This document shows, piece by piece, positions 1 through 64,000 of a stretch of 64,000 nucleotides of DNA. A model generated the notes under the pieces. It was not told the origin of the DNA and ran no database searches. It saw only the letters and a list, made by a program, of their open reading frames with translations. The stretch lies in IMG/VR virus record IMGVR_UViG_3300042391_001376, positions 140,905 to 204,904 of that record; one strand, written 5' to 3'. Made by a program: the position numbers and the translations under genes. The first letter of the stretch is position 1. Each line of letters begins with the position of its first letter. Source of the DNA: a virus.

Positions 1-135
1 ACCACGGCCAGCCTGGAACCCAATACCCGCAGTTATCCCAGGAAGATTCTCTAACGTTCTTGCATACAGAGGAGTTTCAAGCATCTCGTCTTGGGTATAA
101 GGCTTTGGCATTCCTGTCATTGGATCAATTGGCAT
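1..135 (-). CDS. Hypothetical protein, 3' part outside window
   Basis: The first 45 codons of a minus-strand gene that runs off the left edge. It starts with ATG in a TAATG overlap with the stop of the upstream gene, so translation is probably coupled. The visible N-terminus is Pro/Gly/Met-rich and polar, beginning MPIDPMTGMPKPYTQDEM. I recognise no family. It is the most downstream visible member of the minus-strand cluster that includes Gly-rich and exonuclease-domain proteins. Confidence 0.7.
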   Translation of the reverse strand, partial: MPIDPMTGMPKPYTQDEMLETPLYARTLENLPGITAGIGFQAGRG

Positions 136-878
136 TAGTAACTCTTCCTTGAATTATGCATTCCGAGAACTATGTCTCCTGAAGCGTTTAATGCTTGAGC
201 TGTTGCAAGTGAAGTGCTGTATGGGCTACTTGATAGTAGTTGTCTATTATCTCTTACTCTTGACATCGCCATGCCAGGCACTACAGCAGCGCCCCCGAGG
301 CCGCCTATTGTTGCCCCGATTGCAGTTCCTATGGCTGCTTTTTTAAAACTTTTTCCATGACCATAACCCAAACCACCTATTGCTCCACCCACAGCTGCAC
401 CAATGCCTGCTGTGGCGAGATTTGCTCCTACAGTAGGATCTGGTCCATAAACACTAAAAGTATCGCTCATACCCCCACCTGAGGCCCCAACCGCTGCTCC
501 GATTGCCCCTGCTCCAGCAATCATAGTTCCTCTGCCCATGCCATACCCAGCTAATTTGCCAAGTTCTGCGCCTTTAGGTATTAACTTTGCTGCTGCCCCG
601 CCACCAATTAATCCGCCAATTGCCATAGCTCCAAGGCCAAGGCTAACAGCACCAGCTGTACCGTGAGTCGCTGCTGCTCCCAAAAATCCACTAGACATAG
701 GTCTCCCCATGAATGTTTCATCTGCATACGGATCGTTGAAGGCTGCATCTAAAACTGCTTCTTTAGCTGATGGACCTATGCCCTTTGCGACGCCGGCCAA
801 ACCAATTGCGCCCATAGCTAAGCCAGTCGTTCCGCCAAACTTACTTCCAACTTTTGCTCCAACATTTAATAAACCCAT
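135..878 (-). CDS. Gly/Ala-rich glycine-zipper protein
   Basis: A 247 aa protein dominated by Gly, Ala and small hydrophobic residues, with many GxxxG-like segments (around residues 20-30, 75-100, 118-133, 155-175 and 182-200) separated by short polar stretches. Such repeats suggest membrane insertion or pore-type assembly, as in some phage ejection or internal virion proteins; this role is inference from composition. The C-terminal 45 residues are polar. It lies 5 nt downstream of the large exonuclease-domain gene and shares its strand, so they are likely co-expressed. No catalytic motif is visible. Confidence 0.75.
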   Translation of the reverse strand: MGLLNVGAKVGSKFGGTTGLAMGAIGLAGVAKGIGPSAKEAVLDAAFNDPYADETFMGRPMSSGFLGAAATHGTAGAVSLGLGAMAIGGLIGGGAAAKLIPKGAELGKLAGYGMGRGTMIAGAGAIGAAVGASGGGMSDTFSVYGPDPTVGANLATAGIGAAVGGAIGGLGYGHGKSFKKAAIGTAIGATIGGLGGAAVVPGMAMSRVRDNRQLLSSSPYSTSLATAQALNASGDIVLGMHNSRKSY

Positions 879-883
879 TTAAT

Positions 884-3844
884 TTATCCTCCAAATAAAT
901 GAGCGTGTTTTTTTGAACTCATATTATGATGGCCAATTTTATTTCTATCCAAATTCCCAACAACTCCAGCAGTAACAAGCGGATCTCTTCTATATGAAGA
1001 AAGACTAGCTTGAGGTTGCATTGTTTGTCTCATCATTTCACCATTAGACACCTTTTGTGTTATTGGCTGTTGCTGTATTGTTTCGTCGTAAATTTGGTTT
1101 TCTTTATGCCTACCATACATATAGTAACCAACTCCTGCTGCAAGTATGCCGGCACCAGTCCCATAAATTGATTTTTTATTTTCTATAAAAAAGTTTAAAG
1201 CTTTATTTTCACCAAAACCAAGCCTAGATCTAGTCATAACTTTTCTAGCTTCTGCAGCCGTACCATCCTGGCTTAAAATATCTGCTGCTTTATTAAGCGA
1301 GTTAATGACACCCTTATTGGTTTCTTCCATTCTTCCGGAAACTCCAGCTGCTGCCAATGTTGCTTCATCGGCAAAAGCTGAAACCCTAACGGTATCGCCA
1401 ACTACATCTAGGTGTGATGCTCTTTCTGTTATTAGTTTATCGTTGATTAAATCCCAGCCAGCTCTTAATAAACTCTTAATTGTTCCTTCTGCCCTTGCTC
1501 CACTCTGAGTAGCATATCCTATCCCTCCTTCTTGGAAACTTGATGCCAGGACTCCCACTAAATGACCTTTATCTTTCCCAGATAAATCCATAGATGCTTG
1601 AAATTCTGCCCCTAAATTCTGAAGAGCTCTTACCTTACTAACACCTTCTTCTACTCCAACATCTGTTGCTCTTGCCGTATGTGCTGCCAAAGCGTCATCT
1701 ACAAGTTGCGCTGCTATTGCTTCATAATCTGTAGATTTTGCTTCTGAACCTAATTGCCAAAAAAGATTTATTGTATTTTGATTTTCATTATTTTTAAGTA
1801 CGCTTAAAGAAACTTTTCCTTTTTGCATTGCGTTTTCGCCAATAGTAGATTTTATTGATTCACTATTTAATACATCTTGCAAAACTTCTGTTGGCAAAAA
1901 TACTCTTGATCCAACTTCTATAGAAGACCCTGTTGAAGCCTTTAGCCCGAGGTAAGCTTCTTTTTGTGTTTGGAAATGTGATATACCTGTTTCAGATAAT
2001 ATATCCATATAAGAAGAATAATTTAGACTTTCTAACTGAGCCTTCAAAGAAGCTCTTACTTCCTCGCTTATTCCTTCTTGACTAAGTCTGTTTGCAATAG
2101 TTGTTCTAGCTAATTCTGCGTTAGCTTGTGTGCCTTCGGACATGATTGTGCTAAATACTCTACTCTTTGCGTCAAGAAAATCGTAGCCAATTCCACTTTT
2201 GCCAGCTGCTTTCGATGCATCTAGTGTTCTTACTAAGTAATCATCTAAGCTGTTAACTCCAAAACCGAGTTGAAAAGGAGCTTCTGCTGATCTTCCACCT
2301 ATGCTTATTTTTACTGCTTCAGATAGAGTTGGAGCAGAAGAGAAATTCTTATACACTTTTCCTATAGATCCAAGTATACTTTCTTTGGTTATTTCTCCAG
2401 AAGCTGACTCCCCAACAGCTTGTGTTATTCTTCTTATTTCTTGTATTCTACTTTCTTGACCATACGTAATGCCAAAGTTGGCAATCGAATTTATTGCATC
2501 TGCGTTGCCAGACCTTGCTGCGACTATAGTTCTTCTAACCTCATACGCTCCTCTGTCTGCGCTACCACCCATGTAGTCAATAACACCCTCTGGAGAATGT
2601 TGGACAAATTTAGCTTGAGTCGTATCATACCTAATGTAACCTTTTGTCACATCTTTGTCTGCAAACATTGTTACATTTTTAGTTCCTTCATCTGTTAAAA
2701 GGTAATTAAAAGTTGCTTCAGACAAATGTTGTACATCAGCTATATTTTTGGTTGGAACATTAGCGCTAGATCTATAAATTTTTCTTCTCATATTGTCGGC
2801 TATTTGCTTTGCATCTTCTGACAAAGCTTCGTATACGGAACTACTTCTTCCTCCTCCTGGCCTAGCCAATTGAAGTCTTTCCTTATCTGACGTTGTATAT
2901 CTAAAAATAAAACTTTGCAAAAGTGTGTCATTATCTGCTAAGTGAGAACCTCTTTGCATTTTGTCAAGTAACATTATTGCTGCTTCATCTCCGGCTTCTG
3001 CGTCTCTTACTATTCTAGCTGTGAGATCGGTATTTAAAGACATTGCTTCTACAGATGAATATGCTGCTCCGCCACCAACTTTTACATCAGCCATTGTTTC
3101 TGGAGAATACATAAACTGTCTATGAAGTTCAGCTACTTTAGAATCAGTTCTTGTTATGCCAGTTCTTGCAAATTCATCATCGACAGCTTTATTGACTAAA
3201 TCATTCATGTATGATCTATTATATTCTAGTGTGTCAACAAGTAAAGTTTCCCCACTTTTAATTCTAGAATGCAATCTTTCAATTGCAGCTTTTGCTTCAG
3301 AATGAGAAGAGTAACCCCCCATTTGTTTCATTGTTCCAGTTAACTTTTGAATATCAAAATTAATATTATGACCTGCAATAACTGAATTGGATTCAACTAG
3401 ATTATTGATTAATTTTACTCCTTCATCAAGAAAGTCTTTTCCACCATTTTCTGAACCAACAACTTTTCCAGAAGAAAATAAGTTTACAAAAGGATTACCT
3501 TCTCCATACATTAACCCATTGAGTTGCGGTGATTTAAAGCTTGTATTTAATCCTGCTGATATCTTTCCACTGCTTGCTATATCCGCTGTAGCCATTTGAA
3601 CTATTTGTGAATTTCTAAATATTCCAGAAGTTTCAACGTCAAACATTTTTACTGATCTACCAGCAATAACTTCTGACATATTCCTCAATACAGTTTCACC
3701 GGTTATTTCATCTATCTTAAACATCTGACTTAAAGCTCTATGTCCCATAAGATTAGAAGTTCCAACATTAAATGCTTCAAAACCAGATTTATTTGGATTT
3801 ACGTTAAACATTGTTCTATTCAAAACAACTTGAGCTGGATTCAA
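884..3844 (-). CDS. Large protein with N-terminal DnaQ-like (DEDD) exonuclease domain
   Basis: 986 aa from a TTG start; an in-frame ATG at 3811 would give 975 aa and remove the overlap with the upstream gene. Residues 66-72 carry exonuclease motif I (MFDVET, D69/E71) and residues 157-164 motif II (AGHNINFD, D164). A D-T-LEYNR segment follows near 204, and a plausible third Asp lies near 275 in a SLNTD segment. This fits a 3'-5' exonuclease fold. The remaining ~700 residues match nothing I know. A Gly/Ala/Tyr-rich hydrophobic segment near residue 910 could cross a membrane. It sits among Gly-rich genes rather than replication genes, so it may be a virion or DNA-entry protein with nuclease activity. 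The exonuclease call is moderate. Confidence 0.7.
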   Translation of the reverse strand: MNPAQVVLNRTMFNVNPNKSGFEAFNVGTSNLMGHRALSQMFKIDEITGETVLRNMSEVIAGRSVKMFDVETSGIFRNSQIVQMATADIASSGKISAGLNTSFKSPQLNGLMYGEGNPFVNLFSSGKVVGSENGGKDFLDEGVKLINNLVESNSVIAGHNINFDIQKLTGTMKQMGGYSSHSEAKAAIERLHSRIKSGETLLVDTLEYNRSYMNDLVNKAVDDEFARTGITRTDSKVAELHRQFMYSPETMADVKVGGGAAYSSVEAMSLNTDLTARIVRDAEAGDEAAIMLLDKMQRGSHLADNDTLLQSFIFRYTTSDKERLQLARPGGGRSSSVYEALSEDAKQIADNMRRKIYRSSANVPTKNIADVQHLSEATFNYLLTDEGTKNVTMFADKDVTKGYIRYDTTQAKFVQHSPEGVIDYMGGSADRGAYEVRRTIVAARSGNADAINSIANFGITYGQESRIQEIRRITQAVGESASGEITKESILGSIGKVYKNFSSAPTLSEAVKISIGGRSAEAPFQLGFGVNSLDDYLVRTLDASKAAGKSGIGYDFLDAKSRVFSTIMSEGTQANAELARTTIANRLSQEGISEEVRASLKAQLESLNYSSYMDILSETGISHFQTQKEAYLGLKASTGSSIEVGSRVFLPTEVLQDVLNSESIKSTIGENAMQKGKVSLSVLKNNENQNTINLFWQLGSEAKSTDYEAIAAQLVDDALAAHTARATDVGVEEGVSKVRALQNLGAEFQASMDLSGKDKGHLVGVLASSFQEGGIGYATQSGARAEGTIKSLLRAGWDLINDKLITERASHLDVVGDTVRVSAFADEATLAAAGVSGRMEETNKGVINSLNKAADILSQDGTAAEARKVMTRSRLGFGENKALNFFIENKKSIYGTGAGILAAGVGYYMYGRHKENQIYDETIQQQPITQKVSNGEMMRQTMQPQASLSSYRRDPLVTAGVVGNLDRNKIGHHNMSSKKHAHLFGG

Positions 3845-4160
3845 TAATCCGTTCTTCTGTGTCTACGCCATATCTAAATGCATGCCTGTATCTGTTGCTT
3901 GAAGGCATTTGTATACCAGGATTGCCTATATCCCTAAACATTTTTGGTAGCCTGAGAACATCTTCTCTATATTCTCTTTCAAGCATGGTCTTTGCTTCCG
4001 CGTTTAATATGTCTAGATTTATTGCGCCACCATTCATTATAAAATCTAAATCAACACCTTGCGCTTTGCCAACATCTAAATTTTTTAAAAGTTCCGACTG
4101 ATATCTTTTCTCAAACTGAGAATATCTTTCCAAAAAATCTTTACCAGTTCCGGTAAACAC
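3816..4160 (-). CDS. Hypothetical protein, 114 aa
   Basis: A charged, helix-rich protein with Glu/Arg/Lys in its first half (FLERYSQFEKRYQSELLKN) and a Ser/Cys tail. The only upstream start in frame is GTG at 4160, with a poor Shine-Dalgarno, so the start is uncertain. Its 3' end overlaps the next gene if that gene uses its TTG start. No family recognised; position suggests the same operon as the exonuclease-domain protein. Confidence 0.6.
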   Translation of the reverse strand: MFTGTGKDFLERYSQFEKRYQSELLKNLDVGKAQGVDLDFIMNGGAINLDILNAEAKTMLEREYREDVLRLPKMFRDIGNPGIQMPSSNRYRHAFRYGVDTEERIIESSSSCFE

Positions 4161-4275
4161 TATTAGCAGATGAACTACTTATCCTGCCAAAAAAAGAACC
4201 TTTAGTTCCAGTATTGCGCAGTGCGTTAGCTAATAAGTTAGACGGGTGCGTGCTGAAGTCATTGATTATCGCCAT
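4141..4275 (-). CDS. Small basic protein, 44 aa
   Basis: A short ORF that exactly fills the gap between its neighbours. It starts with ATG inside the 3' end of the upstream gene, with GAGG about 9 nt ahead, and ends 20 nt inside the next gene. The peptide is Ser/Asn/Arg-rich with a short hydrophobic run (ANALRNTGTKGSFFGR). No family recognised. The tight overlaps and the good ribosome site support it; its size argues for caution. Confidence 0.4.
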   Translation of the reverse strand: MAIINDFSTHPSNLLANALRNTGTKGSFFGRISSSSANSVYRNW

Positions 4276-4999
4276 TTGGCGGAGCCTCTAATTCTTTACT
4301 AGATGCTTCAATATAATCATCAACTTCATATGTTCCAAGTTTTTGTCTTAACAATTTTTCTTTTTCAATTTGCACAGATTGTACCTTATATAGAATATCA
4401 GATATAGCCTGTGCGCTGTCTGCTTGCATTTGACCAGCTTTAGCTTTAGCTTCTCTGGTTGCAAGAAGTTGATTACGTAAATCTTTTCTTCTCTTATGCA
4501 ATCTATCTTCCAGCTCAACTGCCATGTGTAGTTCTTTCTTTAATATTGGACTACCCTCTTGATCAACTCCAATAATGTTTTCTTGAATAAAATGTTCTTT
4601 AGCCAATAACTTTGTCTTACGAAGATATTGCACTTCTTGATCCACAAGATCTCTAATCATTGAAACTTCAATTAAATTATCAGAATGAACATCTAGCTGT
4701 TCCATATATTCAGCAGTGAACTGTGCAACCATCGCCATTTCTATCGGACATGGTTTTCCTTTCGGAGCAAGATTTTCTTTTAATAAAGGACATGTCGCTG
4801 CAAAAATGCATTTGATAGATTCACAATTCATAGGTATTGAAGAAAACATCGTTGACCTAGTTTTTTGAGGCCTTATTAATTCAACAGCTTTTGTTCTTTC
4901 TTCATCAGTCCAATTTTCTGGAAAAAATAAATCTGGACGAAGTGATTCAAAGCTTTTTAAAAATTGTTCTTTATCATTAAACTTTTGTATATCAGCCAT
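4259..4999 (-). CDS. Cys-cluster, coiled-coil hypothetical protein
   Basis: 246 aa from the ATG at 4999; an upstream TTG (5008) is less likely because it deepens the overlap. Residues ~55-90 hold four cysteines (NCESIKCIFAATC...KPCPIE) that could bind zinc or an Fe-S cluster. The rest is long, charged helix (roughly residues 110-225), probably coiled coil. No known family recognised; a scaffold or packaging adaptor is possible but is a guess. Start and stop overlap neighbours by 8 and ~17 nt, consistent with a tight operon. Confidence 0.7.
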   Translation of the reverse strand: MADIQKFNDKEQFLKSFESLRPDLFFPENWTDEERTKAVELIRPQKTRSTMFSSIPMNCESIKCIFAATCPLLKENLAPKGKPCPIEMAMVAQFTAEYMEQLDVHSDNLIEVSMIRDLVDQEVQYLRKTKLLAKEHFIQENIIGVDQEGSPILKKELHMAVELEDRLHKRRKDLRNQLLATREAKAKAGQMQADSAQAISDILYKVQSVQIEKEKLLRQKLGTYEVDDYIEASSKELEAPPNGDNQ

Positions 5000-5174
5000 T
5001 AAAATCAATCCAATCAGAGCTATAAAATTCGGAACCTTTAAAACATTCTATTAAAGCACAAACGCAATTATTACAAAAGTACTCTTTCTTAGACTCGACC
5101 GAAAGTTTTCCATATTCGACAAATCTTTCTTCAGTCATTAACTCCATGCGATAATCGCAACGAGGGCAAAACAT
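4992..5174 (-). CDS. Small zinc-ribbon-like protein
   Basis: 60 aa with two CxxC pairs: CPRC at residues 3-6 and CNNC about 30 residues later, followed by another Cys pair. This spacing fits a zinc ribbon. It overlaps the downstream Cys-cluster gene by 8 nt and lies just 2 nt from the upstream gene. Function unknown; binding to nucleic acid or a protein partner would be usual for such a domain. Confidence 0.65.
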   Translation of the reverse strand: MFCPRCDYRMELMTEERFVEYGKLSVESKKEYFCNNCVCALIECFKGSEFYSSDWIDFNG

Positions 5175-5176
5175 AA

Positions 5177-5593
5177 TTAACTAATATCTTCTAAAAGCTT
5201 CATTAAACCTTTTTGAAGTTTTTCTTGAACTTCGCTATCTTGCATAGCGTTAACAAAAGTGCTTACTTCTCTCATTTCATCTGGAGATAAATAGGAAGAT
5301 ATTTTATATCTTGAACCTTTACAGACATCACAGTAAGGCTCTGATCTATCAACGTAGCAAACACATTTTTCTAGAATGTCAAAATACTCTAACGCATCTG
5401 CTATGTTTAACCATTTGTTCTTAAATAATTTTTTTGTTTGCTCTTTATAAGCCCTCAGCTTATATTGATCATTAGACAACAATGTTCCCATGTCTAAAGA
5501 ATTTTTCATCAATTCATTAATGCTTTTATACAAAAAATTTGCTAGTTGAAAATCACCATTAACATCTGTATAACTCTTCCAATCATTCATCAC
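5177..5593 (-). CDS. Hypothetical protein with Cys motif, 138 aa
   Basis: Mostly helical, charged protein with a compact Cys group (CVCYVDRSEPYCDVCKG) in the middle, which could bind a metal. Two starts (MM) are adjacent. A Shine-Dalgarno-like AGGAAATG precedes the start. It belongs to the minus-strand operon of Cys-motif proteins. No family recognised. Confidence 0.65.
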   Translation of the reverse strand: MMNDWKSYTDVNGDFQLANFLYKSINELMKNSLDMGTLLSNDQYKLRAYKEQTKKLFKNKWLNIADALEYFDILEKCVCYVDRSEPYCDVCKGSRYKISSYLSPDEMREVSTFVNAMQDSEVQEKLQKGLMKLLEDIS

Positions 5594-5611
5594 ATTTCCT
5601 AACTTTTTTAC

Positions 5612-6016
5612 TTATGGGTTTCTACCTGATCCTGGCCTTGCCCTTGTCATTGGACTTGGGCCACCTCTTGATCCACTACTTCTACCATTATACATGCCCA
5701 TTGTTCCAAGGCCAATGGCTCCAGCTGCATATCTTCCCCCAACTTGTCTTTGTCTTGCAGAAACAAGCGAATCTCTAGTGGCGACTTTTCTACCCATAGC
5801 CACTCTCTCTGCCGGGGAAAGGCCACCCATGCCAACTCTAGCCCCAGTATCGGCGCCCCTTCTTGCTGCTGTACCTGGCCTCATTCTTCTGCCAACTTTA
5901 GCACCTAAACGTTCTACCCTGGCACCGCCGCGATCAACGTGTCTTGCAGCCGCTCCTGCACCTAAACCAAGTTTATCTAAAACATATGGAAGTTTTTTAC
6001 CTGGTAAAGCTGGCAT
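5612..6016 (-). CDS. Arg/Gly-rich basic protein
   Basis: 134 aa, unusually rich in Arg, Gly and Ala throughout, with few acidic residues and an RG-rich C-terminus (SSGSRGGPSPMTRARPG). Composition suggests DNA or RNA binding, for example a packaged condensing protein, but no domain is visible. It is separated by 1 nt from another basic Gly-rich protein upstream. Low complexity makes homology searches unreliable here. Confidence 0.65.
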   Translation of the reverse strand: MPALPGKKLPYVLDKLGLGAGAAARHVDRGGARVERLGAKVGRRMRPGTAARRGADTGARVGMGGLSPAERVAMGRKVATRDSLVSARQRQVGGRYAAGAIGLGTMGMYNGRSSGSRGGPSPMTRARPGSGRNP

Positions 6017-6017
6017 G

Positions 6018-6224
6018 TTAGTAGTTCCTTATTCCTTTTTGTGAACCTGGCATTCTTTGCCCAGTTCCAGAACCTCTACGGCCCCTCATGGCCCCATAGC
6101 CAAAAACTGCTCCAGCTCCAATGGCCATGCTCTTCTTAGGGTTTTTTTTGATGGCTGCGCCAATTGATCGACCACTAGTTTTTGTGCGAGCAACTGCTCC
6201 AGAAAGTCTTGTTGCTTCTCCCAT
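6018..6224 (-). CDS. Small basic protein with Gly/Ala hydrophobic segment
   Basis: 68 aa. An Arg/Lys-rich N-terminus leads into a short Gly/Ala segment (AIGAGAVFGYGAM, about residues 33-46), then a second Arg/Gly-rich tail. It resembles the next gene in composition, and the two may work together on DNA or membrane. No known family. Confidence 0.6.
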   Translation of the reverse strand: MGEATRLSGAVARTKTSGRSIGAAIKKNPKKSMAIGAGAVFGYGAMRGRRGSGTGQRMPGSQKGIRNY

Positions 6225-6268
6225 AGAAACTCCTAATCTAATACTTAATATTAATAGTAATGACTCAG

Positions 6269-7684
6269 TTATGTGGTTTTTACTTTTTTAGCTGGTTTAA
6301 TAACTGTAAAGTGAAAGTTGTCATCCAAATAGTCTAAAGTAAATGTTGTACCTTTAGGAACTGATGTATTGACTATAGTCTTGGCTAATGAGGTTTCTAT
6401 CTTATCTCTACGAACTTGAGCCAATCCTCTTGCCCCCTTGACAGTATCAATTCCTCTGTCAATCAAACCATTGATAACATTTTGATTATATTCAATATTA
6501 AAACCTTTTTTGTTTAATTTGTCAGAAATTATTCGCATTTCTAATTCAGCTATTCTTTCGCAGTCAGCTCTAGTTAAATGATTAAACACAACAACTTTAT
6601 CAATTCTATTTAATAATTCAGGTCTAAAGTATTTTCTTGCTGCGTCCATCGTATTTCTTTCAACCATAGACTTTAGCGGAATAGCGGATGTGGACCCCTG
6701 ATAATTTACATTCTTATTAAAACCTGTTCCAGTGCCAATCATATGATCTACTGTTTTTTCGTTACCAAGATTAGTTGTTAATATTATTATCGTATTTCTA
6801 AAGTCTACTTTTTCACCTTTGCCATCAGTAATAACTCCTTCGTCAAATACTCTTAAAAATGTATTCCAAATATCTGGATGAGCTTTTTCTACTTCATCTA
6901 TCAACACTACTGAGTTAGGATTTTTCTGGATCTGGTTAACCAACTGTCCACCCTCATCATGGCCGACATACCCTGGCGGTGAACCTATTAGCTTTTGGTT
7001 CTCATGTTTTTGTTGGAATTCACCACAATCTATTCTTACCATCGGATAATCTAATGTAAATAAATATTCATGCAACGTTCTTGCTAGATGCGTCTTACCT
7101 ACGCCTGAAGCGCCGGCAAACATAAAAACACCTAATGGTCTATTAGAATCATTTAAGCCAGCTTGAGATCTAATCAATGCTTCGCAAATGGATTCTACTG
7201 CTTCGTCTTGGCCGATAATACTATTCTTAAGATGATGTTCTAATCCAAGAAACTTTTGTTTACTTATCTTCTTGGCAGTTTGTACTGCTTTATCTTGCCC
7301 CTTAGAACTTTTCTTGTCTTTTACTTTACTGAGTATATTTTTTAGTTCTTCAAAGTTTCTATCTGTAGATAGATCATATTCTTCAGCACCAAATGAATAA
7401 GCAATAGCAACCCAGTAATCTATGTCCAAACCAGGGTTTAGCATTACACATCCCGTATACAAGGCTTCTACGCATCTTTCTGCATCTGGTCTAGACATCA
7501 ACCCCAATGCTTGGGATATTTCTGTTTTTAAATTAAAAATTACATATTGAAGAACTTTTCTTCTTCGTTCTTTTTCTGTCTTGGCATTCACTTGTGAAAC
7601 AAACGATTCTATTTCTTCTGGTTCTAATACTTTGTATTTAACGTATGCGTTAAGATCCGGAACATATATTTGGTATATCTTCAT
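6269..7684 (-). CDS. Clp/HSP100-type AAA+ ATPase (single ring)
   Basis: 471 aa. Walker A GASGVGKT (191-198), pore loop GYVG (238-241), Walker B VVLIDEVEKAH (259-269), a TTNLG sensor-1 motif and a GARGL segment in the small C-terminal domain are the hallmarks of the second ATPase domain of ClpA/ClpB/ClpX-type unfoldases. The first ~150 residues are helical and lack a classic Clp N-domain or first ATPase ring. I see no IGF/IGL loop for ClpP docking, so it may act as a remodelling chaperone. It is the first gene of the minus-strand block after a small divergent gene. Confidence 0.9.
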   Translation of the reverse strand: MKIYQIYVPDLNAYVKYKVLEPEEIESFVSQVNAKTEKERRRKVLQYVIFNLKTEISQALGLMSRPDAERCVEALYTGCVMLNPGLDIDYWVAIAYSFGAEEYDLSTDRNFEELKNILSKVKDKKSSKGQDKAVQTAKKISKQKFLGLEHHLKNSIIGQDEAVESICEALIRSQAGLNDSNRPLGVFMFAGASGVGKTHLARTLHEYLFTLDYPMVRIDCGEFQQKHENQKLIGSPPGYVGHDEGGQLVNQIQKNPNSVVLIDEVEKAHPDIWNTFLRVFDEGVITDGKGEKVDFRNTIIILTTNLGNEKTVDHMIGTGTGFNKNVNYQGSTSAIPLKSMVERNTMDAARKYFRPELLNRIDKVVVFNHLTRADCERIAELEMRIISDKLNKKGFNIEYNQNVINGLIDRGIDTVKGARGLAQVRRDKIETSLAKTIVNTSVPKGTTFTLDYLDDNFHFTVIKPAKKVKTT

Positions 7685-7784
7685 TTTGTGCTCCGTTCAT
7701 GTTTTAAAAATTAAGATTCTATATATTAATATAATATATTATTATATATATACATATTATTTATAACATATATGTATATAGTAA

Positions 7785-7803
7785 GGGGGTAGGGGGTAGG
7801 GGG
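7785..7803 (+). repeat. Three G5 tracts (GGGGGTA repeats)
   Basis: GGGGG occurs three times at 7-nt steps in the otherwise extremely AT-rich spacer between the Clp-like gene and the small minus-strand gene. Seen directly. It could be a binding site or part of a G-rich structure, though only three tracts are present. Confidence 0.6.
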
Positions 7804-7842
7804 TAAAATCCCAGTCTACTATTTTTTCATCTCTACTTCAAG

Positions 7843-8016
7843 TCACTTGCCAATTTTCTTTATGTTTTCTATTTCAGGCTGTCCTTCATCACAAGGTCCC
7901 GCGTATGCCCAGTACTTAACAAGGTCAGTTACGTTATTAAATCTATTCTTAAGCAAATATACTGCTCTGTAAAAATTGTCATCTAATTCTATTTTGCGTT
8001 GCATTTTGTATCCCAT
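7843..8016 (-). CDS. Small protein, possibly ribbon-helix-helix
   Basis: 57 aa. The ATG at 8016 is followed by a second Met at codon 5. The core (KIELDDNFYRAVYLLKNRF then NNVTDLVKYWAYAG) has the strand-helix-helix rhythm of small DNA-binding RHH proteins, but I cannot confirm this. Its start codon lies within the spacer of the strong plus-strand promoter of the recA operon, so it could be a local autoregulator. It lies upstream of the Clp-like gene on the same strand. Confidence 0.55.
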   Translation of the reverse strand: MGYKMQRKIELDDNFYRAVYLLKNRFNNVTDLVKYWAYAGPCDEGQPEIENIKKIGK

Positions 8017-8027
8017 CTGTATATAAT
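7999..8027 (+). promoter_or_regulatory. Sigma-70-type promoter for the recA operon
   Basis: TTGCAT and a perfect TATAAT are separated by 17 nt, about 40 nt upstream of the first plus-strand gene. The element overlaps the start of the divergent small gene. Confidence 0.6.
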
Positions 8028-8069
8028 TTCTTGTAGTAATTATACCATCTAGATTAGGAGACCCTCACA

Positions 8070-8249
8070 ATGAGCAAAACAATAAAGCCATCATTTACTT
8101 ATCTTAAGCAGTTAACTAAGTTGCGCGAACAAGTAAGACAATCAATGCTTGGTCAAGATCCACAAACTCAAGCTGAACTTAGATTTGTTGAAGCTAAAGT
8201 TGTGGACAAGATGAAGGAAGTCCAAGCAGCTTTAGCATTGAAAGTATGA
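8070..8249 (+). CDS. Small hypothetical protein, 59 aa
   Basis: A short charged helical protein (MSKTIKPSFTYLKQLTKLRE..., ending ALALKV) with GGAG 6-9 nt upstream of the ATG. It is the first gene after the TATAAT promoter and lies 12 nt before recA, so it is probably co-transcribed. No family recognised. Confidence 0.65.
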   Translation: MSKTIKPSFTYLKQLTKLREQVRQSMLGQDPQTQAELRFVEAKVVDKMKEVQAALALKV

Positions 8250-8261
8250 TAGAATATCTCT

Positions 8262-9248
8262 ATGGATGAATCAAAAACTTTAGAAGTAATCATCGCTCAA
8301 TTAGAGCGTCAATTTGGTGCCGGATCCGTAATTACTCTCGGGTCTACCAATGTGCAAAAATGGCCTTGTATCCCCACCGGTGCTGCTACGCTAGATAATA
8401 TTCTCGGTATAGGCGGCTTACCTAGAGGGAGAATAGTGGAAATATATGGACCAGAGTCTTCTGGCAAATCCACCATTGCTCTTACTGTTATTACAGAAGC
8501 CCAAAAAATGGGCTTGAAGTGCGCTTATATAGATGCCGAGCATGCTTTAGACCCAATTTACATGACCGCTTTAGGCGTGGATTTAGATAAGTTAATCTTT
8601 TCTCAACCAGATTACGGCGAGCAAGCTTTAGAAATAGTTGACCGTCTTGTACGCTCAGGTGAAGTGGGAGTTGTCGTAATTGACTCTGTTGCTTCACTCA
8701 TTCCAAAAGCAGAGCTAGAAGGTGAGATGGAGTCCGCTCAGATGGGCCTACAAGCTCGTCTAATGGCCAAAGCGATGCGAAAGCTAGTTTCGGCCGCATC
8801 CGAGACAAAAACGCTCCTATTGTTTATAAATCAGTTGCGCAACAAAATTGGTGTTATGTTTGGTAATCCCGAAACCACTCCTGGTGGTATGGCTCTTAAG
8901 TATGCTGCCTCGGTACGCATTGACTTGCGTAAGAAGGAAGATCTTAAGGATAAATCTGGTGAGGCAATAGGAATCAAGGTTAAGGCTAAGATTATTAAAA
9001 ACAAAATGGCTCCTCCACTAAAAATTACAGAATTTGACATTCTTTACGGTAAGGGCGTGGATCAATTTGGCTGCTTGTTTGATCTTGCTTTGGGCCAAGG
9101 TATGTTCACTCAAAAAGGTGCTTGGGTTTATCTTGATGGTGAAAACTTTGCTCAAGGTAGAGACAACGCTGTAGAAAAATTAAAATCTAGAGAAGATCTT
9201 ATTATTAAGATTAAGTCTAACCTAGAGGTTAAATCACCCAATTTATAA
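8262..9248 (+). CDS. recA: RecA recombinase
   Basis: 328 aa, somewhat shorter than the ~350 aa bacterial RecA because the acidic C-terminal tail is short. Walker A is GPESSGKST (63-71) and Walker B VVVIDS (~137-142). The co-protease/loop L1 region reads ELEGEMESAQMGLQARLM, and FINQLRNKIGVMFGNPETTPGG contains loop L2. All match bacterial RecA rather than T4 UvsX. It would form filaments on ssDNA for recombination and repair, working with the SSB at 56889. It may also trigger host LexA cleavage. Second gene of a likely operon from the promoter at 7999. Confidence 0.97.
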   Translation: MDESKTLEVIIAQLERQFGAGSVITLGSTNVQKWPCIPTGAATLDNILGIGGLPRGRIVEIYGPESSGKSTIALTVITEAQKMGLKCAYIDAEHALDPIYMTALGVDLDKLIFSQPDYGEQALEIVDRLVRSGEVGVVVIDSVASLIPKAELEGEMESAQMGLQARLMAKAMRKLVSAASETKTLLLFINQLRNKIGVMFGNPETTPGGMALKYAASVRIDLRKKEDLKDKSGEAIGIKVKAKIIKNKMAPPLKITEFDILYGKGVDQFGCLFDLALGQGMFTQKGAWVYLDGENFAQGRDNAVEKLKSREDLIIKIKSNLEVKSPNL

Positions 9249-9262
9249 GGTACAATTATATT

Positions 9263-10120
9263 ATGTCTATGTATAAAGAATCTTTTAGAAAAAATCCAAA
9301 TATAAAACAATTAGCTCCTAAATTGTTTATATATAAAAATTTTATAAAAGATGATTTATTAAAAAAAATAAACTCTATTTTAAAAGAACATTTAAAAGAC
9401 TCAAACATTCAACATAATCAAGATTGGTACAACTCAAGAGTTACCCCGTTAATTCCTGAGATGCATGAGGTTTGGGAAAAAGCCAGTGAGTTGCTCTACC
9501 CGGAGCTTTCTATGCATCCACAACTTTCCTTATTAAGGTCCAAGGTTGGTCAACCAGGCATGTATCATCATGCAGATGCTCCTGGGGCAGTTCATGAAGA
9601 TTGTGGTCCAGTTTGTGAAACATGTGATATATCTTCAAGGGTTTTAATTTCTCCGGATATGTGGGGCACGTGTTGCCGTCTTCATTATGGGTTAATTGTT
9701 TATTTTGGAGATTTTGAAGGTGGAGAAGTATATTATCCAAATTTTAATAATAAACTAGAATTTGTAGGAGGACTTTTACCTCTTGATAATGGTGAAGAAC
9801 TTTTGGTTAAACCAGAAAATGGAGATTTAATAATTCATGGATCACATGGAGATTATTGCCATGGAGTTAAAGAAGTCACTAGCGGGGTGCGTTTTGCGTA
9901 CTCAAACTTTGTATTACCGTCGTCTAGTAACCCTGGTACATTTTTCTGTTACAAAACTGCAGAGTACGAACAGCAAATAAAAAATATAAAAGAAGATCCA
10001 CACAATAGATGGTCGACTTGGTGCACTCCTGTAAATGGATTTATTTGGGAGGAACCCCTGGAACTTATAGAGGAAAAGAAAAAGGGGATAACCGCTGTAA
10101 GATACAGGGATATTCATTAG
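9263..10120 (+). CDS. 2-oxoglutarate/Fe(II)-dependent oxygenase
   Basis: 285 aa. The double-stranded beta-helix signature is present: HxD at H103-A-D105 and the distal H200 with R210 in HGVKEVTSGVR, which would bind the 2OG carboxylate. An EGGEVYYP turn typical of prolyl-hydroxylase-like members lies between. A Cys-rich insert (residues ~112-140) between the HxD strand and the core is unusual. Substrate unknown: protein side chains and small molecules are both possible. First of four tailoring-type enzymes packed in 9.3-12.1 kb, 14 nt after recA. Confidence 0.85.
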   Translation: MSMYKESFRKNPNIKQLAPKLFIYKNFIKDDLLKKINSILKEHLKDSNIQHNQDWYNSRVTPLIPEMHEVWEKASELLYPELSMHPQLSLLRSKVGQPGMYHHADAPGAVHEDCGPVCETCDISSRVLISPDMWGTCCRLHYGLIVYFGDFEGGEVYYPNFNNKLEFVGGLLPLDNGEELLVKPENGDLIIHGSHGDYCHGVKEVTSGVRFAYSNFVLPSSSNPGTFFCYKTAEYEQQIKNIKEDPHNRWSTWCTPVNGFIWEEPLELIEEKKKGITAVRYRDIH

Positions 10121-10124
10121 TAAA

Positions 10125-10913
10125 ATGAAGTTACATTTAATGTACGTTAATGGCTCATCTAATATAGATGGTTTGAAAAAAATTTCAGAATTAGCAAATA
10201 AATGCAACTATTATTCTGTTCTTTTAGTTTATCATTCTTTAGAAAATGATTTTTGGATAAAATGCGCAAATGTTTTAGATACAACGCATACATTTAAATA
10301 TATGATAGCAATACGAACATATGCAATAAGCCCAGAATATTTCGTTATGATGTACAGAGGCTTTAGCGAAATTCAAGAAAATAGAATAATGTTCAATATA
10401 GTATCTGGTGACATTCATGATTCTGAAACATCTGTAGATGATATTATTTTTAATAAAGAAAATTTTTATACTAGTCAAAAAAGAGTAAAGTATACACATG
10501 AATGGATTAAGAAAGTATTATCTATAATAGATAAAAAAAAGGTACCAGAAATTGTTATGTCTGGCACGTCAGATAATACTCTTGATTCAGCTTCGGTTTT
10601 TGCCGATTACAACTTGTGTATGATGGATAGTTTTGTAGATAATCCAAAAAAATTTAAAAGAAATAACAATAGAATGGTTTGCGCTGCTCTAATAATTAGA
10701 AACACTTATGAAGAAGCAGAAAAAGTTGTAGATCAAATAAAACAAAAACATCAAAAAAGATGGACGATTTTTGGGACAGAAGAACAAGTTTTAGAAAAGA
10801 TAGAATATTTGAAGAGTATTGGTGTAACTGATTTGATGATAAGAAATCATAAAGAAGATAATAAATACAATTTAGTACATGAATTTGTAGCTAAAAATAA
10901 AGGAATAATTTAA
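10125..10913 (+). CDS. Luciferase-like monooxygenase family protein
   Basis: 262 aa. The central segment reads FKYMIAIRTYAISPEYFV then RIMFNIVSGD (88-96), which follows the bacterial luciferase/SsuD pattern of a conserved strand ending in N-V-x-G. The C-terminal GTEEQVLEKIEYLKSIGV also follows the family's closing helix and strand. Members use FMNH2 or F420; F420 is common in actinobacteria. The protein is shorter than most (300-380 aa), so substrate and cofactor are uncertain. It starts 4 nt after the oxygenase and is rare in phages as far as I know. Confidence 0.75.
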   Translation: MKLHLMYVNGSSNIDGLKKISELANKCNYYSVLLVYHSLENDFWIKCANVLDTTHTFKYMIAIRTYAISPEYFVMMYRGFSEIQENRIMFNIVSGDIHDSETSVDDIIFNKENFYTSQKRVKYTHEWIKKVLSIIDKKKVPEIVMSGTSDNTLDSASVFADYNLCMMDSFVDNPKKFKRNNNRMVCAALIIRNTYEEAEKVVDQIKQKHQKRWTIFGTEEQVLEKIEYLKSIGVTDLMIRNHKEDNKYNLVHEFVAKNKGII

Positions 10914-10917
10914 TAAT

Positions 10918-11607
10918 ATGAAAAAAATATATTTGATTGGCGATTGCCATGTTTCTAGAGTCTCTGAACATTATAATAAGAATAAAGCAATGCATAACTT
11001 AGTCGATGTTGTCTTTTGGGGCAAAGCGGCAAAAAAGGTTTGGGATCTTGATTTTAAGAAAATGTATGAGGAAGAAGAATTGTCTTCAGGTAAAGAGGAA
11101 CAGCTTTTCTATGGTGATGGGGTTATACCGTTTTCGGACATAAAAGATGACGGCATACTTCTTTCATGGTTTGGCTATGTTGATATAAGGACTTTTCTTT
11201 CAGGCTACGACAACGCTGATGAAGTAGCTAAAAAATATATAAAAGAAATTGTAAATAATTTTAAAAATTCTACTATAGTAATTATAGAGCCACTTCCACA
11301 GTTTACTGAAATGATGCTTAAGTATGAGGGAATTAGTCCTCATTATACGTATCAGCAAAGATTAAATCAAAATAAAAAATTCTTAGATAGTTTACACAAG
11401 TATGCGCATGATGCTGGAATAACTAATTTTATTTTTCAATCTCAGATTCTTGATGCAGTTGGGGTAAAAGAACTAACTCCAGATATGACCCATAATAAAG
11501 CCCATCATCCAGTAGATGGTCTTAAGGATGAGTATAATAGTAAAATATTAGATTTGTTTATTAAGAAAAGTTTGGAGCTATTAAATGATTGGTCTTGGAT
11601 TAGATGA
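10918..11607 (+). CDS. SGNH-hydrolase-like protein
   Basis: 229 aa. The N-terminus (MKKIYLIGDCHVSR) places a GDxH block where GDSL/SGNH esterases have GDS, here with Cys or His in place of Ser. A late DMTHNKAHHPVDG stretch could hold the Asp-His pair. This is a moderate fold-level guess; the nucleophile is not the canonical Ser. It overlaps the next gene by 4 nt (ATGA) and follows the luciferase-like gene by 4 nt, so it belongs to the tailoring cluster. Confidence 0.6.
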   Translation: MKKIYLIGDCHVSRVSEHYNKNKAMHNLVDVVFWGKAAKKVWDLDFKKMYEEEELSSGKEEQLFYGDGVIPFSDIKDDGILLSWFGYVDIRTFLSGYDNADEVAKKYIKEIVNNFKNSTIVIIEPLPQFTEMMLKYEGISPHYTYQQRLNQNKKFLDSLHKYAHDAGITNFIFQSQILDAVGVKELTPDMTHNKAHHPVDGLKDEYNSKILDLFIKKSLELLNDWSWIR

Positions 11608-12146
11608 TTAGGTTAACTGATGATATTTTATTATTTACAGATCTTTTTCAGGATTTAGATCAAATATTTTTAGATCTAGATAAGTCTGAGTGGCAATTGT
11701 GGGGCAGAAACAATAATGACCCTAATCATAGAATTGGCGAATTAAACTTTATAAAAAAAAATAGTTACATATTTGAACAGATAAATTCTGCCACCCGAAT
11801 ATGTTTAGACCAGTATATGGCTGAACTCAATATAAATAATGATTTATACTATTATGATGAGGATGGGATCTATATAAGGAAATGGGACTTTCCTATGAGA
11901 GGTATGAGCGCCCACAGGGATTATGCCTATGACGGTAGCGGTAATGCAAGGCCGGTTGAGTATACGCTATGTGGATACTTAAATGAAGATTACGAGGGGG
12001 GGCTGATAGAATTCCCGGAATATGGCCTTTCGTTAAAGCCGCCGGCTGGTTCGGCTATTGTCTTTGCTGCTCATGAGTTACATCTTGTAACAGATCTGAT
12101 AGATAGACATAGATATATGTGGTCTTCTTTTGTTTACAAGAAATAA
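11604..12146 (+). CDS. Second 2-oxoglutarate/Fe(II)-dependent oxygenase
   Basis: 180 aa. HxD is H104-R-D106, the EGGLIEF turn is at 131-137, and PPAGSAIVFAAHELHLV brings the distal H160, with Arg at 168/170 as the 2OG ligand. This matches compact prolyl-4-hydroxylase/PKHD-like enzymes. It is not closely similar to the gene at 9263, so the cluster has two distinct oxygenases. It overlaps the SGNH-like gene by ATGA. Probable end of the operon. Confidence 0.85.
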   Translation: MIRLTDDILLFTDLFQDLDQIFLDLDKSEWQLWGRNNNDPNHRIGELNFIKKNSYIFEQINSATRICLDQYMAELNINNDLYYYDEDGIYIRKWDFPMRGMSAHRDYAYDGSGNARPVEYTLCGYLNEDYEGGLIEFPEYGLSLKPPAGSAIVFAAHELHLVTDLIDRHRYMWSSFVYKK

Positions 12147-12242
12147 CAAATCTTTGGGCTTCCCCGCAAGTTCCGCGCAAAAATTATTTTTTTTATTTTT
12201 TAACAGATTACTATAAGAGTATCATCTAGTAGAATGATGTGT

Positions 12243-12554
12243 ATGGACTTTTTCAAAAAATTGTTTGAACTTATAATCTATAATAGGGAAAACGGGGAAG
12301 AGTTAGAAGAACAGGTCTTCTTGCTTGATGATGATGACTTAGAGACTGAGAGTGTGGTCACCTTCCATCCTGATGGCAATGGTAACTTAGTATTCAACGT
12401 TTTTAGTATTGAAGTGTGGGAAATGATCGATGATATTTCCGAGCTTACCGGTAGGGATAAATTTTCTATCATAGAGGGCTTGTGCGAAGAGGATGGTATT
12501 GAATCCTGGGTTATCGATCCTAGGGAGTTTCCTAACGATTTAAATGATCTATAA
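12243..12554 (+). CDS. Acidic hypothetical protein, 103 aa
   Basis: The ATG at 12243 (MDFFKKLFELI) is the likely start; ATGs at 12234 and 12237 are close by. The protein is strongly acidic (LLDDDDLE..., IEGLCEEDGIE). No motif recognised. A strong bidirectional terminator follows its stop. Acidic small phage proteins often bind host proteins or mimic DNA, but nothing here proves that. Confidence 0.65.
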   Translation: MDFFKKLFELIIYNRENGEELEEQVFLLDDDDLETESVVTFHPDGNGNLVFNVFSIEVWEMIDDISELTGRDKFSIIEGLCEEDGIESWVIDPREFPNDLNDL

Positions 12555-12574
12555 TAATACTTATATAAGGATAT

Positions 12575-12607
12575 AAAAAAACCCCCCGGTATATCCAGGG
12601 GGTTTTT
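12575..12607. terminator. Bidirectional rho-independent terminator
   Basis: An A-tract, CCCCC, a short loop, GGGGG and a T-tract form a symmetrical hairpin between two convergent genes (12554 stop, 12627 stop), so it can end both transcripts. Confidence 0.85.
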
Positions 12608-12626
12608 CTTTTATATACGTTAAATA

Positions 12627-12821
12627 TTAGTCATTATAGCCGTAGTTGTCGAAATCATAATCTTCAACCTCAACGTAAGCTGACTTAGCTCCATAGTATG
12701 TCTTAGAGTTAAACTGATAGAAGACATCATCTTCCACGTCTAACCCTTCATAATCCTCGAACATATCCAGTTGAATATCATCCTGTGATTTTTGTGTCAA
12801 CGTACTCTTGTTGTTATTCAT
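12627..12821 (-). CDS. Acidic protein with sliding-clamp-type motif
   Basis: 64 aa from the ATG at 12821, chosen because AAGGATAAG sits just upstream. It is Asp/Glu/Tyr-rich. Residues 17-21 read QLDMF, which matches the bacterial beta-clamp-binding pattern QL[SD]LF with Met for Leu. It might therefore recruit or block the host sliding clamp; this is inference from one motif. It is convergent with the upstream operon and transcribed from the 12.8-13.1 kb spacer. Confidence 0.65.
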   Translation of the reverse strand: MNNNKSTLTQKSQDDIQLDMFEDYEGLDVEDDVFYQFNSKTYYGAKSAYVEVEDYDFDNYGYND

Positions 12822-13153
12822 TTTCTTATCCTTTTGTACTAGGCATTGATGGTTATATGATTCTTGTACATGATATCTATATGACAACAAAGATAATAGC
12901 AAAGCATGTTTACCTTTGACAACCTCTATCACAATATATTCCAAACTTTTTTTTGCCGGCCGATTTCCTATATAGGTATAAAAATAAGGGAAAAATTTTT
13001 GGTGTAAAAACATATATAAAAAAAACTAATAGGCTAAAAATATGGAAAAAATATGGGCCAGTAGTAGTGGGTATATACACACCCTTAAGATCTTTAACGT
13101 GCCCACCCGGGTATGGGGTCTTAAGGTTAAACAATTAACAAGAGGAGAGTAAT
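12822..13153. other. Intergenic control region with long leader
   Basis: A 332 nt gene-free stretch between divergent genes. It contains AT-rich sequence and a perfect 8-bp inverted repeat, CCTTAAGA (13083-13090) with TCTTAAGG (13119-13126), enclosing a C/G-rich loop. The repeat lies about 30 nt upstream of the AGAGGAG ribosome site of the next gene. It probably holds promoters for both directions; I could not fix -35/-10 boxes with confidence. Confidence 0.45.
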
Positions 13154-13330
13154 ATGATTACTGTTAATAACAGCAACACACCTAGCCGTGGGCCAAGGGT
13201 ATGCACATGGGGTACAGGTAAGGAATTGTCAGTAAAGCACACACCTTTCTTTCAGGTAAATGATGAAGGAAAGACTGTATGTTGGCACATGCATGCTGAT
13301 GGCACTGAGTGCAGGGTAACTAAGGACTAA
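13154..13330 (+). CDS. Small hypothetical protein, 58 aa
   Basis: ATG preceded by AGAGGAG at ideal spacing. Contains C-x and H-rich stretches (VCWHMHADGTECRV) that could bind a metal. No family recognised. First gene of the plus-strand 13-19 kb module; followed 17 nt later by a small GTCCA-TTGG-TGGAC hairpin. Confidence 0.65.
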   Translation: MITVNNSNTPSRGPRVCTWGTGKELSVKHTPFFQVNDEGKTVCWHMHADGTECRVTKD

Positions 13331-13346
13331 GTACCCCAGTAATACT

Positions 13347-13360
13347 GTCCATTGGTGGAC
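13347..13360 (+). promoter_or_regulatory. Small RNA hairpin, copy 1
   Basis: GTCCA, loop TTGG, TGGAC. It sits shortly after a stop codon and shares its flank (TAAGTAC) and loop with a second copy at 13956, where the stem differs by a compensatory C-G to T-A pair. Confidence 0.5.
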
Positions 13361-13438
13361 ACTAAACAACATGAACCATACGATAGCCATGGTATGTAAA
13401 ACATTGGGCTTTATTCACTTCAAACATAGGAGATAGTC

Positions 13439-13588
13439 ATGGACCATAACAGGACATCATATGCACGTACGTACCGTAAGTACCTACTGCATTGTGTAAA
13501 GCACAACATACCAGTAAATGCAAAGACATGTGCCTATGTAAGGGCATACCTAGTAGAAACATCAATCACCAATAAGGGAGGAAAGTAA
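13439..13588 (+). CDS. Small basic protein, 49 aa
   Basis: ATG at 13439 with GGAG 9 nt upstream. The peptide is Arg/Tyr/Lys-rich (NRTSYARTYRKYLLHCVKH) and probably helical. It ends 2 nt before the next start, so translation is likely coupled. Unknown function. Confidence 0.65.
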   Translation: MDHNRTSYARTYRKYLLHCVKHNIPVNAKTCAYVRAYLVETSITNKGGK

Positions 13589-13590
13589 CC

Positions 13591-13944
13591 ATGTTACCAG
13601 TAACACTAACCACGTGTGAGCAGATGGCTCAGGCGTACAACACACATGCACAGTATGCCGAGGTTATTGGCAAGTACGTGTGCCATGATGGCCAGGCAGT
13701 GTGGATACAGCTTGTTGGGTGCGGTGCATCTGATAGCCATACATTCACACATACCCATAACATCCCAGAGTACATGAATAAGATGTACAATGGAAAGATT
13801 GTCCGCCTTCTAGGTGAGCGTTCATGGGATTCACGTGCACGCATGTGGGGCTACCGCTGGACCCTTCATTCAGTAAACCTATGGGAAGAGTCAGTAAAGG
13901 CTTCTCCTGCAGGTATTAAAGCCTTGTGCGGCACTAACTGCTAA
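13591..13944 (+). CDS. Hypothetical protein, 117 aa
   Basis: Good ribosome site (GGAGG) 9 nt ahead of ATG. The protein is soluble with mixed strands, and has His-rich stretch SDSHTFTHTHN and several Cys and Trp residues. No known family recognised. It is the third gene of a small-gene operon; a second copy of the covarying hairpin lies just after its stop. Confidence 0.65.
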   Translation: MLPVTLTTCEQMAQAYNTHAQYAEVIGKYVCHDGQAVWIQLVGCGASDSHTFTHTHNIPEYMNKMYNGKIVRLLGERSWDSRARMWGYRWTLHSVNLWEESVKASPAGIKALCGTNC

Positions 13945-13955
13945 TTAAGTACATT

Positions 13956-13969
13956 GTCTATTGGTAGAC
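13956..13969 (+). promoter_or_regulatory. Small RNA hairpin, copy 2
   Basis: GTCTA, loop TTGG, TAGAC. Same placement as the copy at 13347 (just after a stop codon, before the next leader). The base change in each arm keeps the pairing. Confidence 0.5.
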
Positions 13970-14049
13970 GTTAACTTCATGACCCAACCGTTAATCAAGA
14001 GGTTGTAAATCACATGGTTATTTATCCAATATCAATTAAGGAGAAAGCA

Positions 14050-14325
14050 ATGAGTAAAGCAACAAAAATGTTCGTTGTTCTTATTGTCGCAATTGCGGCT
14101 TTAATAGCATCGGGCTTGCTAATCAATAAGCCAACATACTGTTACGTAAGTTCAGTTGTTGCATACGAAGGAGATACTCTTTGGAGTATAGCCAAGGCCA
14201 ATTGCTACGGCAATAGCACCACAAATATGGTTGGTGATATCGTGGACCTCAATCCAGAATTGAAGACTCGTTATTTACGAATCGGTGAATCAATTAAGCT
14301 ACCAACAGAAAACGCAGGAAAGTAA
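14050..14325 (+). CDS. Membrane-anchored LysM domain protein
   Basis: 91 aa from ATG 14050, chosen for its AAGGAG ribosome site; an upstream GTG-type extension is unlikely. Residues ~7-26 form one transmembrane segment or uncleaved signal. The rest is a LysM-like module: VAYEGDTLWSIAKANCYG..., ending LRIGESIKLP. LysM binds peptidoglycan or chitin, so the protein probably sits outside the membrane on the cell wall. Possible roles are superinfection exclusion or wall anchoring during infection. Confidence 0.85.
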   Translation: MSKATKMFVVLIVAIAALIASGLLINKPTYCYVSSVVAYEGDTLWSIAKANCYGNSTTNMVGDIVDLNPELKTRYLRIGESIKLPTENAGK

Positions 14326-14361
14326 ACATGTCAACAAACAACAATCCAAAAGGAGAAACGA

Positions 14362-14565
14362 ATGTCTGAAGAAAATGTACCAAAACCAAGAGTGTTCACT
14401 GCCGAAGAAATTGTAGCAAAAATACTACAAGAAAAACTAAGCAAGAAAGCACTCATCAATGAATTGGTTTTTGCATTGAACGACGCAGAGGCCAACAAGC
14501 AAGAAAAAGATGCAGACATCTACTGGAATGCAATTATGGTCTTGACGAAAGGCCGAATGCTCTAA
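14362..14565 (+). CDS. Hypothetical protein, 67 aa
   Basis: Helical, charged protein starting MSEENVPKPRVFTAEEIVAK. A CAA-rich unstructured leader with AAAAGGAG precedes its ATG, a layout shared with neighbouring genes. No family recognised. Confidence 0.7.
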   Translation: MSEENVPKPRVFTAEEIVAKILQEKLSKKALINELVFALNDAEANKQEKDADIYWNAIMVLTKGRML

Positions 14566-14625
14566 GATAGATTTTTGCAATCAACAGAAAAACAGTAAGC
14601 CAAAAAACAACAAAGGAGACAAGTA

Positions 14626-15153
14626 ATGTTAGAAAACAATAATAAATTCCAGTCAAGGCTGGATTTAATCTCAAAAGCTGAAATTGTGTTACATCACATG
14701 GGAGAATGGCATGAGGTTAAAATCCAATCAAATGACAATCGGCTAACAAGTGGAGCATTGACGTATACCCAATACGAAAATGTGTGTGATGAAACAAAAT
14801 CATCATATTCATTTGTTGGCATTTCAGATGATGGTGCAATTGTTAATGGCTTTATCCATGATGGATCCAATAAAATTGGTCGTGGTTATGGAGGCCAGTC
14901 ATTTGAATTGACAATGCAAGATGGATCACACAGGGTTCTTACCGGACCATGGAGTGGAAGGCCATCAGTCCACACTGCCAATAGCGGTATTCAATACACC
15001 GAGGTTAACGTTAATAATACTTTGTATGGATTCTCGAAAGAATTCATTGAAGCCATAATTGATCGGTTTAACCTCAACGCAAGCCTTGAATTGACATGCC
15101 GAGACATGGAAATTGAATTACGAGTAACAAACAACAACCAAGGAGAAAAGTAA
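14626..15153 (+). CDS. Hypothetical protein, 175 aa
   Basis: Soluble, beta-rich protein; the segment RGYGGQSFELTMQDGSHRVLTGPWSGRPS suggests a jelly-roll or beta-sandwich, but I recognise no family. CAA-rich leader and AAAGGAG upstream. Its stop overlaps the next start (TAATG), indicating coupling. Confidence 0.7.
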   Translation: MLENNNKFQSRLDLISKAEIVLHHMGEWHEVKIQSNDNRLTSGALTYTQYENVCDETKSSYSFVGISDDGAIVNGFIHDGSNKIGRGYGGQSFELTMQDGSHRVLTGPWSGRPSVHTANSGIQYTEVNVNNTLYGFSKEFIEAIIDRFNLNASLELTCRDMEIELRVTNNNQGEK

Positions 15154-15380
15154 TGAGTGATATATTCAAATTAGGTGTGCTTGATTTAGACAGGCAAGCA
15201 TACTTTGATTTCTGCGAAAAGAACAATGGCGGATATCTTTTAAGTTCTCGCCAGCAGAAACAGTTAGAAAAGCATCTCATAATCTGGAAATTAAACACGC
15301 ACATTCAGAAATGTGGTTCGTGTGGTTGGTGTGAGAAAAATGCAAAACAATTCCTAGAAGAAAACATAAAGGGGGAGTAA
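15153..15380 (+). CDS. Small CxxCxxC protein, 75 aa
   Basis: Helical N-terminus (DRQAYFDFCEKN), then CGSCGWC, a compact metal or Fe-S type motif, near residue 55. Starts in a TAATG overlap and ends in another, so it lies within a tightly coupled string. Function unknown. Confidence 0.7.
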   Translation: MSDIFKLGVLDLDRQAYFDFCEKNNGGYLLSSRQQKQLEKHLIIWKLNTHIQKCGSCGWCEKNAKQFLEENIKGE

Positions 15381-15631
15381 TGGCAAGGTTACATTGGAAG
15401 AACTATTCCCGTTTTGCTCGGGATTCAGAGAAAGAGGTGTGGTGTGCCTTAGGCAAACACTATGTTCACATAGCTAATGCTTGGATTACGTTTTACCCAG
15501 TAAAGCGTGTGTGGTGCACCGAATGCAAAGCAGGCAGTGAAACTAGGGTCGAGAAGAAGAAACTAGTATCTCAAGCAAAGCAAACAATGAAAGACAACCA
15601 ACTATCACTATTCAACGAGGAAGGAAAGTAA
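15380..15631 (+). CDS. Small protein with C-terminal clamp-binding motif
   Basis: 83 aa. The C-terminus carries NQLSLF, a perfect match to the bacterial beta-clamp-binding consensus QL[SD]LF, followed only by NEEGK. A Cys pair (CTEC) in the middle may bind zinc. It could dock on the host (or phage) sliding clamp, as other phage inhibitors and polymerases do. ATG overlaps the previous stop; AAAGGGGG precedes it. Confidence 0.7.
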   Translation: MARLHWKNYSRFARDSEKEVWCALGKHYVHIANAWITFYPVKRVWCTECKAGSETRVEKKKLVSQAKQTMKDNQLSLFNEEGK

Positions 15632-15633
15632 TC

Positions 15634-16437
15634 ATGAAGCCATTCAATCCAGGGGACAAGGTACGTTCCAAGGCAAAGCCTCATATAACAGGCACTGTAA
15701 AGTGGGTTAGGTTTGAACCCAATGGAGTATCTGTTAATAGGCAAAATTCACGTGGAAAATGGAACTATGTCCAGAAGATACCAAAGGGAGGTTATACCGT
15801 ATCTATTAACTGGGATCCAGTCCCACAACTTGGTTACTACCCAGAGCGTCCTTTGCACGGTCTACAGGGGTCTACCGCAATTGAGTTAGTGCCGCAAGAA
15901 AATGTCAATCAAGAAACAACAAACAACGAAAGGAAAGAAGCCATGTCAAATCAACCAACAACAATTCGGGAGGTAAATCCGATGAAGCAGTGCAAACACC
16001 AAGTCTGGGATTGGAAATTAATTCCAGGACAAGTAAACACAGACTACAAGGCAGTTTATTGTGAACTGTGTGGAGAGCAACTGGCTCAACTTGCACCAAA
16101 GAACAAACCAATGACAGATAAGCAGATAAAGTTTATCCGGTCTTTGTTCTTGGAAGTTAAATCAAACATGACAATTGATGAGCAGGAGTCTTTGACAACA
16201 AAGATGAAAGCACATATCGATGGGACAAATGTACTCACCACCAAGTGGGCATCAGCAGCTATTGACAAGCTTAAGGCATACAAGCCTAAGCCTGTTAAGC
16301 CTGTTCAAGTCATGGAAGAGGATGAGCCATTTGGCAAAGTTGAATGTCATGTATGTGGCACGAAATACCAGCCAGAAGAAATGGGCGGATCAGGCACTGA
16401 AGTATTCACCAACGGATGCATCGCATGTCTGTATTAA
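15634..16437 (+). CDS. Two-part zinc-finger protein, possible fused gene pair
   Basis: 267 aa. Residues 1-90 look SH3/KOW-like (FNPGDKVRSKAKPHITGTV). A linker follows that is Asn/Gln/Thr-rich and is encoded by a typical CAA-rich leader. Then comes a Cys finger (CKHQVWD...CELC), a helical middle and a C-terminal CHVCG...C..C finger. An internal ATG at 15982 (MKQCKHQ) has its own strong GGGAGG site, in a 34-nt copy of the leader that precedes the next gene. So a second, shorter product (15982-16437, 151 aa) is likely. DNA or RNA binding is plausible. Confidence 0.7.
   Translation: MKPFNPGDKVRSKAKPHITGTVKWVRFEPNGVSVNRQNSRGKWNYVQKIPKGGYTVSINWDPVPQLGYYPERPLHGLQGSTAIELVPQENVNQETTNNERKEAMSNQPTTIREVNPMKQCKHQVWDWKLIPGQVNTDYKAVYCELCGEQLAQLAPKNKPMTDKQIKFIRSLFLEVKSNMTIDEQESLTTKMKAHIDGTNVLTTKWASAAIDKLKAYKPKPVKPVQVMEEDEPFGKVECHVCGTKYQPEEMGGSGTEVFTNGCIACLY
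15951..15984 (+). repeat. Leader/ribosome-site repeat, copy 1 (inside an ORF)
   Basis: 34 nt nearly identical (4 mismatches) to 16451-16484, exactly 500 nt away. It contains TCAACCAACAACAA, GGGAGG and an ATG, here all within an open reading frame. Confidence 0.75.
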
Positions 16438-16450
16438 ATCAATCAAACAA

Positions 16451-16484
16451 TCAACCAACAACAAATGGGGAGGTAAAACCCATG
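16451..16484 (+). repeat. Leader/ribosome-site repeat, copy 2
   Basis: The functional-looking copy: CAA-rich unstructured leader, GGGGAGG and the ATG of the large RNA-polymerase-like gene. See 15951-15984. Confidence 0.75.
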
Positions 16485-19157
16485 GAAACACCACAACAAA
16501 AGCTCAATCGTTTAACGACAGAGCCTCAACAGAAAGGAGCAGAAGTGATTGCATTCATGCATGACTTCTTCCATACCATCACCAACGACCCAACAGAGCG
16601 TGAGTCATTGGCCTATTCAACCGTAAAGAAGACGGGCAAACCATTCAAGATGGGGACAACAGTTCGCACTGGTGAGAATGGTGCATACAACCACCATATC
16701 TGGCTTATGCCAATCAACAACAACCCTACTTGGAAGTATGGACTCTTGGAGCACAAGCTTAACAGCCGCGGTAAGAAGTTCAAGCTTAAGATGATCACAA
16801 TCAATGAGCTGAAGCAGTGGATCAGCAAGGACAACGGAGACTTAGATGCACTCATCAAAGAATCCAACTTTGCTTGGGCTAATGCAACACATGCTTTCTT
16901 CTTGAAGATGCGTGAAGACAACAACTGGTCATTGGATGATCTTGGTGTCAGCGTAATCGACATGAAGAAGACATCAAAGCGACTTCAAGAAATCACACGG
17001 TTTACTCAGGTATATCGTTCAAGGTCAATGAAGTCAGTCACCACTAAGGCTTATACGAACGAATGGCTTGAGCAATACTACTCTAGCTATGGATTGAAGT
17101 ATGATCCAGCAGATGAGGTGATGTTCGATGGACCAGCCTTCATGCGCAAATCAGCATTCATCAAAGCTTGTTTCCCTATCAAAGATGCGGAAGTAAGAGG
17201 CAAGATGATTGGTGGTGTACACGGTGACAATCGCACTTGGTTGTTCCGTATGAAAATGGAAGGCTGCATGCTTAAGGGCTTGTTGCACATTGTTGAGGAT
17301 GATGAAATCCCAGCAGACATTGTGTACCATGAATCAATGGAAAAGAAGGAATTGTCCACAACAGATGGTAATTATACATTTGTAGCGTGGCCGATGCCAA
17401 CTCTGTACGAAGTAACGATTGACGATCAATCAATGATCAATAATCCATGGTTGTACACCACTGAACACCTCAAAACTACATGCGACAGTCTTTTGTCTGA
17501 CTTCAAGAAAGAAATCGAAGTGGGCAATATGCCAGAATGGATGACTGTTAGCATGGATGACCAAGAGGATCATGGAGTAGTCAACGAAGACAATGAACTC
17601 CAAGAGTGGCAAGCAAACTACATCAAGTGGCAAAAGGCTGGGTTCTCATTGTATGACAGCTCAAACTTTATTCACATGGCGTACGGTCAGCTTGCTAATC
17701 GCATGAGTGCATCAGTTAAGCGTGGTAACATCTGGTTGCCAATGTTTAACGCATTCATGGCTCCTGTCATTACTCATGAGGCATTGCAAATCATGGGTGG
17801 ACAAGAACTGCCAGAGTCAAAGTCAAATGTTGTATGGTATGACAAGCGCTTCGGTGCAATCATCCCAGGCAACCGCTTTGTTGAGACAGCAGATCTTCAC
17901 GACACATGGGACCAAGATGGTGACATGGCCAGGTTCATCCGCATTAAGTTGTGGAGCTCTTCGCCAGTTGTAACTCTCTATGGGTTGTCACACCAGGAAT
18001 TCAGGGATGGATTTGTTATCCCAGCTGACCTGGAAGTACCAACCACACCAGAAGAAGCAATCGACATGGTTGTCATCATTCGTTCACCAAACGGACCTGG
18101 TGGTTATTCAATCGAGCGTTACGATGCAGAGACAATGCCATTTATGCGTGTAAACGAGGACATGGTACAGGTAATTGACCTTAGCAAAGCAACATTGCCG
18201 ATGAGCACACTGCTTAAAGACACTATTGTTGACACTAAGCTCAATGAAATCCTGAACTCAACACAGTACACCAAGAGGGGATTCACACGGGATAACGCCA
18301 AGGACATGATTGATGCACAACTGCACAACCCTGGGTTTGGTTCATTCTCAAACTTCATGATGGTGCATGCAAGTGTGTTCGGTCCAAGCTACCCAACCTA
18401 CATGCCAGCTAGTGGTAATGACATTATCGATGCAAGCTCTCAGACAGCAAACATTGAGGCATTCCGCTTTATCAGTGGCAGCGTATCAACCATGTGGCAA
18501 TCATTGATCGATGATATGGTCAAACAAGATATCAAGATTGACAGCTACATGATGAGTCGTATCCCTGATCGGTTCAAGCATGAGTTGGAAGGTAATGTCT
18601 ATGATGGACCATTGGCAGAGCTCAGTGAGCACTACATCAAGGTACTCAAGGATGTACGCGAAGAGAAGAAGAACACCATCTATCTCCGCATGCGTTCTGA
18701 GTTAATTCCTCAACTGCAACAGTTAATCCCTACACTGTCAGATCAAACACAGGCTGTCTGTGAAGCATTCAACACCAAGTATATCCACATGTTGCGTGCA
18801 TTTGACGAGCGTAAGGCAGAAGCTAAGGCAGAAGAGACAAAGTGGTCAAGCCGCTACTTCAAGGCATGGAACGCTGTGTATTCTTCAACCGAGTTGGAAG
18901 CCATTGTCAAGATGATGGTCGATGAGATTGAAACGTCCAAGTCACCAACCAAGATGGCTGTTGCTATCTATCGCTGGATGACTGATCCAAAGATGAGCTA
19001 CGAGAGGGTGTATCACGAAGGTCGTGGCGAATACATCAAGGCCAATGCTCATCTGCGTTATGGTCTAGTTGACCGTGTAATGTTCCAAGCCGGCAAGCGT
19101 GGGCAGAAATCAATGATGGATCTGCTTATCCAGGGGCTCAAGGATCTGGGCCTCTAG
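16482..19157 (+). CDS. Two-barrel RNA polymerase-like protein (YonO/QDE-1 superfamily)
   Basis: 891 aa from ATG 16482, chosen for its GGGGAGG site. Three ordered motifs match two-barrel polymerases: DG at 216-217 (VMFDGPAFMRKSAF); a KG motif with K265, followed by the downstream ESMEK (284-288); and the metal-binding DxDGD at 477-481 (WDQDGDMARF). The same order (DG...S, KG...SMxK, DxDGD) occurs in QDE-1 and phage YonO, and DxDGD is the catalytic motif of cellular beta-prime. Length is close to YonO (~905 aa). It probably transcribes phage genes or makes primers. A paralogue lies at 28993. Assignment is by motif only. Confidence 0.75.
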   Translation: METPQQKLNRLTTEPQQKGAEVIAFMHDFFHTITNDPTERESLAYSTVKKTGKPFKMGTTVRTGENGAYNHHIWLMPINNNPTWKYGLLEHKLNSRGKKFKLKMITINELKQWISKDNGDLDALIKESNFAWANATHAFFLKMREDNNWSLDDLGVSVIDMKKTSKRLQEITRFTQVYRSRSMKSVTTKAYTNEWLEQYYSSYGLKYDPADEVMFDGPAFMRKSAFIKACFPIKDAEVRGKMIGGVHGDNRTWLFRMKMEGCMLKGLLHIVEDDEIPADIVYHESMEKKELSTTDGNYTFVAWPMPTLYEVTIDDQSMINNPWLYTTEHLKTTCDSLLSDFKKEIEVGNMPEWMTVSMDDQEDHGVVNEDNELQEWQANYIKWQKAGFSLYDSSNFIHMAYGQLANRMSASVKRGNIWLPMFNAFMAPVITHEALQIMGGQELPESKSNVVWYDKRFGAIIPGNRFVETADLHDTWDQDGDMARFIRIKLWSSSPVVTLYGLSHQEFRDGFVIPADLEVPTTPEEAIDMVVIIRSPNGPGGYSIERYDAETMPFMRVNEDMVQVIDLSKATLPMSTLLKDTIVDTKLNEILNSTQYTKRGFTRDNAKDMIDAQLHNPGFGSFSNFMMVHASVFGPSYPTYMPASGNDIIDASSQTANIEAFRFISGSVSTMWQSLIDDMVKQDIKIDSYMMSRIPDRFKHELEGNVYDGPLAELSEHYIKVLKDVREEKKNTIYLRMRSELIPQLQQLIPTLSDQTQAVCEAFNTKYIHMLRAFDERKAEAKAEETKWSSRYFKAWNAVYSSTELEAIVKMMVDEIETSKSPTKMAVAIYRWMTDPKMSYERVYHEGRGEYIKANAHLRYGLVDRVMFQAGKRGQKSMMDLLIQGLKDLGL

Positions 19158-19386
19158 GATAAGTATTATCTTAATGTTATATTCTAAACAAGCACCGTGC
19201 TCTGCCTAGTCCCCAAGACTTGGTTCCACTTTGATTCTAAACACGGTTCAAGAGATTTTCCGCGGTCTGGCCCCCATCACGGGTCTGGCCGTTGAATAAG
19301 TCGGGGTCTTTCGGGACTTCGCCTACTGGTAACATCGGGTTGCTGGTAGTTTATGTGACTACGGTCACAGAAAGGGGTTGGGTCTA
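19158..19386 (+). promoter_or_regulatory. Structured 5' leader
   Basis: A 229 nt gap rich in secondary structure: an 11-bp stem CTACTGGTAAC/GTTGCTGGTAG near 19322-19349 (three G-T pairs), a perfect TGTGAC-TACG-GTCACA hairpin around 19353-19368, repeated GGTCTGGCC, and a GAATAAGTCGGG motif at 19294. It ends at the AAAGGGG ribosome site of the next gene. It is likely a stable leader of a highly expressed mRNA. Confidence 0.5.
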
Positions 19387-19914
19387 ATGACTCTTCTCAT
19401 CACTAAGGTTGGTGCACCTACAACGCACACACATAACTTGAAGGACGGCTCAGGCTCGTTCAGCAAGACCGAAATTCCTGTAACCCTACAGGCTAAGTTC
19501 GGTGAGGAAGCAGGCTTTCAGATTGGTGTGAACTACACTGTCTGGATGGACGCTGCTCGTGCAAGCAAAGTCGTCGCGATTGCTCAGGCATTCATTGATG
19601 GCACAGCCACTGACAGTAACGGTGAACTGTATCACCCAAGTTGCCGTCTTGCTGTACTCAACGACAGCGAGTGCTTTACTGCGGGCGAACTGCGGACGAA
19701 AGACTTGACCAACAAGTTTGGTGGCACATACACTGTGACCAACCAGACCATTTGGTTGAAGGACGACACGGCTTTGACTTATGACATTGCCGAGTTGGCT
19801 GTTTCCCCTCAGCGTGGCAATATCGATGACCTCGATATCCTCGTTGACTTCCGTGGTGCTGGTTTGGTTGCGCCAGTTGTTACATCCACTGCTACTGCTG
19901 AAGTGCCTTTCTGA
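19387..19914 (+). CDS. Hypothetical protein with SSB-like C-terminal tip
   Basis: 175 aa from ATG 19387, with a TTG at 19378 as alternative. It is beta-rich, with GC-richer coding sequence than the later genes, and ends TATAEVPF, the same tail as the protein at 22547. Acidic/hydrophobic ...PF tails are used by SSB to recruit partners. No OB-fold signature is certain; it might be a DNA-binding or partner-recruiting protein. Followed by a strong terminator and preceded by a long structured leader, so it forms a single-gene unit. Confidence 0.7.
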   Translation: MTLLITKVGAPTTHTHNLKDGSGSFSKTEIPVTLQAKFGEEAGFQIGVNYTVWMDAARASKVVAIAQAFIDGTATDSNGELYHPSCRLAVLNDSECFTAGELRTKDLTNKFGGTYTVTNQTIWLKDDTALTYDIAELAVSPQRGNIDDLDILVDFRGAGLVAPVVTSTATAEVPF

Positions 19915-19935
19915 CACTTTAGTTTTAGCCCGTTT

Positions 19936-19990
19936 TGTCAGTCAGGTCGGTATGCCCCCCCGCATATCGGCTTGACTGACATTTTTTTTT
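19936..19990 (+). terminator. Rho-independent terminator
   Basis: Long near-perfect stem GTCAGTCAGGTCGGTATGC/GCATATCGGCTTGACTGAC around a C-run loop, followed by nine T residues. Confidence 0.9.
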
Positions 19991-20066
19991 GCAACTAGTT
20001 CCCTAATCTTTTTTTTGTTCCTAGTGTCCTAATCCTTAGGAATAAGTCGGAGAAAAGGAGAATAGC

Positions 20067-20225
20067 ATGAGTGAACCTTACATTTGCGGAACAGCAGCAC
20101 CTGATCCTTGCGAATTTGAAAGCGTAGAGCATCATGACGCTACTTGTCAAGAATGTCTATCTTGGTTTCCAACATGGACAGCGGCTCAACAAGCAGCTAA
20201 AGCAGCAAGAGATCTGTGTAAATAA
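20067..20225 (+). CDS. Small Cys/His protein, 52 aa
   Basis: ATG 20067 with AAAAGGAG upstream. It has C-x7-C spacing, then HH and CQEC (residues 7, 15, 22-23, 27-30), which could form a zinc knuckle, plus an Ala-rich C-terminal helix. A GGAATAAGTCGG motif precedes its ribosome site. Unknown function. Confidence 0.65.
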   Translation: MSEPYICGTAAPDPCEFESVEHHDATCQECLSWFPTWTAAQQAAKAARDLCK

Positions 20226-20490
20226 TCATAGGACACATATAAAAGCCTATGTACTGGTAGCCTGTAAACCAATGGATGTCGAATCAGGCTGAGTAGTCAA
20301 CACTTATATATACATACGGTCGTTCTACCGATGTAAAGTTGATAATGAACAGTCGAGTTACAGCGACTTTTAAACATTTAGGGTAACCTAGGCCACTGGT
20401 ACAAGGGCGACATTATTGTACTGTCTGACATATGCAGGAATAGCGTTGTATCAATATGTTATATTATTCATCTCAATTGAAAGGATTGTT
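20226..20490 (+). other. Gene-free leader region
   Basis: 265 nt with weak hairpins (AGCCTG...CAGGCT near 20259-20290) and no convincing ORF. Probably the 5' region of the next small-gene operon; no promoter fixed. Confidence 0.3.
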
Positions 20491-20769
20491 ATGGGAATTC
20501 AAGATGACTCATTTGATGTTAATCTTATTGCGACCAAAGAAGGTCTAATAAAGATTAGCCAGATGACTTTGCTAGAAACGGTCAAGGAAATGAACCGCCG
20601 TACAGACTCATTGCTTGAGATCTGTGAATCACACCAAATACTTATTGAGCAGTTGTCCGATAAAGTTATTTCTTTACAGGACGCACTTGATAATCTCAAG
20701 CCTTGCCAATGCTGTGGAAACAACCCATGCCTCGAATCACTCGATGCAACTAAACATGGAGACTACTAA
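20491..20769 (+). CDS. Coiled-coil protein with Cys knuckle, 92 aa
   Basis: The ATG at 20491 follows AAAGGATTG, so longer upstream starts are unlikely. Residues ~15-68 are helical and heptad-like (LLETVKEMNRRTDSLLEICES...), then CQCCGNNPC, a possible metal knuckle. It overlaps the next gene by 1 nt (TAATG). Confidence 0.65.
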   Translation: MGIQDDSFDVNLIATKEGLIKISQMTLLETVKEMNRRTDSLLEICESHQILIEQLSDKVISLQDALDNLKPCQCCGNNPCLESLDATKHGDY

Positions 20770-21011
20770 TGGATCTCATCTTACCTTTAGGCATTCTAAT
20801 CCTCATATCAGCAGTCTTCGTTCGCGGGATTGTGCGATATGTTGCCGGCAACCCATGGAAGTTACATCGTTGCATGAACCACCAGTTCTACTTTGAAGAA
20901 ATAGATTGTCGTGGAATATATTGTGGCGTATGTCACAAGGACATAGACATTGAGTATTATTCTAAAGGAATAAGTCGGGAGGGAATAACCCATGAAAATA
21001 CAAATGATTGA
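20769..21011 (+). CDS. Membrane protein with C-terminal Cys motifs, 80 aa
   Basis: One N-terminal transmembrane segment (DLILPLGILILISAVFVRG), then a cytoplasmic or periplasmic part with CxxC (YCGVCHKD) and further Cys. Coupled to the previous gene. The AGGAATAAGTCGGG motif lies within its 3' coding region, just ahead of the next gene. Confidence 0.6.
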   Translation: MDLILPLGILILISAVFVRGIVRYVAGNPWKLHRCMNHQFYFEEIDCRGIYCGVCHKDIDIEYYSKGISREGITHENTND

Positions 21012-21168
21012 TGACATACCACGCAAAGGTTTGTGTGCCATATGTCACAAGACCAAACTCACAGTAACAGTATCAATCAAATCCAAAGGAAGTCCTATAA
21101 TCACCACTGAAGATTGGTGCTTAGAAGATTTCCACACACTACAAGATAAAACACTCACACTACACTGA
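20992..21168 (+). CDS. Small CxxC protein, 58 aa
   Basis: ATG 20992 overlaps the previous gene by 20 nt. Contains CAICHKT and a later Cys, a likely small zinc-binding fold. Ribosome site GGGAGG lies about 15 nt upstream. No family recognised. Confidence 0.55.
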   Translation: MKIQMIDDIPRKGLCAICHKTKLTVTVSIKSKGSPIITTEDWCLEDFHTLQDKTLTLH

Positions 21169-21179
21169 AAGGTAGAACC

Positions 21180-21473
21180 ATGATATCAAAATATGAAACA
21201 AAAGATGAAAACTGGGAATCCTATGGTTTTCTTAATGTACTAACCGAATATCACACACGCCCTCAAGGTATGATCAGTTCAATGCGAGCTGAAAAATACA
21301 ACGATGGTAATGTTCATATTGAATTCAACATTCAAAGCCCAAGTGGTACACCAGATTCATCTGACTTCCTAACCTACACTATGCTAGAAATCAATTCATT
21401 TGAACGCGCTAAAGCTATTGTAGATATGTATGCAACCATGTTAGACTCTTACATTCTAAAGATGTCAGCATGA
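21180..21473 (+). CDS. Hypothetical protein, 97 aa
   Basis: Soluble mixed alpha/beta protein (MISKYETKDENWESYGF..., ending SYILKMSA). GAAAGG precedes ATG. Ends in an ATGA overlap with the next micro-ORF. No family recognised. Confidence 0.65.
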   Translation: MISKYETKDENWESYGFLNVLTEYHTRPQGMISSMRAEKYNDGNVHIEFNIQSPSGTPDSSDFLTYTMLEINSFERAKAIVDMYATMLDSYILKMSA

Positions 21474-21574
21474 AAACATTCGGACTAATCTCAATATCAT
21501 TTGCTGCGGGTAGCATCTCAATGATGATGTGGATTCGCAAAATATTCAATAAAACAATGAAAGGAACCTTGTGA
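21470..21574 (+). CDS. Micro membrane protein, 34 aa
   Basis: One hydrophobic segment (GLISISFAAGSISMMMW) followed by a basic tail. Its ATG and stop overlap both neighbours by 4 nt, which supports translation. Function unknown. Confidence 0.5.
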   Translation: MKTFGLISISFAAGSISMMMWIRKIFNKTMKGTL

Positions 21575-21666
21575 AAAAACTTGCAATCATCACTACAACA
21601 ATAGCATTCGTTATTGCCGGCTTAGCATTATACATCAAAAAGATGACATTGTTCAAAGGAGAATAA
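21571..21666 (+). CDS. Micro membrane protein, 31 aa
   Basis: GTG start in a GTGA overlap, with AAGGA 6 nt upstream. A single transmembrane helix (AIITTTIAFVIAGLALYI) flanked by Lys. Likely co-translated with the previous micro-ORF. Confidence 0.5.
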   Translation: MKKLAIITTTIAFVIAGLALYIKKMTLFKGE

Positions 21667-21668
21667 AC

Positions 21669-21902
21669 ATGAAGCATAAAATACTACTAACATTTGCAAT
21701 TCTTACTTTAGCTATTCCAGTTTCTACTGCAAACGCTAAAGGTGGAGGAAGTCATTGTGTAAAAATATTTAATCAATCAACTAAAATTTGGGGCTGGAAT
21801 TGTGAAGGTAAACCTAAATTCTTTATATGTGGTAAAGCCTACAGATGCATGTCATTACCACCAGGAACTAAAATTTACGCTACAGGCCAAATTTACCCTT
21901 AA
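21669..21902 (+). CDS. Small secreted Cys protein, 77 aa
   Basis: Clear Sec signal peptide (KHKILLTFAILTLAIPVSTANA, cleavage after ANA) followed by ~53 mature residues with four Cys, probably two disulfides. Probably exported to the cell surface. Good AAGGAG site. No family recognised. Confidence 0.7.
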   Translation: MKHKILLTFAILTLAIPVSTANAKGGGSHCVKIFNQSTKIWGWNCEGKPKFFICGKAYRCMSLPPGTKIYATGQIYP

Positions 21903-21915
21903 AAGGAGAATAAGC

Positions 21916-22182
21916 ATGAACTATAAGAAACTATTCTGGGGCTACATGGCATTTAGTGCTATCACTGGCTTCTTTATTGGCATTGTGCGCGGCATTGAGC
22001 AAGAAAAGATCAAGCGTCGCTTACGCAATAACCCATTGTCTGCCAGTAAAGCATTTCAAGAAGTGTACGGACACTACAACAATGATGACCTAGACTTTCC
22101 TGAATGGGTCAACACTGATGAAGACGCTAGATTCAATAGCATTGTAGGCCGTCTAAACCATCCAACGAACCGACAGAAGTAG
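21916..22182 (+). CDS. Membrane protein, 88 aa
   Basis: ATG 21916 preceded by AAAAGGAG. One N-terminal transmembrane helix (FWGYMAFSAITGFFIGIV), then a charged soluble tail (EQEKIKRRLRNN...). Followed directly by an AGGAATAAGTCGGGA motif. Unknown function. Confidence 0.65.
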   Translation: MNYKKLFWGYMAFSAITGFFIGIVRGIEQEKIKRRLRNNPLSASKAFQEVYGHYNNDDLDFPEWVNTDEDARFNSIVGRLNHPTNRQK

Positions 22183-22217
22183 GAATAAGTCGGGATATTT
22201 TCGGAGGGGGGTGACCG

Positions 22218-22274
22218 TTGTTTGATTGGCTATTCGATATTATCCAAGATATATTAGATTCAATATTCAACTAA
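22218..22274 (+). CDS. Possible amphipathic micropeptide, 18 aa
   Basis: TTG start with a very strong GGAGG site 9 nt upstream. The peptide LFDWLFDIIQDILDSIFN would fold as an acidic amphipathic helix. It could be a membrane-active peptide or only a leader peptide for the next gene. Confidence 0.3.
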   Translation: MFDWLFDIIQDILDSIFN

Positions 22275-22287
22275 GGAGAAAAACATT

Positions 22288-22467
22288 ATGTTAGGTAAAT
22301 TTCTAGGCAAAGTTACTGGCAAATCAGTGGAAGTAGTTACTGCTACGCCAGATTTTCTAAAGACGAACACTAAAGCGACTATGGAAGCACTCAAGAGTGC
22401 AAAAGATGGATTCGTAACTGATTTCAAGGCTGAATACAACAAGCCTGAAGTAACTAACGAGGACTAA
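22288..22467 (+). CDS. Small hypothetical protein, 59 aa
   Basis: ATG 22288 with AAGGAG upstream. Starts MLGKFLGKVTGKSVEVV, then a charged helix (TMEALKSAKDGFVTDFKAE). No family recognised. Confidence 0.65.
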   Translation: MLGKFLGKVTGKSVEVVTATPDFLKTNTKATMEALKSAKDGFVTDFKAEYNKPEVTNED

Positions 22468-22546
22468 TACAAAGATTTGGGCTAGTCCCAAAATAAGCAA
22501 TAAACACATATCATATCCACATAATAAACACATAAGGAATAAACAC

Positions 22547-23590
22547 ATGTCATTACTCGAAAAATTCGGTTACAAGAAAGACGAGTTCGCAATCGCTTTG
22601 GAAAACCCAGAGTTGTTTGCATCAAACTCAACTACCACTAAAATTACTGTTGGTACACCAGCCAAGATTGCTGGTTCTATCAATGGCGTTGCTGTTCCAA
22701 CCACCATTCTAGTAAAGAATGCTAACTGGAGCCGTCTCACCGTGCGTGACCATGTTATCCGTCGTCAGGACGCAGAGCCACGCATCAGCCAAGTATTCGG
22801 TGGTGTATTCAATAACTTCCAAGCAGACATCACGCTTGAAGTTGATGGTACTGAAATGTCATTGTATGAACTCATGAAGCAGTTCTGCATCGAATCGTTC
22901 GGTACATCCCTTACAGATGACCAAGTAAACAAGATGTTGGAGAGCAACCTTTCGCTCAACGGCATTCGTAACGGTGGCCCTCTGATGTTCCAGCAAATGG
23001 GTGCAAATCCTGCTGGTATCGCACACGCAGTAGAAGCGTTCCGTACAGCTGGAGCAATTGACGATATGAAGTCTGTTGCATCAAGCAAATCATTCAATAC
23101 AGCTTATAAGATTCCTGGCGATGGTGCTGGTCTTGAAGTTGTATCGTTTGAACTTGGTACATCTGACCGTTCACTCTCAAAGACAGGACAAGGCTTCATT
23201 GACATCGTCAGTGCAGTGACTGAGAACTTTGAGCGTGTAAAGAATCACAAGTCTGTTGCTAAAGTATTGCAGGACAAGTTGAACGCAAGCATCGGTTCAA
23301 TGAGCCAAGAAGCAATCAAGAAAGCACAGGCAGAAATCAAGATTGAACTTGACATGGCTAAAGACTATGCTAACTGCTGGTCTGGTGCTGCTCGTCAAAC
23401 CAAGATTGACAATGGTCGCAAGATCGTTGAGAACAAGTACAATGCAGTAAACGCCCCATGTGGTCGTTGGTCTGCAGTAGTTGCTGGTCAAACCATCGAC
23501 TTTGATGTATGGTCAAACTCGACAAAAGCACCAGTACAAACCGCAGAACAGCAGATCAGCGATATCGCAACCGCTGAGGTACCGTTCTAA
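22547..23590 (+). CDS. Hypothetical protein, 347 aa, SSB-like C-terminal tip
   Basis: A large soluble protein with an N-terminal beta-rich half and helical C-terminal half (KVLQDKLNASIGSMSQEAIKKAQAEIKIELDMAKDYA in two stretches). It ends IATAEVPF, identical in its last six residues to the protein at 19387. GC-rich third positions and a good AAGGAATAA leader suggest strong expression. It may be a DNA-binding or partner-recruiting early protein; no motif proves this. Confidence 0.7.
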   Translation: MSLLEKFGYKKDEFAIALENPELFASNSTTTKITVGTPAKIAGSINGVAVPTTILVKNANWSRLTVRDHVIRRQDAEPRISQVFGGVFNNFQADITLEVDGTEMSLYELMKQFCIESFGTSLTDDQVNKMLESNLSLNGIRNGGPLMFQQMGANPAGIAHAVEAFRTAGAIDDMKSVASSKSFNTAYKIPGDGAGLEVVSFELGTSDRSLSKTGQGFIDIVSAVTENFERVKNHKSVAKVLQDKLNASIGSMSQEAIKKAQAEIKIELDMAKDYANCWSGAARQTKIDNGRKIVENKYNAVNAPCGRWSAVVAGQTIDFDVWSNSTKAPVQTAEQQISDIATAEVPF

Positions 23591-23608
23591 GGTTATCTAA
23601 ATTTGGTG

Positions 23609-23638
23609 GGGTTGGCCTGACTGATCGCGGGTCAACCC
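23609..23638 (+). promoter_or_regulatory. Hairpin after the 347 aa gene
   Basis: GGGTTGGCC/GGTCAACCC forms a 9-bp stem with an 11-nt loop, without a following T-run. It may stabilise or partly terminate the upstream mRNA. Confidence 0.45.
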
Positions 23639-23652
23639 TACTAATAAACTTT

Positions 23653-23715
23653 TAGTGGGTAGTAAGTGTGCACATTCCCGATGAATGCTGCGAACCAACC
23701 ATTTGCTACCCACTA
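23653..23715 (+). ncRNA. Closed-stem structured element upstream of whiB-like gene
   Basis: A perfect 10-bp inverted repeat, TAGTGGGTAG (23653-23662) with CTACCCACTA (23706-23715), encloses 43 nt. It lies 45 nt upstream of the first WhiB-like gene and could be its regulatory leader or a separate RNA. Confidence 0.4.
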
Positions 23716-23760
23716 TTTAAGTATAATAAAAAAAATTTTATTAACTCAAAAAGGATTAAC

Positions 23761-24024
23761 ATGAGCACCCCACTTGAAATGCTAAATATCCAGCGTTGGA
23801 TGAAGGACGCCGCATGCAAAGGAAACACTGAAGGTGACTGGTTCCCAGAACAACCAGGCAGGACCCCAGCTATCAAAATAGCAATAGACATCTGTAAGCA
23901 ATGCGCGGTAAAACAAGAATGCTATGATTATGCTATAAACCGCCCAGAACTACAAGGCATCTGGGGTGGAGTAACAGCACGCAAACGTGGGAACCTACGA
24001 TCCAAAGGAAAGAAAAGTGAATGA
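23761..24024 (+). CDS. WhiB-family Fe-S regulator 1
   Basis: 87 aa from ATG 23761 with AAAAGGA upstream. The four cluster Cys are C19, C45, C48 and C54 in the WhiB arrangement; GIWGG (66-70) and an Arg/Lys tail complete the domain. WhiB proteins bind sigma-A region 4 and regulate transcription in actinobacteria; phage copies can repress host WhiB targets. One of three in the window. A closed-stem RNA element precedes it. Confidence 0.92.
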   Translation: MSTPLEMLNIQRWMKDAACKGNTEGDWFPEQPGRTPAIKIAIDICKQCAVKQECYDYAINRPELQGIWGGVTARKRGNLRSKGKKSE

Positions 24025-24394
24025 ATACCCAACAAATTATCCTAAGCATGGCTTTCACATGTGTCATGGGTGCGGGTCTATGGCTCCGCATCATACTCAA
24101 GAAAACTTTCCAGATAATGGATGGGCATTTAATCTCAATCACTTCGGATACTATGCCGGCTTCACAGATCCAATCGGAGAACCAGAACAACTAGTCAGAC
24201 TATGTCACGACTGCGTAATAAAGTTCCTAGACGCCTTCCCACTACTCAGTGTACTAGTAGGCAAAGGATGCCACAGCCAATCAGGCCCCAATGAAAAACC
24301 ATGCTGTCAATATGCATGGAAAGCAGAATGGATAGGCAACAGTGCCATAACCTATTTAGCTTCAGAAGATGGCCAACAATGGATCATCCAATAA
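24017..24394 (+). CDS. Cys-rich hypothetical protein, 125 aa
   Basis: GTG start at 24017 overlaps the WhiB-like stop by 8 nt; AAAGGAAAG precedes it. Several Cys pairs (MCHGCGS, LCHDC, PCCQ) suggest zinc binding. It also has aromatic-rich stretches (NHFGYYAGF). Unknown family; coupled to WhiB expression. Confidence 0.65.
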   Translation: MNEYPTNYPKHGFHMCHGCGSMAPHHTQENFPDNGWAFNLNHFGYYAGFTDPIGEPEQLVRLCHDCVIKFLDAFPLLSVLVGKGCHSQSGPNEKPCCQYAWKAEWIGNSAITYLASEDGQQWIIQ

Positions 24395-24427
24395 CACTCT
24401 CTATTACTCCCTATATAACAATACTAC

Positions 24428-24512
24428 TCCCCAAACCTTTTTTCTTGGGGGGCCGAGCGAAGCGAGGCCTCCCTTACCCTAGTAGACTTCCGCAAGGAAG
24501 CTCATAAAAAAA
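24428..24512 (+). terminator. Hairpin cluster, probable terminator region
   Basis: Overlapping stems CCCCAA/TTGGGG, GGGGGGCC/GGCCTCCC and CTTCC-GCAA-GGAAG occur in a row after the operon end. None has a clean T-run, so termination is probable but not certain. Confidence 0.45.
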
Positions 24513-24556
24513 TTCGAGGTAGTCCTCAGACCGCCGAGAAAAAAAGAGTACAGATG

Positions 24557-24586
24557 TTGCAAGTGAGTACACGAGACTGCTATACT
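24557..24586 (+). promoter_or_regulatory. Sigma-70-type promoter
   Basis: TTGCAA, 18 nt, TATACT, placed about 38 nt upstream of the HicA-like gene start. Confidence 0.6.
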
Positions 24587-24623
24587 GATATCCTAGGAAA
24601 TAAACACTAAAAGGAGATTATGT

Positions 24624-24839
24624 ATGCCTCGGCAGCATCAATCTAAAGCTGTTCGGAAAGTTCTTGCAGAACTAACCAGACTAGGCTTTAACGTTGAACA
24701 AAAGAAATCAGGTGTCTATCGGATCACTCCACCCCCAGGGGTAGATGGTCCACTGTATACGACACATGGCACGGAATCAGCATTGCATCCGATGCGCCGT
24801 GACTTTAAAAAATATTATAACATAGATATCAACGTTTAA
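24624..24839 (+). CDS. HicA-like small protein
   Basis: 71 aa. A helix (SKAVRKVLAELTRLGF), a strand with GVYRITPPPGV and a final helix (HPMRRDFKKYY) follow the HicA/dsRBD-like mRNA-interferase layout, but the catalytic His typical of HicA toxins (after GSH) is not obvious. No HicB antitoxin is adjacent, so toxin activity is doubtful. It has its own promoter. Confidence 0.6.
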   Translation: MPRQHQSKAVRKVLAELTRLGFNVEQKKSGVYRITPPPGVDGPLYTTHGTESALHPMRRDFKKYYNIDINV

Positions 24840-25277
24840 AGTGTTTGCTTCCATGGGAGAGCTCATCTCGTATCTCTACTAGGTGGTGGTAGCTATACTT
24901 GGGTGGGTGGGCTCTCCCGCCCCCCTACACTATAAGTATTAAATTAAGTTTAATAATAAGATTAAGCTTACACTACCTCTACCACACACACACAAAACCT
25001 AGACCCAACCCAACAAAAATGTTAGACAAACCAATAAATGGAACCCTCTCGCCCCAGCACCCATTATAACTTATATAACTCAGTATAAATCGATATAAAC
25101 ATATAGATACACATGTGTACACACATCTATTCCGTATACAGTACACTTGTGTACACAATAAAGAATTCTCCCTCTGAATTCTGATATAGGAATAAGACAG
25201 ATCAACAATGCCTAGTCCGTATAGGATAGTATTAGAATAGTATTAGAATAAACAATGTATCGTGAAAGGATACTTAT
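24840..25277 (+). promoter_or_regulatory. 438 nt control region with palindromic operators
   Basis: No ORF seen. It opens with a GGGAGAGC...GCTCTCCC inverted repeat that may terminate the previous gene. Two copies of the palindrome TGTGTACACA (25114-25123 and 25148-25157), centred 34 bp apart, lie in a TATA-rich stretch. An AGGAATAAG motif lies at 25188. It looks like an operator/promoter region for the membrane protein gene that follows. Confidence 0.5.
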
Positions 25278-25709
25278 ATGCTCTTTATGATGATGATATG
25301 GTTAGCTGTAGCTTCTACCGTAGTAGAAATGATGTTCGCGGCAAGGATCCCAGCCTGGCGTAAGAACGCACACAAATACAAATGGGTTAACATGGCACTA
25401 TCCTTACTCTTATCATTCGTCCTAGGTGTAATGTTCGGTGCAGCCGGACTAATCGCCTTAGGTGCAGCCATGATATCCACCGTCCTATCCATCCCAGGCT
25501 ATGCTATCCTACACTGGAATTATGATTCCAAGGAAGCACAAAAGCATGGTGGCAATATGACGCATTACCTTCGCGGCAAATGGATACAAGCATTCAAAGA
25601 CCTAGCAAAGGTTATTTACGGAATTATTAGAATAATCACATTCCCCATCTGGGCAACCAGAGCAGTAATAAATAAACTTAACTCAGTCAAACAACGTAGG
25701 ACGGCATAG
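25278..25709 (+). CDS. Membrane protein, 143 aa
   Basis: Three hydrophobic segments: residues 2-22, 38-70 (two helices or a hairpin, LLLSFVLGVMFGAAGLIALGAAM) and 113-127. A basic C-terminus (NSVKQRRTA) should be cytoplasmic. GAAAGGA precedes ATG. No family recognised; a role in membrane takeover or superinfection exclusion is speculative. Confidence 0.7.
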   Translation: MLFMMMIWLAVASTVVEMMFAARIPAWRKNAHKYKWVNMALSLLLSFVLGVMFGAAGLIALGAAMISTVLSIPGYAILHWNYDSKEAQKHGGNMTHYLRGKWIQAFKDLAKVIYGIIRIITFPIWATRAVINKLNSVKQRRTA

Positions 25710-25768
25710 ACATCCTGTCAGCGAAAGCAATATAACAAAAAATTACAAAAAAATTTCGCGCCGAACGG

Positions 25769-25841
25769 GCCTTGGTAGCTCAGGGGATAGAGCAACGGAC
25801 TTCTAATCCGCAGGTCGTAGGTTCAATTCCTACCCAAGGCG
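25769..25841 (+). tRNA. tRNA-Arg (UCU)
   Basis: Acceptor GCCTTGG/CCAAGGC, T-arm with GTTCAATTC and loop CTTCTAA giving anticodon TCT. The outermost anticodon-stem pair is A-C. Decodes AGA, a common codon in this AT-rich genome. Confidence 0.9.
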
Positions 25842-25886
25842 CCCACTCAAAATCAAAGAAGTGACAACCAAAGCAAAGGACATGTA

Positions 25887-26252
25887 ATGGCCAAATACTC
25901 TATGACATGGGAAGACCACTACTTTATCTTCTACAAGATGAACCGCAACAGAACCATAACTTCTGTCGGTACACCAAAGGAAATAACCCTTTGTAATAAC
26001 AAATACAACGAAGCATTCTACGGCGTTCGAGCCGGCAAATACGGTATTTTTATACCGTCAGACGCAGAACGCTGGGGAGTCTTCAGTTTTATCAATAACA
26101 TATGGACACCACAATTTGGTGACCTTATACCTAAAGAATATGAACGCCAACTGTACACTCTGGACCAAGGACGCTTTGCGCTCCTCAGAAGAAGTACAGT
26201 GAATATTAATTTCTCAATAACCACCAAAACAAACACAAAGGCTAAATCATGA
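25887..26252 (+). CDS. Hypothetical protein, 121 aa
   Basis: Aromatic-rich, probably beta-structured protein (HYFIFYKMNRN..., AGKYGIFIPSD). Overlaps the next gene by 4 nt (ATGA). No family recognised. Confidence 0.65.
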   Translation: MAKYSMTWEDHYFIFYKMNRNRTITSVGTPKEITLCNNKYNEAFYGVRAGKYGIFIPSDAERWGVFSFINNIWTPQFGDLIPKEYERQLYTLDQGRFALLRRSTVNINFSITTKTNTKAKS

Positions 26253-26893
26253 GTACCGTCCGAATCAACCTCCCAAATGACATCACTATTGAAGCAACAC
26301 CCGACCAAGCAGTTGCTATCCTAGCCAAGCTGTCTACCCCTAACGCAGAGACTGAAGATCAGCGTATTAACAGAATTAAAGCTCAGAATGCGGCAATTAA
26401 GCCTAAGCTTGAAGCCGAACTAAAAGAGCTTGAAGCCAAGATTGTCAAAGACAAGAAGGCTCCAGCTAATAAAACAATCATTGCTGACCTTCCAGTATCA
26501 TCACAAATCAGTCGTCCACAGCGTGAAGTATTGGACTCAATATTCTTCTACGCCCCAAGCAGAACAAAGTCTAAAGGCAAAGCAGCTTATGTGGCGGCCA
26601 TCTTAATGGATCGCGAAATACACAGCATGCAAGAGCTTAAGCGTCTTTCTAATGCGCCAACAAGCACCGTCACATTTGCTATACGCCGTCTACGCGAAGC
26701 TGGTAGCACCGTTGAAGTTAGCTCGCAAGTAATGAGTAAGAATACTTTAGTACAGCTTACTCGTCTTGCTAAACCTAAGTTTAAAGTTAACAGAACACTT
26801 ACGCGTACTAAAACAAAGACACAGAATTCCTCTGCGTCAGCAAAGAATTCACCAATCATAATCCCTAAAGGATTCACAGAACTAACCGTGTAA
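26249..26893 (+). CDS. Winged-helix-like DNA-binding protein
   Basis: 214 aa. An N-terminal helical, Lys-rich part (~1-75) is followed by a probable winged helix at ~110-155: DREIHSMQELKRLS then NAPTSTVTFAIRRLREAG, typical of helix-turn-helix plus recognition helix. The C-terminus is basic and disordered (RTLTRTKTKTQ). Likely a transcription or replication regulator. Coupled to the previous gene by ATGA. Confidence 0.65.
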   Translation: MSTVRINLPNDITIEATPDQAVAILAKLSTPNAETEDQRINRIKAQNAAIKPKLEAELKELEAKIVKDKKAPANKTIIADLPVSSQISRPQREVLDSIFFYAPSRTKSKGKAAYVAAILMDREIHSMQELKRLSNAPTSTVTFAIRRLREAGSTVEVSSQVMSKNTLVQLTRLAKPKFKVNRTLTRTKTKTQNSSASAKNSPIIIPKGFTELTV

Positions 26894-27047
26894 ACGGTTA
26901 ACAAGTTGTCAGTACTGGGCTATGTAATCAAGGTTGTTCATGGTCTGATTGCACAGGGTCCCTTTCAACTTAAACTTCCTGAGAGTTTAAGTCCGCTCCG
27001 CTTCCCCAGGCGTGAGCCCCAGTCTGGCATTTATTTAAAGGAATATT
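26894..27047 (+). promoter_or_regulatory. Leader with inverted repeat
   Basis: Contains ACTTAAACT/AGTTTAAGT, a 9-bp stem near 26969-26991, and GC-rich segments, between two genes. May act as terminator/leader structure; no T-run. Confidence 0.35.
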
Positions 27048-27509
27048 ATGACCATAACACAAACAGAAATACCAGCACATATAGAGCAATTACTTGATGT
27101 ACACAATACATTATGGGATGCTCTCTCAGACTCCTATGCCGGTTTAAAATTAGACTATAAAGGCAGTAAGTATGATATATATAAGCCAGAACATAATGGC
27201 TTTACATCTACTGTTCTATCTAATGACAACGGCAAAAACTTTTTGTGGATTACACAAAATTTAAACAAGTCATCTTACGGTTCATTCGAAATTAAAAGAG
27301 CTCGCTCTCAAGGAGACGATAAACGTATCACTTGGATAGTTGATAACAGCAATGATAAATTTTATTATTGCGCTCTTATTAAAACTTGTGTTTATTTTGA
27401 TGGCAAAAAAGATATTCTTGTCGAAAGATATATCAACGATAACACAGAAGTTGTTTATTGTACCAATCCAACTTATGCAAGTTACGTTACACACAAATCA
27501 AAATATTAA
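27048..27509 (+). CDS. Hypothetical protein, 153 aa
   Basis: Soluble protein with an N-terminal helix (AHIEQLLDVHNTLWDALSDS) and beta-rich remainder. AAAGGAA upstream of ATG. No family recognised. AT-rich codons differ from the GC-richer genes at 16-23 kb. Confidence 0.65.
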   Translation: MTITQTEIPAHIEQLLDVHNTLWDALSDSYAGLKLDYKGSKYDIYKPEHNGFTSTVLSNDNGKNFLWITQNLNKSSYGSFEIKRARSQGDDKRITWIVDNSNDKFYYCALIKTCVYFDGKKDILVERYINDNTEVVYCTNPTYASYVTHKSKY

Positions 27510-27584
27510 CTCAAAAATGTTGGACACCTTAATTTATACACCTTAGGTGTTCACGCATACATTATATATATATTTCTTGTAATG

Positions 27585-27613
27585 TTGCATTCTAATAAAT
27601 TAAGTGTTATACT
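27585..27613 (+). promoter_or_regulatory. Sigma-70-type promoter
   Basis: TTGCAT, 17 nt, TATACT, upstream of the small HTH gene at 27700. Confidence 0.6.
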
Positions 27614-27699
27614 ATATTTCTAGTAAAAATAAGATATTATTTATATACCTATATATACCTTTCATAACTCAAATTAACTCACATTAAGGACATATTATC

Positions 27700-27903
27700 A
27701 TGGCTAAGCCTTCAAAAACACCCCTCATTCAAGAATTCATTTCAATGAATAATGGAAAGACATTTTCCACAAAAGAGATGTGCAAAGAAATCGGAGTAAG
27801 TCTTCCTACTCTTCTTGCATTCATCAAAAACAATCCAGACACCTTTAGCTCAATGAGCTATGGCGTCTACAAGATCGAAGTAAACATACAGGCTACATAC
27901 TAA
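27700..27903 (+). CDS. Small helix-turn-helix protein
   Basis: 67 aa. TFSTKEMCKEIGVSLPTLLAFIKNNPDTF (two helices with a turn at GVS) matches a helix-turn-helix, followed by a beta-wing-like YGVYKIEV. Likely a small regulator. It has its own promoter (27585) and lies upstream of the structured leader of the transglycosylase-like gene. Confidence 0.65.
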   Translation: MAKPSKTPLIQEFISMNNGKTFSTKEMCKEIGVSLPTLLAFIKNNPDTFSSMSYGVYKIEVNIQATY

Positions 27904-27963
27904 AACATATATACAAATAAAGAATGAAACTTAACTTTTATTCTTTATACAGGTACTATTCAT

Positions 27964-28005
27964 CTATCGTTAATAAACGATAGCGCAGGTAAGTTAACAC
28001 TTACC
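27964..28005 (+). promoter_or_regulatory. Two tandem hairpins
   Basis: CTATCGTT-AATA-AACGATAG (27964-27983) and GGTAAGT-TAAC-ACTTACC (27988-28005), both perfect, between a stop codon and the next promoter. Possibly a terminator or mRNA-stabilising pair. Confidence 0.45.
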
Positions 28006-28040
28006 CATCCCCTAAACAAGGATATGTATTGAATAGATAC

Positions 28041-28069
28041 TTGTTACACCACCATATATGTGATAGAAT
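28041..28069 (+). promoter_or_regulatory. Sigma-70-type promoter of the structured leader
   Basis: TTGTTA, 17 nt, TAGAAT. The predicted start of transcription (about 28076) coincides with the first base of the closing stem of the leader RNA. Confidence 0.6.
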
Positions 28070-28075
28070 AATACC

Positions 28076-28269
28076 AATGCCCGTAACCAGCGGGCAGGGG
28101 AATAATCCCTAACGTAACAGAGAAATACTGTGAAGTCGGAGATGGCTAACCTTGCCACTGTGACGGGCATTTCGTATATGTCCGCACATCTTCGGTTTCG
28201 CAACCTGCGCCGTACTAATGGTTTCCATTTCGGAAATCAGACAAAGACGAAAAGGAGCGAACACGGAAT
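28076..28269 (+). promoter_or_regulatory. Riboswitch-like 5' leader of the transglycosylase-like gene
   Basis: About 190 nt. TGCCCGT (28078-28084) can pair with ACGGGCA (28163-28169) or with the adjacent CGGGCA (28091-28096), so two folds compete. Inside lie GGG-AATAAT-CCC type and TGGC-TAACCTT-GCCA hairpins. Just before the AAAAGGAG site is a GGTTTCC/GGAAATC hairpin. The GCTAACC stretch and the wall-hydrolase target recall c-di-AMP (ydaO) riboswitches of actinobacterial rpf genes, but I cannot confirm the class. Confidence 0.45.
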
Positions 28270-28866
28270 ATGCAGAATAAATATAACAAATCAATTATAG
28301 GTGTTATAGCTATATTTTTAGCTTTAACAACTGGAGCCAATGCGCTACTTGCGCAAAAAGTTCCTGACATGGAACCTCCCAGTACCCCTTGGGTACTTAG
28401 ACACATTCCCGACATAATTGAAAGTAAAACAGCACAAGAACCAATTGCCTTTAAACATGGTGATGTATCATGGTTGGCAGACCTAGCTATTAAAGTAGGC
28501 TGGCCCAAGAAAACAATACCTCGCTTAGAGCACATTGTTCTTCGCGAATCAGGCGGTTGTCCTAACCGCATTGGTGGATCCATAGTTGATAAGAACTGTA
28601 ATATTATTGGACACACAGGTGCTACCAATAAATCCGACTCAGGATTATTACAGATCAACGGTGTTAACTGGGATCCTAAAAGACCAGGAACACAAATTGC
28701 TTGTGCTCGACTTAGGATATGTACACAGGAAGCTATATTAGATCCTGTCAACAATCTTAAAGTGGGACTTCTTCTTTATGAAGAAGCTGGTTGGGGACCT
28801 TGGGACCCATGTCAGTGGGGCCCAGAGTACGCAAGCAGATGCAAAACAATGCCTAAAATGCCTTGA
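28270..28866 (+). CDS. Secreted lytic transglycosylase-like protein
   Basis: 198 aa. An N-terminal signal or anchor (SIIGVIAIFLALTTGANA) precedes a lysozyme-like domain: catalytic Glu in LRESGG (E93) and SGLLQIN (124-130), the SLT/RPF-type pair. Four Cys could form disulfides outside the cell. Probable peptidoglycan cleavage for wall remodelling or lysis; an alternative is a resuscitation-type factor. It is single-gene, between a riboswitch-like leader and a strong terminator. Confidence 0.8.
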   Translation: MQNKYNKSIIGVIAIFLALTTGANALLAQKVPDMEPPSTPWVLRHIPDIIESKTAQEPIAFKHGDVSWLADLAIKVGWPKKTIPRLEHIVLRESGGCPNRIGGSIVDKNCNIIGHTGATNKSDSGLLQINGVNWDPKRPGTQIACARLRICTQEAILDPVNNLKVGLLLYEEAGWGPWDPCQWGPEYASRCKTMPKMP

Positions 28867-28900
28867 TGATAATAATCATTTAGGTTTATAGGAATAAGAC

Positions 28901-28925
28901 GGGGGGCCGAAAGGCCCCCCTTTTT
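28901..28925 (+). terminator. Rho-independent terminator
   Basis: GGGGGGCC-GAAA-GGCCCCCC followed by TTTTT; directly preceded by AGGAATAAGAC. Confidence 0.92.
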
Positions 28926-28946
28926 AGTTAACCCAAAAAACATCTT

Positions 28947-28975
28947 TTTTTGCTAATTCAAAAGTATAGCAAAAA
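28947..28975 (+). promoter_or_regulatory. Inverted repeat in the leader of the second RNAP-like gene
   Basis: TTTTTGCTA (28947-28955) and TAGCAAAAA (28967-28975) form a 9-bp stem just ahead of the ribosome site; possible operator or mRNA hairpin. Confidence 0.4.
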
Positions 28976-28992
28976 CTTAAACTGAAAGGTAC

Positions 28993-31626
28993 ATGAACAT
29001 GCCAATATATCAGCCTGCCGTCCGTTTACAAACAATGCACAACGGACCATTGCGAAGCATTAACGATTATCAATTTGGATTCTATGATGTCGGCTTCGGT
29101 CGGCAAGCTCTTCAATATCTTCACGAAGTAGAAGGTCTTGAAAATCCAATATTTAGAATGGCTACTATGCCAATTCCTTCCAATAAGATTGAAGCAAAGA
29201 TTGCAGAAGCATACATCCGTAATCCTAACATCTGCTATTCAATAGTAGATAAAAATAAGATCGTATTAGTACATATCAACGGCAACGATGGTTGGCTTGA
29301 TGTATACAAGAAACTTGGTTATGAAATCCTTAGTGGCGACAAGACAGCTAAGCGACTCAAAACCTTCCACCGTGCAGCATTGTTAAATGCTCACTTCACT
29401 AAAGATGAAATCAATGTCCAGATCGTAGATCCAGATGAATATTCATCTTGGTCATTTGAAGATCCATCCTTTCAAGAATGGGCTACAAAAGAATACCCTA
29501 ATATCGACGTTACAGATCCTAAGGTCATCGAGCGTTTGCTTGATGGCGGTTTCGTAATCTCTCGTAAGTTTATTCAGCGTGCAGCTGAAAACTTACCAGT
29601 ATACGAACCACACAAAACTTTAGATACTAAAGAATATTATTACGACTGGCGTGTTCGTAAGAACTTTATTAAAGATATGATGGAATGCTCTATATTCAAT
29701 ACTCGTATTGTATTCGAAGAGGGTTTCCTCAAGGGCAATGCCATCGTATCTGACAACATGCCAGAAGGTGTAGATATTATCACTACACGCACAAATATAA
29801 AGAACGAAATCAAGTATCACAATGGCTTTCAGTTTCTAGCTGAGCCAGTGGGATCGTATGATTCTGTTCTTACTGACACCCAAACTGTTATTAATCTTCC
29901 TAAACTATTCCCTAACGCTGATCTAGAGTATTGGCTTGACGAAGAATACAAAAAGATCTTTGATCTTGCTGTATCCGACAAGCTACTCACTAACTGGCGT
30001 GCAGTTTACAAGCGTCAGTTCCGCAAAATCCACGAAGCAGAAGACGAAGAAGCATATGCCCGCATGAACTATGTGGGCTATCGTTGGCGTAAGCTTGGCA
30101 TGAAAATCACTGATTCACCATGGTTGTTTGAAACCTTGGCGATCAGTCATGCCCGACCATTTGCCGATTCATCTAAGCCTCGTATACCAGTTCCATGCGC
30201 AATAAGTGAACAGGTTATTCCTGAGTCACTTTCTCGTATGGCTGGCTATGACATCGAAGTAGACCAAGGCAAGATACGACGTATCGAAGAACTTGGTGTA
30301 CACGTAGTTAGTGACCTTGACTGGCTAGAAATGTATGAGAGCCATGGCGGTCACGACGAGGACGACTACTTCAAGCTGTTCTATCGCACCATGCGTGGTG
30401 GCGAATACGACGGCAAGAAGGTAGTTATCATCTGCCGTTCACCCAATGACCTTGGTGAGTATTCAATCTTTGAATACACCGAAGGTGATTGGTCTCCAGT
30501 ATGGCACAACGCTGCTGGTATCCCAACAGAATTTCCAGAAATAAGCGGACGTGACTGGCCAAAGCGTTTAAGTAAAGCTATCTTTGATGGCGACATTACT
30601 TATTCAGGTTTGCCATCTAAATCACTACCTAAAACTAAGCCTGAACAGGCACCCTATACACCTGACGACGTCATTCGAGATATGAATATCGCAATGGCTG
30701 GCGGTCAAATCGGTGGATATGTAAATGCTTGCATGCTTTATTCTTCGGTGATTCACCGTCACCGTCCAATTCAATTGTGCACTTTAGAGACTGCTCTCGA
30801 CAAATGCATTAACCCAGATTCTATAGAAGATGTTATAGCAATTGACAACGAAGCTAAAGCTATTGTTCGTCAAGTTATCGAAAGCAAAACCCCAATCGAT
30901 CAATTCGTTTGGAGTACTCGTGGTTCAGCCCGTTTACTTGAAGAAGATGATGATCTTCTGATAGATGAAAACGGCAAGCTAACCATGATGTCTAAATTAT
31001 GCTATGATAAATTTGCAGAACACACTGCTCGCGTTCGTGAATGGGCACAAAATAATGCCCGTCCATCCGATCCACGCATAGCAGAATTGGGCAATAGCCA
31101 ATTGCAAATGTTCTATCATGCACTACCAATTGTCAACCAGTTCCGCTCAGGCATATGGTCAATTAATACATCTGAAGCAACAGCTGAAAATGGATCTATT
31201 GTACGCAACTCTTGGGAATATTTATATTCCAAACAAGTTGACATCATCAATTCATTTGAACTTGAATCTGATCGTCACGACTTCGTACTTGCACTATATT
31301 CTGTCTGTCTTAATGTGCCAACCAAAGGTGGCAAAATTACAGACCATTATATGATGAACAGATTTGTTTATCCATATCTAGAATCCGCTTTGCAGTATTA
31401 TGGTTTGGGCAAATCTGTCAACTTCCTGATGCAAGAAGATGGTGATGTTAAGATTCTCGAAACATTAGTTACCGAATGGAAGTTTACCGATCCTGAAGGC
31501 AACTCAACTTTATTCAATGATCCAATTGAATTTCAACAAGCTCAGTCTGTTTATTCTAAAGTTCAATTTGTTACAAATTCTGCTTCGTTACTTTCTTCGG
31601 AAGTACGAACTACTTCAAAGTATTAA
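28993..31626 (+). CDS. Second two-barrel RNA polymerase-like protein, altered active site
   Basis: 877 aa; ATG 28993, or 28999. It parallels the protein at 16482 in order and wording: DGGFVIS (184-190), FEEGFLKGNAIVSDNMPEGVDI (K247 of KG), PRIPVPCAIS, and an Asp-rich motif followed by VVIICRSPNDLGEYSI, against VVIIRSPNGPGGYSI in the first. Where the first has DQDGD, this one has DEDDY (455-459), so the last catalytic Asp is lost or shifted. It may be a partner subunit, a regulator or a specialised polymerase. AT-richer than its paralogue. Confidence 0.7.
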   Translation: MNMPIYQPAVRLQTMHNGPLRSINDYQFGFYDVGFGRQALQYLHEVEGLENPIFRMATMPIPSNKIEAKIAEAYIRNPNICYSIVDKNKIVLVHINGNDGWLDVYKKLGYEILSGDKTAKRLKTFHRAALLNAHFTKDEINVQIVDPDEYSSWSFEDPSFQEWATKEYPNIDVTDPKVIERLLDGGFVISRKFIQRAAENLPVYEPHKTLDTKEYYYDWRVRKNFIKDMMECSIFNTRIVFEEGFLKGNAIVSDNMPEGVDIITTRTNIKNEIKYHNGFQFLAEPVGSYDSVLTDTQTVINLPKLFPNADLEYWLDEEYKKIFDLAVSDKLLTNWRAVYKRQFRKIHEAEDEEAYARMNYVGYRWRKLGMKITDSPWLFETLAISHARPFADSSKPRIPVPCAISEQVIPESLSRMAGYDIEVDQGKIRRIEELGVHVVSDLDWLEMYESHGGHDEDDYFKLFYRTMRGGEYDGKKVVIICRSPNDLGEYSIFEYTEGDWSPVWHNAAGIPTEFPEISGRDWPKRLSKAIFDGDITYSGLPSKSLPKTKPEQAPYTPDDVIRDMNIAMAGGQIGGYVNACMLYSSVIHRHRPIQLCTLETALDKCINPDSIEDVIAIDNEAKAIVRQVIESKTPIDQFVWSTRGSARLLEEDDDLLIDENGKLTMMSKLCYDKFAEHTARVREWAQNNARPSDPRIAELGNSQLQMFYHALPIVNQFRSGIWSINTSEATAENGSIVRNSWEYLYSKQVDIINSFELESDRHDFVLALYSVCLNVPTKGGKITDHYMMNRFVYPYLESALQYYGLGKSVNFLMQEDGDVKILETLVTEWKFTDPEGNSTLFNDPIEFQQAQSVYSKVQFVTNSASLLSSEVRTTSKY

Positions 31627-31635
31627 GGAGACAAC

Positions 31636-31866
31636 ATGAAAATATCATCTAAACTTGGCAAGTACACAGGTAAATTCTGTCGTTTTATGAAACGAAGAGA
31701 AACACGCGCAGCGTGGCTAACAGCAGAATGGGCCGCAAGTACTTTAGCATTTGCTACAACAGTTTATGCATTGCTTGTAATTGGTTCCCCTTTACTAGCA
31801 TTGCTCTTTTTAGCTATTTACGCTTACGGTAGTTACGCATTGTTTTCAATAATGCTATCTAAATAG
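31636..31866 (+). CDS. Small membrane protein, 76 aa
   Basis: Basic N-terminus, then two hydrophobic helices (TLAFATTVYALLVIGSPLLALLFLAIYA). AAGGAG upstream, 9 nt after the RNAP-like gene, so probably co-transcribed. No family recognised. Confidence 0.65.
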   Translation: MKISSKLGKYTGKFCRFMKRRETRAAWLTAEWAASTLAFATTVYALLVIGSPLLALLFLAIYAYGSYALFSIMLSK

Positions 31867-31877
31867 ATTGGATTTAT

Positions 31878-32480
31878 ATGTCTGATATTAAATATTCTAA
31901 CTTAGAAATGTTCTGCAAAGAACCACAACAAGAAATAATTAACATAAAGAAATCATTCGAAGAACACGTATCACTTGTCCCCGATACAAAGTTTAGACCT
32001 AAACTTATGTTGTTTGATTTCTTTGGAACTAAGAAATTTGGTATATCTTCTAAACAATATGATACCGAAAAAGATTTCTATATTTCAATTTCAGAAATGC
32101 TTTATGCCTACTCTGGCTTTAATGCTGGTTCATGTCTTTTGGTATTAGATTCTAATTCTAAAATAAATGATCATTCTTCTGGCGCTTTAGTTGTTTACTT
32201 TGCGTCAGACGATGCAGCTGCAAGCATCAAACTCTATTACCATCAAACTGAGTCTAACTCAATTGAATGGATTGAATCTGAAGATGAACATGAAGTGATA
32301 GATTTAAAATCTAAAGATTCACCAAATAGAATAGTTGAACTATTATTTGTTCACACTCATCTCGATAGAGAACCATTCACTCAATCTGAATTACTTTCCT
32401 ACTATTCATTGAAAGGTTATAACTTTAGATCTTTTAAAGATTTAAAAACTTTTTATATAGACTATAGTTTTAAAAACTAA
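31878..32480 (+). CDS. Hypothetical protein, 200 aa
   Basis: Soluble, Ser/Asp/Glu-rich protein with alternating helices and strands (SNLEMFCKEPQQEIINIKKSF..., YNFRSFKDLKTFYI). No motif recognised. Follows the membrane protein by 11 nt. Confidence 0.65.
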   Translation: MSDIKYSNLEMFCKEPQQEIINIKKSFEEHVSLVPDTKFRPKLMLFDFFGTKKFGISSKQYDTEKDFYISISEMLYAYSGFNAGSCLLVLDSNSKINDHSSGALVVYFASDDAAASIKLYYHQTESNSIEWIESEDEHEVIDLKSKDSPNRIVELLFVHTHLDREPFTQSELLSYYSLKGYNFRSFKDLKTFYIDYSFKN

Positions 32481-32482
32481 TT

Positions 32483-32650
32483 ATGAAACATAAAGAATAT
32501 AAAAATAACGCAAAACAAAACAACAAAAAAATCTGTTCTATTTCAAACAAGTCTGTATTAATTTCTACTATAATTAATGAAGACGAAAGTGATGAAGTAG
32601 ACCAGTTAATGGCAACTCACAAAACATTTCATTGGACGGAGTCTTACTAA
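32483..32650 (+). CDS. Small polar protein, 55 aa
   Basis: Lys/Asn-rich N-terminus (MKHKEYKNNAKQNNKK) and acidic centre (INEDESDEVDQLM). It ends 1 nt before the helicase start, which supports coupled translation. No family recognised. Confidence 0.55.
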   Translation: MKHKEYKNNAKQNNKKICSISNKSVLISTIINEDESDEVDQLMATHKTFHWTESY

Positions 32651-32651
32651 A

Positions 32652-34331
32652 ATGACTTTAACTTTAAGACCTTATCAGATAGAAGCACTTGAATCTATTC
32701 AAAATCATCTAGACAAAGGTATAGTTAAACAACTTGTCGTTCTCCCAACTGGAGCCGGCAAGACTGTAATTTTTAGTAATATTCCTCAGACCATAAAAGA
32801 CAGTTTACCTATGCTAGTTTTAGCTCACCGTGGTGAGTTATTAACCCAAGCTAAAGATAAAATTCTTTGGTCTAATCCTCAACTGGATGTTCAGATTGAA
32901 AAAGCTGAAGATACAGCTGATCTATGCGATGTTGTAGTAGCATCTGTACCCACTTTGGGTAGAGCTGATTCTCAAAGAATATTAAAATATCCTAAAGACT
33001 ATTTTAAAACTATTATCATTGATGAAGCACACCACGCTGCTGCTGAAACATACCGTAGAATACTTGATTACTTTACTCCTAAATTTCTATTGGGTGTTAC
33101 AGCAACTCCTCAGAGATCTGACTCTGTTAGATTAACTGATGTATTTGATGAAATCACCTACTATAAAACTATTCAAGACTTGATCCAAGAAGGATACTTA
33201 TGTAGACTTGTTGGCTATAGAATAAAGACCGACACTGACATTTCAGAAGTGGAGACTTCGCATGGCGACTACATGGCATCCCAGTTGGAAGATACTATCA
33301 ATACTCCTACTCGTAACGCTATTGTTGTTAAATCTTATTTTGAGTTTGCGCAGAACAAAAAAGCAGTCGTATTCGCATCCGGTGTTAAGCACGCCAGAGA
33401 CTTGGCCGCATCCTTTGCGCAAAAGCAGATACCTGTACGAGTAATACTTGGAGACACTCCAGATGATGAACGAAAACAAGCACTTGCTGACTTTGCATCT
33501 GGTACTATCAAGGTAATAGTTAACGTTGGCGTACTAACAGAAGGGTTCGATGAGCCTTCTATCGGTGCGATTATACTTGCCCGACCAACACGTTCTTCCC
33601 TACTGTATACACAAATAGTAGGTCGTGGTACTAGACTTTACGAAGGTAAAGACAACTGCATTATCATAGATATTGCTGACACCACTAAAGGCAAGAAGCC
33701 TTTGGGATTACCAACTTTGTTGGGAATGCCACCTGAATTCGACCTGAAGGGTCAAGACCTAGTTGATGTAGCAGAAAAATATAAAGAGCTTGAAGACTAC
33801 TGTCCTGGTGAAGCTGTTCGTGTTTTATCTTTAGATGATATAGAACTAGCTTACAAACGTATCGATCTCTTTATGCCACCACCACCTAACGAAATAGTTC
33901 AAACCTATTCTCGTTTTGTTTGGGCCGAAGTAGCCGAAAATGATTTTCATTTAGGTATCAATCAGGATGAATCTATTAGAATTCATGTTGATGCTTTAGG
34001 CAGATGGACTACCACTCTAAAACAAAAAATAAAAGACGGTTCTAAAGATACTGTGCTTGGTCATCCAGAAGATATGCGTGAAGCATTTGTTCGTACCGAT
34101 AGGTGGATTACAAGTAACAGATCTTATAACCTAAATCTTTTAGATAATACTGCTGCTTGGAGATCTGATTCTCCAACAGATAAACAACACAAGATGCTTA
34201 AGCGCATGGGTATCCCAATCACTGCTGATATGACTAAAGGAACTGCTAGTCAGATTATATCTAAATACTATGAAGCTAATCCCAAGCCTAAATGGCTTGA
34301 AAACAAAATAGCTTCTAAAAAATGGAATTAA
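32652..34331 (+). CDS. Superfamily 2 DEAD/DEAH-box helicase
   Basis: 559 aa. Motif I LPTGAGKT, Ia LAHRGEL, II DEAHH, III TATPQR and VI QIVGRGTR are all clear, so both RecA-like lobes are complete. The organisation resembles phage DNA repair/replication helicases of the UvsW/RadD/ERCC3 type; RadD-like is likely from its DEAHH and compact size. A ~160 aa C-terminal extension ends with DKQHKMLKRMGIP. Acts on DNA forks or recombination intermediates, probably with RecA and SSB. Confidence 0.93.
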   Translation: MTLTLRPYQIEALESIQNHLDKGIVKQLVVLPTGAGKTVIFSNIPQTIKDSLPMLVLAHRGELLTQAKDKILWSNPQLDVQIEKAEDTADLCDVVVASVPTLGRADSQRILKYPKDYFKTIIIDEAHHAAAETYRRILDYFTPKFLLGVTATPQRSDSVRLTDVFDEITYYKTIQDLIQEGYLCRLVGYRIKTDTDISEVETSHGDYMASQLEDTINTPTRNAIVVKSYFEFAQNKKAVVFASGVKHARDLAASFAQKQIPVRVILGDTPDDERKQALADFASGTIKVIVNVGVLTEGFDEPSIGAIILARPTRSSLLYTQIVGRGTRLYEGKDNCIIIDIADTTKGKKPLGLPTLLGMPPEFDLKGQDLVDVAEKYKELEDYCPGEAVRVLSLDDIELAYKRIDLFMPPPPNEIVQTYSRFVWAEVAENDFHLGINQDESIRIHVDALGRWTTTLKQKIKDGSKDTVLGHPEDMREAFVRTDRWITSNRSYNLNLLDNTAAWRSDSPTDKQHKMLKRMGIPITADMTKGTASQIISKYYEANPKPKWLENKIASKKWN

Positions 34332-34345
34332 CCTGATATACTTTC

Positions 34346-34807
34346 ATGGTGAATAGATTTGATATTAAACATCCTCAAATAACTCCTGAAAAATATATCT
34401 TAAATAAATCAGATAAAAGATATAATTATTTAAAAGGATTATACATCCCATCTGATCCTGTAGAAACTCCTAAAATAATATACGCTGATCCTAACGATGC
34501 TTTAGAAGAATACATATCTTATGATAGCAAGCTTGATATAATTCCATTACATAGCCGCTATCATATGTACGTTGATTTACTATATTATGTTGATCCCGAT
34601 AGTATTAATATTATTGCAACAAAAATATATAGATTAGCTTTTGCTAATAACATTGGAAGAAACAGTACAGAAATAATACATGGACCTGTAATGATTTACG
34701 GAACTTCAATTGATTCACTTAATTCTAAATATAAAAATTGTTCTGTTCCTTACGAAGTAATAGAACAAGCATTTAGATTATATGACAACTATTGTTACGA
34801 AATTTAA
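34346..34807 (+). CDS. Hypothetical protein, 153 aa
   Basis: Tyr/Asn/Ile-rich soluble protein with no recognised motif (YNYLKGLYIPSDPVETP, PLHSRYHMYVDLLYYV). Follows the helicase by 14 nt. Strongly AT-rich codon use. Confidence 0.6.
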   Translation: MVNRFDIKHPQITPEKYILNKSDKRYNYLKGLYIPSDPVETPKIIYADPNDALEEYISYDSKLDIIPLHSRYHMYVDLLYYVDPDSINIIATKIYRLAFANNIGRNSTEIIHGPVMIYGTSIDSLNSKYKNCSVPYEVIEQAFRLYDNYCYEI

Positions 34808-34863
34808 GTTACAGCAAAACCTCGGGGATAGACACAAACCCATACAATAAATAAGGAAACAAT

Positions 34864-35064
34864 ATGTTAAGTGTAGTTATAGGTAACGACATCAAAGATG
34901 TAGAAAAATTAAATACTGCTATTGATAAACTACAACAACTTAATAACGACAATCAAACAGATGAAGTTATTGATTGGTTAAAGGGTATACATAGCATCTT
35001 GACTGATAAAAATTTTGGTCAAGAAATGTATGACACGTCTGAATTACTAGACGAAACATTATAA
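34864..35064 (+). CDS. Small helical protein, 66 aa
   Basis: Acidic, helix-rich (DVEKLNTAIDKLQQLNNDNQTDEVIDWL), AAGGAAAC upstream. Located just before the tRNA-Leu. Unknown function. Confidence 0.6.
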   Translation: MLSVVIGNDIKDVEKLNTAIDKLQQLNNDNQTDEVIDWLKGIHSILTDKNFGQEMYDTSELLDETL

Positions 35065-35072
35065 CCGGTTAT

Positions 35073-35158
35073 GCCCAGGTGGCGGAACCGGTAGACGCAA
35101 GGGGCTTAAACCCCCTCGATTAGAAATGATCGTACGGGTTCGATCCCCGTCTTGGGCA
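35073..35158 (+). tRNA. tRNA-Leu (UAA)
   Basis: Acceptor GCCCAGG/CTTGGGC, long variable arm as in type II tRNAs, anticodon loop CTTAAAC. Decodes UUA, a codon rare in most actinobacteria but common here. Confidence 0.93.
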
Positions 35159-35178
35159 CAAAAGAACAAAGGAACTCT

Positions 35179-36618
35179 ATGCGGAATAAGAGCCACTATC
35201 TAAAACTGTTGTTAACAACAGCATTAATGTTAACAGTTCTTGTTAACTCAAAAACTAATACAGCTAATGCTGGCGATGTTGCACCAGCTGTTTCAACTGT
35301 TAAGTTTTATCGTAAACTGACCAACTATTATTTGCCCAATTTATCATCTGCAGTCCCAAGAATGGGTGCAGATATAGCTTACAATAATAACTTCAGAGGA
35401 CAAGATTCCTTTATAGTTATTCTTGATACTGGCATTGAAGCTGTCCACTCATTCTTTGGTGGCAGAGTAGCACTTGAAGCTTGCTTCGCCGTCAAATGCC
35501 CCAATGGTCAAATATCTATGGTTGGTTCTGGTGCAGCAGCCCCAATTCATTGGCACGGTACCCATGTTGCAGGCATTGCCGCTGGACTTAACTCATCTAT
35601 TAGAGGTATAGCACCAAGCGCAAAGATCATTGCAGTAAATGTTTTTGCTGCAGATGGTTCTGCTTCAGACTCTGATCTTATTCGCGCATTACAATGGGTT
35701 GATTCTATATCTGATCAATATAATATTGCGGCTGTCAACATGTCTCTTGGTACACCAGGAACATTTAAATCTTCATGCAACTCTTATATACCAGATTTAA
35801 CTTCAATTATTTCTACATTGAAGTCTAAAAATATTGCTACTGTAGTTTCAGCCGGCAACGAAGGCCAGCGTGGAATGAGTTCCCCAGCATGCATTACAGA
35901 CACTGTCAGTGTTGCCGCAACTTACACTGCTGGAGACGGCAGTGACAGAGTTACTAGCTTTAGCAACGTTAATGAATTAACTGATTTATCAGCTCCTGGA
36001 TACAACATAGTGTCTTCCAAACTTATGGGTGCATATGGTGCATCTTCAGGAACATCTATGTCAGCACCTATGGTTGCTGGCGCATTTGCAGTATACCGTT
36101 CTAAGTTTGGCGTACAATCAGTAGATAAAGTAGTATCTGACTTTCAATCTACTGGAATCAACGCAGTAGATGATTACACCAAAATTGTTACAAAAAGAAT
36201 AGATTTTAGATCCCTGTTTTCAACACCTGGATCTACACCCCCACCACCCACCACAACTATTCCCTCACCAACTACAACAACTCCATCACCTACTACCACC
36301 GTACTTGATGAAGATGATGAATCAGAAGACTATTTAAATATTCCTTACATTATAACTTTGAAAAAGTTTGCAACTAGACTATCTTATATTCGATTAGACT
36401 TTACATACAGATATACAAATATACCTGTGTCTAATTTTATTTTAAGGTGCAGATATGCAGACAATAAAATTGTTGATAAAGTTATTAGCAATAGAAACAG
36501 AACAACTAATTCTTACTTTATATCAATATCTTCATTAAATATTCGCTCATGTAGAATGGCCGCAGTATCAACAGATGGTACTGTCGGTCAATTCTCCAAA
36601 TACATATTGGTGAAATAA
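35179..36618 (+). CDS. Secreted subtilisin-like serine protease (S8)
   Basis: 479 aa from ATG 35179 with AAAGGAAC upstream. A Sec signal peptide ends at TANAG (~residue 31). The triad is complete: D83 (ILDTG), H126 (HGTHVAG) and S293 (SGTSMSAP), with the oxyanion Asn N227 (SAGNEG). After ~residue 355 a Pro/Thr linker (PPPPTTTIPSPTT...) joins an acidic stretch and a beta-rich C-terminal domain. It should act outside the cell, perhaps on host surface proteins. Secreted subtilases are unusual in phages. Confidence 0.93.
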   Translation: MRNKSHYLKLLLTTALMLTVLVNSKTNTANAGDVAPAVSTVKFYRKLTNYYLPNLSSAVPRMGADIAYNNNFRGQDSFIVILDTGIEAVHSFFGGRVALEACFAVKCPNGQISMVGSGAAAPIHWHGTHVAGIAAGLNSSIRGIAPSAKIIAVNVFAADGSASDSDLIRALQWVDSISDQYNIAAVNMSLGTPGTFKSSCNSYIPDLTSIISTLKSKNIATVVSAGNEGQRGMSSPACITDTVSVAATYTAGDGSDRVTSFSNVNELTDLSAPGYNIVSSKLMGAYGASSGTSMSAPMVAGAFAVYRSKFGVQSVDKVVSDFQSTGINAVDDYTKIVTKRIDFRSLFSTPGSTPPPPTTTIPSPTTTTPSPTTTVLDEDDESEDYLNIPYIITLKKFATRLSYIRLDFTYRYTNIPVSNFILRCRYADNKIVDKVISNRNRTTNSYFISISSLNIRSCRMAAVSTDGTVGQFSKYILVK

Positions 36619-36620
36619 TT

Positions 36621-36677
36621 ATGTATATACTTCCATTAATTGGCATATTAATTATACTTGTTGTACTTTTAACTTAA
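36621..36677 (+). CDS. Micro membrane peptide, 18 aa
   Basis: A single hydrophobic helix, MYILPLIGILIILVVLLT, immediately after the protease stop. No clear ribosome site; tentative. Confidence 0.3.
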   Translation: MYILPLIGILIILVVLLT

Positions 36678-36689
36678 AAACGGAGTTCT

Positions 36690-37004
36690 ATGAACTGGCA
36701 AGACAGAGCTTATTGCAAAGGGTTTACCCATATATTTTATGGTAAACTTGCTGAAAGACCACAAGCTACAGCTCGTAGAGAAGCAATTGCATATTCTATT
36801 TGCGCAAAATGTCCAGTCTTTAACGAATGCAGACAACATGCTAGAGCTCATGGCGAGCTAGGATATTGGGCTGGAGAAAATGAATATGATAGATATTTGT
36901 TAGGTTTTAAACCAATAGTTTCATTTGGTGCTTTTTTAAGATCTGCTCAGATTTATTTAGAAAGAAAACAAAAATTAATTAAAAAGGAAAATAAAACATC
37001 ATGA
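36690..37004 (+). CDS. WhiB-family Fe-S regulator 2
   Basis: 104 aa. Cys at 9, 38, 41 and 47 and a GYWAG turn (58-62) give the WhiB fold, with a longer C-terminus that is hydrophobic then Lys-rich (LERKQKLIKKENK). Starts NWQDRAYC, as actinobacterial WhiB proteins often do (W-x-x-A-C). Ends in an ATGA overlap with an XRE-type regulator, so the two are co-expressed. Confidence 0.92.
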   Translation: MNWQDRAYCKGFTHIFYGKLAERPQATARREAIAYSICAKCPVFNECRQHARAHGELGYWAGENEYDRYLLGFKPIVSFGAFLRSAQIYLERKQKLIKKENKTS

Positions 37005-37243
37005 CTAAGAACAAAAAAATTGATTCTAAAATTAATGATATCAAAGATCATTTAGCAACGGCTATTTACACTAGAAGAACTAGTCTCGGATATACACAAC
37101 AACAGCTTGCTGATGTTTGTGCTATAGACCGCAAAACAATTAATCGTATTGAAAATGGACATTTTTCCCCAAACCTTGATACATTAGTGCGGATCTTTGA
37201 TATACTAGACATCAAATCAAAATCAGTGTTTGAAGCTAAGTAG
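37001..37243 (+). CDS. XRE-family helix-turn-helix regulator
   Basis: 80 aa. RTSLGYTQQQLADVCAIDRKT then INRIENGHFSPNLDTLVRI is the Cro/C1-type HTH, complete with the conserved Q and E residues. It should bind DNA as a dimer. Coupled to the WhiB-like gene by 4-nt overlap, so a combined WhiB/XRE switch is possible. Confidence 0.9.
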   Translation: MTKNKKIDSKINDIKDHLATAIYTRRTSLGYTQQQLADVCAIDRKTINRIENGHFSPNLDTLVRIFDILDIKSKSVFEAK

Positions 37244-37252
37244 TAAAACATT

Positions 37253-37357
37253 ATGAATTGGTTTGACTGGCTTAGAATTGCACTTGTTATTCCAGCTACT
37301 TTAGCTGTTATTGGATTAATTTTAGTGTTAGTTGATGACATTAAACAAAACAAATAA
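37253..37357 (+). CDS. Micro membrane protein, 34 aa
   Basis: Single transmembrane helix (LRIALVIPATLAVIGLILVLV) with a charged tail. Just after the XRE gene and before the tRNA/RNA cluster. Unknown role. Confidence 0.45.
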   Translation: MNWFDWLRIALVIPATLAVIGLILVLVDDIKQNK

Positions 37358-37361
37358 ATAT

Positions 37362-37420
37362 TAATAGGGGATCCGTTAGCGTATAGCTCGGCTTAAACGA
37401 CACTGTGGTGTGCCCTATTA
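37362..37420 (+). ncRNA. Structured RNA candidate B
   Basis: Perfect 8-bp closing stem TAATAGGG/CCCTATTA around 43 nt with internal CGTT/AACG and ACAC/GTGT stems. It abuts tRNA-Asn, so it probably lies in the same transcript. Shares TAGCGT...CTTAAACG with the element at 41979. Confidence 0.5.
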
Positions 37421-37423
37421 TAT

Positions 37424-37496
37424 TGGCGAGTAGCTCAGTTGGCAGAGCAAGGGACTGTTAATCCCTGGGTCGTAGGTTCGAGCCCTACCTCGCCAG
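37424..37496 (+). tRNA. tRNA-Asn (GUU)
   Basis: Acceptor TGGCGAG/CTCGCCA, loop CTGTTAA, discriminator G. The 3' CCA is encoded (37497-37499); its last A is also the first base of the next gene's ATG. Confidence 0.93.
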
Positions 37497-37498
37497 CC

Positions 37499-37657
37499 AT
37501 GATACAACTTATAAAACAAATAATTTTACCTGGACCATTTGATCCAGACTTAAGACTACCAATTATTATTATTATATCAATGATTTTTTATATGAGAAAT
37601 TATATAAAAAGAAATTGGGATTACATTCAAGATGAACTTGATAGTGATTGGGAATAA
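37499..37657 (+). CDS. Small membrane protein, 52 aa
   Basis: ATG 37499 overlaps the tRNA-encoded CCA. One hydrophobic segment (LPIIIIISMIFYM) between an amphipathic start and an acidic tail. No ribosome site is visible, since the tRNA precedes it directly; translation is uncertain. Confidence 0.45.
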   Translation: MIQLIKQIILPGPFDPDLRLPIIIIISMIFYMRNYIKRNWDYIQDELDSDWE

Positions 37658-37670
37658 CATTTAATAGATT

Positions 37671-37743
37671 GCGCTTTTAGCTCAGTCGGTAGAGCACCGG
37701 ACTTTTAATCCGTTGGTCCTGGGTTCGAACCCCAGAGAGCGCA
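37671..37743 (+). tRNA. tRNA-Lys (UUU)
   Basis: Acceptor GCGCTTT/AGAGCGC, loop CTTTTAA, standard D and T arms. Decodes AAA. Confidence 0.93.
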
Positions 37744-37808
37744 CAAGTGCTCGAAATAAAAACATACTGTGATATGTCTTTTGGCACAAGAACTACAAAA
37801 GGAACAAT

Positions 37809-38522
37809 ATGAAAAACAAAATTAAATTATCTTTAGTTACATCTTTATTAATACTAGGATCTTTATCTTTTCCAACAGCTTTACTTGCTAATAATCAGGA
37901 GCCTATATTGATTCAAATATATGATACTGATATTGGCACTGAAGCTTTTGAGCAGTTGGTTAATTACGGCAATGGCGGTCATGCTGCATTAGGTGCTATA
38001 CTTGGGGATGCCCAAAATATGCAACAGAACCCAGGTATCGGCCTTGGCATTGGTTCAGGTGGCCTCGGTTATAGGCCTTCTGTTACTATCGCCGTATGGA
38101 CTGATGCAGTCTTTGACAAATCTCTTGGATTGGCTACTATTAAAAGTTACTTTAATGTACCTAGCAGTCCAGTAACTACCAACGGTGATTGTGCTATAGC
38201 TTGCGATGGAACAGTTCAACAACCTGAACCTGTCCAACAAATAGTGGAGACTGTTGTTCAACAACCTGTTTTAATTCAACAGCCAGAACCGCAAGAACAA
38301 GCATCAGCACCACAAATATTATTAGATAATACACCACAGCATATAGAGCCCACAGTATCTCTTGAACCACTTTCTTCATATACTACTCCAGCTGTTTTGA
38401 CTCTTCAATCATCTATTAGTAACAAAGTTGTTTCTGATAAAAAAGTTATTAACAAAAAGAAAATTATCACCAAGAAAGTAGCACGACATGCCACCAGTAA
38501 AGCAGTTAAAAGACACCCGTAG
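37809..38522 (+). CDS. Secreted protein, Gln/Pro-rich with basic tail
   Basis: 237 aa. A signal peptide (KLSLVTSLLILGSLSFPTALLA) leads to a ~100 aa globular part with GIGLGIGSGGLGYRP, then a Gln/Pro/Val-rich linker and a Lys-rich tail (KVINKKKIITKKVARH). The tail could bind wall polymers. AAGGAAC upstream. No family recognised. Confidence 0.7.
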   Translation: MKNKIKLSLVTSLLILGSLSFPTALLANNQEPILIQIYDTDIGTEAFEQLVNYGNGGHAALGAILGDAQNMQQNPGIGLGIGSGGLGYRPSVTIAVWTDAVFDKSLGLATIKSYFNVPSSPVTTNGDCAIACDGTVQQPEPVQQIVETVVQQPVLIQQPEPQEQASAPQILLDNTPQHIEPTVSLEPLSSYTTPAVLTLQSSISNKVVSDKKVINKKKIITKKVARHATSKAVKRHP

Positions 38523-38820
38523 TCCAGAAGAAATTGCCATCCAATCCGCAATGACTTCACACTATACTATTTTGGTTCCAGGCTATAAAGCTAAAAATGT
38601 ACGCATTAAAAATCCACTTACTGGTAAAGACCCACTCTTTAGCGTAGAAGATCCACAATTCTTTGAGTTGTTTTATGATCTTGCTCAAAAAGGTCTTAAA
38701 GAAAAAATGATGCGCGAGATTGAAACATTTGCTGCCAATCTAGATCCTGATTGGCAAGCTGTTTATTCTGCTCTTGAAGGTTACTTCAAAGCAAAAGAAT
38801 CTTCTAATGAGATTGCTTAA
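38488..38820 (+). CDS. Hypothetical protein, 110 aa
   Basis: Starts inside the end of the secreted protein gene (35 nt overlap). Helical C-terminal half (LFYDLAQKGLKEKMMREIETFAANLDPDW). No family recognised; the overlap suggests translational coupling. Confidence 0.6.
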   Translation: MPPVKQLKDTRSPEEIAIQSAMTSHYTILVPGYKAKNVRIKNPLTGKDPLFSVEDPQFFELFYDLAQKGLKEKMMREIETFAANLDPDWQAVYSALEGYFKAKESSNEIA

Positions 38821-39007
38821 ATCTTTAGTTACACGTAATATCCAACATGCTAGAACAAGACGATCTGAAATTTTAGAAAATGATATTTCAACTATTCGTT
38901 ATTGGGATGGATACATAAGTGCTTTAGAATCCATAGTGCACGTTTTACCTGAAGACACCGAAACACATGAACAACAAGAAAAAATACATGGACACCAAAC
39001 AGATTAA
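38807..39007 (+). CDS. Small hypothetical protein, 66 aa
   Basis: ATG 38807 gives a 14-nt overlap with the previous gene; a more upstream ATG (38774) would overlap more. Charged helix-rich protein ending in His/Gln-rich KIHGHQTD. Unknown. Confidence 0.5.
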   Translation: MRLLKSLVTRNIQHARTRRSEILENDISTIRYWDGYISALESIVHVLPEDTETHEQQEKIHGHQTD

Positions 39008-39320
39008 ATCAGGAAGTTCTACGCTTCTAATCCTAAATTACTTAGGTATGCGAAAGCGTATGGATAAACCTTGGGCAACAGATTTAAATATAGCTCAGTT
39101 TTTTTCACATAAGTTACAAAAAAGAACTAAGCAGGGCGCGGATGCTAGACAGGCTTTAGATAATTTGCTTAAAGCAGATTATGTTGTCAAAAAAAAAATT
39201 AAAGGTATTGATTATTATTCTATTACAGAATTAGGTTGTCGCATACCTTATATAGTTGCAAACCGTCTAGCTAGCAGCCCTACTTATCAACACAGAACTA
39301 AACATCACAACGATGATTAA
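38967..39320 (+). CDS. Winged-helix-like protein, 117 aa
   Basis: The segment TDLNIAQFFSHKLQKRTKQGADARQALDNLLKADYVVKKKI has the helix-turn-helix plus wing pattern of small regulators, and the next part (DYYSITELGCR) supports a winged helix. Start uncertain (38967 or 38988). It overlaps its neighbour by ~40 nt. Confidence 0.55.
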   Translation: MNNKKKYMDTKQIKSGSSTLLILNYLGMRKRMDKPWATDLNIAQFFSHKLQKRTKQGADARQALDNLLKADYVVKKKIKGIDYYSITELGCRIPYIVANRLASSPTYQHRTKHHNDD

Positions 39321-39481
39321 TTAAATCTGCGTGGTTCTTTGATCGCATCCCAATACATTTGTCCTACGCGATCTTCGTAACTTCTAGGTGTATTGTGATA
39401 TTCGTAGTTGTTTACTGCTTTCATTGTAAATTTATGAAATGTAAATGCTATTGCTGTTAAAATTATTAGTGTGATTATCAT
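39317..39481 (-). CDS. Small minus-strand membrane protein, 54 aa
   Basis: An isolated minus-strand ORF in a plus-strand block. An N-terminal hydrophobic helix (IITLIILTAIAFTF) is followed by a polar tail (YEDRVGQMYWDAIKEP). Its stop overlaps the convergent stop of the previous gene. No other ORF explains this stretch. Confidence 0.5.
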   Translation of the reverse strand: MIITLIILTAIAFTFHKFTMKAVNNYEYHNTPRSYEDRVGQMYWDAIKEPRRFN

Positions 39482-39557
39482 GTTCTACATAGTATCATGC
39501 TATCACGTTAAGTGAACCCACTAACTTGTAGTATCTCTAAAATAGATAGGTCCCATC

Positions 39558-40097
39558 ATGCATGAAGAAGTATTAGCTTGTTCGTATTCTAAATGTGATG
39601 TTTATCTTTTGAAGCCCGGCAAAGCTCAATGTTCTTATGAGGGCACTGATGAATGCAAGGCTGAAACAGAATATTTACAGAACACTATTGATAAAACTAA
39701 AGTTCTTAAAACAGATAAAGAATCTTTTAACGAAATCAAAAAATTGGAAGATGACATTAAACTTTGGAAGAAAATTGCAGATGATTGGAGACAAGCAGCT
39801 ATTGCACTAGCAACAGACGCAGGTGATCCTTACATGGCTATAGACTGTTATGAAGATATTAGCAGTGGACTATACGATACAGTCCGCGAAAGAATGTATG
39901 TTAGTCCATCAACTAAACAAAGAGCTTTTGATGGCATTCATGATTATGCAACTTTGATTTGTACAAAAGCAGGCGAAGCTCAAGAACTTAGAGTTGCAGC
40001 AGAAGATGTTAGTGATGCTGAGAATACCTATTATTGGGAAGGCTATGAAGCAGCATTAGACTTTGCTATTGACTCATTGCCAAATTATAACAATTAA
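39558..40097 (+). CDS. Coiled-coil hypothetical protein, 179 aa
   Basis: N-terminal Cys group (ACSYSKC...QCSYEGTDEC) then long helix (residues ~38-85) and a second helical part. AGGTCCC is a weak ribosome site. No family recognised. Confidence 0.65.
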   Translation: MHEEVLACSYSKCDVYLLKPGKAQCSYEGTDECKAETEYLQNTIDKTKVLKTDKESFNEIKKLEDDIKLWKKIADDWRQAAIALATDAGDPYMAIDCYEDISSGLYDTVRERMYVSPSTKQRAFDGIHDYATLICTKAGEAQELRVAAEDVSDAENTYYWEGYEAALDFAIDSLPNYNN

Positions 40098-40102
40098 TTA
40101 TG

Positions 40103-40175
<73 letters not shown>

Positions 40176-40177
40176 CT

Positions 40178-40399
40178 ATGAAAAAAATACTTATATTATT
40201 TATATTAATAACAACACTTTCTAGTTGTGCTACTTCTAGCTACGATAACTATTATCAAGAAGAACCTTATCCAGGTTATAGTGATGGTTATGATCAAGAC
40301 TGTTCAGACATTGGTCAAGAAGTTCCAGTCCCATATGATGATCCAGATGGTCTTGATGCTGATGGCGATGGCTGGGGTTGTGAAAGTTACGGAGGCTAA
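40178..40399 (+). CDS. Lipoprotein with Excalibur-type Ca-binding domain
   Basis: 73 aa from ATG 40178. Signal II with lipobox LSSC (C17). The mature part ends DCSDIG...DPDGLDADGDGWGCES, the Excalibur pattern (D-x-D-x-D-G-x-x-C-E), known from actinobacterial and Bacillus surface proteins. It should sit on the outer face of the membrane. It starts directly after the tRNA. Confidence 0.85.
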   Translation: MKKILILFILITTLSSCATSSYDNYYQEEPYPGYSDGYDQDCSDIGQEVPVPYDDPDGLDADGDGWGCESYGG

Positions 40400-40401
40400 T
40401 T

Positions 40402-40572
40402 ATGAAAACAGAATCTGAACAACAACCATATATTAAACAAATGCCTAAGGGTGAATGTACTTATTGCGACCTAGAGTATGATAAGCCTACTGGCTTCTTT
40501 CCGCCTCACACAGCGTCTCCTAGGTGCCAATCAGGGCATCACAGTCACTGTACCTGCGATACTTGTTTTTAG
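40402..40572 (+). CDS. Small zinc-finger protein, 56 aa
   Basis: Cys and His are arranged as CTYC, RCQSGHHSHCTCDTC, enough for two zinc sites. Starts 2 nt after the Excalibur lipoprotein gene. Function unknown. Confidence 0.65.
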   Translation: MKTESEQQPYIKQMPKGECTYCDLEYDKPTGFFPPHTASPRCQSGHHSHCTCDTCF

Positions 40573-40578
40573 GACTTT

Positions 40579-40848
40579 ATGAAAAAATATATTATAATAC
40601 CAATATTAACTTTAGTGTTAGCCTCTTGTTCTATTGGTGAGCCCTGGTCACAGCAGCGCACTGAGAAATTAAGAGAAGAGTTTTGCGTTGATCTTATGGA
40701 AGAACAACCATACTCTGGAAGTTGTGATTGTTTTGTCGCAGCAACACTAAAGAACTTTAAAACATTTACATCTTATGCTAGAGCAAGTGGTCCATCAGAA
40801 CAATACCGCAAAGACCTTGAGTGGTGCGGTTATTTACTAAAACCATAA
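40579..40848 (+). CDS. Lipoprotein, 89 aa
   Basis: Lipobox LASC after a short hydrophobic signal; four more Cys in the mature part (FCVDLM, SGSCDCF, EWCGY) suggest disulfides outside the membrane. Unknown family. Confidence 0.7.
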   Translation: MKKYIIIPILTLVLASCSIGEPWSQQRTEKLREEFCVDLMEEQPYSGSCDCFVAATLKNFKTFTSYARASGPSEQYRKDLEWCGYLLKP

Positions 40849-40869
40849 TTACAAATAGGAGTAAACTTT

Positions 40870-41190
40870 ATGATTAATCAATCTATGAAACATTGGTCAA
40901 AAGAAGAAAGAAAAAGTTTTAATCAAACACTTGATCAAATTGCCAATCAACTTGGTTACGCTTTAAAGTATTCTGCAGATGGCCCAGTTTTTGAAATAGG
41001 TACAATGGAACAGCTTCAAGAGACTGTTACCTTTTTTGAAGAACAGGACGCTATGTGCGGTTGCAAAAAAGCTAGTAGTCTTGTTATCGTTCCAATATCA
41101 GAATTACATTGGAGCACAAGACGTAGTTTGGTAAAAGAAAAACTTGAACGTAGAGCTCTTATGGATGCAGTAGACAGTCAAAATAATTAA
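40870..41190 (+). CDS. Hypothetical protein, 106 aa
   Basis: Charged alpha/beta protein with a CGC pair in the centre (DAMCGCKKA). AGGAG upstream of the ATG. Unknown family. Confidence 0.65.
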   Translation: MINQSMKHWSKEERKSFNQTLDQIANQLGYALKYSADGPVFEIGTMEQLQETVTFFEEQDAMCGCKKASSLVIVPISELHWSTRRSLVKEKLERRALMDAVDSQNN

Positions 41191-41216
41191 ACCTTTAAAT
41201 ATAAAAAAGGAACAAC

Positions 41217-41441
41217 ATGCAAACAATAACATTGCCTTTAAACCCAGCCAATTACTTTGGCACATTGCCAGCAGTAACTAATCTATCTGTTGGTGATATA
41301 CTTTATATTGGCCCAAGAGACTTAGTCGAAGAAATGACAATTCAATCTTTTGAAAGAGATGATGTTAATTTTATTATTAATACCGACAAAGCCGTACTTG
41401 TAGCCACAAGAACTACACGCGTTAACAGAAAAGATATTTAG
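41217..41441 (+). CDS. Small beta-rich protein, 74 aa
   Basis: AAAAAGGAAC upstream. Short strands (SVGDILYIGPRDLVEEMTI, NFIINTDKAVLVATRT) suggest a small barrel. No family recognised; it lies 1 nt before the next gene. Confidence 0.65.
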   Translation: MQTITLPLNPANYFGTLPAVTNLSVGDILYIGPRDLVEEMTIQSFERDDVNFIINTDKAVLVATRTTRVNRKDI

Positions 41442-41442
41442 C

Positions 41443-41898
41443 ATGGGTATGGATGTTTACGGAACAGAACCTATTGACCCAAAGGGTGAATACTTCCGCA
41501 ATAATGTTTGGTGGTGGCGTCCACTTTGGGACTACTGTTTAACTCATCATCCAGATCCTGCAGCAAAAGTGGAAAATGGACACTCCAATGATGGAGATGG
41601 ACTCAACGCTACAGATGCCACAAAACTTGGTACACTTTTAAAACAGGATATACTTTCCGGTAAAGTGGATTCATATGAAGAAAAATACAAACAGGAACTT
41701 GAATCATTACCTATGGGCAAATGTGAACATTGTTCCGGTACTGGAATACGCAATGACGAATATGTTCAGGGCACTTGTAACGCTTGCAAAGGCGAAGGCA
41801 AAGTAAAGCATTGGGCAACCAGTTATCCTTTTAGTAAAGAAAATATTCAAGAGTTTTCTGAATTCTTAATTAATTCTGGTGGCTTTAGCATTTGTTAA
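41443..41898 (+). CDS. Zinc-finger protein with DnaJ-like Cys repeat
   Basis: 151 aa. The start MGMDVYGTEP...GEYFRNNVWWWRPLWDYC matches a conserved family of unknown function seen in phages and bacteria. CEHCSGTG and CNACKGEG form a DnaJ-like zinc finger around residues 90-125. It may bind protein or nucleic acid. Confidence 0.75.
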   Translation: MGMDVYGTEPIDPKGEYFRNNVWWWRPLWDYCLTHHPDPAAKVENGHSNDGDGLNATDATKLGTLLKQDILSGKVDSYEEKYKQELESLPMGKCEHCSGTGIRNDEYVQGTCNACKGEGKVKHWATSYPFSKENIQEFSEFLINSGGFSIC

Positions 41899-41904
41899 AC
41901 CATC

Positions 41905-41976
41905 GCCCGTTTAGCTCAGTGGTAGAGCTCTGCACTTGTAATGCAGTGGTCCTCGGTTCAATCCCGAGAGCGGGCT
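41905..41976 (+). tRNA. tRNA-Thr (UGU)
   Basis: Acceptor GCCCGTT/AGCGGGC, loop CTTGTAA, full D and T arms. Decodes ACA. Confidence 0.93.
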
Positions 41977-41978
41977 CT

Positions 41979-42069
41979 AAGACAGTAGCGTGTCCTACTT
42001 AATCGTGGGCGAACCCAATGATGCAATAAGCACGTGAGACCCATATTCTCTTGGCATCACTGCTGTCTT
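41979..42069 (+). ncRNA. Structured RNA candidate C
   Basis: A 10-bp closing stem, AAGACAGTAG (41979-41988) with CTGCTGTCTT (42060-42069, one G-T), encloses TGGG-CGAA-CCCA and TGATGC/GCATCA hairpins. Directly follows tRNA-Thr. Shares TAGCGT...CTTAATCG with the element at 37362. Confidence 0.55.
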
Positions 42070-42098
42070 TTATCTTCATGATAGTAGCGCATTTCAAT

Positions 42099-42120
42099 GT
42101 TGGTAATGATAGAATATAAT
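42099..42120 (+). promoter_or_regulatory. Promoter-like -10 element
   Basis: A perfect TATAAT at 42115-42120 lies upstream of the tRNA-Ile-like RNA; the -35 box (TTCAAT at ~42093) is weak. The surrounding GATAGTAG/CTACTATC inverted repeat may be an operator. Confidence 0.4.
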
Positions 42121-42189
42121 GCGTACTACAACTTCCCGTTGTGGAACTCTATCACTACTATCACCTTTTACAGAAAGATAATTAAATGT

Positions 42190-42296
42190 CAACTAACCGA
42201 ATAGGTAGCCGCTAATATACAGGGCGGTATACCCTCACTCTTATAAAGTGTTGAAAGGTTAGTTGGTCCACGTGGGTTCAATCCCCACCCGCCCTA
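42190..42296 (+). tRNA. Atypical tRNA-Ile (UAU)-like RNA
   Basis: The acceptor arms AGGGCGG (42221-42227) and CCGCCCT (42289-42295), a T-arm GTGGG-TTCAATC-CCCAC and an anticodon hairpin CACT-CTTATAA-AGTG are present. The D arm is missing and the variable region is long. Its GGTTAGTTG (42257-42265) pairs perfectly with CAACTAACC (42190-42198) upstream, giving a pseudoknot-like extra stem. It may be a divergent tRNA or a tRNA-mimic. Confidence 0.5.
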
Positions 42297-42312
42297 CTAG
42301 TCAGGCATCAAA

Positions 42313-42645
42313 ATGTTAATAGAACGAAAGCCCTGGATGCAGGAATCTTCTTGTAATGAAGAAGATACAATTGTATTTTTCCCTAACAGATATACTGAAG
42401 CTACAGTGGCTAAGCCATTTTCTCTATGCGACACATGTTTAGTTAAAGCCGACTGTCTTTACGAGGCAATGATTACTGATTCTGTTGGCATATGGGGCGG
42501 AACAACCGAATACCAACGACTCATGCTTTTATCTAAATTATTTAATGATAACTCAAAAAATGTTAACATGAAAGCAATTATTAAGATAATAGAAAACAAC
42601 TACTACTCAATACCAATTTCATCTAGATATGAACAAAAATATTAA
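42313..42645 (+). CDS. WhiB-family Fe-S regulator 3
   Basis: 110 aa. Cluster Cys at 14, 39, 42 and 48, then GIWGGTTEYQR, the WhiB core. The N-terminus has PWMQESSC. It lacks a long basic tail, so its DNA-binding mode may differ from the other two copies. Confidence 0.9.
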   Translation: MLIERKPWMQESSCNEEDTIVFFPNRYTEATVAKPFSLCDTCLVKADCLYEAMITDSVGIWGGTTEYQRLMLLSKLFNDNSKNVNMKAIIKIIENNYYSIPISSRYEQKY

Positions 42646-42686
42646 TTCTAAAAAAAGCCTTATAGATCAAAAGAGTAGGTAGCATA

Positions 42687-43430
42687 ATGACAAACGAAGC
42701 TTTCTCCAACGATGATGACCTGTTTTCTTACGACCCTTCGCAAGAACCAGTAATTGATAAATCAGATTTTTCTGCTAGTGCCTCAGGCAAAGTTAATTCT
42801 GACATATTAGAAGACATATCTAAACGGATAGATGGCGCAAAGGATGATGATATCCTTGGATCTTTTAGTATGAAAATAAGATTTGCTCAATCCTTCATTG
42901 AATCATATACTTATTTCATTCAAACTAGTAACACCTTTTTCCATAGAGCTGTACACCAAACTTTAGATCAATTAACTTCTGGTAGATTCTCTATGATATA
43001 CATGTTTAATCATTTAGAGCATAACTTGTTGCGCCGGCTAAATGTTAAGTATATCTTAGAGAATACTTTTTTAGATACCGGTGAACCATCTTCTGAAGAT
43101 TTTCAAACATTTCTTAAAAGAGTTGGTTTAGATTTAGATGAAACTTTTATTGGTTGCTATATTCAAAGTAATATAGATATCAACAATCATGTCATTAATA
43201 ACGAACGGTCTTTGTACATGGAACTAGCAGAACGCTTAGACTTAAACCCACACCACGTCATTGCTAATTCAAATCCAACACTAGACGATTTGGTAGGGTC
43301 TCTTCCAACTTCTGTAGACAGATATCATCAAGAAATGTATGAAGCCATGTTCGCTTCATTAGCTGATTCTGGGTATACAGATAAACTTTCTGATCTTTAT
43401 TCTGACAAAGTTAGGCTATCTCAAATATGA
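42687..43430 (+). CDS. Hypothetical protein, 247 aa
   Basis: Acidic N-terminus (EAFSNDDDLFSYD), then helical domain (residues 60-240). No motif recognised. ATGA overlap with the metalloprotease-like gene suggests a functional link. Confidence 0.65.
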   Translation: MTNEAFSNDDDLFSYDPSQEPVIDKSDFSASASGKVNSDILEDISKRIDGAKDDDILGSFSMKIRFAQSFIESYTYFIQTSNTFFHRAVHQTLDQLTSGRFSMIYMFNHLEHNLLRRLNVKYILENTFLDTGEPSSEDFQTFLKRVGLDLDETFIGCYIQSNIDINNHVINNERSLYMELAERLDLNPHHVIANSNPTLDDLVGSLPTSVDRYHQEMYEAMFASLADSGYTDKLSDLYSDKVRLSQI

Positions 43431-43885
43431 GCAAAAAGCATTTAAAACAATTTTTACTGTCCGTGGCTACAGCTTCTGCTGTTGCTGCAATAAACTATAC
43501 TATATTTCATAGTCATTTTGTTTTTGTAGTATTAATGGTTTTAATTGCTCACGAACTTGGTCACTATATAACAGCAAGAATGAATGGCGCTAAAGCAGAT
43601 CTTCCATACTTTATCCCATTTCCAATAATTTCTATTGGCATAACACATATTAAGAATATGAAGTTTCTTTCTAAATCTACTAGAAAGAAAATATTGGCTT
43701 ATGGTCCCATAACTGGATTCATTACAGCTTTTTATTTTTTATTATTATCACTTCTCTTTTCATCACTCCCATCAGCTCCACTTTTATTTATTTGTTTTTC
43801 TGAATTGGTATTTAATTATTTTGGTTCTGATGGTAAAAAATATCGTCAAATAAAAGAACAGGAATTATCTTTATGTATTTCATAA
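43427..43885 (+). CDS. Site-2-protease-like membrane metalloprotease (M50)
   Basis: 152 aa, four hydrophobic helices. The zinc motif HELGH (42-46) lies in the helix after VFVVLMVLI, and a second conserved-type motif, FNYFGSDGKK (D135), provides the third ligand, as in minimal S2P/M50 proteins. It should cleave transmembrane substrates within the bilayer, such as anti-sigma factors. It is much smaller than host RseP, close to the core domain only. Neighbour genes 43873 and 42687 overlap it. Confidence 0.8.
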   Translation: MSKKHLKQFLLSVATASAVAAINYTIFHSHFVFVVLMVLIAHELGHYITARMNGAKADLPYFIPFPIISIGITHIKNMKFLSKSTRKKILAYGPITGFITAFYFLLLSLLFSSLPSAPLLFICFSELVFNYFGSDGKKYRQIKEQELSLCIS

Positions 43886-44088
43886 TTGCACCATTGGTGT
43901 TAATAGGTTTAGCTGCAAAGCTAATAAACAATAAAATAGATAAACAAAAACAAAATAATGACTCATTGTTATTTAACAGTGAGCTTTCCAAATTCATGCA
44001 ACAGATAACCAAAGAGGCAGATACCAGTGACACCGACAGAAACAATATACGACAATTCACCAAAAAACCAAAGCGCAATCAATTCTAA
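43873..44088 (+). CDS. Membrane-anchored small protein, 71 aa
   Basis: One transmembrane helix (FIIAPLVLIGLAAKLI) and a polar, Lys-rich cytoplasmic part. It overlaps the S2P-like gene by 13 nt, so it might be a substrate or partner; speculative. Confidence 0.6.
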   Translation: MYFIIAPLVLIGLAAKLINNKIDKQKQNNDSLLFNSELSKFMQQITKEADTSDTDRNNIRQFTKKPKRNQF

Positions 44089-44269
44089 AAAAATACAATC
44101 TTATTTAGATGATTGTTGTTTTGATATGCAAGTAAACCCAAACAGCACACTATCTGGAACAGAAGCATATATCATAAAAATGATATCTAAAATTGCTGTT
44201 GGTTCTGCGACTGTGTGGTGGTCGGTTATTGAACTTAGACAATTTATTAAAAATCGCAAATCCTTGTAA
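44027..44269 (+). CDS. Hypothetical protein, 80 aa
   Basis: GTG start 44027 with AGAGG 9 nt upstream, overlapping its neighbour by 62 nt; a shorter ATG start near 44126 is possible. C-terminal hydrophobic helix (IAVGSATVWWSVIEL). Unknown family. Confidence 0.45.
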   Translation: MTPTETIYDNSPKNQSAINSKKIQSYLDDCCFDMQVNPNSTLSGTEAYIIKMISKIAVGSATVWWSVIELRQFIKNRKSL

Positions 44270-44278
44270 GGAGAAATA

Positions 44279-44662
44279 ATGAGCTCAGAAGATTATAAAA
44301 AGTTAGATAAAATTAAAAAATTTAACTTTTCTTTTGATATGGTAACAAAAAGTAAAGCTGAGCTCCAAGAACAACGCGATGCAGTAAAGGAAAGAATAGA
44401 CAAGATCGTTAACCATTTTACGATAGACGATGTACCTATTCTTTCCTACATACTGCATGTAACTACTTCTCGTGTAGAATTAAAGAAGCTAGCTAAAGCT
44501 ATAGACAGACTCGCTGATTTAGCTGATGTCAATACTGCCTTAAGTAATAAGCTTAAAGTTATCGAAGCTGCAGAGTCAGACCCAAATTGGTTTGCTCTAG
44601 CTTTTGGTGACTTTGACCAAGAAATTGATCTTGATCTAGAAAAATTTTTTACCCAAGAATAG
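44279..44662 (+). CDS. Helical hypothetical protein, 127 aa
   Basis: Long charged helices (KAELQEQRDAVKERIDKIVN) and an acidic tail ending LDLEKFFTQE. AAGGAG upstream. It directly precedes the PRTRC-like module and may belong to it. Confidence 0.65.
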   Translation: MSSEDYKKLDKIKKFNFSFDMVTKSKAELQEQRDAVKERIDKIVNHFTIDDVPILSYILHVTTSRVELKKLAKAIDRLADLADVNTALSNKLKVIEAAESDPNWFALAFGDFDQEIDLDLEKFFTQE

Positions 44663-44680
44663 CCTAAGGAATATAATATC

Positions 44681-46324
44681 ATGGATAAAGTTTCTTACAG
44701 TTTTGTAAAAGAAGACAGCAATCTTATCTTTCGGTCTAAAGTAAATTCATTTAATCTTGACCACGTTACAGATAAAGATATAACTTCATTTTTTACATCT
44801 TTTTCTAATTATGCTTACTTTGATACTGGCTTGCTTCCTGTTGATGGAACTGGCTTATTAGGTATCAGACGCGCAGGAGACCACACTCAAGTTATATACC
44901 AGTATAAGCCTGGTATGTATTATGTTAATTGGGGTGCATATGAAAGAGACTCTGATTACACTAAGTATTATTTAGCTCAACCTTACAGGATTGTTGTTAT
45001 AGACTTTCTTAGCGACAACCTTTTAGGTGCTAGAACATTTTATACTGTAGAGCCGGCTATCCATTCTGCTGTTCAGCTTTACCATGTAAACTTACCAAAC
45101 ATTAATTGCAGAGGTTACCGAGGCAACGGTGTTGGTTGGATTTGCCTATACCATAATGAAGATTGGTCTACTCTTCCATTTAATGAAAGATTGAACAGAG
45201 CTCTTGAGCGTTGTTCTGGCGTTGAAGTATATAACGATGCCAACATGAGTGAAACAGACGGCCCACGCTTTTACCAAGAAAGAGAAATGCCTTTGTATAC
45301 TTGGTCCCCAAGTAAGTGGGAAAAAAAATCTACTGAAGAAGGTTGGGAATGGACTTTAGATTCATCTAATTGGATACCAATTCATGTTGAAAGCAGAGAC
45401 AGCCAAGGGCAACACAAAGAAGGCGGCATTCCCCTTACTTTAGTAGACGCAATTATTGGCAACTATAGTTCATACTATGGAGATACTTATTTGCCAAAAC
45501 CAGTAAACGCTTTGACTCGTTCAGATCTTGAAATTAATCCAATACAAGTTACTGATTGGTTTGTTAAATCTTATAATTCATCTAAAACTACATTTTCTGG
45601 GTTAGACCCATATTCTGCTAGTTCACAAATCAGAGAACAAAATTCTGTAGCTGTACCTAATTTGTTTGATGAAGACGAAGAAGAAATTGATGAAGACAGC
45701 GAAGACTACATAGCCTGTACAATGACAGGTGAAGCTACACCAATCGAAGATTGTTCAAAAGATCATTCTTATTACAATGTTAATACAGGCAAATGCATGA
45801 AGATTTGTTCTGAATGCATAAGCAGTCACGAGATGGTTTACGCAGAAAACACCATGCAGTTTTATGTCCCTGATCATATGGGCGACAGCCTTTATTATGA
45901 TACACACCACGATCAGTATTACGACACTAATGCCATAAAGACTCCTTGGGGCAACTGCTCTAATTGCGGAGGTATTCACATTTCTCCATTCCCAGATAAA
46001 CAATTATTCTTAATTTGGGAAAATCAACAAGAAGAACATTCTTCACTTTGTGCTTTCTGTATAGGTGGAGAAAATGTTGCTGATTGTATTAATTGTGGCG
46101 TCAATGTACCAAGTCACACTTCTCAACATTTTGATCCAACAACAGTAAAGTATGATCCTTCCACACAATACTACCATTGTGCGGTGTGTGTTGAAATCCT
46201 TCAATCAGCCAATTCTGAAGACGTAGCAGAATCAAACCAAGCTGAAGCTAAAAATTTATTACAACTATTGTCAGAACTTACAGATGGTACTTTAATTATA
46301 TCTTCTGATGAAGAACCGTTCTAA
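44681..46324 (+). CDS. PRTRC-B-like / zinc-finger protein
   Basis: 547 aa. The N-terminal ~210 residues include a block (IHSAVQLYHVNLPNI...GNGVGWICLY) that resembles the core of PRTRC system protein B. An acidic linker (DEDEEEIDEDSED) follows, then five Cys pairs in ~150 residues (CMKICSEC, CSNCGG, CAFC, CINCG, CAVC), probably zinc fingers. The C-terminus ends SSDEEPF, an SSB-like tip. First gene of the JAB/E1/Ub-like cluster; likely an adaptor or substrate-handling protein. Assignment to B is moderate. Confidence 0.7.
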   Translation: MDKVSYSFVKEDSNLIFRSKVNSFNLDHVTDKDITSFFTSFSNYAYFDTGLLPVDGTGLLGIRRAGDHTQVIYQYKPGMYYVNWGAYERDSDYTKYYLAQPYRIVVIDFLSDNLLGARTFYTVEPAIHSAVQLYHVNLPNINCRGYRGNGVGWICLYHNEDWSTLPFNERLNRALERCSGVEVYNDANMSETDGPRFYQEREMPLYTWSPSKWEKKSTEEGWEWTLDSSNWIPIHVESRDSQGQHKEGGIPLTLVDAIIGNYSSYYGDTYLPKPVNALTRSDLEINPIQVTDWFVKSYNSSKTTFSGLDPYSASSQIREQNSVAVPNLFDEDEEEIDEDSEDYIACTMTGEATPIEDCSKDHSYYNVNTGKCMKICSECISSHEMVYAENTMQFYVPDHMGDSLYYDTHHDQYYDTNAIKTPWGNCSNCGGIHISPFPDKQLFLIWENQQEEHSSLCAFCIGGENVADCINCGVNVPSHTSQHFDPTTVKYDPSTQYYHCAVCVEILQSANSEDVAESNQAEAKNLLQLLSELTDGTLIISSDEEPF

Positions 46325-46363
46325 TCAAAAACAACGAATACAATATAACATTAGGGAGAACAT

Positions 46364-48103
46364 ATGTCTCAGCAAGTTGAACAAACTAGCAAGATAACTC
46401 TTGATCAACTCCAATACTTTTGGATGCCATCAGGTTTGCCTTGCTTCGTCGCAGACAGGGATAGTATTTGCGACATAGTAGAAGATTTTGGTTTTAATAT
46501 TTATTATCTTCTAGCTAATAAAAAAACTGTTAAAACCATTCCGAACAACAGTGTTAAAACCACGACCACAACTGGTTATTCAAGTGGCGCTACAACATAC
46601 AACTATCCGAGTGCTCAGCCAACACAAGTTATAACATATAACTCTTCTTTGTTTAAAGTTATAAATAATTTTGTTGGTAGAGTTATAGAGCTTTCCGACG
46701 ATGAACTTCCAGAAACATTCTTTGTAGCTGAAGAAACATGCGAGTACAATATGCCCGCTATGCCGCATGTTCTTGTTGACAAAATGGATCAATTCTTTAG
46801 ACTTGTTTATTCTCAACATGGCACTGAATCAATTGTCTTGTTGACATATGATATGACTAAGACTGGTCCAGAAGGTTGGGGAGTTTTAGTTCCTGAACAG
46901 TCAAACACCGCAGCACATTGTAAGTATGATGCAGACAGCATTGCTCTTATTAAGCCAGAAGATGTTTTGATTGTCGGATCTGTTCATAGTCACCCAGAAA
47001 TGTCGGCTTATGCTTCTGGCACAGACCACGCTGACCAGGCTGATTTTGATGGTCTTCACATTACTTACGGTTGGCAGAAGTCTCAAAACAATGGTGCTAC
47101 TCAGTACCACTTAGAGCTTCAAATGGCAGGAACTGCTTACACCTTAAAGCCTGAAGATGTTTTTGAGGATTATACTTTTCAAAAAGAACCAGACCCAGAC
47201 GTAGTTGAATGGTCAGGTAAAGTAAAAAAAGCGCTCCCCCCTATAGCGGGGGGTACAACACCGCTGGCTTCGGCGCAGGCACAGTATCAACAACAAGCAC
47301 AAAAAATGACCTCATTACAAAATGGGACAACACCTATGGTGGGTGGAACACTTACTAGCAGGAATCTTAGCTGGCAACAAATGGTAGAAGGCTTAGAGCC
47401 TCAAGCTATTGTAATTGTAGAAGTAGATCTTCAACTTTCTAGAACTTCAATTTGTCCAAGTTGTGATTTTGATTTAGATACACCAGATGTAAATGCTGGA
47501 TATTGTTGCTCATGCGACGTTCCAGTTATATCATCTACACATGGTATCATGCAGATTGCTGCTCAGTTTGCTAAATATTGTGAACAAAGAAATTTAGATT
47601 ATCTTAAAACTATTCCTTATCTTTATGGTCAATCTGAAAAAGATGAAGTCTTTTTAATGAAGCTAAATCTTCAAGAAGAACTTACCGATATTCATACATA
47701 TGATTATGTTTATGAAAAAGATTCCGATTATGTTTATCTTCCTGAAGAAGACCCATATGATTCTATCTACGATATAAACGGAACAAGAACTGTCTGTTGC
47801 AATATTCCTATGGAGGATTTTGTATCTGATTGTTCGTGCAATCCAGCTATATTATTTGAAGATTTAACAAATTTTGAAGAACATATTAGGGATACAGAAA
47901 TGTACGCTGAAGGAACTTCATGTTTGGAATGCGTGCATTATTATAATGCTACCTGTCCAGCATTTCGTTCTGCTTTAACTACTTATGTTAAGCAGGGGTT
48001 TACACTAAATCTTGATCAACACAGAAACACGATAATTCCTTGCGAAAACTATCATTCTGTATATAGTTCATTTGAATCAACAGGAGCAAAAAATGGCAAC
48101 TAA
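46364..48103 (+). CDS. JAB/JAMM domain protease (PRTRC protein A-like)
   Basis: 579 aa. The JAMM motif is complete: H208-x-H210-P, six residues, S218-x-x-D221 (VHSHPEMSAYASGTD). The following DHADQADFDGLHI matches PRTRC A and MPN proteins that remove ubiquitin-like tags or act on C-termini. An N-terminal part (~1-130) and a C-terminal Cys-rich region (SICPSCDFD, YCCSCDV, CLECVHYY) extend it well beyond the usual size. It lies 40 nt after the B-like gene and overlaps the E1-like gene by 11 nt. Confidence 0.88.
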   Translation: MSQQVEQTSKITLDQLQYFWMPSGLPCFVADRDSICDIVEDFGFNIYYLLANKKTVKTIPNNSVKTTTTTGYSSGATTYNYPSAQPTQVITYNSSLFKVINNFVGRVIELSDDELPETFFVAEETCEYNMPAMPHVLVDKMDQFFRLVYSQHGTESIVLLTYDMTKTGPEGWGVLVPEQSNTAAHCKYDADSIALIKPEDVLIVGSVHSHPEMSAYASGTDHADQADFDGLHITYGWQKSQNNGATQYHLELQMAGTAYTLKPEDVFEDYTFQKEPDPDVVEWSGKVKKALPPIAGGTTPLASAQAQYQQQAQKMTSLQNGTTPMVGGTLTSRNLSWQQMVEGLEPQAIVIVEVDLQLSRTSICPSCDFDLDTPDVNAGYCCSCDVPVISSTHGIMQIAAQFAKYCEQRNLDYLKTIPYLYGQSEKDEVFLMKLNLQEELTDIHTYDYVYEKDSDYVYLPEEDPYDSIYDINGTRTVCCNIPMEDFVSDCSCNPAILFEDLTNFEEHIRDTEMYAEGTSCLECVHYYNATCPAFRSALTTYVKQGFTLNLDQHRNTIIPCENYHSVYSSFESTGAKNGN

Positions 48104-48851
48104 AAGATTTGTAGTTATTGGAGCAGGAGGCGTAGGCACTTGGCTTACCGCTGGCCTAGTAAGACTTCTTGAATGGAAGTTTCCTGGTTCTGGTTTAATT
48201 ATAGTAGATGGAGATAACTATGAAGAAAAAAATAAAGAACGTCAAGAGTTCGCTAAAATTGGCAACAAAGCTGTTGTCAAAGCGCACGAACTTACGCCTC
48301 AATTCCAGAAAACAACAATTATACCGGTTCCGAAGTGGGTTGTCAGTGACACCTTCAAAGGAGTCAGTGCAGACGAAGACTCTCCGAAGATTAAAGCGTC
48401 GGATCTCATATCTGAAGGAGATGTTGTTTTTGCAGTTGTCGATAACTTCGCTGCGCGTAAGATTATTTTTGATGCAGCTGCGAGGTTAAACAACGTAGAT
48501 GTATTTACTGGTGGCAATGACGACGCTTTGTTTGGTTCTATATATCATTACCAAAAAAGAAACGGCGTTGCAATAACCGAACATCCTTCAACATTCCATC
48601 CTGAATATGAAAATGCTCCAGATAAAAATCCTGGTGAACTATCATGCCAGGAGAGATCAGAAATAGAAGGTGGTACTCAACTACTAGCCACTAATATGGC
48701 AGTAGCTGCACTAATCCTTGGTCGCGTACAAAAAACAATTGTACTAGACCAAAGCCCCGAAGAAACTGAAATATATTTTGATTTAGGCGTAGGCAAAGCT
48801 GAGCCTTACAATCGGATGGTATCTCATGTTTCTGAATATATTACAGCATAA
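48093..48851 (+). CDS. E1-like ThiF/MoeB family protein
   Basis: 252 aa from ATG 48093 (CAGGAG upstream). Rossmann GAGGVG (10-15), D39 in IIVDGD, N47-K-E-R50-Q for ATP, VVDN with D117, and C185 (ELSCQER) at the position of the catalytic Cys. This is the adenylating E1-like fold; length matches the PRTRC-ThiF family. It should activate the C-terminus of the Ub-like protein encoded 19 nt downstream. Gene start overlaps the JAB gene end. Confidence 0.92.
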   Translation: MATKRFVVIGAGGVGTWLTAGLVRLLEWKFPGSGLIIVDGDNYEEKNKERQEFAKIGNKAVVKAHELTPQFQKTTIIPVPKWVVSDTFKGVSADEDSPKIKASDLISEGDVVFAVVDNFAARKIIFDAAARLNNVDVFTGGNDDALFGSIYHYQKRNGVAITEHPSTFHPEYENAPDKNPGELSCQERSEIEGGTQLLATNMAVAALILGRVQKTIVLDQSPEETEIYFDLGVGKAEPYNRMVSHVSEYITA

Positions 48852-48870
48852 ACAATAACAAGGAGCAATC

Positions 48871-49122
48871 ATGGAAAACAATATGTCAGGTGCATCAGCA
48901 TCACAAGCAACGGGAATGGCAAATCTTAGATTTGGCGTTTACAATCAACCTACTAACGTAGCTGGTAAATCAGTACAACAGACTCGTGAACAGTTCTCAA
49001 AAATTTGGGGTATCCCAACAGACGCAGTTGCCTACAAGGGCAAAGAGAAACTCGACGAGAACTATGTTATCCAACCAGGTGACAACGTAGAATTCCACCG
49101 TCGTGCTGGAGAAAAGGGCTGA
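48871..49122 (+). CDS. Ubiquitin-like beta-grasp protein (PRTRC protein C-like)
   Basis: 83 aa. After a flexible ~17-residue N-terminus, the core LRFGVYNQPTNVAGKSVQQ..., IWGIPTDAVAYKG, and IQPGDNVEFHRRAGEKG follows the beta-grasp order; the end is close to the GxKG end of PRTRC protein C, not the classic GG. A conserved-type closing Gly would be the site of adenylation by the E1-like protein. AAGGAG upstream; a strong terminator follows, closing the B-JAB-E1-Ub operon. Confidence 0.85.
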   Translation: MENNMSGASASQATGMANLRFGVYNQPTNVAGKSVQQTREQFSKIWGIPTDAVAYKGKEKLDENYVIQPGDNVEFHRRAGEKG

Positions 49123-49140
49123 TACATTCAGTCTCAGGTT

Positions 49141-49190
49141 TGTGGGAAGGCTCTATACATTCCGCGTAAGAGTCTTCCCACATTTTTTTT
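49141..49190 (+). terminator. Rho-independent terminator
   Basis: TGTGGGAAGGCTCT...AGAGTCTTCCCACA-type stem (14 nt per arm with one mismatch) followed by eight T. Ends the Ub-like operon. Confidence 0.9.
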
Positions 49191-49222
49191 AAAAGGCTAG
49201 AGTCTATCTATTAGGGGACATA

Positions 49223-50827
49223 ATGTTATTTGATGAAATAAAACTAGGCTATCCAGCTTTATGGCTTAAGACCACTGAATTTTCCAGGGCCGCCGAAAGC
49301 TTAATCTCTTATAATTTTAGAGATTTTTATACTATTGATTTTGAATCTGCTTTTTCTCAGTATGTTGATGGCTCATGGAAGACTGTTCTTATTGAAACAC
49401 TTAATCCAGAAACAAATGAAAGAGTTGCACAGTCAACTTTTGATCCTTCTGTTTCTTTGGATTATCTTATTAATTTAAAGTCTGAAAAACCTGTTACTTT
49501 TATTCTTTCTATTATTGGTAAGCCAGATATGACATTGCCTCCATACATGTCATTTATTGCTTCTTTGAACAGTAAGTACAGAAAGAATTTCTGGGCCGAT
49601 GATGCCAACGCTGGAGCAATACAGATTATATTCTTATCTTCTACTGACGCACCAGAAGAATACGCTCACATGTTTAAGAATGTTGAATTTTCTTATCCAA
49701 ATGCTGAAGAACTATTCACTGTTGTAAACCATATTGACAATGCTTCTGCAGGGCGATTTATAAAACAAGATTCAGTTAAAGATATTGTTCGTTCTGGTTT
49801 AGGTCTTGCTGAAGATCAGTTTGTAGATCTTTGTTTGCGTTCCATTTTGCATCACAACGAAGTTAACCCAAAGTACATATATGATCAAAAGATGGCTAAG
49901 ATTAAACAAGCCGGCATTCTTGAAATCATTAAGCCAACTATATCTTTTGCTAACATTGGTGGCTTAGATAATATTAAAGATATTATTCAAAGAACTAAAC
50001 TTCTTTGGGATAACAGAGAGCAAGCAAAATCTTTTGGCGTTGTACCAATCAGAAGAGTTCTTATGGTGGGCGTTCCAGGCACTGGCAAGTCAGCTATCTG
50101 CCAAGCAACTGCTCATGAACTAGGTCTTGACTTAGCTCGTACTGGAATTAGCCAAGTTATGAATTCTTTTGTTGGCCAGTCAGAGCAGAACATGCGAGCA
50201 GTTTTTCAACAGATTAAGATGATGACTCCACTTTGTGTTTGGATCGACGAGTTTGGTCGAGATCTTTCAGGTGGTGCTTCTTCTGCTTCTGTAGATGCGG
50301 GCACTACTGATCGCGTACACGGCGAATTCTTAACTGGTCTTCAAGAACTTCCAGAAGATACATTTCTTATGTGTGCAGCTAATCAAATAGAGAACCTTCG
50401 TCCCGAGATGCTTCGCGCAGATCGTTTCGATAAAATTGTTTTTGTTGGTCTTCCATCTCTTGAGGAAAGAAAAGATATCTTTAAGATATGCTTGAAGACA
50501 ATTGAAACAGATCACCAATTTGATCTAGATGCCCTAGCTGAAAAAGCAGAATACTTTACTGGCGCAGAAATAACTGCATTGATCAAAGAAGTTAAGTTCT
50601 TTGTAGTTTCATCTGAACTTAGATCTATAAATACTAATGATATTATATCTTATATTCCAAACGTTCGTAATATACTTTGGAACAAGAACAGAGACATGAT
50701 CAAGGGTATGTACCAATACGCCCTTGAACAGTGGGACTGGGCTTCGACACAACAACAAAAAGATGCTAAACTAATATTAGCAGGAAGAAAGTCTAATTCT
50801 GAATCAGAGTTAGCTTGGAAGATTTAA
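49223..50827 (+). CDS. AAA+ ATPase, Ycf46-like
   Basis: 534 aa. An N-terminal Ycf46-type alpha/beta domain (~1-170) leads to a classic AAA module: GGLDN at 246-250, Walker A GVPGTGKS (283-290), Walker B VWIDEF (339-344), a sensor AANQ (385-388) and LRADRFD with the arginine finger. The C-terminus (ELAWKI) has no HbYX motif for 20S docking, and no N-terminal coiled coil is seen, so it is not a canonical Mpa/ARC. It could still remodel substrates of the Ub-like module. First gene after the terminator. Confidence 0.85.
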   Translation: MLFDEIKLGYPALWLKTTEFSRAAESLISYNFRDFYTIDFESAFSQYVDGSWKTVLIETLNPETNERVAQSTFDPSVSLDYLINLKSEKPVTFILSIIGKPDMTLPPYMSFIASLNSKYRKNFWADDANAGAIQIIFLSSTDAPEEYAHMFKNVEFSYPNAEELFTVVNHIDNASAGRFIKQDSVKDIVRSGLGLAEDQFVDLCLRSILHHNEVNPKYIYDQKMAKIKQAGILEIIKPTISFANIGGLDNIKDIIQRTKLLWDNREQAKSFGVVPIRRVLMVGVPGTGKSAICQATAHELGLDLARTGISQVMNSFVGQSEQNMRAVFQQIKMMTPLCVWIDEFGRDLSGGASSASVDAGTTDRVHGEFLTGLQELPEDTFLMCAANQIENLRPEMLRADRFDKIVFVGLPSLEERKDIFKICLKTIETDHQFDLDALAEKAEYFTGAEITALIKEVKFFVVSSELRSINTNDIISYIPNVRNILWNKNRDMIKGMYQYALEQWDWASTQQQKDAKLILAGRKSNSESELAWKI

Positions 50828-50835
50828 GGATGCAC

Positions 50836-51483
50836 ATGTCAGATCAAATAGATTTTTCTAATATTGAAGAAGTATTAAACAGTATAGAAATGGATAAAGA
50901 TATCCCGTCGAACCATTCTATATCTGACGCTAAGCAGTATGATCAGGACCTTTATAAAAAATGGTTTCGTTCTAAAACTCAGAGCGGTTTTCTTTCAATT
51001 AAACCTTGGTACCAAGGACTTAAATTTAAAATAGATATTGGCAAGACTTCGCCTGATGGCAAGTTACTCGGTAGCACTATGGTTTTTGTTGACGCAATTG
51101 ATTTTGCCGCATATCTTGATTCTATCATTAATGGAACAGCTAAAATTAATTTTCCTACTAATGAAAAGAATGGCAGCCCCACCGATGAATCTTTTGTTTC
51201 TTATGGCGGAGGATTAATAGATTCTAAGCCAATATCTAGAATATTTAAATCTCATTATTGGCAGAATTCAGACAAGTCTTATGACAGCAATGCTTTCACC
51301 TGGAAGTGCGGCCACTTTGCTGCACGCAAAACAGAGAGCGGAGCCTTCATCCCCAACATGTCTTCACCAGTTTCTGTTGATTCTATCAAAGTAACTAGAC
51401 AAGATATTGTTAGTATAGCTTTTATATTGAAGCTATCACTTACATCCCACGTTACAAACAACCCAGATTGGTATAATATCTAA
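50836..51483 (+). CDS. Hypothetical protein, 215 aa
   Basis: ATG 50836 best fits the AAGG site; 50830 is an alternative. Beta-rich protein with a Gly-rich segment (FVSYGGGLIDSKPI), and FTWKCGHFAARK. No family recognised; it follows the AAA gene by 8 nt and is likely co-transcribed. Confidence 0.65.
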   Translation: MSDQIDFSNIEEVLNSIEMDKDIPSNHSISDAKQYDQDLYKKWFRSKTQSGFLSIKPWYQGLKFKIDIGKTSPDGKLLGSTMVFVDAIDFAAYLDSIINGTAKINFPTNEKNGSPTDESFVSYGGGLIDSKPISRIFKSHYWQNSDKSYDSNAFTWKCGHFAARKTESGAFIPNMSSPVSVDSIKVTRQDIVSIAFILKLSLTSHVTNNPDWYNI

Positions 51484-51485
51484 TT

Positions 51486-51875
51486 ATGGAAACGCCTATT
51501 GAACAACCAGATGCTAGTTTAATTACTGGTTTACTTTCTACCTTGATGGAAGAAGTTTATAAAAAAATTTATGACGATATTGAAAATCAATTTAAGGATA
51601 TCATCAAGAAGATAGAAGCCTACGAAGATCAGGTCGCTACAATAGTTTATGCTTACGGCGAACAAGCAGTAGTGATGGAAGCTTTAGCAACTCAGTTGAA
51701 CTATGCTTCACCTGAAGCACAAAAAGCTTTTACCGATTCGCTTTCGGAACAAAGAAAAAAGATGGTGGAGACATTAAATGAAGGATCTAAAGGATTTGTG
51801 GCCGATAAAGATCCAGGACTTGCCAGAGCCATTAACAACGTGGTTAAGGAAAAGTTATCTAACACAGATAAATAA
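51486..51875 (+). CDS. Coiled-coil hypothetical protein, 129 aa
   Basis: Nearly all helix, charged (EVYKKIYDDIENQFKDIIKK...). Could be a structural adaptor of the module. Starts 2 nt after the previous gene. Confidence 0.65.
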   Translation: METPIEQPDASLITGLLSTLMEEVYKKIYDDIENQFKDIIKKIEAYEDQVATIVYAYGEQAVVMEALATQLNYASPEAQKAFTDSLSEQRKKMVETLNEGSKGFVADKDPGLARAINNVVKEKLSNTDK

Positions 51876-52065
51876 TAATGAATGCGTTTTGTTTGTAGAT
51901 AAACAGAACTATTTATTATTACAGAATATAGCTTATCTGTCTCAAATTTATCCAATTGTTAAATCTATTTGTCCTGAATTTAAATCTCTTCATATGGTTG
52001 AAAGTTCACTCTTAACCTATCTTCGACAATCAAAAATAGAACTATACTCTATAGAGGTCAACTAA
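51778..52065 (+). CDS. Hypothetical protein, 95 aa
   Basis: The only in-frame ATG (51778) has a GGTGGAG site 8 nt ahead but overlaps the previous gene by 98 nt; a TTG near 51890 would shorten it. Leu/Tyr-rich (LLLQNIAYLSQIYPIVK). No family recognised. Confidence 0.5.
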   Translation: MKDLKDLWPIKIQDLPEPLTTWLRKSYLTQINNNECVLFVDKQNYLLLQNIAYLSQIYPIVKSICPEFKSLHMVESSLLTYLRQSKIELYSIEVN

Positions 52066-52724
52066 TGTTAATAACTGATTTTAAGTCTCATTCTTCTTTT
52101 AATGCTTTCTGGAATGAAGCAATGCCGAACCTTCATGGTAGTAAGCGGCTAACTTTTGATTTATATATCCTGTGGAAATTTAACCGGATAGATATTATTA
52201 AAGCTCACATCGAAAATGATGTTAGCATTACAAATTATGTAGAACAATATTCTGCTTCACACAAAGAAGAATATGATCAGTTTGTAAGTAACTACAATTA
52301 CTTTTATTCTGAAAGAGAATTCTATGTTTATCCATATAGTTCTACTAAATTTATTAATCACATGTTTAAAAATGTTCTTCCATCAGCAAAAGACAACTTG
52401 TTCAATGTGTTATTTGATAATTCATTATTCATAAAAGATAAATTTGAGCCTTCCACTACTGGCTTCAAAGGTTGCATTATTGCCAAATATACACCCGACG
52501 ACGCAGCACTAGTCTCTATACATAACAACGTATTCGAAGCGACCCCTTTCGACTCTATAGGGCATGCTAAGAAGATAGTAGAGTGTTTAGATAGTTTGGC
52601 AAAAGACAATGAAGCTTACCGTACTTATATAGCAGAGTTGGAAACAGCTGTTCTTCACTTGAACAAGCAAATAGACTTGCAACAAAAACAGGGACTTAAC
52701 GGTTATCTTTTAAGTTGGCATTAA
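52065..52724 (+). CDS. Hypothetical protein, 219 aa
   Basis: Mostly helical protein with aromatic stretches (YNYFYSEREFYVYPYSS) and a C-terminal coiled coil (YIAELETAVLHLNKQIDLQQ). Starts 1 nt overlapped with the previous stop (TAATG). Unknown function; part of the module-associated operon. Confidence 0.65.
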   Translation: MLITDFKSHSSFNAFWNEAMPNLHGSKRLTFDLYILWKFNRIDIIKAHIENDVSITNYVEQYSASHKEEYDQFVSNYNYFYSEREFYVYPYSSTKFINHMFKNVLPSAKDNLFNVLFDNSLFIKDKFEPSTTGFKGCIIAKYTPDDAALVSIHNNVFEATPFDSIGHAKKIVECLDSLAKDNEAYRTYIAELETAVLHLNKQIDLQQKQGLNGYLLSWH

Positions 52725-52757
52725 TATTATAAACATCTAATATATTTAAAGGATTTT

Positions 52758-53633
52758 ATGTATAAAATAAAATTAAGTGAAATAGGTTCAAAGTTTTCAA
52801 CAGTAAAAATGGACAGTGAGCACACTGTAAATTTTTACATTAATAATTATAATAAAATTCCTGTTAATAAAGTAGTTTATGATTTTTTTAATAGCGGTGA
52901 ATTGTACATTAATTATCCTGCACACTTAGGTGAAATCACTGCTTTGAGCGAAACTATCCAAACTATATATTCTAACTATATTATGAAAGATAGTTTCATG
53001 AAACAGTTAGATCCGGACAAAAGTCAAATTCCTCATTGGACCGAAAGATATGTAGACGATAAATTAAATGGTTGGATGCTAGATTTAACTCTTATATTTA
53101 AAGTTTCTCCTTCATCAGTTCCTGTTCCAGTATGCAAGAATTTTACCGGGATGACCAAAGATGGTTCTATACATATTTCTTCTGGTTATCTTTTTGCCAA
53201 CAAACCATCTACCGTAGACACTAATTGTTCTAGTCCCAAGGTTTATGTAAACAAGCTTACCCCTCATCATTGCGTTTACTCTAATCCTTCTAATTCAACT
53301 TACGGTTTTTCTTCTTGTCCTTTTTATGAATATGATTATGAACTCATTAAATCCGTAGAGGTTAATTCAAACACTTCTAAGGCTCAAAGTTTTGAAATTA
53401 GATATATTAAATTATCTAATGGTTTTGCAACTTACCAATTGTTTGACAAAACAAACAGTCAAATAAATTATGTTGTTCATGAAAAAGATACTCAAGAATT
53501 AAGAGATAGTATAATTTCAGTTATGGATGAAGTTATGTCTTCTTATGATCATTATATTCTTAAGCCAAATCAAAAACACGAAGAATCTTTAAATTCTTTT
53601 GAAAAAAAAAGCTATATTCTATCTTTAGTTTGA
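52758..53633 (+). CDS. Hypothetical protein, 291 aa
   Basis: Beta-rich protein with YINYPAHLGEITAL, and a Cys group near residues 155-195 (DTNCSSP..., HHCVYSNP..., SSCPFYEY). It lies before two clearly related large proteins and may be a distant member of the same family. No catalytic motif. Confidence 0.6.
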   Translation: MYKIKLSEIGSKFSTVKMDSEHTVNFYINNYNKIPVNKVVYDFFNSGELYINYPAHLGEITALSETIQTIYSNYIMKDSFMKQLDPDKSQIPHWTERYVDDKLNGWMLDLTLIFKVSPSSVPVPVCKNFTGMTKDGSIHISSGYLFANKPSTVDTNCSSPKVYVNKLTPHHCVYSNPSNSTYGFSSCPFYEYDYELIKSVEVNSNTSKAQSFEIRYIKLSNGFATYQLFDKTNSQINYVVHEKDTQELRDSIISVMDEVMSSYDHYILKPNQKHEESLNSFEKKSYILSLV

Positions 53634-53642
53634 GGCCCAATT

Positions 53643-55097
53643 ATGCAACATATCTTTGATTCTAACAGTGACCACACGAGGATCTATACAATTGAATCCT
53701 CCCAACCCTATGCCTATTCAGAGTTTACTGATTGGATTAGACACTACGACTCTGCTAGGTATGTTCCTCCATATTTAGAAAAAGTTGCTTTCCAAGAAAT
53801 GATACAGATTCCAACTCCTAGACTTTACAGCATAAAAAAAGTTCGTTCTTTTGAACGATATAAAGATTTTGTTTACCCAATGGCAGTAAGGTATATTTCC
53901 CAAAATAATACCTATGTTATAGAACGTCCTCCTTTTGAATTAGAAGTTGATTTTCGCATGGGTGGCGCTCATTCAGGGCATCCTAAAATGCCAGCTGTTA
54001 AAATCTGGATTCCTTGGACAGTTATGATATTCAAGGCTAACTCATTTGTTACTGGATCTTTTTCTGATGTTCAGCTTTTTCTAAACAGTGGGCCAATTGA
54101 ATCTCTTGATGACCAACTTATTCCTTGTCTTTACCCTAATTCTTATAGCAATTCTAAGATATGTTTTTCTGCTTCCTTAAGTGACTTTAATGATGTTTTA
54201 GATCTTGAAGAATTTGAAAAAGGAAACATTGGTTATATCTATAATTACATATTTAATAATTATATGATGGGTGGATGGAATGCTGATCTTGAACAGAACT
54301 TAGTGCGCATTCGTTACATGAAGAATAATAAAGATTATCCTATAACAAACTTGTTTCTTAACCCTAGTTCTGATAAAGATTTTTATTCTAAGCTATCTTC
54401 TGTTTTTTCTAAAGAATTTTTTTCTAAAATTAAAAGATTTTATAAAGAAGACTTTGAATTAAATAGGTCTAGAATTAGTAGAGAAAAACTCTACACTAGA
54501 AACTTTGGTATATTTTCTGCTTTTACTTTAGAACAAAAAATTAATTTTATCAAAGAAATTCAAACTTACAATTCTTTAAATAAAATAGATGGTTATAAAC
54601 TTTCAAATTTAATTGAAGAACATGAGCATAGAAGTCATTGTGAAACTTCCGCTTCTGGCGTAAGTTCAATACTTAAACTAACTGATTCTTCTATACAGTA
54701 CACCTATAAAAGTAATGTATTTGATTTTTATTTTGTAAGAAATAGAACTATGATATCTAGACATGAATCAATTTTTCAACAAATTCCTCCTCAACAGCTT
54801 ACTTTAATTCAGCGTCAGCTTATAGACTTTATGGCTAATAGAAGTGAGAATGAACAAATTGCTTTTGTTTACGATTTGACCGATAACACTTATGAAGTAA
54901 TTATTAATTATAATGATAGAGAATTTATTTCTGAAATATATAACACTATACTTGCGCATTGCAAAGAACGCCTTGAAGAAACACAAGAAAGATCTAGATT
55001 TAGAACCTGGTTTAATACAGTAGATGAATCATTTTTGGCAAGATCTATAGACCACCTTTGCAAGCCAAAACAAAATATTGAACAGGATGTTGTATGA
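53643..55097 (+). CDS. B-like domain protein, 484 aa
   Basis: Shares a central block with the next gene: IPWTVMIFK, then VQLFLNS...DDQLIPCLYPNSYSN...KICFSASLSD, about residues 115-185, against IPWQLYFVKF...VRMFFMKSS...FLPPIPNFYTDGLLCSPTMSN. The same rhythm occurs in the B-like protein at 44681. The C-terminal ~250 residues are helical and charged (ISREKLYTRN, KERLEETQERSRF). Likely paralogues serving the Ub-like module or virion; function unknown. Overlaps the next gene by ATGA. Confidence 0.65.
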   Translation: MQHIFDSNSDHTRIYTIESSQPYAYSEFTDWIRHYDSARYVPPYLEKVAFQEMIQIPTPRLYSIKKVRSFERYKDFVYPMAVRYISQNNTYVIERPPFELEVDFRMGGAHSGHPKMPAVKIWIPWTVMIFKANSFVTGSFSDVQLFLNSGPIESLDDQLIPCLYPNSYSNSKICFSASLSDFNDVLDLEEFEKGNIGYIYNYIFNNYMMGGWNADLEQNLVRIRYMKNNKDYPITNLFLNPSSDKDFYSKLSSVFSKEFFSKIKRFYKEDFELNRSRISREKLYTRNFGIFSAFTLEQKINFIKEIQTYNSLNKIDGYKLSNLIEEHEHRSHCETSASGVSSILKLTDSSIQYTYKSNVFDFYFVRNRTMISRHESIFQQIPPQQLTLIQRQLIDFMANRSENEQIAFVYDLTDNTYEVIINYNDREFISEIYNTILAHCKERLEETQERSRFRTWFNTVDESFLARSIDHLCKPKQNIEQDVV

Positions 55098-56272
55098 ACG
55101 ATAAAGGTTACAGACTCACAATAGCAGACTTTAATTTAGAAGATTCTAATTATCGGACACACAATGCCGCCAGTCTTCAGACTCATATAAACATTACTAA
55201 TCCTTTTTTGTTTGATGCCGAGAGAAACAATACCATGCTTCTTGTTGGCGACACCGCAAAAAGAACTATAGGTGAATATTTTTCTGTTTTTAATCCTGTA
55301 AAAACTAACTCTACAGATACAGGTATATTGCCTCCTGGAGTCAAAATAATCGGAACTAATTATTTAGTTTTTGAAAAACCTCCTACATTTAAAAATATAT
55401 TTTATGTTCCTGCATCTAGATCTGATGTCCCAGATGATTGTGAAGATCTTGAACAGGTTTATCGTATTCCAATACCTTGGCAATTATATTTTGTTAAGTT
55501 TAATCCTAACATGTATACCTATGAAGTAAGAATGTTCTTCATGAAGAGCAGCTTATCTTCTACTGACCAAGAGTTATTTCTTCCACCTATTCCAAACTTT
55601 TATACTGACGGTTTACTTTGTTCCCCAACAATGTCAAACATGGAGGATGTTGATAGATATCCTAAGAATCATGCAGGCATAATACAGTCTGCTTATGACT
55701 GGGTTTGGAATTCTGGCACGAACCATGATTTGACAGAAGCTTGTTTACATCTTTCTATGCAGTTGCCGCGGAACCAAACAGTGCTAAAGAACATCCCTGA
55801 GCAAGTATATCAATTAAATTTTCCCACTAGCAATATGTCCATAAACAGATACAGTGCTTCTCCAGGGCAGGTTAAACTTATCCTAAGTGTTTGGGAAAAA
55901 TTTTCTTTATCCGATGTTTGCGAAATGTCATGGCCGAATGTGTCTGGTCCTACTCGCACTTTTGATTATCGAACTGACAGTGTCCGTGACCAGAGCGCTT
56001 ATTACGATAATTTAGCAGATTACCTTTCTGGCCATTATGACCCTGAAGATATAGAAGCAGTTATGGAAAATGACGATTATGACCATAGCGACTATGTCTC
56101 ATATTTATTAGACAATGGTTTAATCAGCATCCCTTCTGGAAGACCGTGGGATATAACTTATACTTATTCTTCTTTACTCCCTCATCTTATTGCAACACTC
56201 GGTGCTGAATTAAATACCGCTGATTGCAGCTTTGAGCGCGAAATTCAAGTAATGACCACAAATAATGTGTGA
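55094..56272 (+). CDS. B-like domain protein, 392 aa
   Basis: Paralogue of the previous gene by the shared PPPT/IPIPWQLYFVKF...NFYTDGLLC block (residues ~90-185). The C-terminal part is acidic (HYDPEDIEAVMENDDYDHSDY). Its start overlaps the previous stop. A regulatory region with an inverted repeat follows it. Confidence 0.65.
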   Translation: MNDKGYRLTIADFNLEDSNYRTHNAASLQTHINITNPFLFDAERNNTMLLVGDTAKRTIGEYFSVFNPVKTNSTDTGILPPGVKIIGTNYLVFEKPPTFKNIFYVPASRSDVPDDCEDLEQVYRIPIPWQLYFVKFNPNMYTYEVRMFFMKSSLSSTDQELFLPPIPNFYTDGLLCSPTMSNMEDVDRYPKNHAGIIQSAYDWVWNSGTNHDLTEACLHLSMQLPRNQTVLKNIPEQVYQLNFPTSNMSINRYSASPGQVKLILSVWEKFSLSDVCEMSWPNVSGPTRTFDYRTDSVRDQSAYYDNLADYLSGHYDPEDIEAVMENDDYDHSDYVSYLLDNGLISIPSGRPWDITYTYSSLLPHLIATLGAELNTADCSFEREIQVMTTNNV

Positions 56273-56281
56273 CCATTAAGG

Positions 56282-56318
56282 TTGATTTTTTATCAAATAA
56301 ATGATATTATATTATCAT
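56282..56318 (+). promoter_or_regulatory. Promoter with overlapping inverted repeat
   Basis: TTGATT, 17 nt, TATTAT (56305-56310). ATGATA/TATCAT (56301-56318) straddles the -10 box, consistent with an operator, perhaps for the MerR-like protein just downstream. Confidence 0.5.
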
Positions 56319-56345
56319 ATATAAACTTAAATAAAGGTAGATAAA

Positions 56346-56642
56346 ATGTCCCGTAATTCTATCACTGAACCAATCTTTAACAGGTCCGAAGTAGCCCAAA
56401 TACTTAATGTTTCTACTCTTACAATTTCTAATAGAGAAAAAAACAATAAGTACCCTAGTCCTAAAAGAGACTTAAACAACTATAGAGTTTACAGCTTGAA
56501 TGATGTTTTTAATCTTCAACTTATAACTTACAACCACATTGATCCAAAGCCAATCATATCAATCATGTATGACAAAGGGTTTGAAGATGTAAAACAGCTT
56601 GGTAAGATGATAGATTCAGCTTTATCTAGAAGGACGCAATAA
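56346..56642 (+). CDS. MerR-like DNA-binding protein
   Basis: 98 aa. FNRSEVAQILNVSTLTISNREKNNKYPSPKRDLNNYRVYS is a winged HTH of MerR/excisionase type, followed by a short helical part. As the first gene after an operator-like repeat, it may regulate this operon (ssb, udg-like and others). Confidence 0.8.
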   Translation: MSRNSITEPIFNRSEVAQILNVSTLTISNREKNNKYPSPKRDLNNYRVYSLNDVFNLQLITYNHIDPKPIISIMYDKGFEDVKQLGKMIDSALSRRTQ

Positions 56643-56643
56643 C

Positions 56644-56886
56644 ATGCAGGACGAAGACGATAACACAAAGGTAGACGGATTAATTGATCAGGTAGATGAG
56701 TACGTATCTACTGATAAAGTTCTTGACTTAAAGAGTGGAATATACAATTTGTTTGTTTCGCTTTTTAACGACTACACGATTGACTTTGGTCCTGTTAAGG
56801 CTGTAGAATTATCAACGCAGTTTCTTGACGAAATATCAACTAACTTTAAACAAATCCTAAATAACAATACAGAAAGCAAGGAATAG
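56644..56886 (+). CDS. Hypothetical acidic protein, 80 aa
   Basis: Acidic helical protein (EDDNTKVDGLIDQVDEYV). Starts 1 nt after the MerR-like gene and precedes ssb by 2 nt. No family recognised. Confidence 0.65.
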   Translation: MQDEDDNTKVDGLIDQVDEYVSTDKVLDLKSGIYNLFVSLFNDYTIDFGPVKAVELSTQFLDEISTNFKQILNNNTESKE

Positions 56887-56888
56887 CT

Positions 56889-57320
56889 ATGATAGACCCA
56901 CGCAACTTAATTAACCTTACCGGAGGAGTTGTTACCGATGTTGAATTGGTTAACGACAAAATTGCAAAGTTTCGTTTAGCGGTAGATTACGCTGGATCAG
57001 AAAAAGGTTCAGATAATACATCAGGATATTTTGATGTGGTGTATTACCTCAAAGATGCCAATGGTTTTATTGGCAAGAACGCAACCTTTATCCATGGTCA
57101 AGTAAAGGCTGATAAAATTAAGAAGGGCGCAAAGCTTCAAATTGTTGGACGCTTAGTGCAAGAAAGATGGAAGCAAGACGATCAAAATAAGAATCGTGTT
57201 GTTGTAGTTGCAGAGCATATTTCTTATGCAACAACTGCTGGAGCCCAAGGAGCTAAAACAGCTTCCGCTGGAACATCGTCTGACACAGAAACGCAAAGCT
57301 CTGTACCAGACAGCTTCTAA
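56889..57320 (+). CDS. ssb: Single-stranded DNA-binding protein
   Basis: 143 aa. An OB-fold with the bacterial SSB order: NLINLTGGVVTDVEL, KFRLAVDY, YFDVVYYLKD, KKGAKLQIVGRLVQERWKQ...VVVVAEHISY. A Ser/Thr/Ala-rich linker ends SSVPDSF, close to but weaker than the DDIPF tip of bacterial SSB. Overlaps the UDG-like gene by 1 nt (TAATG). Acts in replication and recombination with RecA. Confidence 0.9.
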   Translation: MIDPRNLINLTGGVVTDVELVNDKIAKFRLAVDYAGSEKGSDNTSGYFDVVYYLKDANGFIGKNATFIHGQVKADKIKKGAKLQIVGRLVQERWKQDDQNKNRVVVVAEHISYATTAGAQGAKTASAGTSSDTETQSSVPDSF

Positions 57321-58069
57321 TGGAAGAATTTAGTGAAGAGTTATTAAACTCTTTAATAGAGGAAGCCCTGAACGAAAAGGGGGAGAGTCTATTAAGACCA
57401 GCTTCTGGGATGTACCTATCCTTTGGAGAAACAGATCTGCTTGCTTTAACACATCAATATATGTCAAAGCATTTGCCGCAGTCTGAACTTAATAGTATTT
57501 TTCAAGAGTTTCGTTCAGAGCTTCTTTCTAGAAAAGTTGCGATAACTCCCAAAGAAGTACATACCGTTACTCGTAACTGCAGGAAATGCGCCATACCATC
57601 CACTGCCGAATTGCCCAAATGGAACGTAGTCAATCCAGATGTAGTAATCGTTGCAGAATCTCCTTCTATAGAACCTGACGCCATAAATTTAATGGTAGAA
57701 TCTATTAAGGAAGCCGGCTTTAAATCAAATGACTTATGCTTAACGTATGTTAATAGATGTCCTAAGTTTGGTAAGTATGATAGCAAAGAAATAATTAATT
57801 GTTCTCCATATTTACATACTGAAATACAATCTTTGAATCCTAAGCTCATAGTTACTATGGGCGGGCTTGCTTGTTCGGTTATATTTGGAACTGAGATTAA
57901 AATAAAAGATTACCGTGGTAGTGTGACATGGCTAGGCTATTGGCCCGTGCTGCCAACATATTCTCCTGGATATGTTTTAAAATCAGGTGCTAATGCAGTG
58001 GAGCAGTTCCGCTCTGATATGATTCAAGCTTATCAATTTATACATCAATCTAAGAAAGAAGTTGTATGA
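57320..58069 (+). CDS. Uracil-DNA glycosylase superfamily (family 4-like)
   Basis: 249 aa. NPDVVIVAESPS corresponds to motif 1 (usually GEAPG), LTYVNRCP is the substrate pocket strand, and TYSPGYVL corresponds to motif 2 (HPS/HPA). Cys at CRKC, RCP and NCSP could ligate the 4Fe-4S cluster of family 4 enzymes. Changed motif-1 and -2 residues raise the possibility of another base specificity or a DNA-binding role. The first ~70 residues form an extra N-terminal region. Next to ssb, so DNA repair is likely. Confidence 0.8.
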   Translation: MEEFSEELLNSLIEEALNEKGESLLRPASGMYLSFGETDLLALTHQYMSKHLPQSELNSIFQEFRSELLSRKVAITPKEVHTVTRNCRKCAIPSTAELPKWNVVNPDVVIVAESPSIEPDAINLMVESIKEAGFKSNDLCLTYVNRCPKFGKYDSKEIINCSPYLHTEIQSLNPKLIVTMGGLACSVIFGTEIKIKDYRGSVTWLGYWPVLPTYSPGYVLKSGANAVEQFRSDMIQAYQFIHQSKKEVV

Positions 58070-58467
58070 TGAAAGAAACAATATTTACTCACTCTCTTAT
58101 ATCTGACCTTGACGCTAAACAGTTTACTAAATTTGAAGAACTAGTTACAAAAGATGTTAAGTCTACTTCTACCTCAGAAGAGTTAGAAATATTAAAATCA
58201 AATTTAGATCTTTGGCTTTATTCATTGTCTTCAATTAGAAGAAATGTTGAATACCATTTGTCTTCAAGATCTGCTGCCCGCAAAGCTAAGATTAACGAAA
58301 TGCTTCAAAGCCAGGAACCTAAAGAAGCTATAAATGCTTTTAAGAATACTGAAGCTGAGTGGAGAGTTAACGCAATAAAGTTTCTTTCGACTATAGAGAA
58401 GAAAACTCTTTATGTAAAGATGATTGTAAAAGAGCAGAAACAATTAGAGAGAATAGAATACATTTAA
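58066..58467 (+). CDS. Helical hypothetical protein, 133 aa
   Basis: Long helices with Lys/Glu (EELEILKSNLDLWLYSLSSI...), ATGA overlap with the UDG-like gene. No family recognised. Confidence 0.65.
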   Translation: MMKETIFTHSLISDLDAKQFTKFEELVTKDVKSTSTSEELEILKSNLDLWLYSLSSIRRNVEYHLSSRSAARKAKINEMLQSQEPKEAINAFKNTEAEWRVNAIKFLSTIEKKTLYVKMIVKEQKQLERIEYI

Positions 58468-58468
58468 G

Positions 58469-58918
58469 ATGCAGGCCATTATCCATTGCCCAGAAATTCT
58501 TCATTCTGTTGAATCTACTTTGGATGAACAAAGTTCTTTTGGTCTTGTAGAAAACTTCTACCATGTTTTTCCGTTGTTTTACCACTATTCAGCTAGTGAA
58601 TATGGCCTTAAAGAAACTCTTGACTTAGCAACAACTTTTTCTGCGCTGCATGCTAGAGTCAAGGTTCAGGTTAATGGCTTTGACCAAACGATAAATTCTT
58701 CTATACCATTAGATATTTTAAGATATAAGATGTTGGAAGATGGCTCATATCATACGATAAGCCGTGCAAAAGGTTTTTATAAACCAGGCTACATAGTAGA
58801 AGGTGCTTTGTGGTCTAACGGTTTTTACCATTTGACCAGAGAAGAAGAATCTACCCAAATACTAGATCTACATTTCTATATCGACCAGTACACCAAAACG
58901 ATGCATAGGTACATATGA
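58469..58918 (+). CDS. Hypothetical protein, 149 aa
   Basis: Mixed alpha/beta protein with His-rich N-terminus and aromatic segments (VENFYHVFPLFYHYSAS). ATGA overlap with the next gene. Unknown. Confidence 0.65.
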   Translation: MQAIIHCPEILHSVESTLDEQSSFGLVENFYHVFPLFYHYSASEYGLKETLDLATTFSALHARVKVQVNGFDQTINSSIPLDILRYKMLEDGSYHTISRAKGFYKPGYIVEGALWSNGFYHLTREEESTQILDLHFYIDQYTKTMHRYI

Positions 58919-59190
58919 CAATTAAATCTTATTTCTTTCGCGACAGTTCTTTTATTATAAATGTTTCTTGGGATGAAGACTCTGATTTTTTATATATAAA
59001 ATTTAATTCTGGAACCACTTGGGTATATTATGATGTTTCTGAAGAAACATATAATCGTTTGATTAGATCTGTTTCTGTTGGTGAGTACTTTAATAAAAAT
59101 ATAAGAAATAAATATTCGTCTGCAAGAATTAATTATCCAATTGAAAATGGTAATATCGATGTCCAGAAAAAAGAACAAGAAGCATCGTAA
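58915..59190 (+). CDS. KTSC domain protein
   Basis: 91 aa. VSWDEDSDFLYIKFNSGTTW then YDVSEETYNRLI...SVGEYFNKNIRNKY is the KTSC domain of lysyl-tRNA-synthetase-adjacent and phage proteins. Function of the domain is poorly known; nucleic-acid binding is suspected. Overlaps neighbours. Confidence 0.85.
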   Translation: MTIKSYFFRDSSFIINVSWDEDSDFLYIKFNSGTTWVYYDVSEETYNRLIRSVSVGEYFNKNIRNKYSSARINYPIENGNIDVQKKEQEAS

Positions 59191-59326
59191 TAACAAAAAT
59201 TACGCTTATTACGAAAAAATGTGGAAACCAGCTAATTCAAATGATATAAACAGAATAGCTGTTCAGGTTTTTGGGTCACTTTATTTTTCGCAACAATATG
59301 AAAATGATGATATAATAAATACATGA
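59159..59326 (+). CDS. Small basic protein, 55 aa
   Basis: Starts inside the KTSC gene (ATG 59159; ATG 59147 is an alternative). Lys/Asn-rich N-terminus (SRKKNKKHRNNKN), then a hydrophobic helix (INRIAVQVFGSLYF). Overlaps the proteasome-like gene by 4 nt. Unknown. Confidence 0.5.
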   Translation: MSRKKNKKHRNNKNYAYYEKMWKPANSNDINRIAVQVFGSLYFSQQYENDDIINT

Positions 59327-59937
59327 CAACTATTGTTGGTTTACAAGGCGATAATTTTGCTGTTGTCTATGTTGATTCACGCATATCGTCTAGTGATTCC
59401 GGTGGATATATCTCCCAAATTTCAACTCTAAAAGAGGGATGCGGTAAAGTTGCGGTTAATGGCAAATACCTTTTGGGTGCCGCAGGAGATGTTAGAGCTA
59501 TCAACATTCTTCACCATGTATTCCAACCACCAACACCACCGCCAAATATGCGAGGCAAGCGTTTAGATCAATTCTTTACAGCTAAGTTTATTCCCGCATT
59601 AAGAGAATGTTTTGAACAACAGGGTTACGCAATACCTGATATTAAAGAAGACAAAGAGCACATGGCCGAACAGGCTTCTACAATACTTGTAGTTATACAT
59701 GGAATAATTTATGTCGTTGATGGAGATTACTCCTGGACCTCTGATTCTTCTGGCATGTATGCTCTTGGTTCTGGTTCATCTTATGCCTTAGGAGCATTGC
59801 AGGCTTTAGCTACTAATAGAAAGCTTACTATACCTCAAGCTAAAAAATTAGCCTTAAAAGCTTTATCTACAGCGGCAAAGTTCGATCCATATACAGGTCC
59901 GCCTTTTCATTGCCATATACAGGAACAAGGTAAATAG
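59323..59937 (+). CDS. Proteasome beta/HslV-like Ntn hydrolase
   Basis: 204 aa. After Met removal Thr1 is exposed (TTIVGLQG), D17 follows in VDSR, a Lys (36 or 41) may serve as the general base, and GSGSSYALGAL (148-158) and FDPYTGPP (D187) match the serine/GSG and Asp positions of 20S beta and HslV. Length matches a bare beta subunit with no propeptide. No alpha-type gene is visible. It may assemble a homo-ring peptidase, alone or with an ATPase such as 49223 or 6269. ATGA overlap with the small basic gene. Confidence 0.85.
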   Translation: MTTIVGLQGDNFAVVYVDSRISSSDSGGYISQISTLKEGCGKVAVNGKYLLGAAGDVRAINILHHVFQPPTPPPNMRGKRLDQFFTAKFIPALRECFEQQGYAIPDIKEDKEHMAEQASTILVVIHGIIYVVDGDYSWTSDSSGMYALGSGSSYALGALQALATNRKLTIPQAKKLALKALSTAAKFDPYTGPPFHCHIQEQGK

Positions 59938-60018
59938 TTAGTTTTTGACTTTTTGTTGCTTACCTATATATAATATCCAAAGTACAGAGTTTGGCAATTA
60001 GAAATAAGGGAGCATATA

Positions 60019-60372
60019 ATGCCTAAAGAAAGTTTAGTTTGCGAAGAGTGCCAGTCATCATGGCGAAGAGAACAAACAAGAGGACGTAAACCCCGCTTAT
60101 GCCCTAACTGTCTATCTGCCCCTCAGACAGCTTCTAAGCCCTCTAGAATCGTCATAGAAGACCAGTCCCTACGAAAGCCTACCATCAAGGTTTTAGACAC
60201 AAGTATTAAGACACCTGTCAAATACAAAGGTAAGAACTCCTGGTTCTGCCCAGATTGCAAATCAACCTTCCAAACATTTGTTGGCCTAATGGAAGAACCC
60301 ATGCACTGGTGCAAGAACAATGCCAGAAACTACATCCCTTTCGTCCTTAGTCGGCAGGACGCGCAAGCATAA
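60019..60372 (+). CDS. Zinc-ribbon protein, 117 aa
   Basis: Three Cys pairs: CEEC and CPNC at the N-terminus (residues 8-30), CPDC and a later CxH in the C-terminal half. A basic linker (RREQTRGRKPR) suggests nucleic-acid binding. GGGAGC precedes ATG. No family recognised. Confidence 0.75.
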   Translation: MPKESLVCEECQSSWRREQTRGRKPRLCPNCLSAPQTASKPSRIVIEDQSLRKPTIKVLDTSIKTPVKYKGKNSWFCPDCKSTFQTFVGLMEEPMHWCKNNARNYIPFVLSRQDAQA

Positions 60373-60421
60373 TTAATATATTATATTTTCACTACTCTTT
60401 TCATCTCACAAAGGACACTCC

Positions 60422-60565
60422 GTGCAGACTATGATTAATAAAGATAACTTTAAAAAAATTATTTCTAAAGTTACAGACTTAAAATTTCTTATATCTTTAT
60501 TTCAAGAAATATTATTTTTATTATTCAAATTAGTCTACGGGAACAAGCCTTTGTTCACTATATAA
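60422..60565 (+). CDS. Small hydrophobic protein, 47 aa
   Basis: GTG 60422 with AAAGGA ahead, or ATG 60431. Basic N-terminus then a hydrophobic helix (ISLFQEILFLLFKLVY). Probably membrane-associated; unknown. Confidence 0.45.
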   Translation: MQTMINKDNFKKIISKVTDLKFLISLFQEILFLLFKLVYGNKPLFTI

Positions 60566-60571
60566 AATAAT

Positions 60572-60805
60572 ATGGAACAGAACAACGAGGAAATCGTGAA
60601 ACTTAAAGAAACACTCTCAGAACTTCAAGCGAAGTACGAGGGAATGAAAATGCAAAAGTCAGCAGAAACCTTTTTAAGAAACAAAGATTCTGACTTAATG
60701 GACGACATGATGGAACTTATAGATCAGTTTGCTACAGGCAACGTAGATCTCAAATTCTACCAAAGAATCCAAAGAGCATATTCAAGATCAGTCAAGGAAA
60801 GATAA
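60572..60805 (+). CDS. Coiled-coil protein, 77 aa
   Basis: Heptad-like helix (EEIVKLKETLSELQAKYEGMKMQ), then acidic segment and basic tail. Unknown function. Confidence 0.65.
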   Translation: MEQNNEEIVKLKETLSELQAKYEGMKMQKSAETFLRNKDSDLMDDMMELIDQFATGNVDLKFYQRIQRAYSRSVKER

Positions 60806-60811
60806 AGACTC

Positions 60812-60910
60812 ATGACAGTCCCGGGACAACGCAACAACCCCTGTGCCTGCTCTGGACCCATCCCCCAAAAACCATTCTGCGGTGACCGCGGAGTAGAAGA
60901 CGACGATTAA
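60812..60910 (+). CDS. Mini Cys protein with CDGSH/SEC-C-like motif, 32 aa
   Basis: NPCACSGPIPQKPFCGD resembles both CDGSH-type Fe-S motifs (CxC...PxCDGxH) and SEC-C zinc motifs, but the final His ligand is absent. AAGGAAAG lies ~15 nt upstream. Tentative. Confidence 0.45.
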   Translation: MTVPGQRNNPCACSGPIPQKPFCGDRGVEDDD

Positions 60911-60985
60911 ATTAAATCTTTTAACAATGTCTTTTGTTAACTCAAAAAAATGTTTTTTAAATAGTGCCTTAGATCGCGGACCACA

Positions 60986-61051
60986 TGCTATACTGTATAT
61001 ACGAAGTCAGATGCTCTCCGAGGGTGAGGCCAACTTTTGTTGGTCTCATCC
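60986..61051 (+). ncRNA. Promoter and 13-bp hairpin (possible small RNA)
   Basis: An extended -10 box (TGC TATACT, 60986-60994) is followed ~28 nt later by GGGTGAGGCCAAC-TTTT-GTTGGTCTCATCC (61022-61051), a 13-bp stem with two G-T pairs. No convincing ORF explains the stretch 60911-61118. Confidence 0.45.
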
Positions 61052-61118
61052 TTTGGGTTACTGGATAAAAATATGGCCTACAGCGAAACAAGTACCTAAA
61101 AAAGATTCGTACTAAGTT

Positions 61119-61146
61119 TTCTTATTATCCATGATGATAGTATAAT
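61119..61146 (+). promoter_or_regulatory. Promoter for the 61185 gene
   Basis: TTCTTA, 16 nt, perfect TATAAT (61141-61146), about 40 nt before the ATG. Confidence 0.5.
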
Positions 61147-61184
61147 ACACAACAAAACAATCGATAAATTTTATTGGGGCAATA

Positions 61185-61556
61185 ATGGGAATGTTTGATT
61201 ATCTAGATGTAAATTATGATTTACCTTTACCCGAGAACGCTACAAGCGAACATATAGTTTTTATTAAAAACGCAATTGCTGCGGACAACTTTCAAACTAA
61301 AGATTTTGAATGCATGTTAGATGTTTACTACCTTGATAAAGACGGATTCATGTATTTAAAAAATATTAATAACCATGAAGAATACTACGTTCATCAGCAC
61401 GTTAGGTGCTATACTTATATTAAGATTCCTTCCGAGGATGCTAGGTACTGGCTAGAATACGACCTTAAATTTACTGATGGAAAACTTCAACAAACTACTG
61501 TTGTTGAGTGGAGAAAGATGATACTATTTGAGCCAATAGAAATAGATAAAGAATAG
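61185..61556 (+). CDS. Conserved phage-type protein, 123 aa
   Basis: Starts MGMFDYLDVNYDLPLP, a start common to a family of small phage/bacterial proteins of unknown function. Beta-rich, acidic C-terminus. GGGGCAA precedes ATG. Confidence 0.7.
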   Translation: MGMFDYLDVNYDLPLPENATSEHIVFIKNAIAADNFQTKDFECMLDVYYLDKDGFMYLKNINNHEEYYVHQHVRCYTYIKIPSEDARYWLEYDLKFTDGKLQQTTVVEWRKMILFEPIEIDKE

Positions 61557-61563
61557 GAATAAA

Positions 61564-61815
61564 ATGACTGAATATACTAAAATTTATATAGAAATTTATG
61601 AGGCCCTGAAAGCTGACTTAATACCTAATGAAAATTTAGATGTTGCTGCCCGAAAAATTACACGAGCAATTTGGGATATAAAACTATCAACTGCTTACAA
61701 TCTCGATTTTTCAAATACGATGGTAGCAATTCAAGATATTGTTAACAACGGTTTTCAGAAGAAAAGCAGAAAAAAACAGAATCTCAATACTAATACGTAT
61801 TGGTTTTTAAATTAA
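61564..61815 (+). CDS. Hypothetical protein, 83 aa
   Basis: Helical protein (YTKIYIEIYEALKADLIPNEN) with a basic tail (KKSRKKQNLN). Ends 5 nt before tRNA-Gly. Unknown. Confidence 0.6.
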   Translation: MTEYTKIYIEIYEALKADLIPNENLDVAARKITRAIWDIKLSTAYNLDFSNTMVAIQDIVNNGFQKKSRKKQNLNTNTYWFLN

Positions 61816-61819
61816 ATTT

Positions 61820-61892
61820 GCGGTTGTAACTTAACAGTAGAGTACATGAGTTTCCGATCCATGGTGTGAGGGTGCAATTCCCTTCAACCGCT
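61820..61892 (+). tRNA. tRNA-Gly (UCC)
   Basis: Acceptor GCGGTTG/CAACCGC, D arm and T arm with GGTGCAATTCC, anticodon loop TTTCCGA giving TCC. The anticodon stem has an A-C mismatch and G-T pair. Decodes GGA. Confidence 0.8.
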
Positions 61893-61904
61893 CCTTTAGA
61901 AAGA

Positions 61905-62303
61905 ATGTATATGAAAGAAATTTTAATTTCATTAAAAGAAAAAAACTTAAATAAAGTTGATTACAAAAAACAGTATCAAAGAACATGGTTGCAAATTCGC
62001 AGAACTCAATGGATTAAAGAAAATGGTCCGTGTAAAGTTTGTGGTTCTTGGGAAGGTCTAGAAGTAGACCATATTGATCCTGATAAAAAAGAATTTAGAA
62101 TAGCTACAATTTGGAGCCGCAGAAAAGAAGTAAGAGAAAAAGAATTGGCTAAGTGCCAAGTCCTATGTAAGACACATCATATTGAGAAAACCTCAAAAGA
62201 AAATAGTTTACTTGGACACGGTAGCCCAGAAAGATATAAAGATAAAAATTGCAAATGCGCCTCATGTGCAGCGGCAAAGAAAAAAGCTTCTTTTAAATCT
62301 TAG
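61905..62303 (+). CDS. HNH endonuclease
   Basis: 132 aa from ATG 61905 (61911 alternative); the tRNA precedes it directly. CKVCGSWEG, then VDHIDPDK (catalytic His), and CQVLCKTHH complete the HNH beta-beta-alpha-metal site, with an extra CKCASC zinc pair near the C-terminus. Could be a homing nuclease associated with the tRNA or a packaging-type nuclease. Confidence 0.9.
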   Translation: MYMKEILISLKEKNLNKVDYKKQYQRTWLQIRRTQWIKENGPCKVCGSWEGLEVDHIDPDKKEFRIATIWSRRKEVREKELAKCQVLCKTHHIEKTSKENSLLGHGSPERYKDKNCKCASCAAAKKKASFKS

Positions 62304-62357
62304 TTTTTCCCTCAGATTATTACTATAGCCAAATGTTAATAATCTAGGAGGTGTACC

Positions 62358-62561
62358 ATGGCCGGCAAAAAACCAGCTAAAGTTAATTCGTTAGGAAACG
62401 TAAAACAAGCTGAACAGATTGGTAAGATAATTAAATATATTGGTGCCGCTAAGGGCGTCTTTCATATCTGCCCCACCTGCAATAGTAAAGTTAACAGAGG
62501 CCTTGTATATGAGCACGGCAACATAACTTATTGCACTAGAAATTGCATACCAAAAGCTTAA
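62358..62561 (+). CDS. Small Cys protein, 67 aa
   Basis: Lys-rich start (GKKPAKVNSLG), then CPTCNSKV and a later YCTRNC, a likely zinc ribbon. GGAGG precedes ATG. Unknown function. Confidence 0.65.
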   Translation: MAGKKPAKVNSLGNVKQAEQIGKIIKYIGAAKGVFHICPTCNSKVNRGLVYEHGNITYCTRNCIPKA

Positions 62562-62577
62562 GTGCTACTATAGCAGT

Positions 62578-62967
62578 ATGCAAAATTACTGGCTTTCTGA
62601 CGTTAACTATCAAAAATCATTAGTTAAAAATATTAACGAGATGAAAAATGAGCCCATGCAGGGCACAGTAGCCCCAGCTGAGAGAGAATTCGCTGATTCT
62701 TTATTGGCAATCGTAAAAAAATATGGTAAGCTTTCAAATAACGACGGTAACGGCATTTGGGTTGGGTACGTTCCTGAAGCAGAAAATGAGAATTACGAGA
62801 TTGGGGTACGTTGCGAGAATTGTATTCTTCATGAATCAGCATCTGTTTGTAAAATTGTTAAACAAAGAATTCAACCTGGAGGGTACTGCAGATTAGCCGC
62901 TATACCCGATGGAGTTGTGGGATCATCTAAGGACGATGATGATGACGATGATTCAGATGAAGAATAG
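62578..62967 (+). CDS. Cys-motif protein with acidic tail, 129 aa
   Basis: CENCILHESASVC...IQPGGYCRLAAIPDG forms a compact Cys/His group near residues 80-112, possibly an Fe-S or zinc site. It ends in a poly-Asp/Glu tail (SSKDDDDDDDSDEE). No family name assigned. Confidence 0.7.
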   Translation: MQNYWLSDVNYQKSLVKNINEMKNEPMQGTVAPAEREFADSLLAIVKKYGKLSNNDGNGIWVGYVPEAENENYEIGVRCENCILHESASVCKIVKQRIQPGGYCRLAAIPDGVVGSSKDDDDDDDSDEE

Positions 62968-62982
62968 GTTTACAAATAAACA

Positions 62983-63228
62983 ATGAAAGTTTGGATTGAC
63001 CAAGACCTATGTACTGGAGATGGACTATGCGCAGAGATAGCACCAGATGTATTCCACATGATGCCAGATGGTCTTGCGTATGTAAAAGAAGGGGACAAGA
63101 TTTATGCGGCCGCTGTGGGGAACCCAGAAGGCGCAGCTGGAATGGCATATTTCGCAGACGATAGGCTTGCAGATGTAATTGAAGCAGCCGAAGAATGCCC
63201 TGGTGAGTGCATTTTTATAGAACCATAA
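62983..63228 (+). CDS. Ferredoxin, 3Fe-4S/4Fe-4S type
   Basis: 81 aa. CTGDGLC...IAPDVFHM...DG and the late ECPGECIFIE give the three- or four-Cys pattern of actinobacterial single-cluster ferredoxins that feed cytochrome P450 or other oxygenases. A ~20 aa insert with Ala/Gly (NPEGAAGMAYF) is unusual. It could supply electrons to the phage oxygenases or host enzymes. GTTTACAAATAAACA upstream has no strong ribosome site. Confidence 0.88.
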   Translation: MKVWIDQDLCTGDGLCAEIAPDVFHMMPDGLAYVKEGDKIYAAAVGNPEGAAGMAYFADDRLADVIEAAEECPGECIFIEP

Positions 63229-63239
63229 AGGAATATAGT

Positions 63240-63386
63240 ATGAATCAAGAAAATTTTTATGACTCTGAAAAACCAGAAGAATATGTCTATGATCCTGAAC
63301 TTATTGACTATGATTTATTCTTTAAAGATTTGTGGAAAAAAGAAGACGACTTTTTAAAGTCTGTGGGCGTCGAGCCAACTAGCTAG
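63240..63386 (+). CDS. Small acidic protein, 48 aa
   Basis: Very acidic and aromatic (ENFYDSEKPEEYVYDPELIDYDLFF). AAAGGAA upstream. Could mimic DNA or bind a host factor; unknown. Confidence 0.6.
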   Translation: MNQENFYDSEKPEEYVYDPELIDYDLFFKDLWKKEDDFLKSVGVEPTS

Positions 63387-63443
63387 TAACTGGTGTATCT
63401 CGTATAGGCAATTACTATAATCCCAGCAAACAGGAGGGATTAT

Positions 63444-63701
63444 ATGGAACAAATTAAAAATATTATAATGCGCATTGTTGCGACTTTCGCAGCTTCGGGC
63501 TTAGGCGTAATTGGTGCTGGCACAATAGCCGGTGTGCCACTCTGGAAAGCCATTTTCATGGCAGGTATTGCTGGCGTAGCAACTGTAGTAGAAGGTTTAT
63601 CTAGGGCGTTTCTTGATGACGGTAAATTATCTGTTGCAGAAATAAATGAAGTCTTTAATGGAGTAGACAAAAAAGTTAGAAAAGCAGCAGATGCCAAATG
63701 A
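63444..63701 (+). CDS. Holin-like protein (r1t type)
   Basis: 85 aa. Two hydrophobic segments (RIVATFAASGLGVIGAGTIAG and KAIFMAGIAGVATVV) followed by GLSRAFLDDGKLSVAEIN, a signature of r1t-family phage holins. Forms inner-membrane holes for lysin release. ATGA overlap with the lipoprotein; lysis genes may continue beyond the right edge. CAGGAGG upstream. Confidence 0.85.
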   Translation: MEQIKNIIMRIVATFAASGLGVIGAGTIAGVPLWKAIFMAGIAGVATVVEGLSRAFLDDGKLSVAEINEVFNGVDKKVRKAADAK

Positions 63702-63907
63702 AGAAAGTGCTTTTAGCATTTGGAATACTTATTTTATCTGCATGTGGCTACGATGGAAATTACAGATACTCTTGTCAGGACCCAGAAAACTGGGAAGCAG
63801 AAGAGTGCAATCCGCCATTATGCAGAGTAGATGGAAACTGCACAGAAACTTTACTTGGATTCAATCCAAACGAAACAACAACAACACAGGAGATAGTCGC
63901 CCCATGA
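63698..63907 (+). CDS. Lipoprotein, 69 aa
   Basis: Lipobox LSAC after a short signal; the mature part holds four more Cys (YSCQDP, EECNPPLC, GNCTE), likely disulfides, and ends in a Thr/Glu-rich tail. Located after the holin, it may have a spanin-like or surface role; tentative. Confidence 0.75.
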   Translation: MKKVLLAFGILILSACGYDGNYRYSCQDPENWEAEECNPPLCRVDGNCTETLLGFNPNETTTTQEIVAP

Positions 63908-64000
63908 AAAAACGTTTAACACCAGCAGAACTTGATGCTCGACTTAAGTTTGTGGTTGGTTGCGTTATGGCAACCGTTTTAACCCTTACAACTATTGGAG
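63904..64000 (+). CDS. Membrane protein, 3' part outside window
   Basis: ATGA overlap with the lipoprotein stop. The visible 32 residues give a basic start (KKRLTPAELDARLK) and the beginning of a transmembrane helix (VGCVMATVLTLTTIG). The rest lies beyond the window. Confidence 0.65.
   Translation, partial: MKKRLTPAELDARLKFVVGCVMATVLTLTTIG

Follow-up and report, generated by a model that had tools for sequence, protein, structure and literature searches.

A phage-borne ubiquitin-like module with its own AAA+ ATPase and a proteasome-like Ntn peptidase, probably two separate things

The ubiquitin-like (Ubl) module and the proteasome-like Ntn peptidase encoded in the window (the whole stretch of 64,000 nucleotides of phage DNA analyzed here) are, judging from sequence comparison, probably two separate things and not one degradation machine, given that the AAA+ ATPase is nearly fixed in the module while Ntn is absent from some module loci and is found elsewhere. 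We assign a probability of about 0.7 to the joint reading that the module is a phage version of PRTRC-related Ubl modification and Ntn an independently mobile peptidase.

The carrier is a large freshwater phage, with the Ubl module and its own AAA+ gene and, about 9 kb off, the Ntn gene. A WhiB regulator (42313 to 42645, plus strand; PF02467, 1.3e-12), used as a marker, points to an actinobacterial host. The comparison comprised 44 phage records with a Ubl module, 40 of them evaluable for the presence of Ntn; many of the compared records are fragments and several form near-identical pairs, so that the counts are not independent. The Ubl, E1, AAA+, and Ntn proteins, together with the one encoded at 50815, are under purifying selection, with pN/pS ratios of 0.06 to 0.19.

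Composition of the ubiquitin-like module

The region from 44.3 to 56.3 kb would represent a phage-borne Ubl modification module, with all of the genes described in this section on the plus strand. At its head is a conserved protein of 127 amino acids (44279 to 44662), syntenic in nearly all module loci, with identities of 40 to 89% and a pN/pS ratio of 0.11. The JAB/JAMM isopeptidase (46364 to 48103) has the exact HxHP-x6-S-x2-D motif and C-terminal zinc-type cysteines; its JAMM residues are invariant, and it matched Prok-JAB (5e-5, just under the cut-off) and PRTRC_A (0.001). The E1-like adenylyltransferase (48093 to 48851) matched ThiF (6e-13) and PRTRC_ThiF (5.5e-6). Its reading frame opens with a TTG at 48072, the likely start being the ATG at 48093, and the candidate catalytic cysteine lies in GELSCQER; searching the PDB with the E1 profile gave nothing useful. 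The Ubl protein (48871 to 49122; 83 amino acids) ends in EFHRR(A/S)GEKG, with the GEKG tail invariant in every phage read and a pN/pS ratio of 0.06, and its sequence profile had no match in the PDB. The tagging (Ubl, E1, and E2-like) and de-tagging (JAB) parts proposed in an earlier note on this DNA are supported by the sequence.

Three proteins are candidates for the E2 role. Candidate a (44681 to 46324), with a gene order as in PRTRC B-A-ThiF, carries in its N-terminal ca. 280 amino acids the motif LPNINC..YRGNGVGWICLYH, and most relatives have C-terminal C-x2-C zinc-type repeats. Candidate b (53643 to 55097) has an invariant P165-N166...C174, and candidate c (55094 to 56272) has the motif PPIPNFYTDGLLCSP, with a cysteine invariant in 8 sequences. 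In hhalign comparisons, in which unrelated control pairs gave values of 0.16 to 0.5 versus 4e-13 to 3.7e-5 for the E2-like families, candidate b aligned to E2c at 4e-13 and to the PRTRC B set at 2e-5, candidate c to the PRTRC B set at 3.7e-5, and candidate a to E2c at 3.5e-5, yet to PRTRC B at 0.09. The match of candidate c to Prok-E2_D (0.047 over positions 34 to 167 of 171) fell below the cut-off, and a poor model of candidate a (pLDDT of 55) compared with the PDB found no E2 and nothing below 0.1. Two of the three candidates evolve fast, and so does a protein encoded at 52758 to 53633 with four cysteines (C126, C157, C172, and C187) invariant in 8 sequences, a possible zinc site. Overlapping the AAA+ gene is that of a conserved protein of 222 amino acids (50815 to 51483; 50 to 89% identity and a pN/pS ratio of 0.10), which follows AAA+ in every module locus that has AAA+ and extends that far.

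The E1, Ubl, and JAB are divergent versions of those in the PRTRC (class 6d) system of plasmids and ICEs, here borne by a phage. The E2-JAB-E1 order (B-A-ThiF) of PRTRC (Iyer et al. 2006, PMC1779556) is the same in the phage, the phage E1 aligned over its full length with the PRTRC ThiF set (hhalign, 3e-23), JAB aligned with the PRTRC A set (7e-6), and PRTRC C and the Cytobacillus Ubl have the G-x-K-G tail seen on the phage Ubl. The match of the latter to the PRTRC Ubl profile was weak (0.0013) and limited to the tail, and the PRTRC_C model found no match in the phage's own genome. Unlike in PRTRC, the Ubl gene has moved behind E1, an AAA+ gene has been added, three E2-like genes are found instead of one, and the proteins score below NCBIfam cut-offs; PRTRC E, F, and ParB were not noticed among the matches obtained for the phage. 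The idea of grouping E1, E2, JAB, and Ubl genes into a single operon is shared with Bil and eukaryote-like bacterial ubiquitination defense operons, but the phage E1 reached just 5e-4 to the PADLOC E1-E2 defense models, and here it is the phage itself that carries the system. In the papers that we searched, no phage Ubl module of this kind is described.

If the module works as its parts suggest, E1 would adenylate the Ubl at Gly83, the C-terminal residue of the GEKG tail, and pass it to the cysteine of at least one of the E2-like proteins. These would link it to proteins of the host or of the phage, from which the JAB enzyme would remove it.

AAA+ ATPases of the window

The AAA+ ATPase of the module (49223 to 50827, plus strand), noted earlier as following the Ub-like genes, does begin 100 bp past the Ubl gene and is intact, with one Cdc48-type AAA domain (Pfam AAA, 5e-23; AAA_lid_3 also matched) and an N-terminal region. 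Its motifs are a Walker A GVPGTGKS, IDEF, an FVG pore loop, and RFD. It was retained in 43 of the 44 module records, the sole exception (G076) being divergent and truncated. The nearest library families were phrog_8638, Cdc48/VCP, and the defense ATPase IetA, and the N-terminal ca. 130 residues had no match in the library search. The AAA domain, pore loop, and arginine finger are common to IetA/Ycf46/Cdc48 ATPases, from which the phage protein differs in this N-terminal stretch and in being tied to a Ubl module; when the AAA+ neighborhoods of Catdawg and Agrobacterium JP1 were inspected by eye, no ubiquitin-like module was recognized. An HbYX tail was considered and rejected; the C terminus varies among relatives (WKI, SFA, FKW, and VKI). 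Cdc48-type ATPases remodel or extract modified proteins, and as a regular part of the module, the AAA+ would most likely do the same with Ubl-modified proteins and not feed a protease.

The other AAA+ protein of the window (6269 to 7684, minus strand) has the domains of a single ClpB/ClpA D2-type ATPase (AAA_2, 3e-52; ClpB_D2-small, 1e-11; TIGR ClpB, 4e-95), on which grounds ClpX or HslU was rejected as its identity. HslU was sought in the phage and none was recognized, the AAA+ proteins of the window being of Cdc48 and ClpB-D2 types, and an AAA_2 search of record G000 returned the ClpB-type gene only.

Identity and distribution of the Ntn peptidase

The open reading frame (ORF) at 59323 to 59937 (plus strand; 204 amino acids, ATG start, N terminus MTTIVG) encodes a proteasome-like Ntn peptidase of the HslV/BPH/AAH kind, as indicated by Pfam (Proteasome, 4e-9), PHROG (1040, "peptidase HslV family," 3e-22), the active site, and the predicted fold. 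Its ATG overlaps the stop codon of a 61-amino-acid ORF (59141 to 59326, plus strand), to which it is translationally coupled (ATGA). Once Met is removed, Thr1 and Asp17 are at the expected places, GSG is at 149 to 151, and the equivalent of Lys33 is K42 (Met-1 numbering), an offset due to one loop being ca. 8 residues longer than that of HslV. In a set of 12 diverse proteins from phages, the Asp, Lys, and G-x-G were invariant; 11 of the 12 also kept the Thr, the 12th being read from an internal start. The predicted model (68 pLDDT) matched HslV and 20S beta subunits with E values down to 4e-8, which agrees with the likely 20S/HslV-type subunit proposed earlier from Thr1, Asp17, and GSG. Scores against the NCBIfam equivalogs were below the cut-offs for HslV (27.2 bits of 157.75), bacterial 20S beta (18.1 of 191.9), and archaeal beta (32.8 of 224).

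Phage group-I proteasome homologues have already been described (PMC8665760). Ntn resembles AAH, PPH, and BPH (Fuchs et al. 2021, PMC8665760) in the group-I Ntn fold, the catalytic Thr/Asp/Lys, the Met-Thr N terminus without a propeptide, and the phage location, and its relatives on Streptomyces, Rhizobium, and Sinorhizobium plasmids (about 30 to 34% identity) fit the distribution of AAH. However, at 204 amino acids the phage protein has longer loops, and it sits in WhiB phages, whereas no actinophage AAH was found by Fuchs et al. The active site and fold are also common to HslV of HslUV, but the loop ahead of the pore strand is longer and the phage has no recognized HslU. The BPH profile aligned end to end with that of Ntn, the EDKE acidic loop included, and BPH has no known unfoldase (PMC8665760); the long BPH-like acidic loop suggests that Ntn has no HslU-type gate. 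Thr1 would be the nucleophile after Met removal, and Ntn would most likely form a ring and, without an unfoldase encoded by the phage, break down proteins that are small or unfolded, or else a defined target in the host.

Ntn was present in 31 of the 40 evaluable module-bearing records and missing from the other 9 despite ample downstream sequence. In one of the latter (G007), two unrelated small ORFs occupy the syntenic Ntn slot, and a 62-amino-acid likely homologue of the 61-amino-acid ORF is kept. At 72 of 80 Ntn loci, Ntn was the sole thing in common with the region of the window, and E1 was missing from 36 of 42 Ntn records, including six of 95 to 98 kb and the complete DSL-LC01. An unrelated phage lineage of ca. 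97 kb without E1 has Ntn at 63 to 75% identity; the six 95- to 98-kb records had no AAA or AAA_2 domain over the cut-off and no relative of either AAA+ protein of the window, the ClpB-type one included. The lack of co-conservation named in the earlier note as evidence against a link is thus what we found for Ntn and not for AAA+, and Ntn begins 8.5 kb past the AAA+ end, outside the operon of the latter. Membership of Ntn as a fixed part of the module was rejected on its absence from 9 of 40 records and its presence elsewhere without the module. As far as these comparisons indicate, Ntn is mobile and stands alone as a phage gene; it would belong to freshwater phages, very probably of Actinobacteria. 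A profile search of genome contigs with an Ntn alignment gave one match, on a contig that was binned into a gammaproteobacterial MAG but is probably from a phage and carries a WhiB-like gene.

Alternative readings and significance

A self-contained system, as proposed earlier, would be one phage proteasome-like machine in which the Ubl tags proteins, JAB removes the tags, AAA+ unfolds the substrates, and Ntn degrades them. All of the parts are encoded within about 16 kb of a single genome, Ntn accompanies most evaluable modules, and the co-conservation of AAA+ stands. The link to Ntn is not supported, and we find this reading unlikely, considering the module records that lack Ntn (with the site replaced in one), the Ntn relatives of 63 to 75% identity in phages that lack the module as well as any AAA/AAA_2 ATPase over the cut-off, the variable AAA+ C terminus without HbYX, and the acidic loop, which speaks against an HslU-type gate. 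A looser version, in which a working E1/E2-like/deconjugase/Ubl cascade with a Cdc48-like ATPase would channel tagged proteins into Ntn where it is held, the protease being losable, seems to us quite improbable. Nor do we favor E1 and Ubl as a sulfur-carrier pair of the ThiS/MoaD type instead of a protein conjugation system. The E1 domain is of the ThiF/MoeB type, and sulfur metabolism is known to include ThiF-like systems that have JAB (PMC1779556). Against this, the same cluster has three E2-like families in which cysteines are invariant, nothing nearby was recognized as a sulfurtransferase or sulfur gene, and the order and full-length profile of E1 are closest to PRTRC, whose operon class has E2 (PMC1779556); the sulfur-carrier pair is an unlikely explanation.

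That Ntn might be a virion or prohead maturation protease is suggested by the ca. 97-kb lineage, in which it lies among late genes, with terminase and endolysin on one side and portal, a scaffold-like ORF, and the major head protein on the other, and in which no other protease was recognized from portal to major head protein. In the lineage of the window, however, it closes an SSB/UDG gene block, at a distance from the large genes of the opposite strand; in DSL-LC01, it is beside WhiB, 6 kb upstream of terminase; in other phages, it is among metabolism or small genes; and some sister phages lack it, all of which makes this role very unlikely. Even less probable is that Ntn is not a peptidase but some other enzyme with an N-terminal nucleophile, such as a ligase like connectase, which is among the proteasome homologues (PMC8665760), since Ntn has the full proteasome-type active site and a compact group-I fold, its nearest solved relatives being HslV and BPH.

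Of the two systems, the Ubl module is the more interesting, being phage-borne and having an AAA+ and three E2-like candidates. Bacterial ubiquitin-like conjugation is now discussed mainly as anti-phage defense, at least as Hor et al. 2024 is cited in PMC12660748. If a phage group does own a Ubl system in which the E2-like proteins evolve fast and the Ubl is strictly conserved, this picture would be reversed, with phages using conjugation to reprogramme the host or to counter it. Separating Ntn from the module averts a wrong headline and adds to the known family a widespread, phage-specific group-I proteasome homologue, likely of actinophages. Within the group of phages that have the module, Ntn is common (31/40) and well conserved, and a secondary functional tie is possible.

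The Ntn peptidase and its relatives

The window is the final 64 kb of a viral contig of 204,904 bp. Its proteasome-like Ntn peptidase gene (59323-59937) encodes 204 amino acids with the N terminus MTTIVG, and its ATG overlaps the stop codon of a 61-aa ORF (ATGA). The protein matched Pfam Proteasome (4e-9) and PHROG 1040, "peptidase HslV family" (3e-22), gave weak matches to HslV and archaeal 20S beta models, and fell far below the NCBI cut-offs for HslV and 20S. Among 12 diverse phage relatives, Asp17, the Lys33 equivalent, and G-x-G were invariant, and 11 started with Met-Thr, the 12th having been read from an internal start. A structure model (14 sequences; pLDDT, 68) retrieved HslV and 20S beta subunits from the PDB (4e-8). 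The Met-Thr start, conserved residues, and fold match bear out the earlier assignment, made from Thr1, D17, and GSG, to a likely 20S/HslV-type subunit.

The proteasome-homologue groups PPH and AAH were defined in phages by Fuchs et al. 2021, who found no AAH in actinophages; in a third group, BPH, the pore loop is long and acidic and no unfoldase is known, and HslV, whose loop is short, has the partner HslU (PMC8665760). Among the solved relatives listed in our family-profile search, the two BPH chains were the ones whose alignments ran from end to end. Ntn KEDKEHMAEQAS aligned to GEDKEDDLESSR of BPH. Plasmid relatives of Ntn came from Streptomyces and rhizobia, the distribution described for AAH. 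WhiB, used as a host marker in PMC6802176, is encoded in the window (1e-12) and in a second Ntn-bearing phage lineage of ~97 kb, and these genes point to Actinobacteria as hosts. Given the BPH alignment, the plasmid-relative distribution, the missed HslV and 20S cut-offs, and WhiB, we read the window Ntn as a new, probably AAH-like protein among known phage proteasome homologues, and we infer that it acts without a phage unfoldase. Its ring formation and substrates are predictions. One Ntn-bearing contig in a gammaproteobacterial MAG (JAURLY010000091.1), which also carries WhiB-like and endolysin-like genes, is probably a misbinned actinophage contig.

Distribution of the module and the peptidase

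The AAA+ ATPase encoded at 49223-50827 retains its AAA domain intact, and its gene starts 100 bp past the 83-aa ubiquitin-like candidate gene, confirming the AAA+ that had been placed behind it. Its nearest families among those compared were Cdc48/VCP, phrog_8638, and IetA. Scanning viral contigs with E1, the ubiquitin-like protein (Ubl), and Ntn gave 44 records with the ubiquitin-like module, the window included. AAA+ was present in 43; the sole exception (G076) is divergent and truncated, its intact Ubl ending in GEKG and followed by unrelated genes. Ntn was present in 31. Four of the 13 records without it end too soon past the module (G009, G050, G072, and G076); in the other nine (G007, G008, G051-G055, G077, and G078), sequence continues for more than 20 kb beyond it. 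In G007, the flanks are kept (KTSC gene, small coupled ORF, and 60019 homologue), but the place of Ntn between them is taken by two small, unrelated ORFs. The absences spread over at least three E1 identity groups, and the counts are not independent, because several records are near-identical pairs.

Loci with Ntn only are stronger evidence on co-conservation than these absences. In 72 of 80 Ntn loci, Ntn (63 to 75% identity) was all that was shared with the window region, and E1 was missing from 36 of 42 Ntn records, including the complete 129-kb DSL-LC01 and six records whose closeness in length (95 to 98 kb) suggests that they are near-complete. In those six, neither AAA+ 49223 nor the ClpB/ClpA D2-type protein at 6269-7684 had a relative, and no AAA or AAA_2 domain scored over the Pfam cut-off; DSL-LC01 had two other AAA matches above it. 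The Ntn gene sits between the terminase/endolysin genes and those for portal/major head protein in the ~97-kb lineage (one genome read), adjoins WhiB in DSL-LC01, and follows SSB and UDG, close to the end of that gene block, in the window's lineage. With such conservation across such different settings, Ntn is most readily understood as a unit of its own. Of the links to the module proposed in the earlier note, co-conservation supported that of AAA+ but not that of Ntn.

In a record of 267,766 bp (G047), two different module copies lie ~215 kb apart (at 19.6 kb and 235.2 kb), and a separate Ntn gene follows each of them; either the module was duplicated or the assembly is chimeric. Before the window module comes a small protein (41443-41898) with a zinc stretch of the DnaJ type (CXXCXGXG); its DSL-LC01 homologue (L001:18757-19272; 53%) lies ~700 bp upstream of Ntn. 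In two near-identical records (G004/G005), a TAG breaks the ClpB-like homologue of 6269, so this gene looks dispensable or split.

Relationship of the module to PRTRC systems

The window E1 (48093) was homologous over its full length to plasmid PRTRC-type E1 proteins (3e-23), and the JAB protein (46364-48103), with an exact JAMM motif, matched PRTRC A (7e-6). The PRTRC order B-A-ThiF is that of the window (E2-like, JAB, E1), a set whose counterpart is class 6d of Iyer et al. 2006 (PMC1779556). The Ubl (48871) tail HRR(A/S)GEKG is invariant among the phages and resembles those of PRTRC C and related plasmid proteins (...AGAKG, GTKG, and AGTKG); outside the tail, the Ubl profile gave no significant match to PRTRC C-type proteins.

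Several C-x2-C pairs occur in the C-terminal halves of the JAB protein and of the first E2-like candidate (44681-46324); in L204, another compared record, the zinc part of JAB is a separate 182-aa gene. In most relatives, the module is closely preceded by an M50-type peptidase-like membrane protein (43427-43885 in the window; 7e-10). A 204-kb Bacillus halotolerans "plasmid" (NZ_CP114067.1, 516-6756) has a PRTRC-like ThiF near SSB, RecA, UDG, and MerR genes, the neighbor kinds found at 56346-58069 of the window, and may be a phage-plasmid that carries a related module.

E2-like candidates and proposed mechanism

A PRTRC-like set is expected to have one E2, and the window has two more E2-like genes downstream (53643-55097 and 55094-56272). 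These are paralogous (4e-13), share an invariant P-x-N...C or P-N...C, and matched the PRTRC E2 set at 2e-5 and 3.7e-5, respectively (unrelated control pairs, 0.16 to 0.5). The candidate at 44681 matched 55094 at 3.5e-5 and PRTRC B at only 0.09. A PDB search with its poor model, the one candidate so searched, gave no match, which makes E2 function, as read from sequence, the weakest step in the interpretation of the module.

Ubl Gly83 would most likely be activated by E1 and conjugated by one or more of the E2-like proteins, with JAB reversing the conjugation and AAA+ remodeling the modified proteins; Ntn would be a separate peptidase. That Ntn, AAA+, and Ubl cooperate in phages having all three is quite improbable. 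None of the open-access papers searched described a phage-borne Ubl module of this kind, which is weak evidence of absence given that most subscription papers fell outside the search; a jumbo-phage review (PMC7824862) does not name JAB, ThiF, HslV, or PRTRC. Known phage or phage-like cases are a tail-assembly Ubl with JAB (PMC1779556) and deSAMPylases in archaeal Borgs (PMC12660748).

Between the window and its relative G001, pN/pS values, rough since synonymous sites are close to saturation, were 0.06 (Ubl), 0.10 (E1), 0.10 (50815), 0.12 (Ntn), and 0.19 (AAA+), and 0.56 to 0.61 for 53643 and 55094. These values describe a core that stays constant while the E2-like proteins change fast, the pattern expected if the latter choose the targets. 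The start of the G001 contig (base 501) recurs near its end (207878), pointing to a genome of ~207 kb whose ends overlap, although ungapped identity over the overlap was only 73%.
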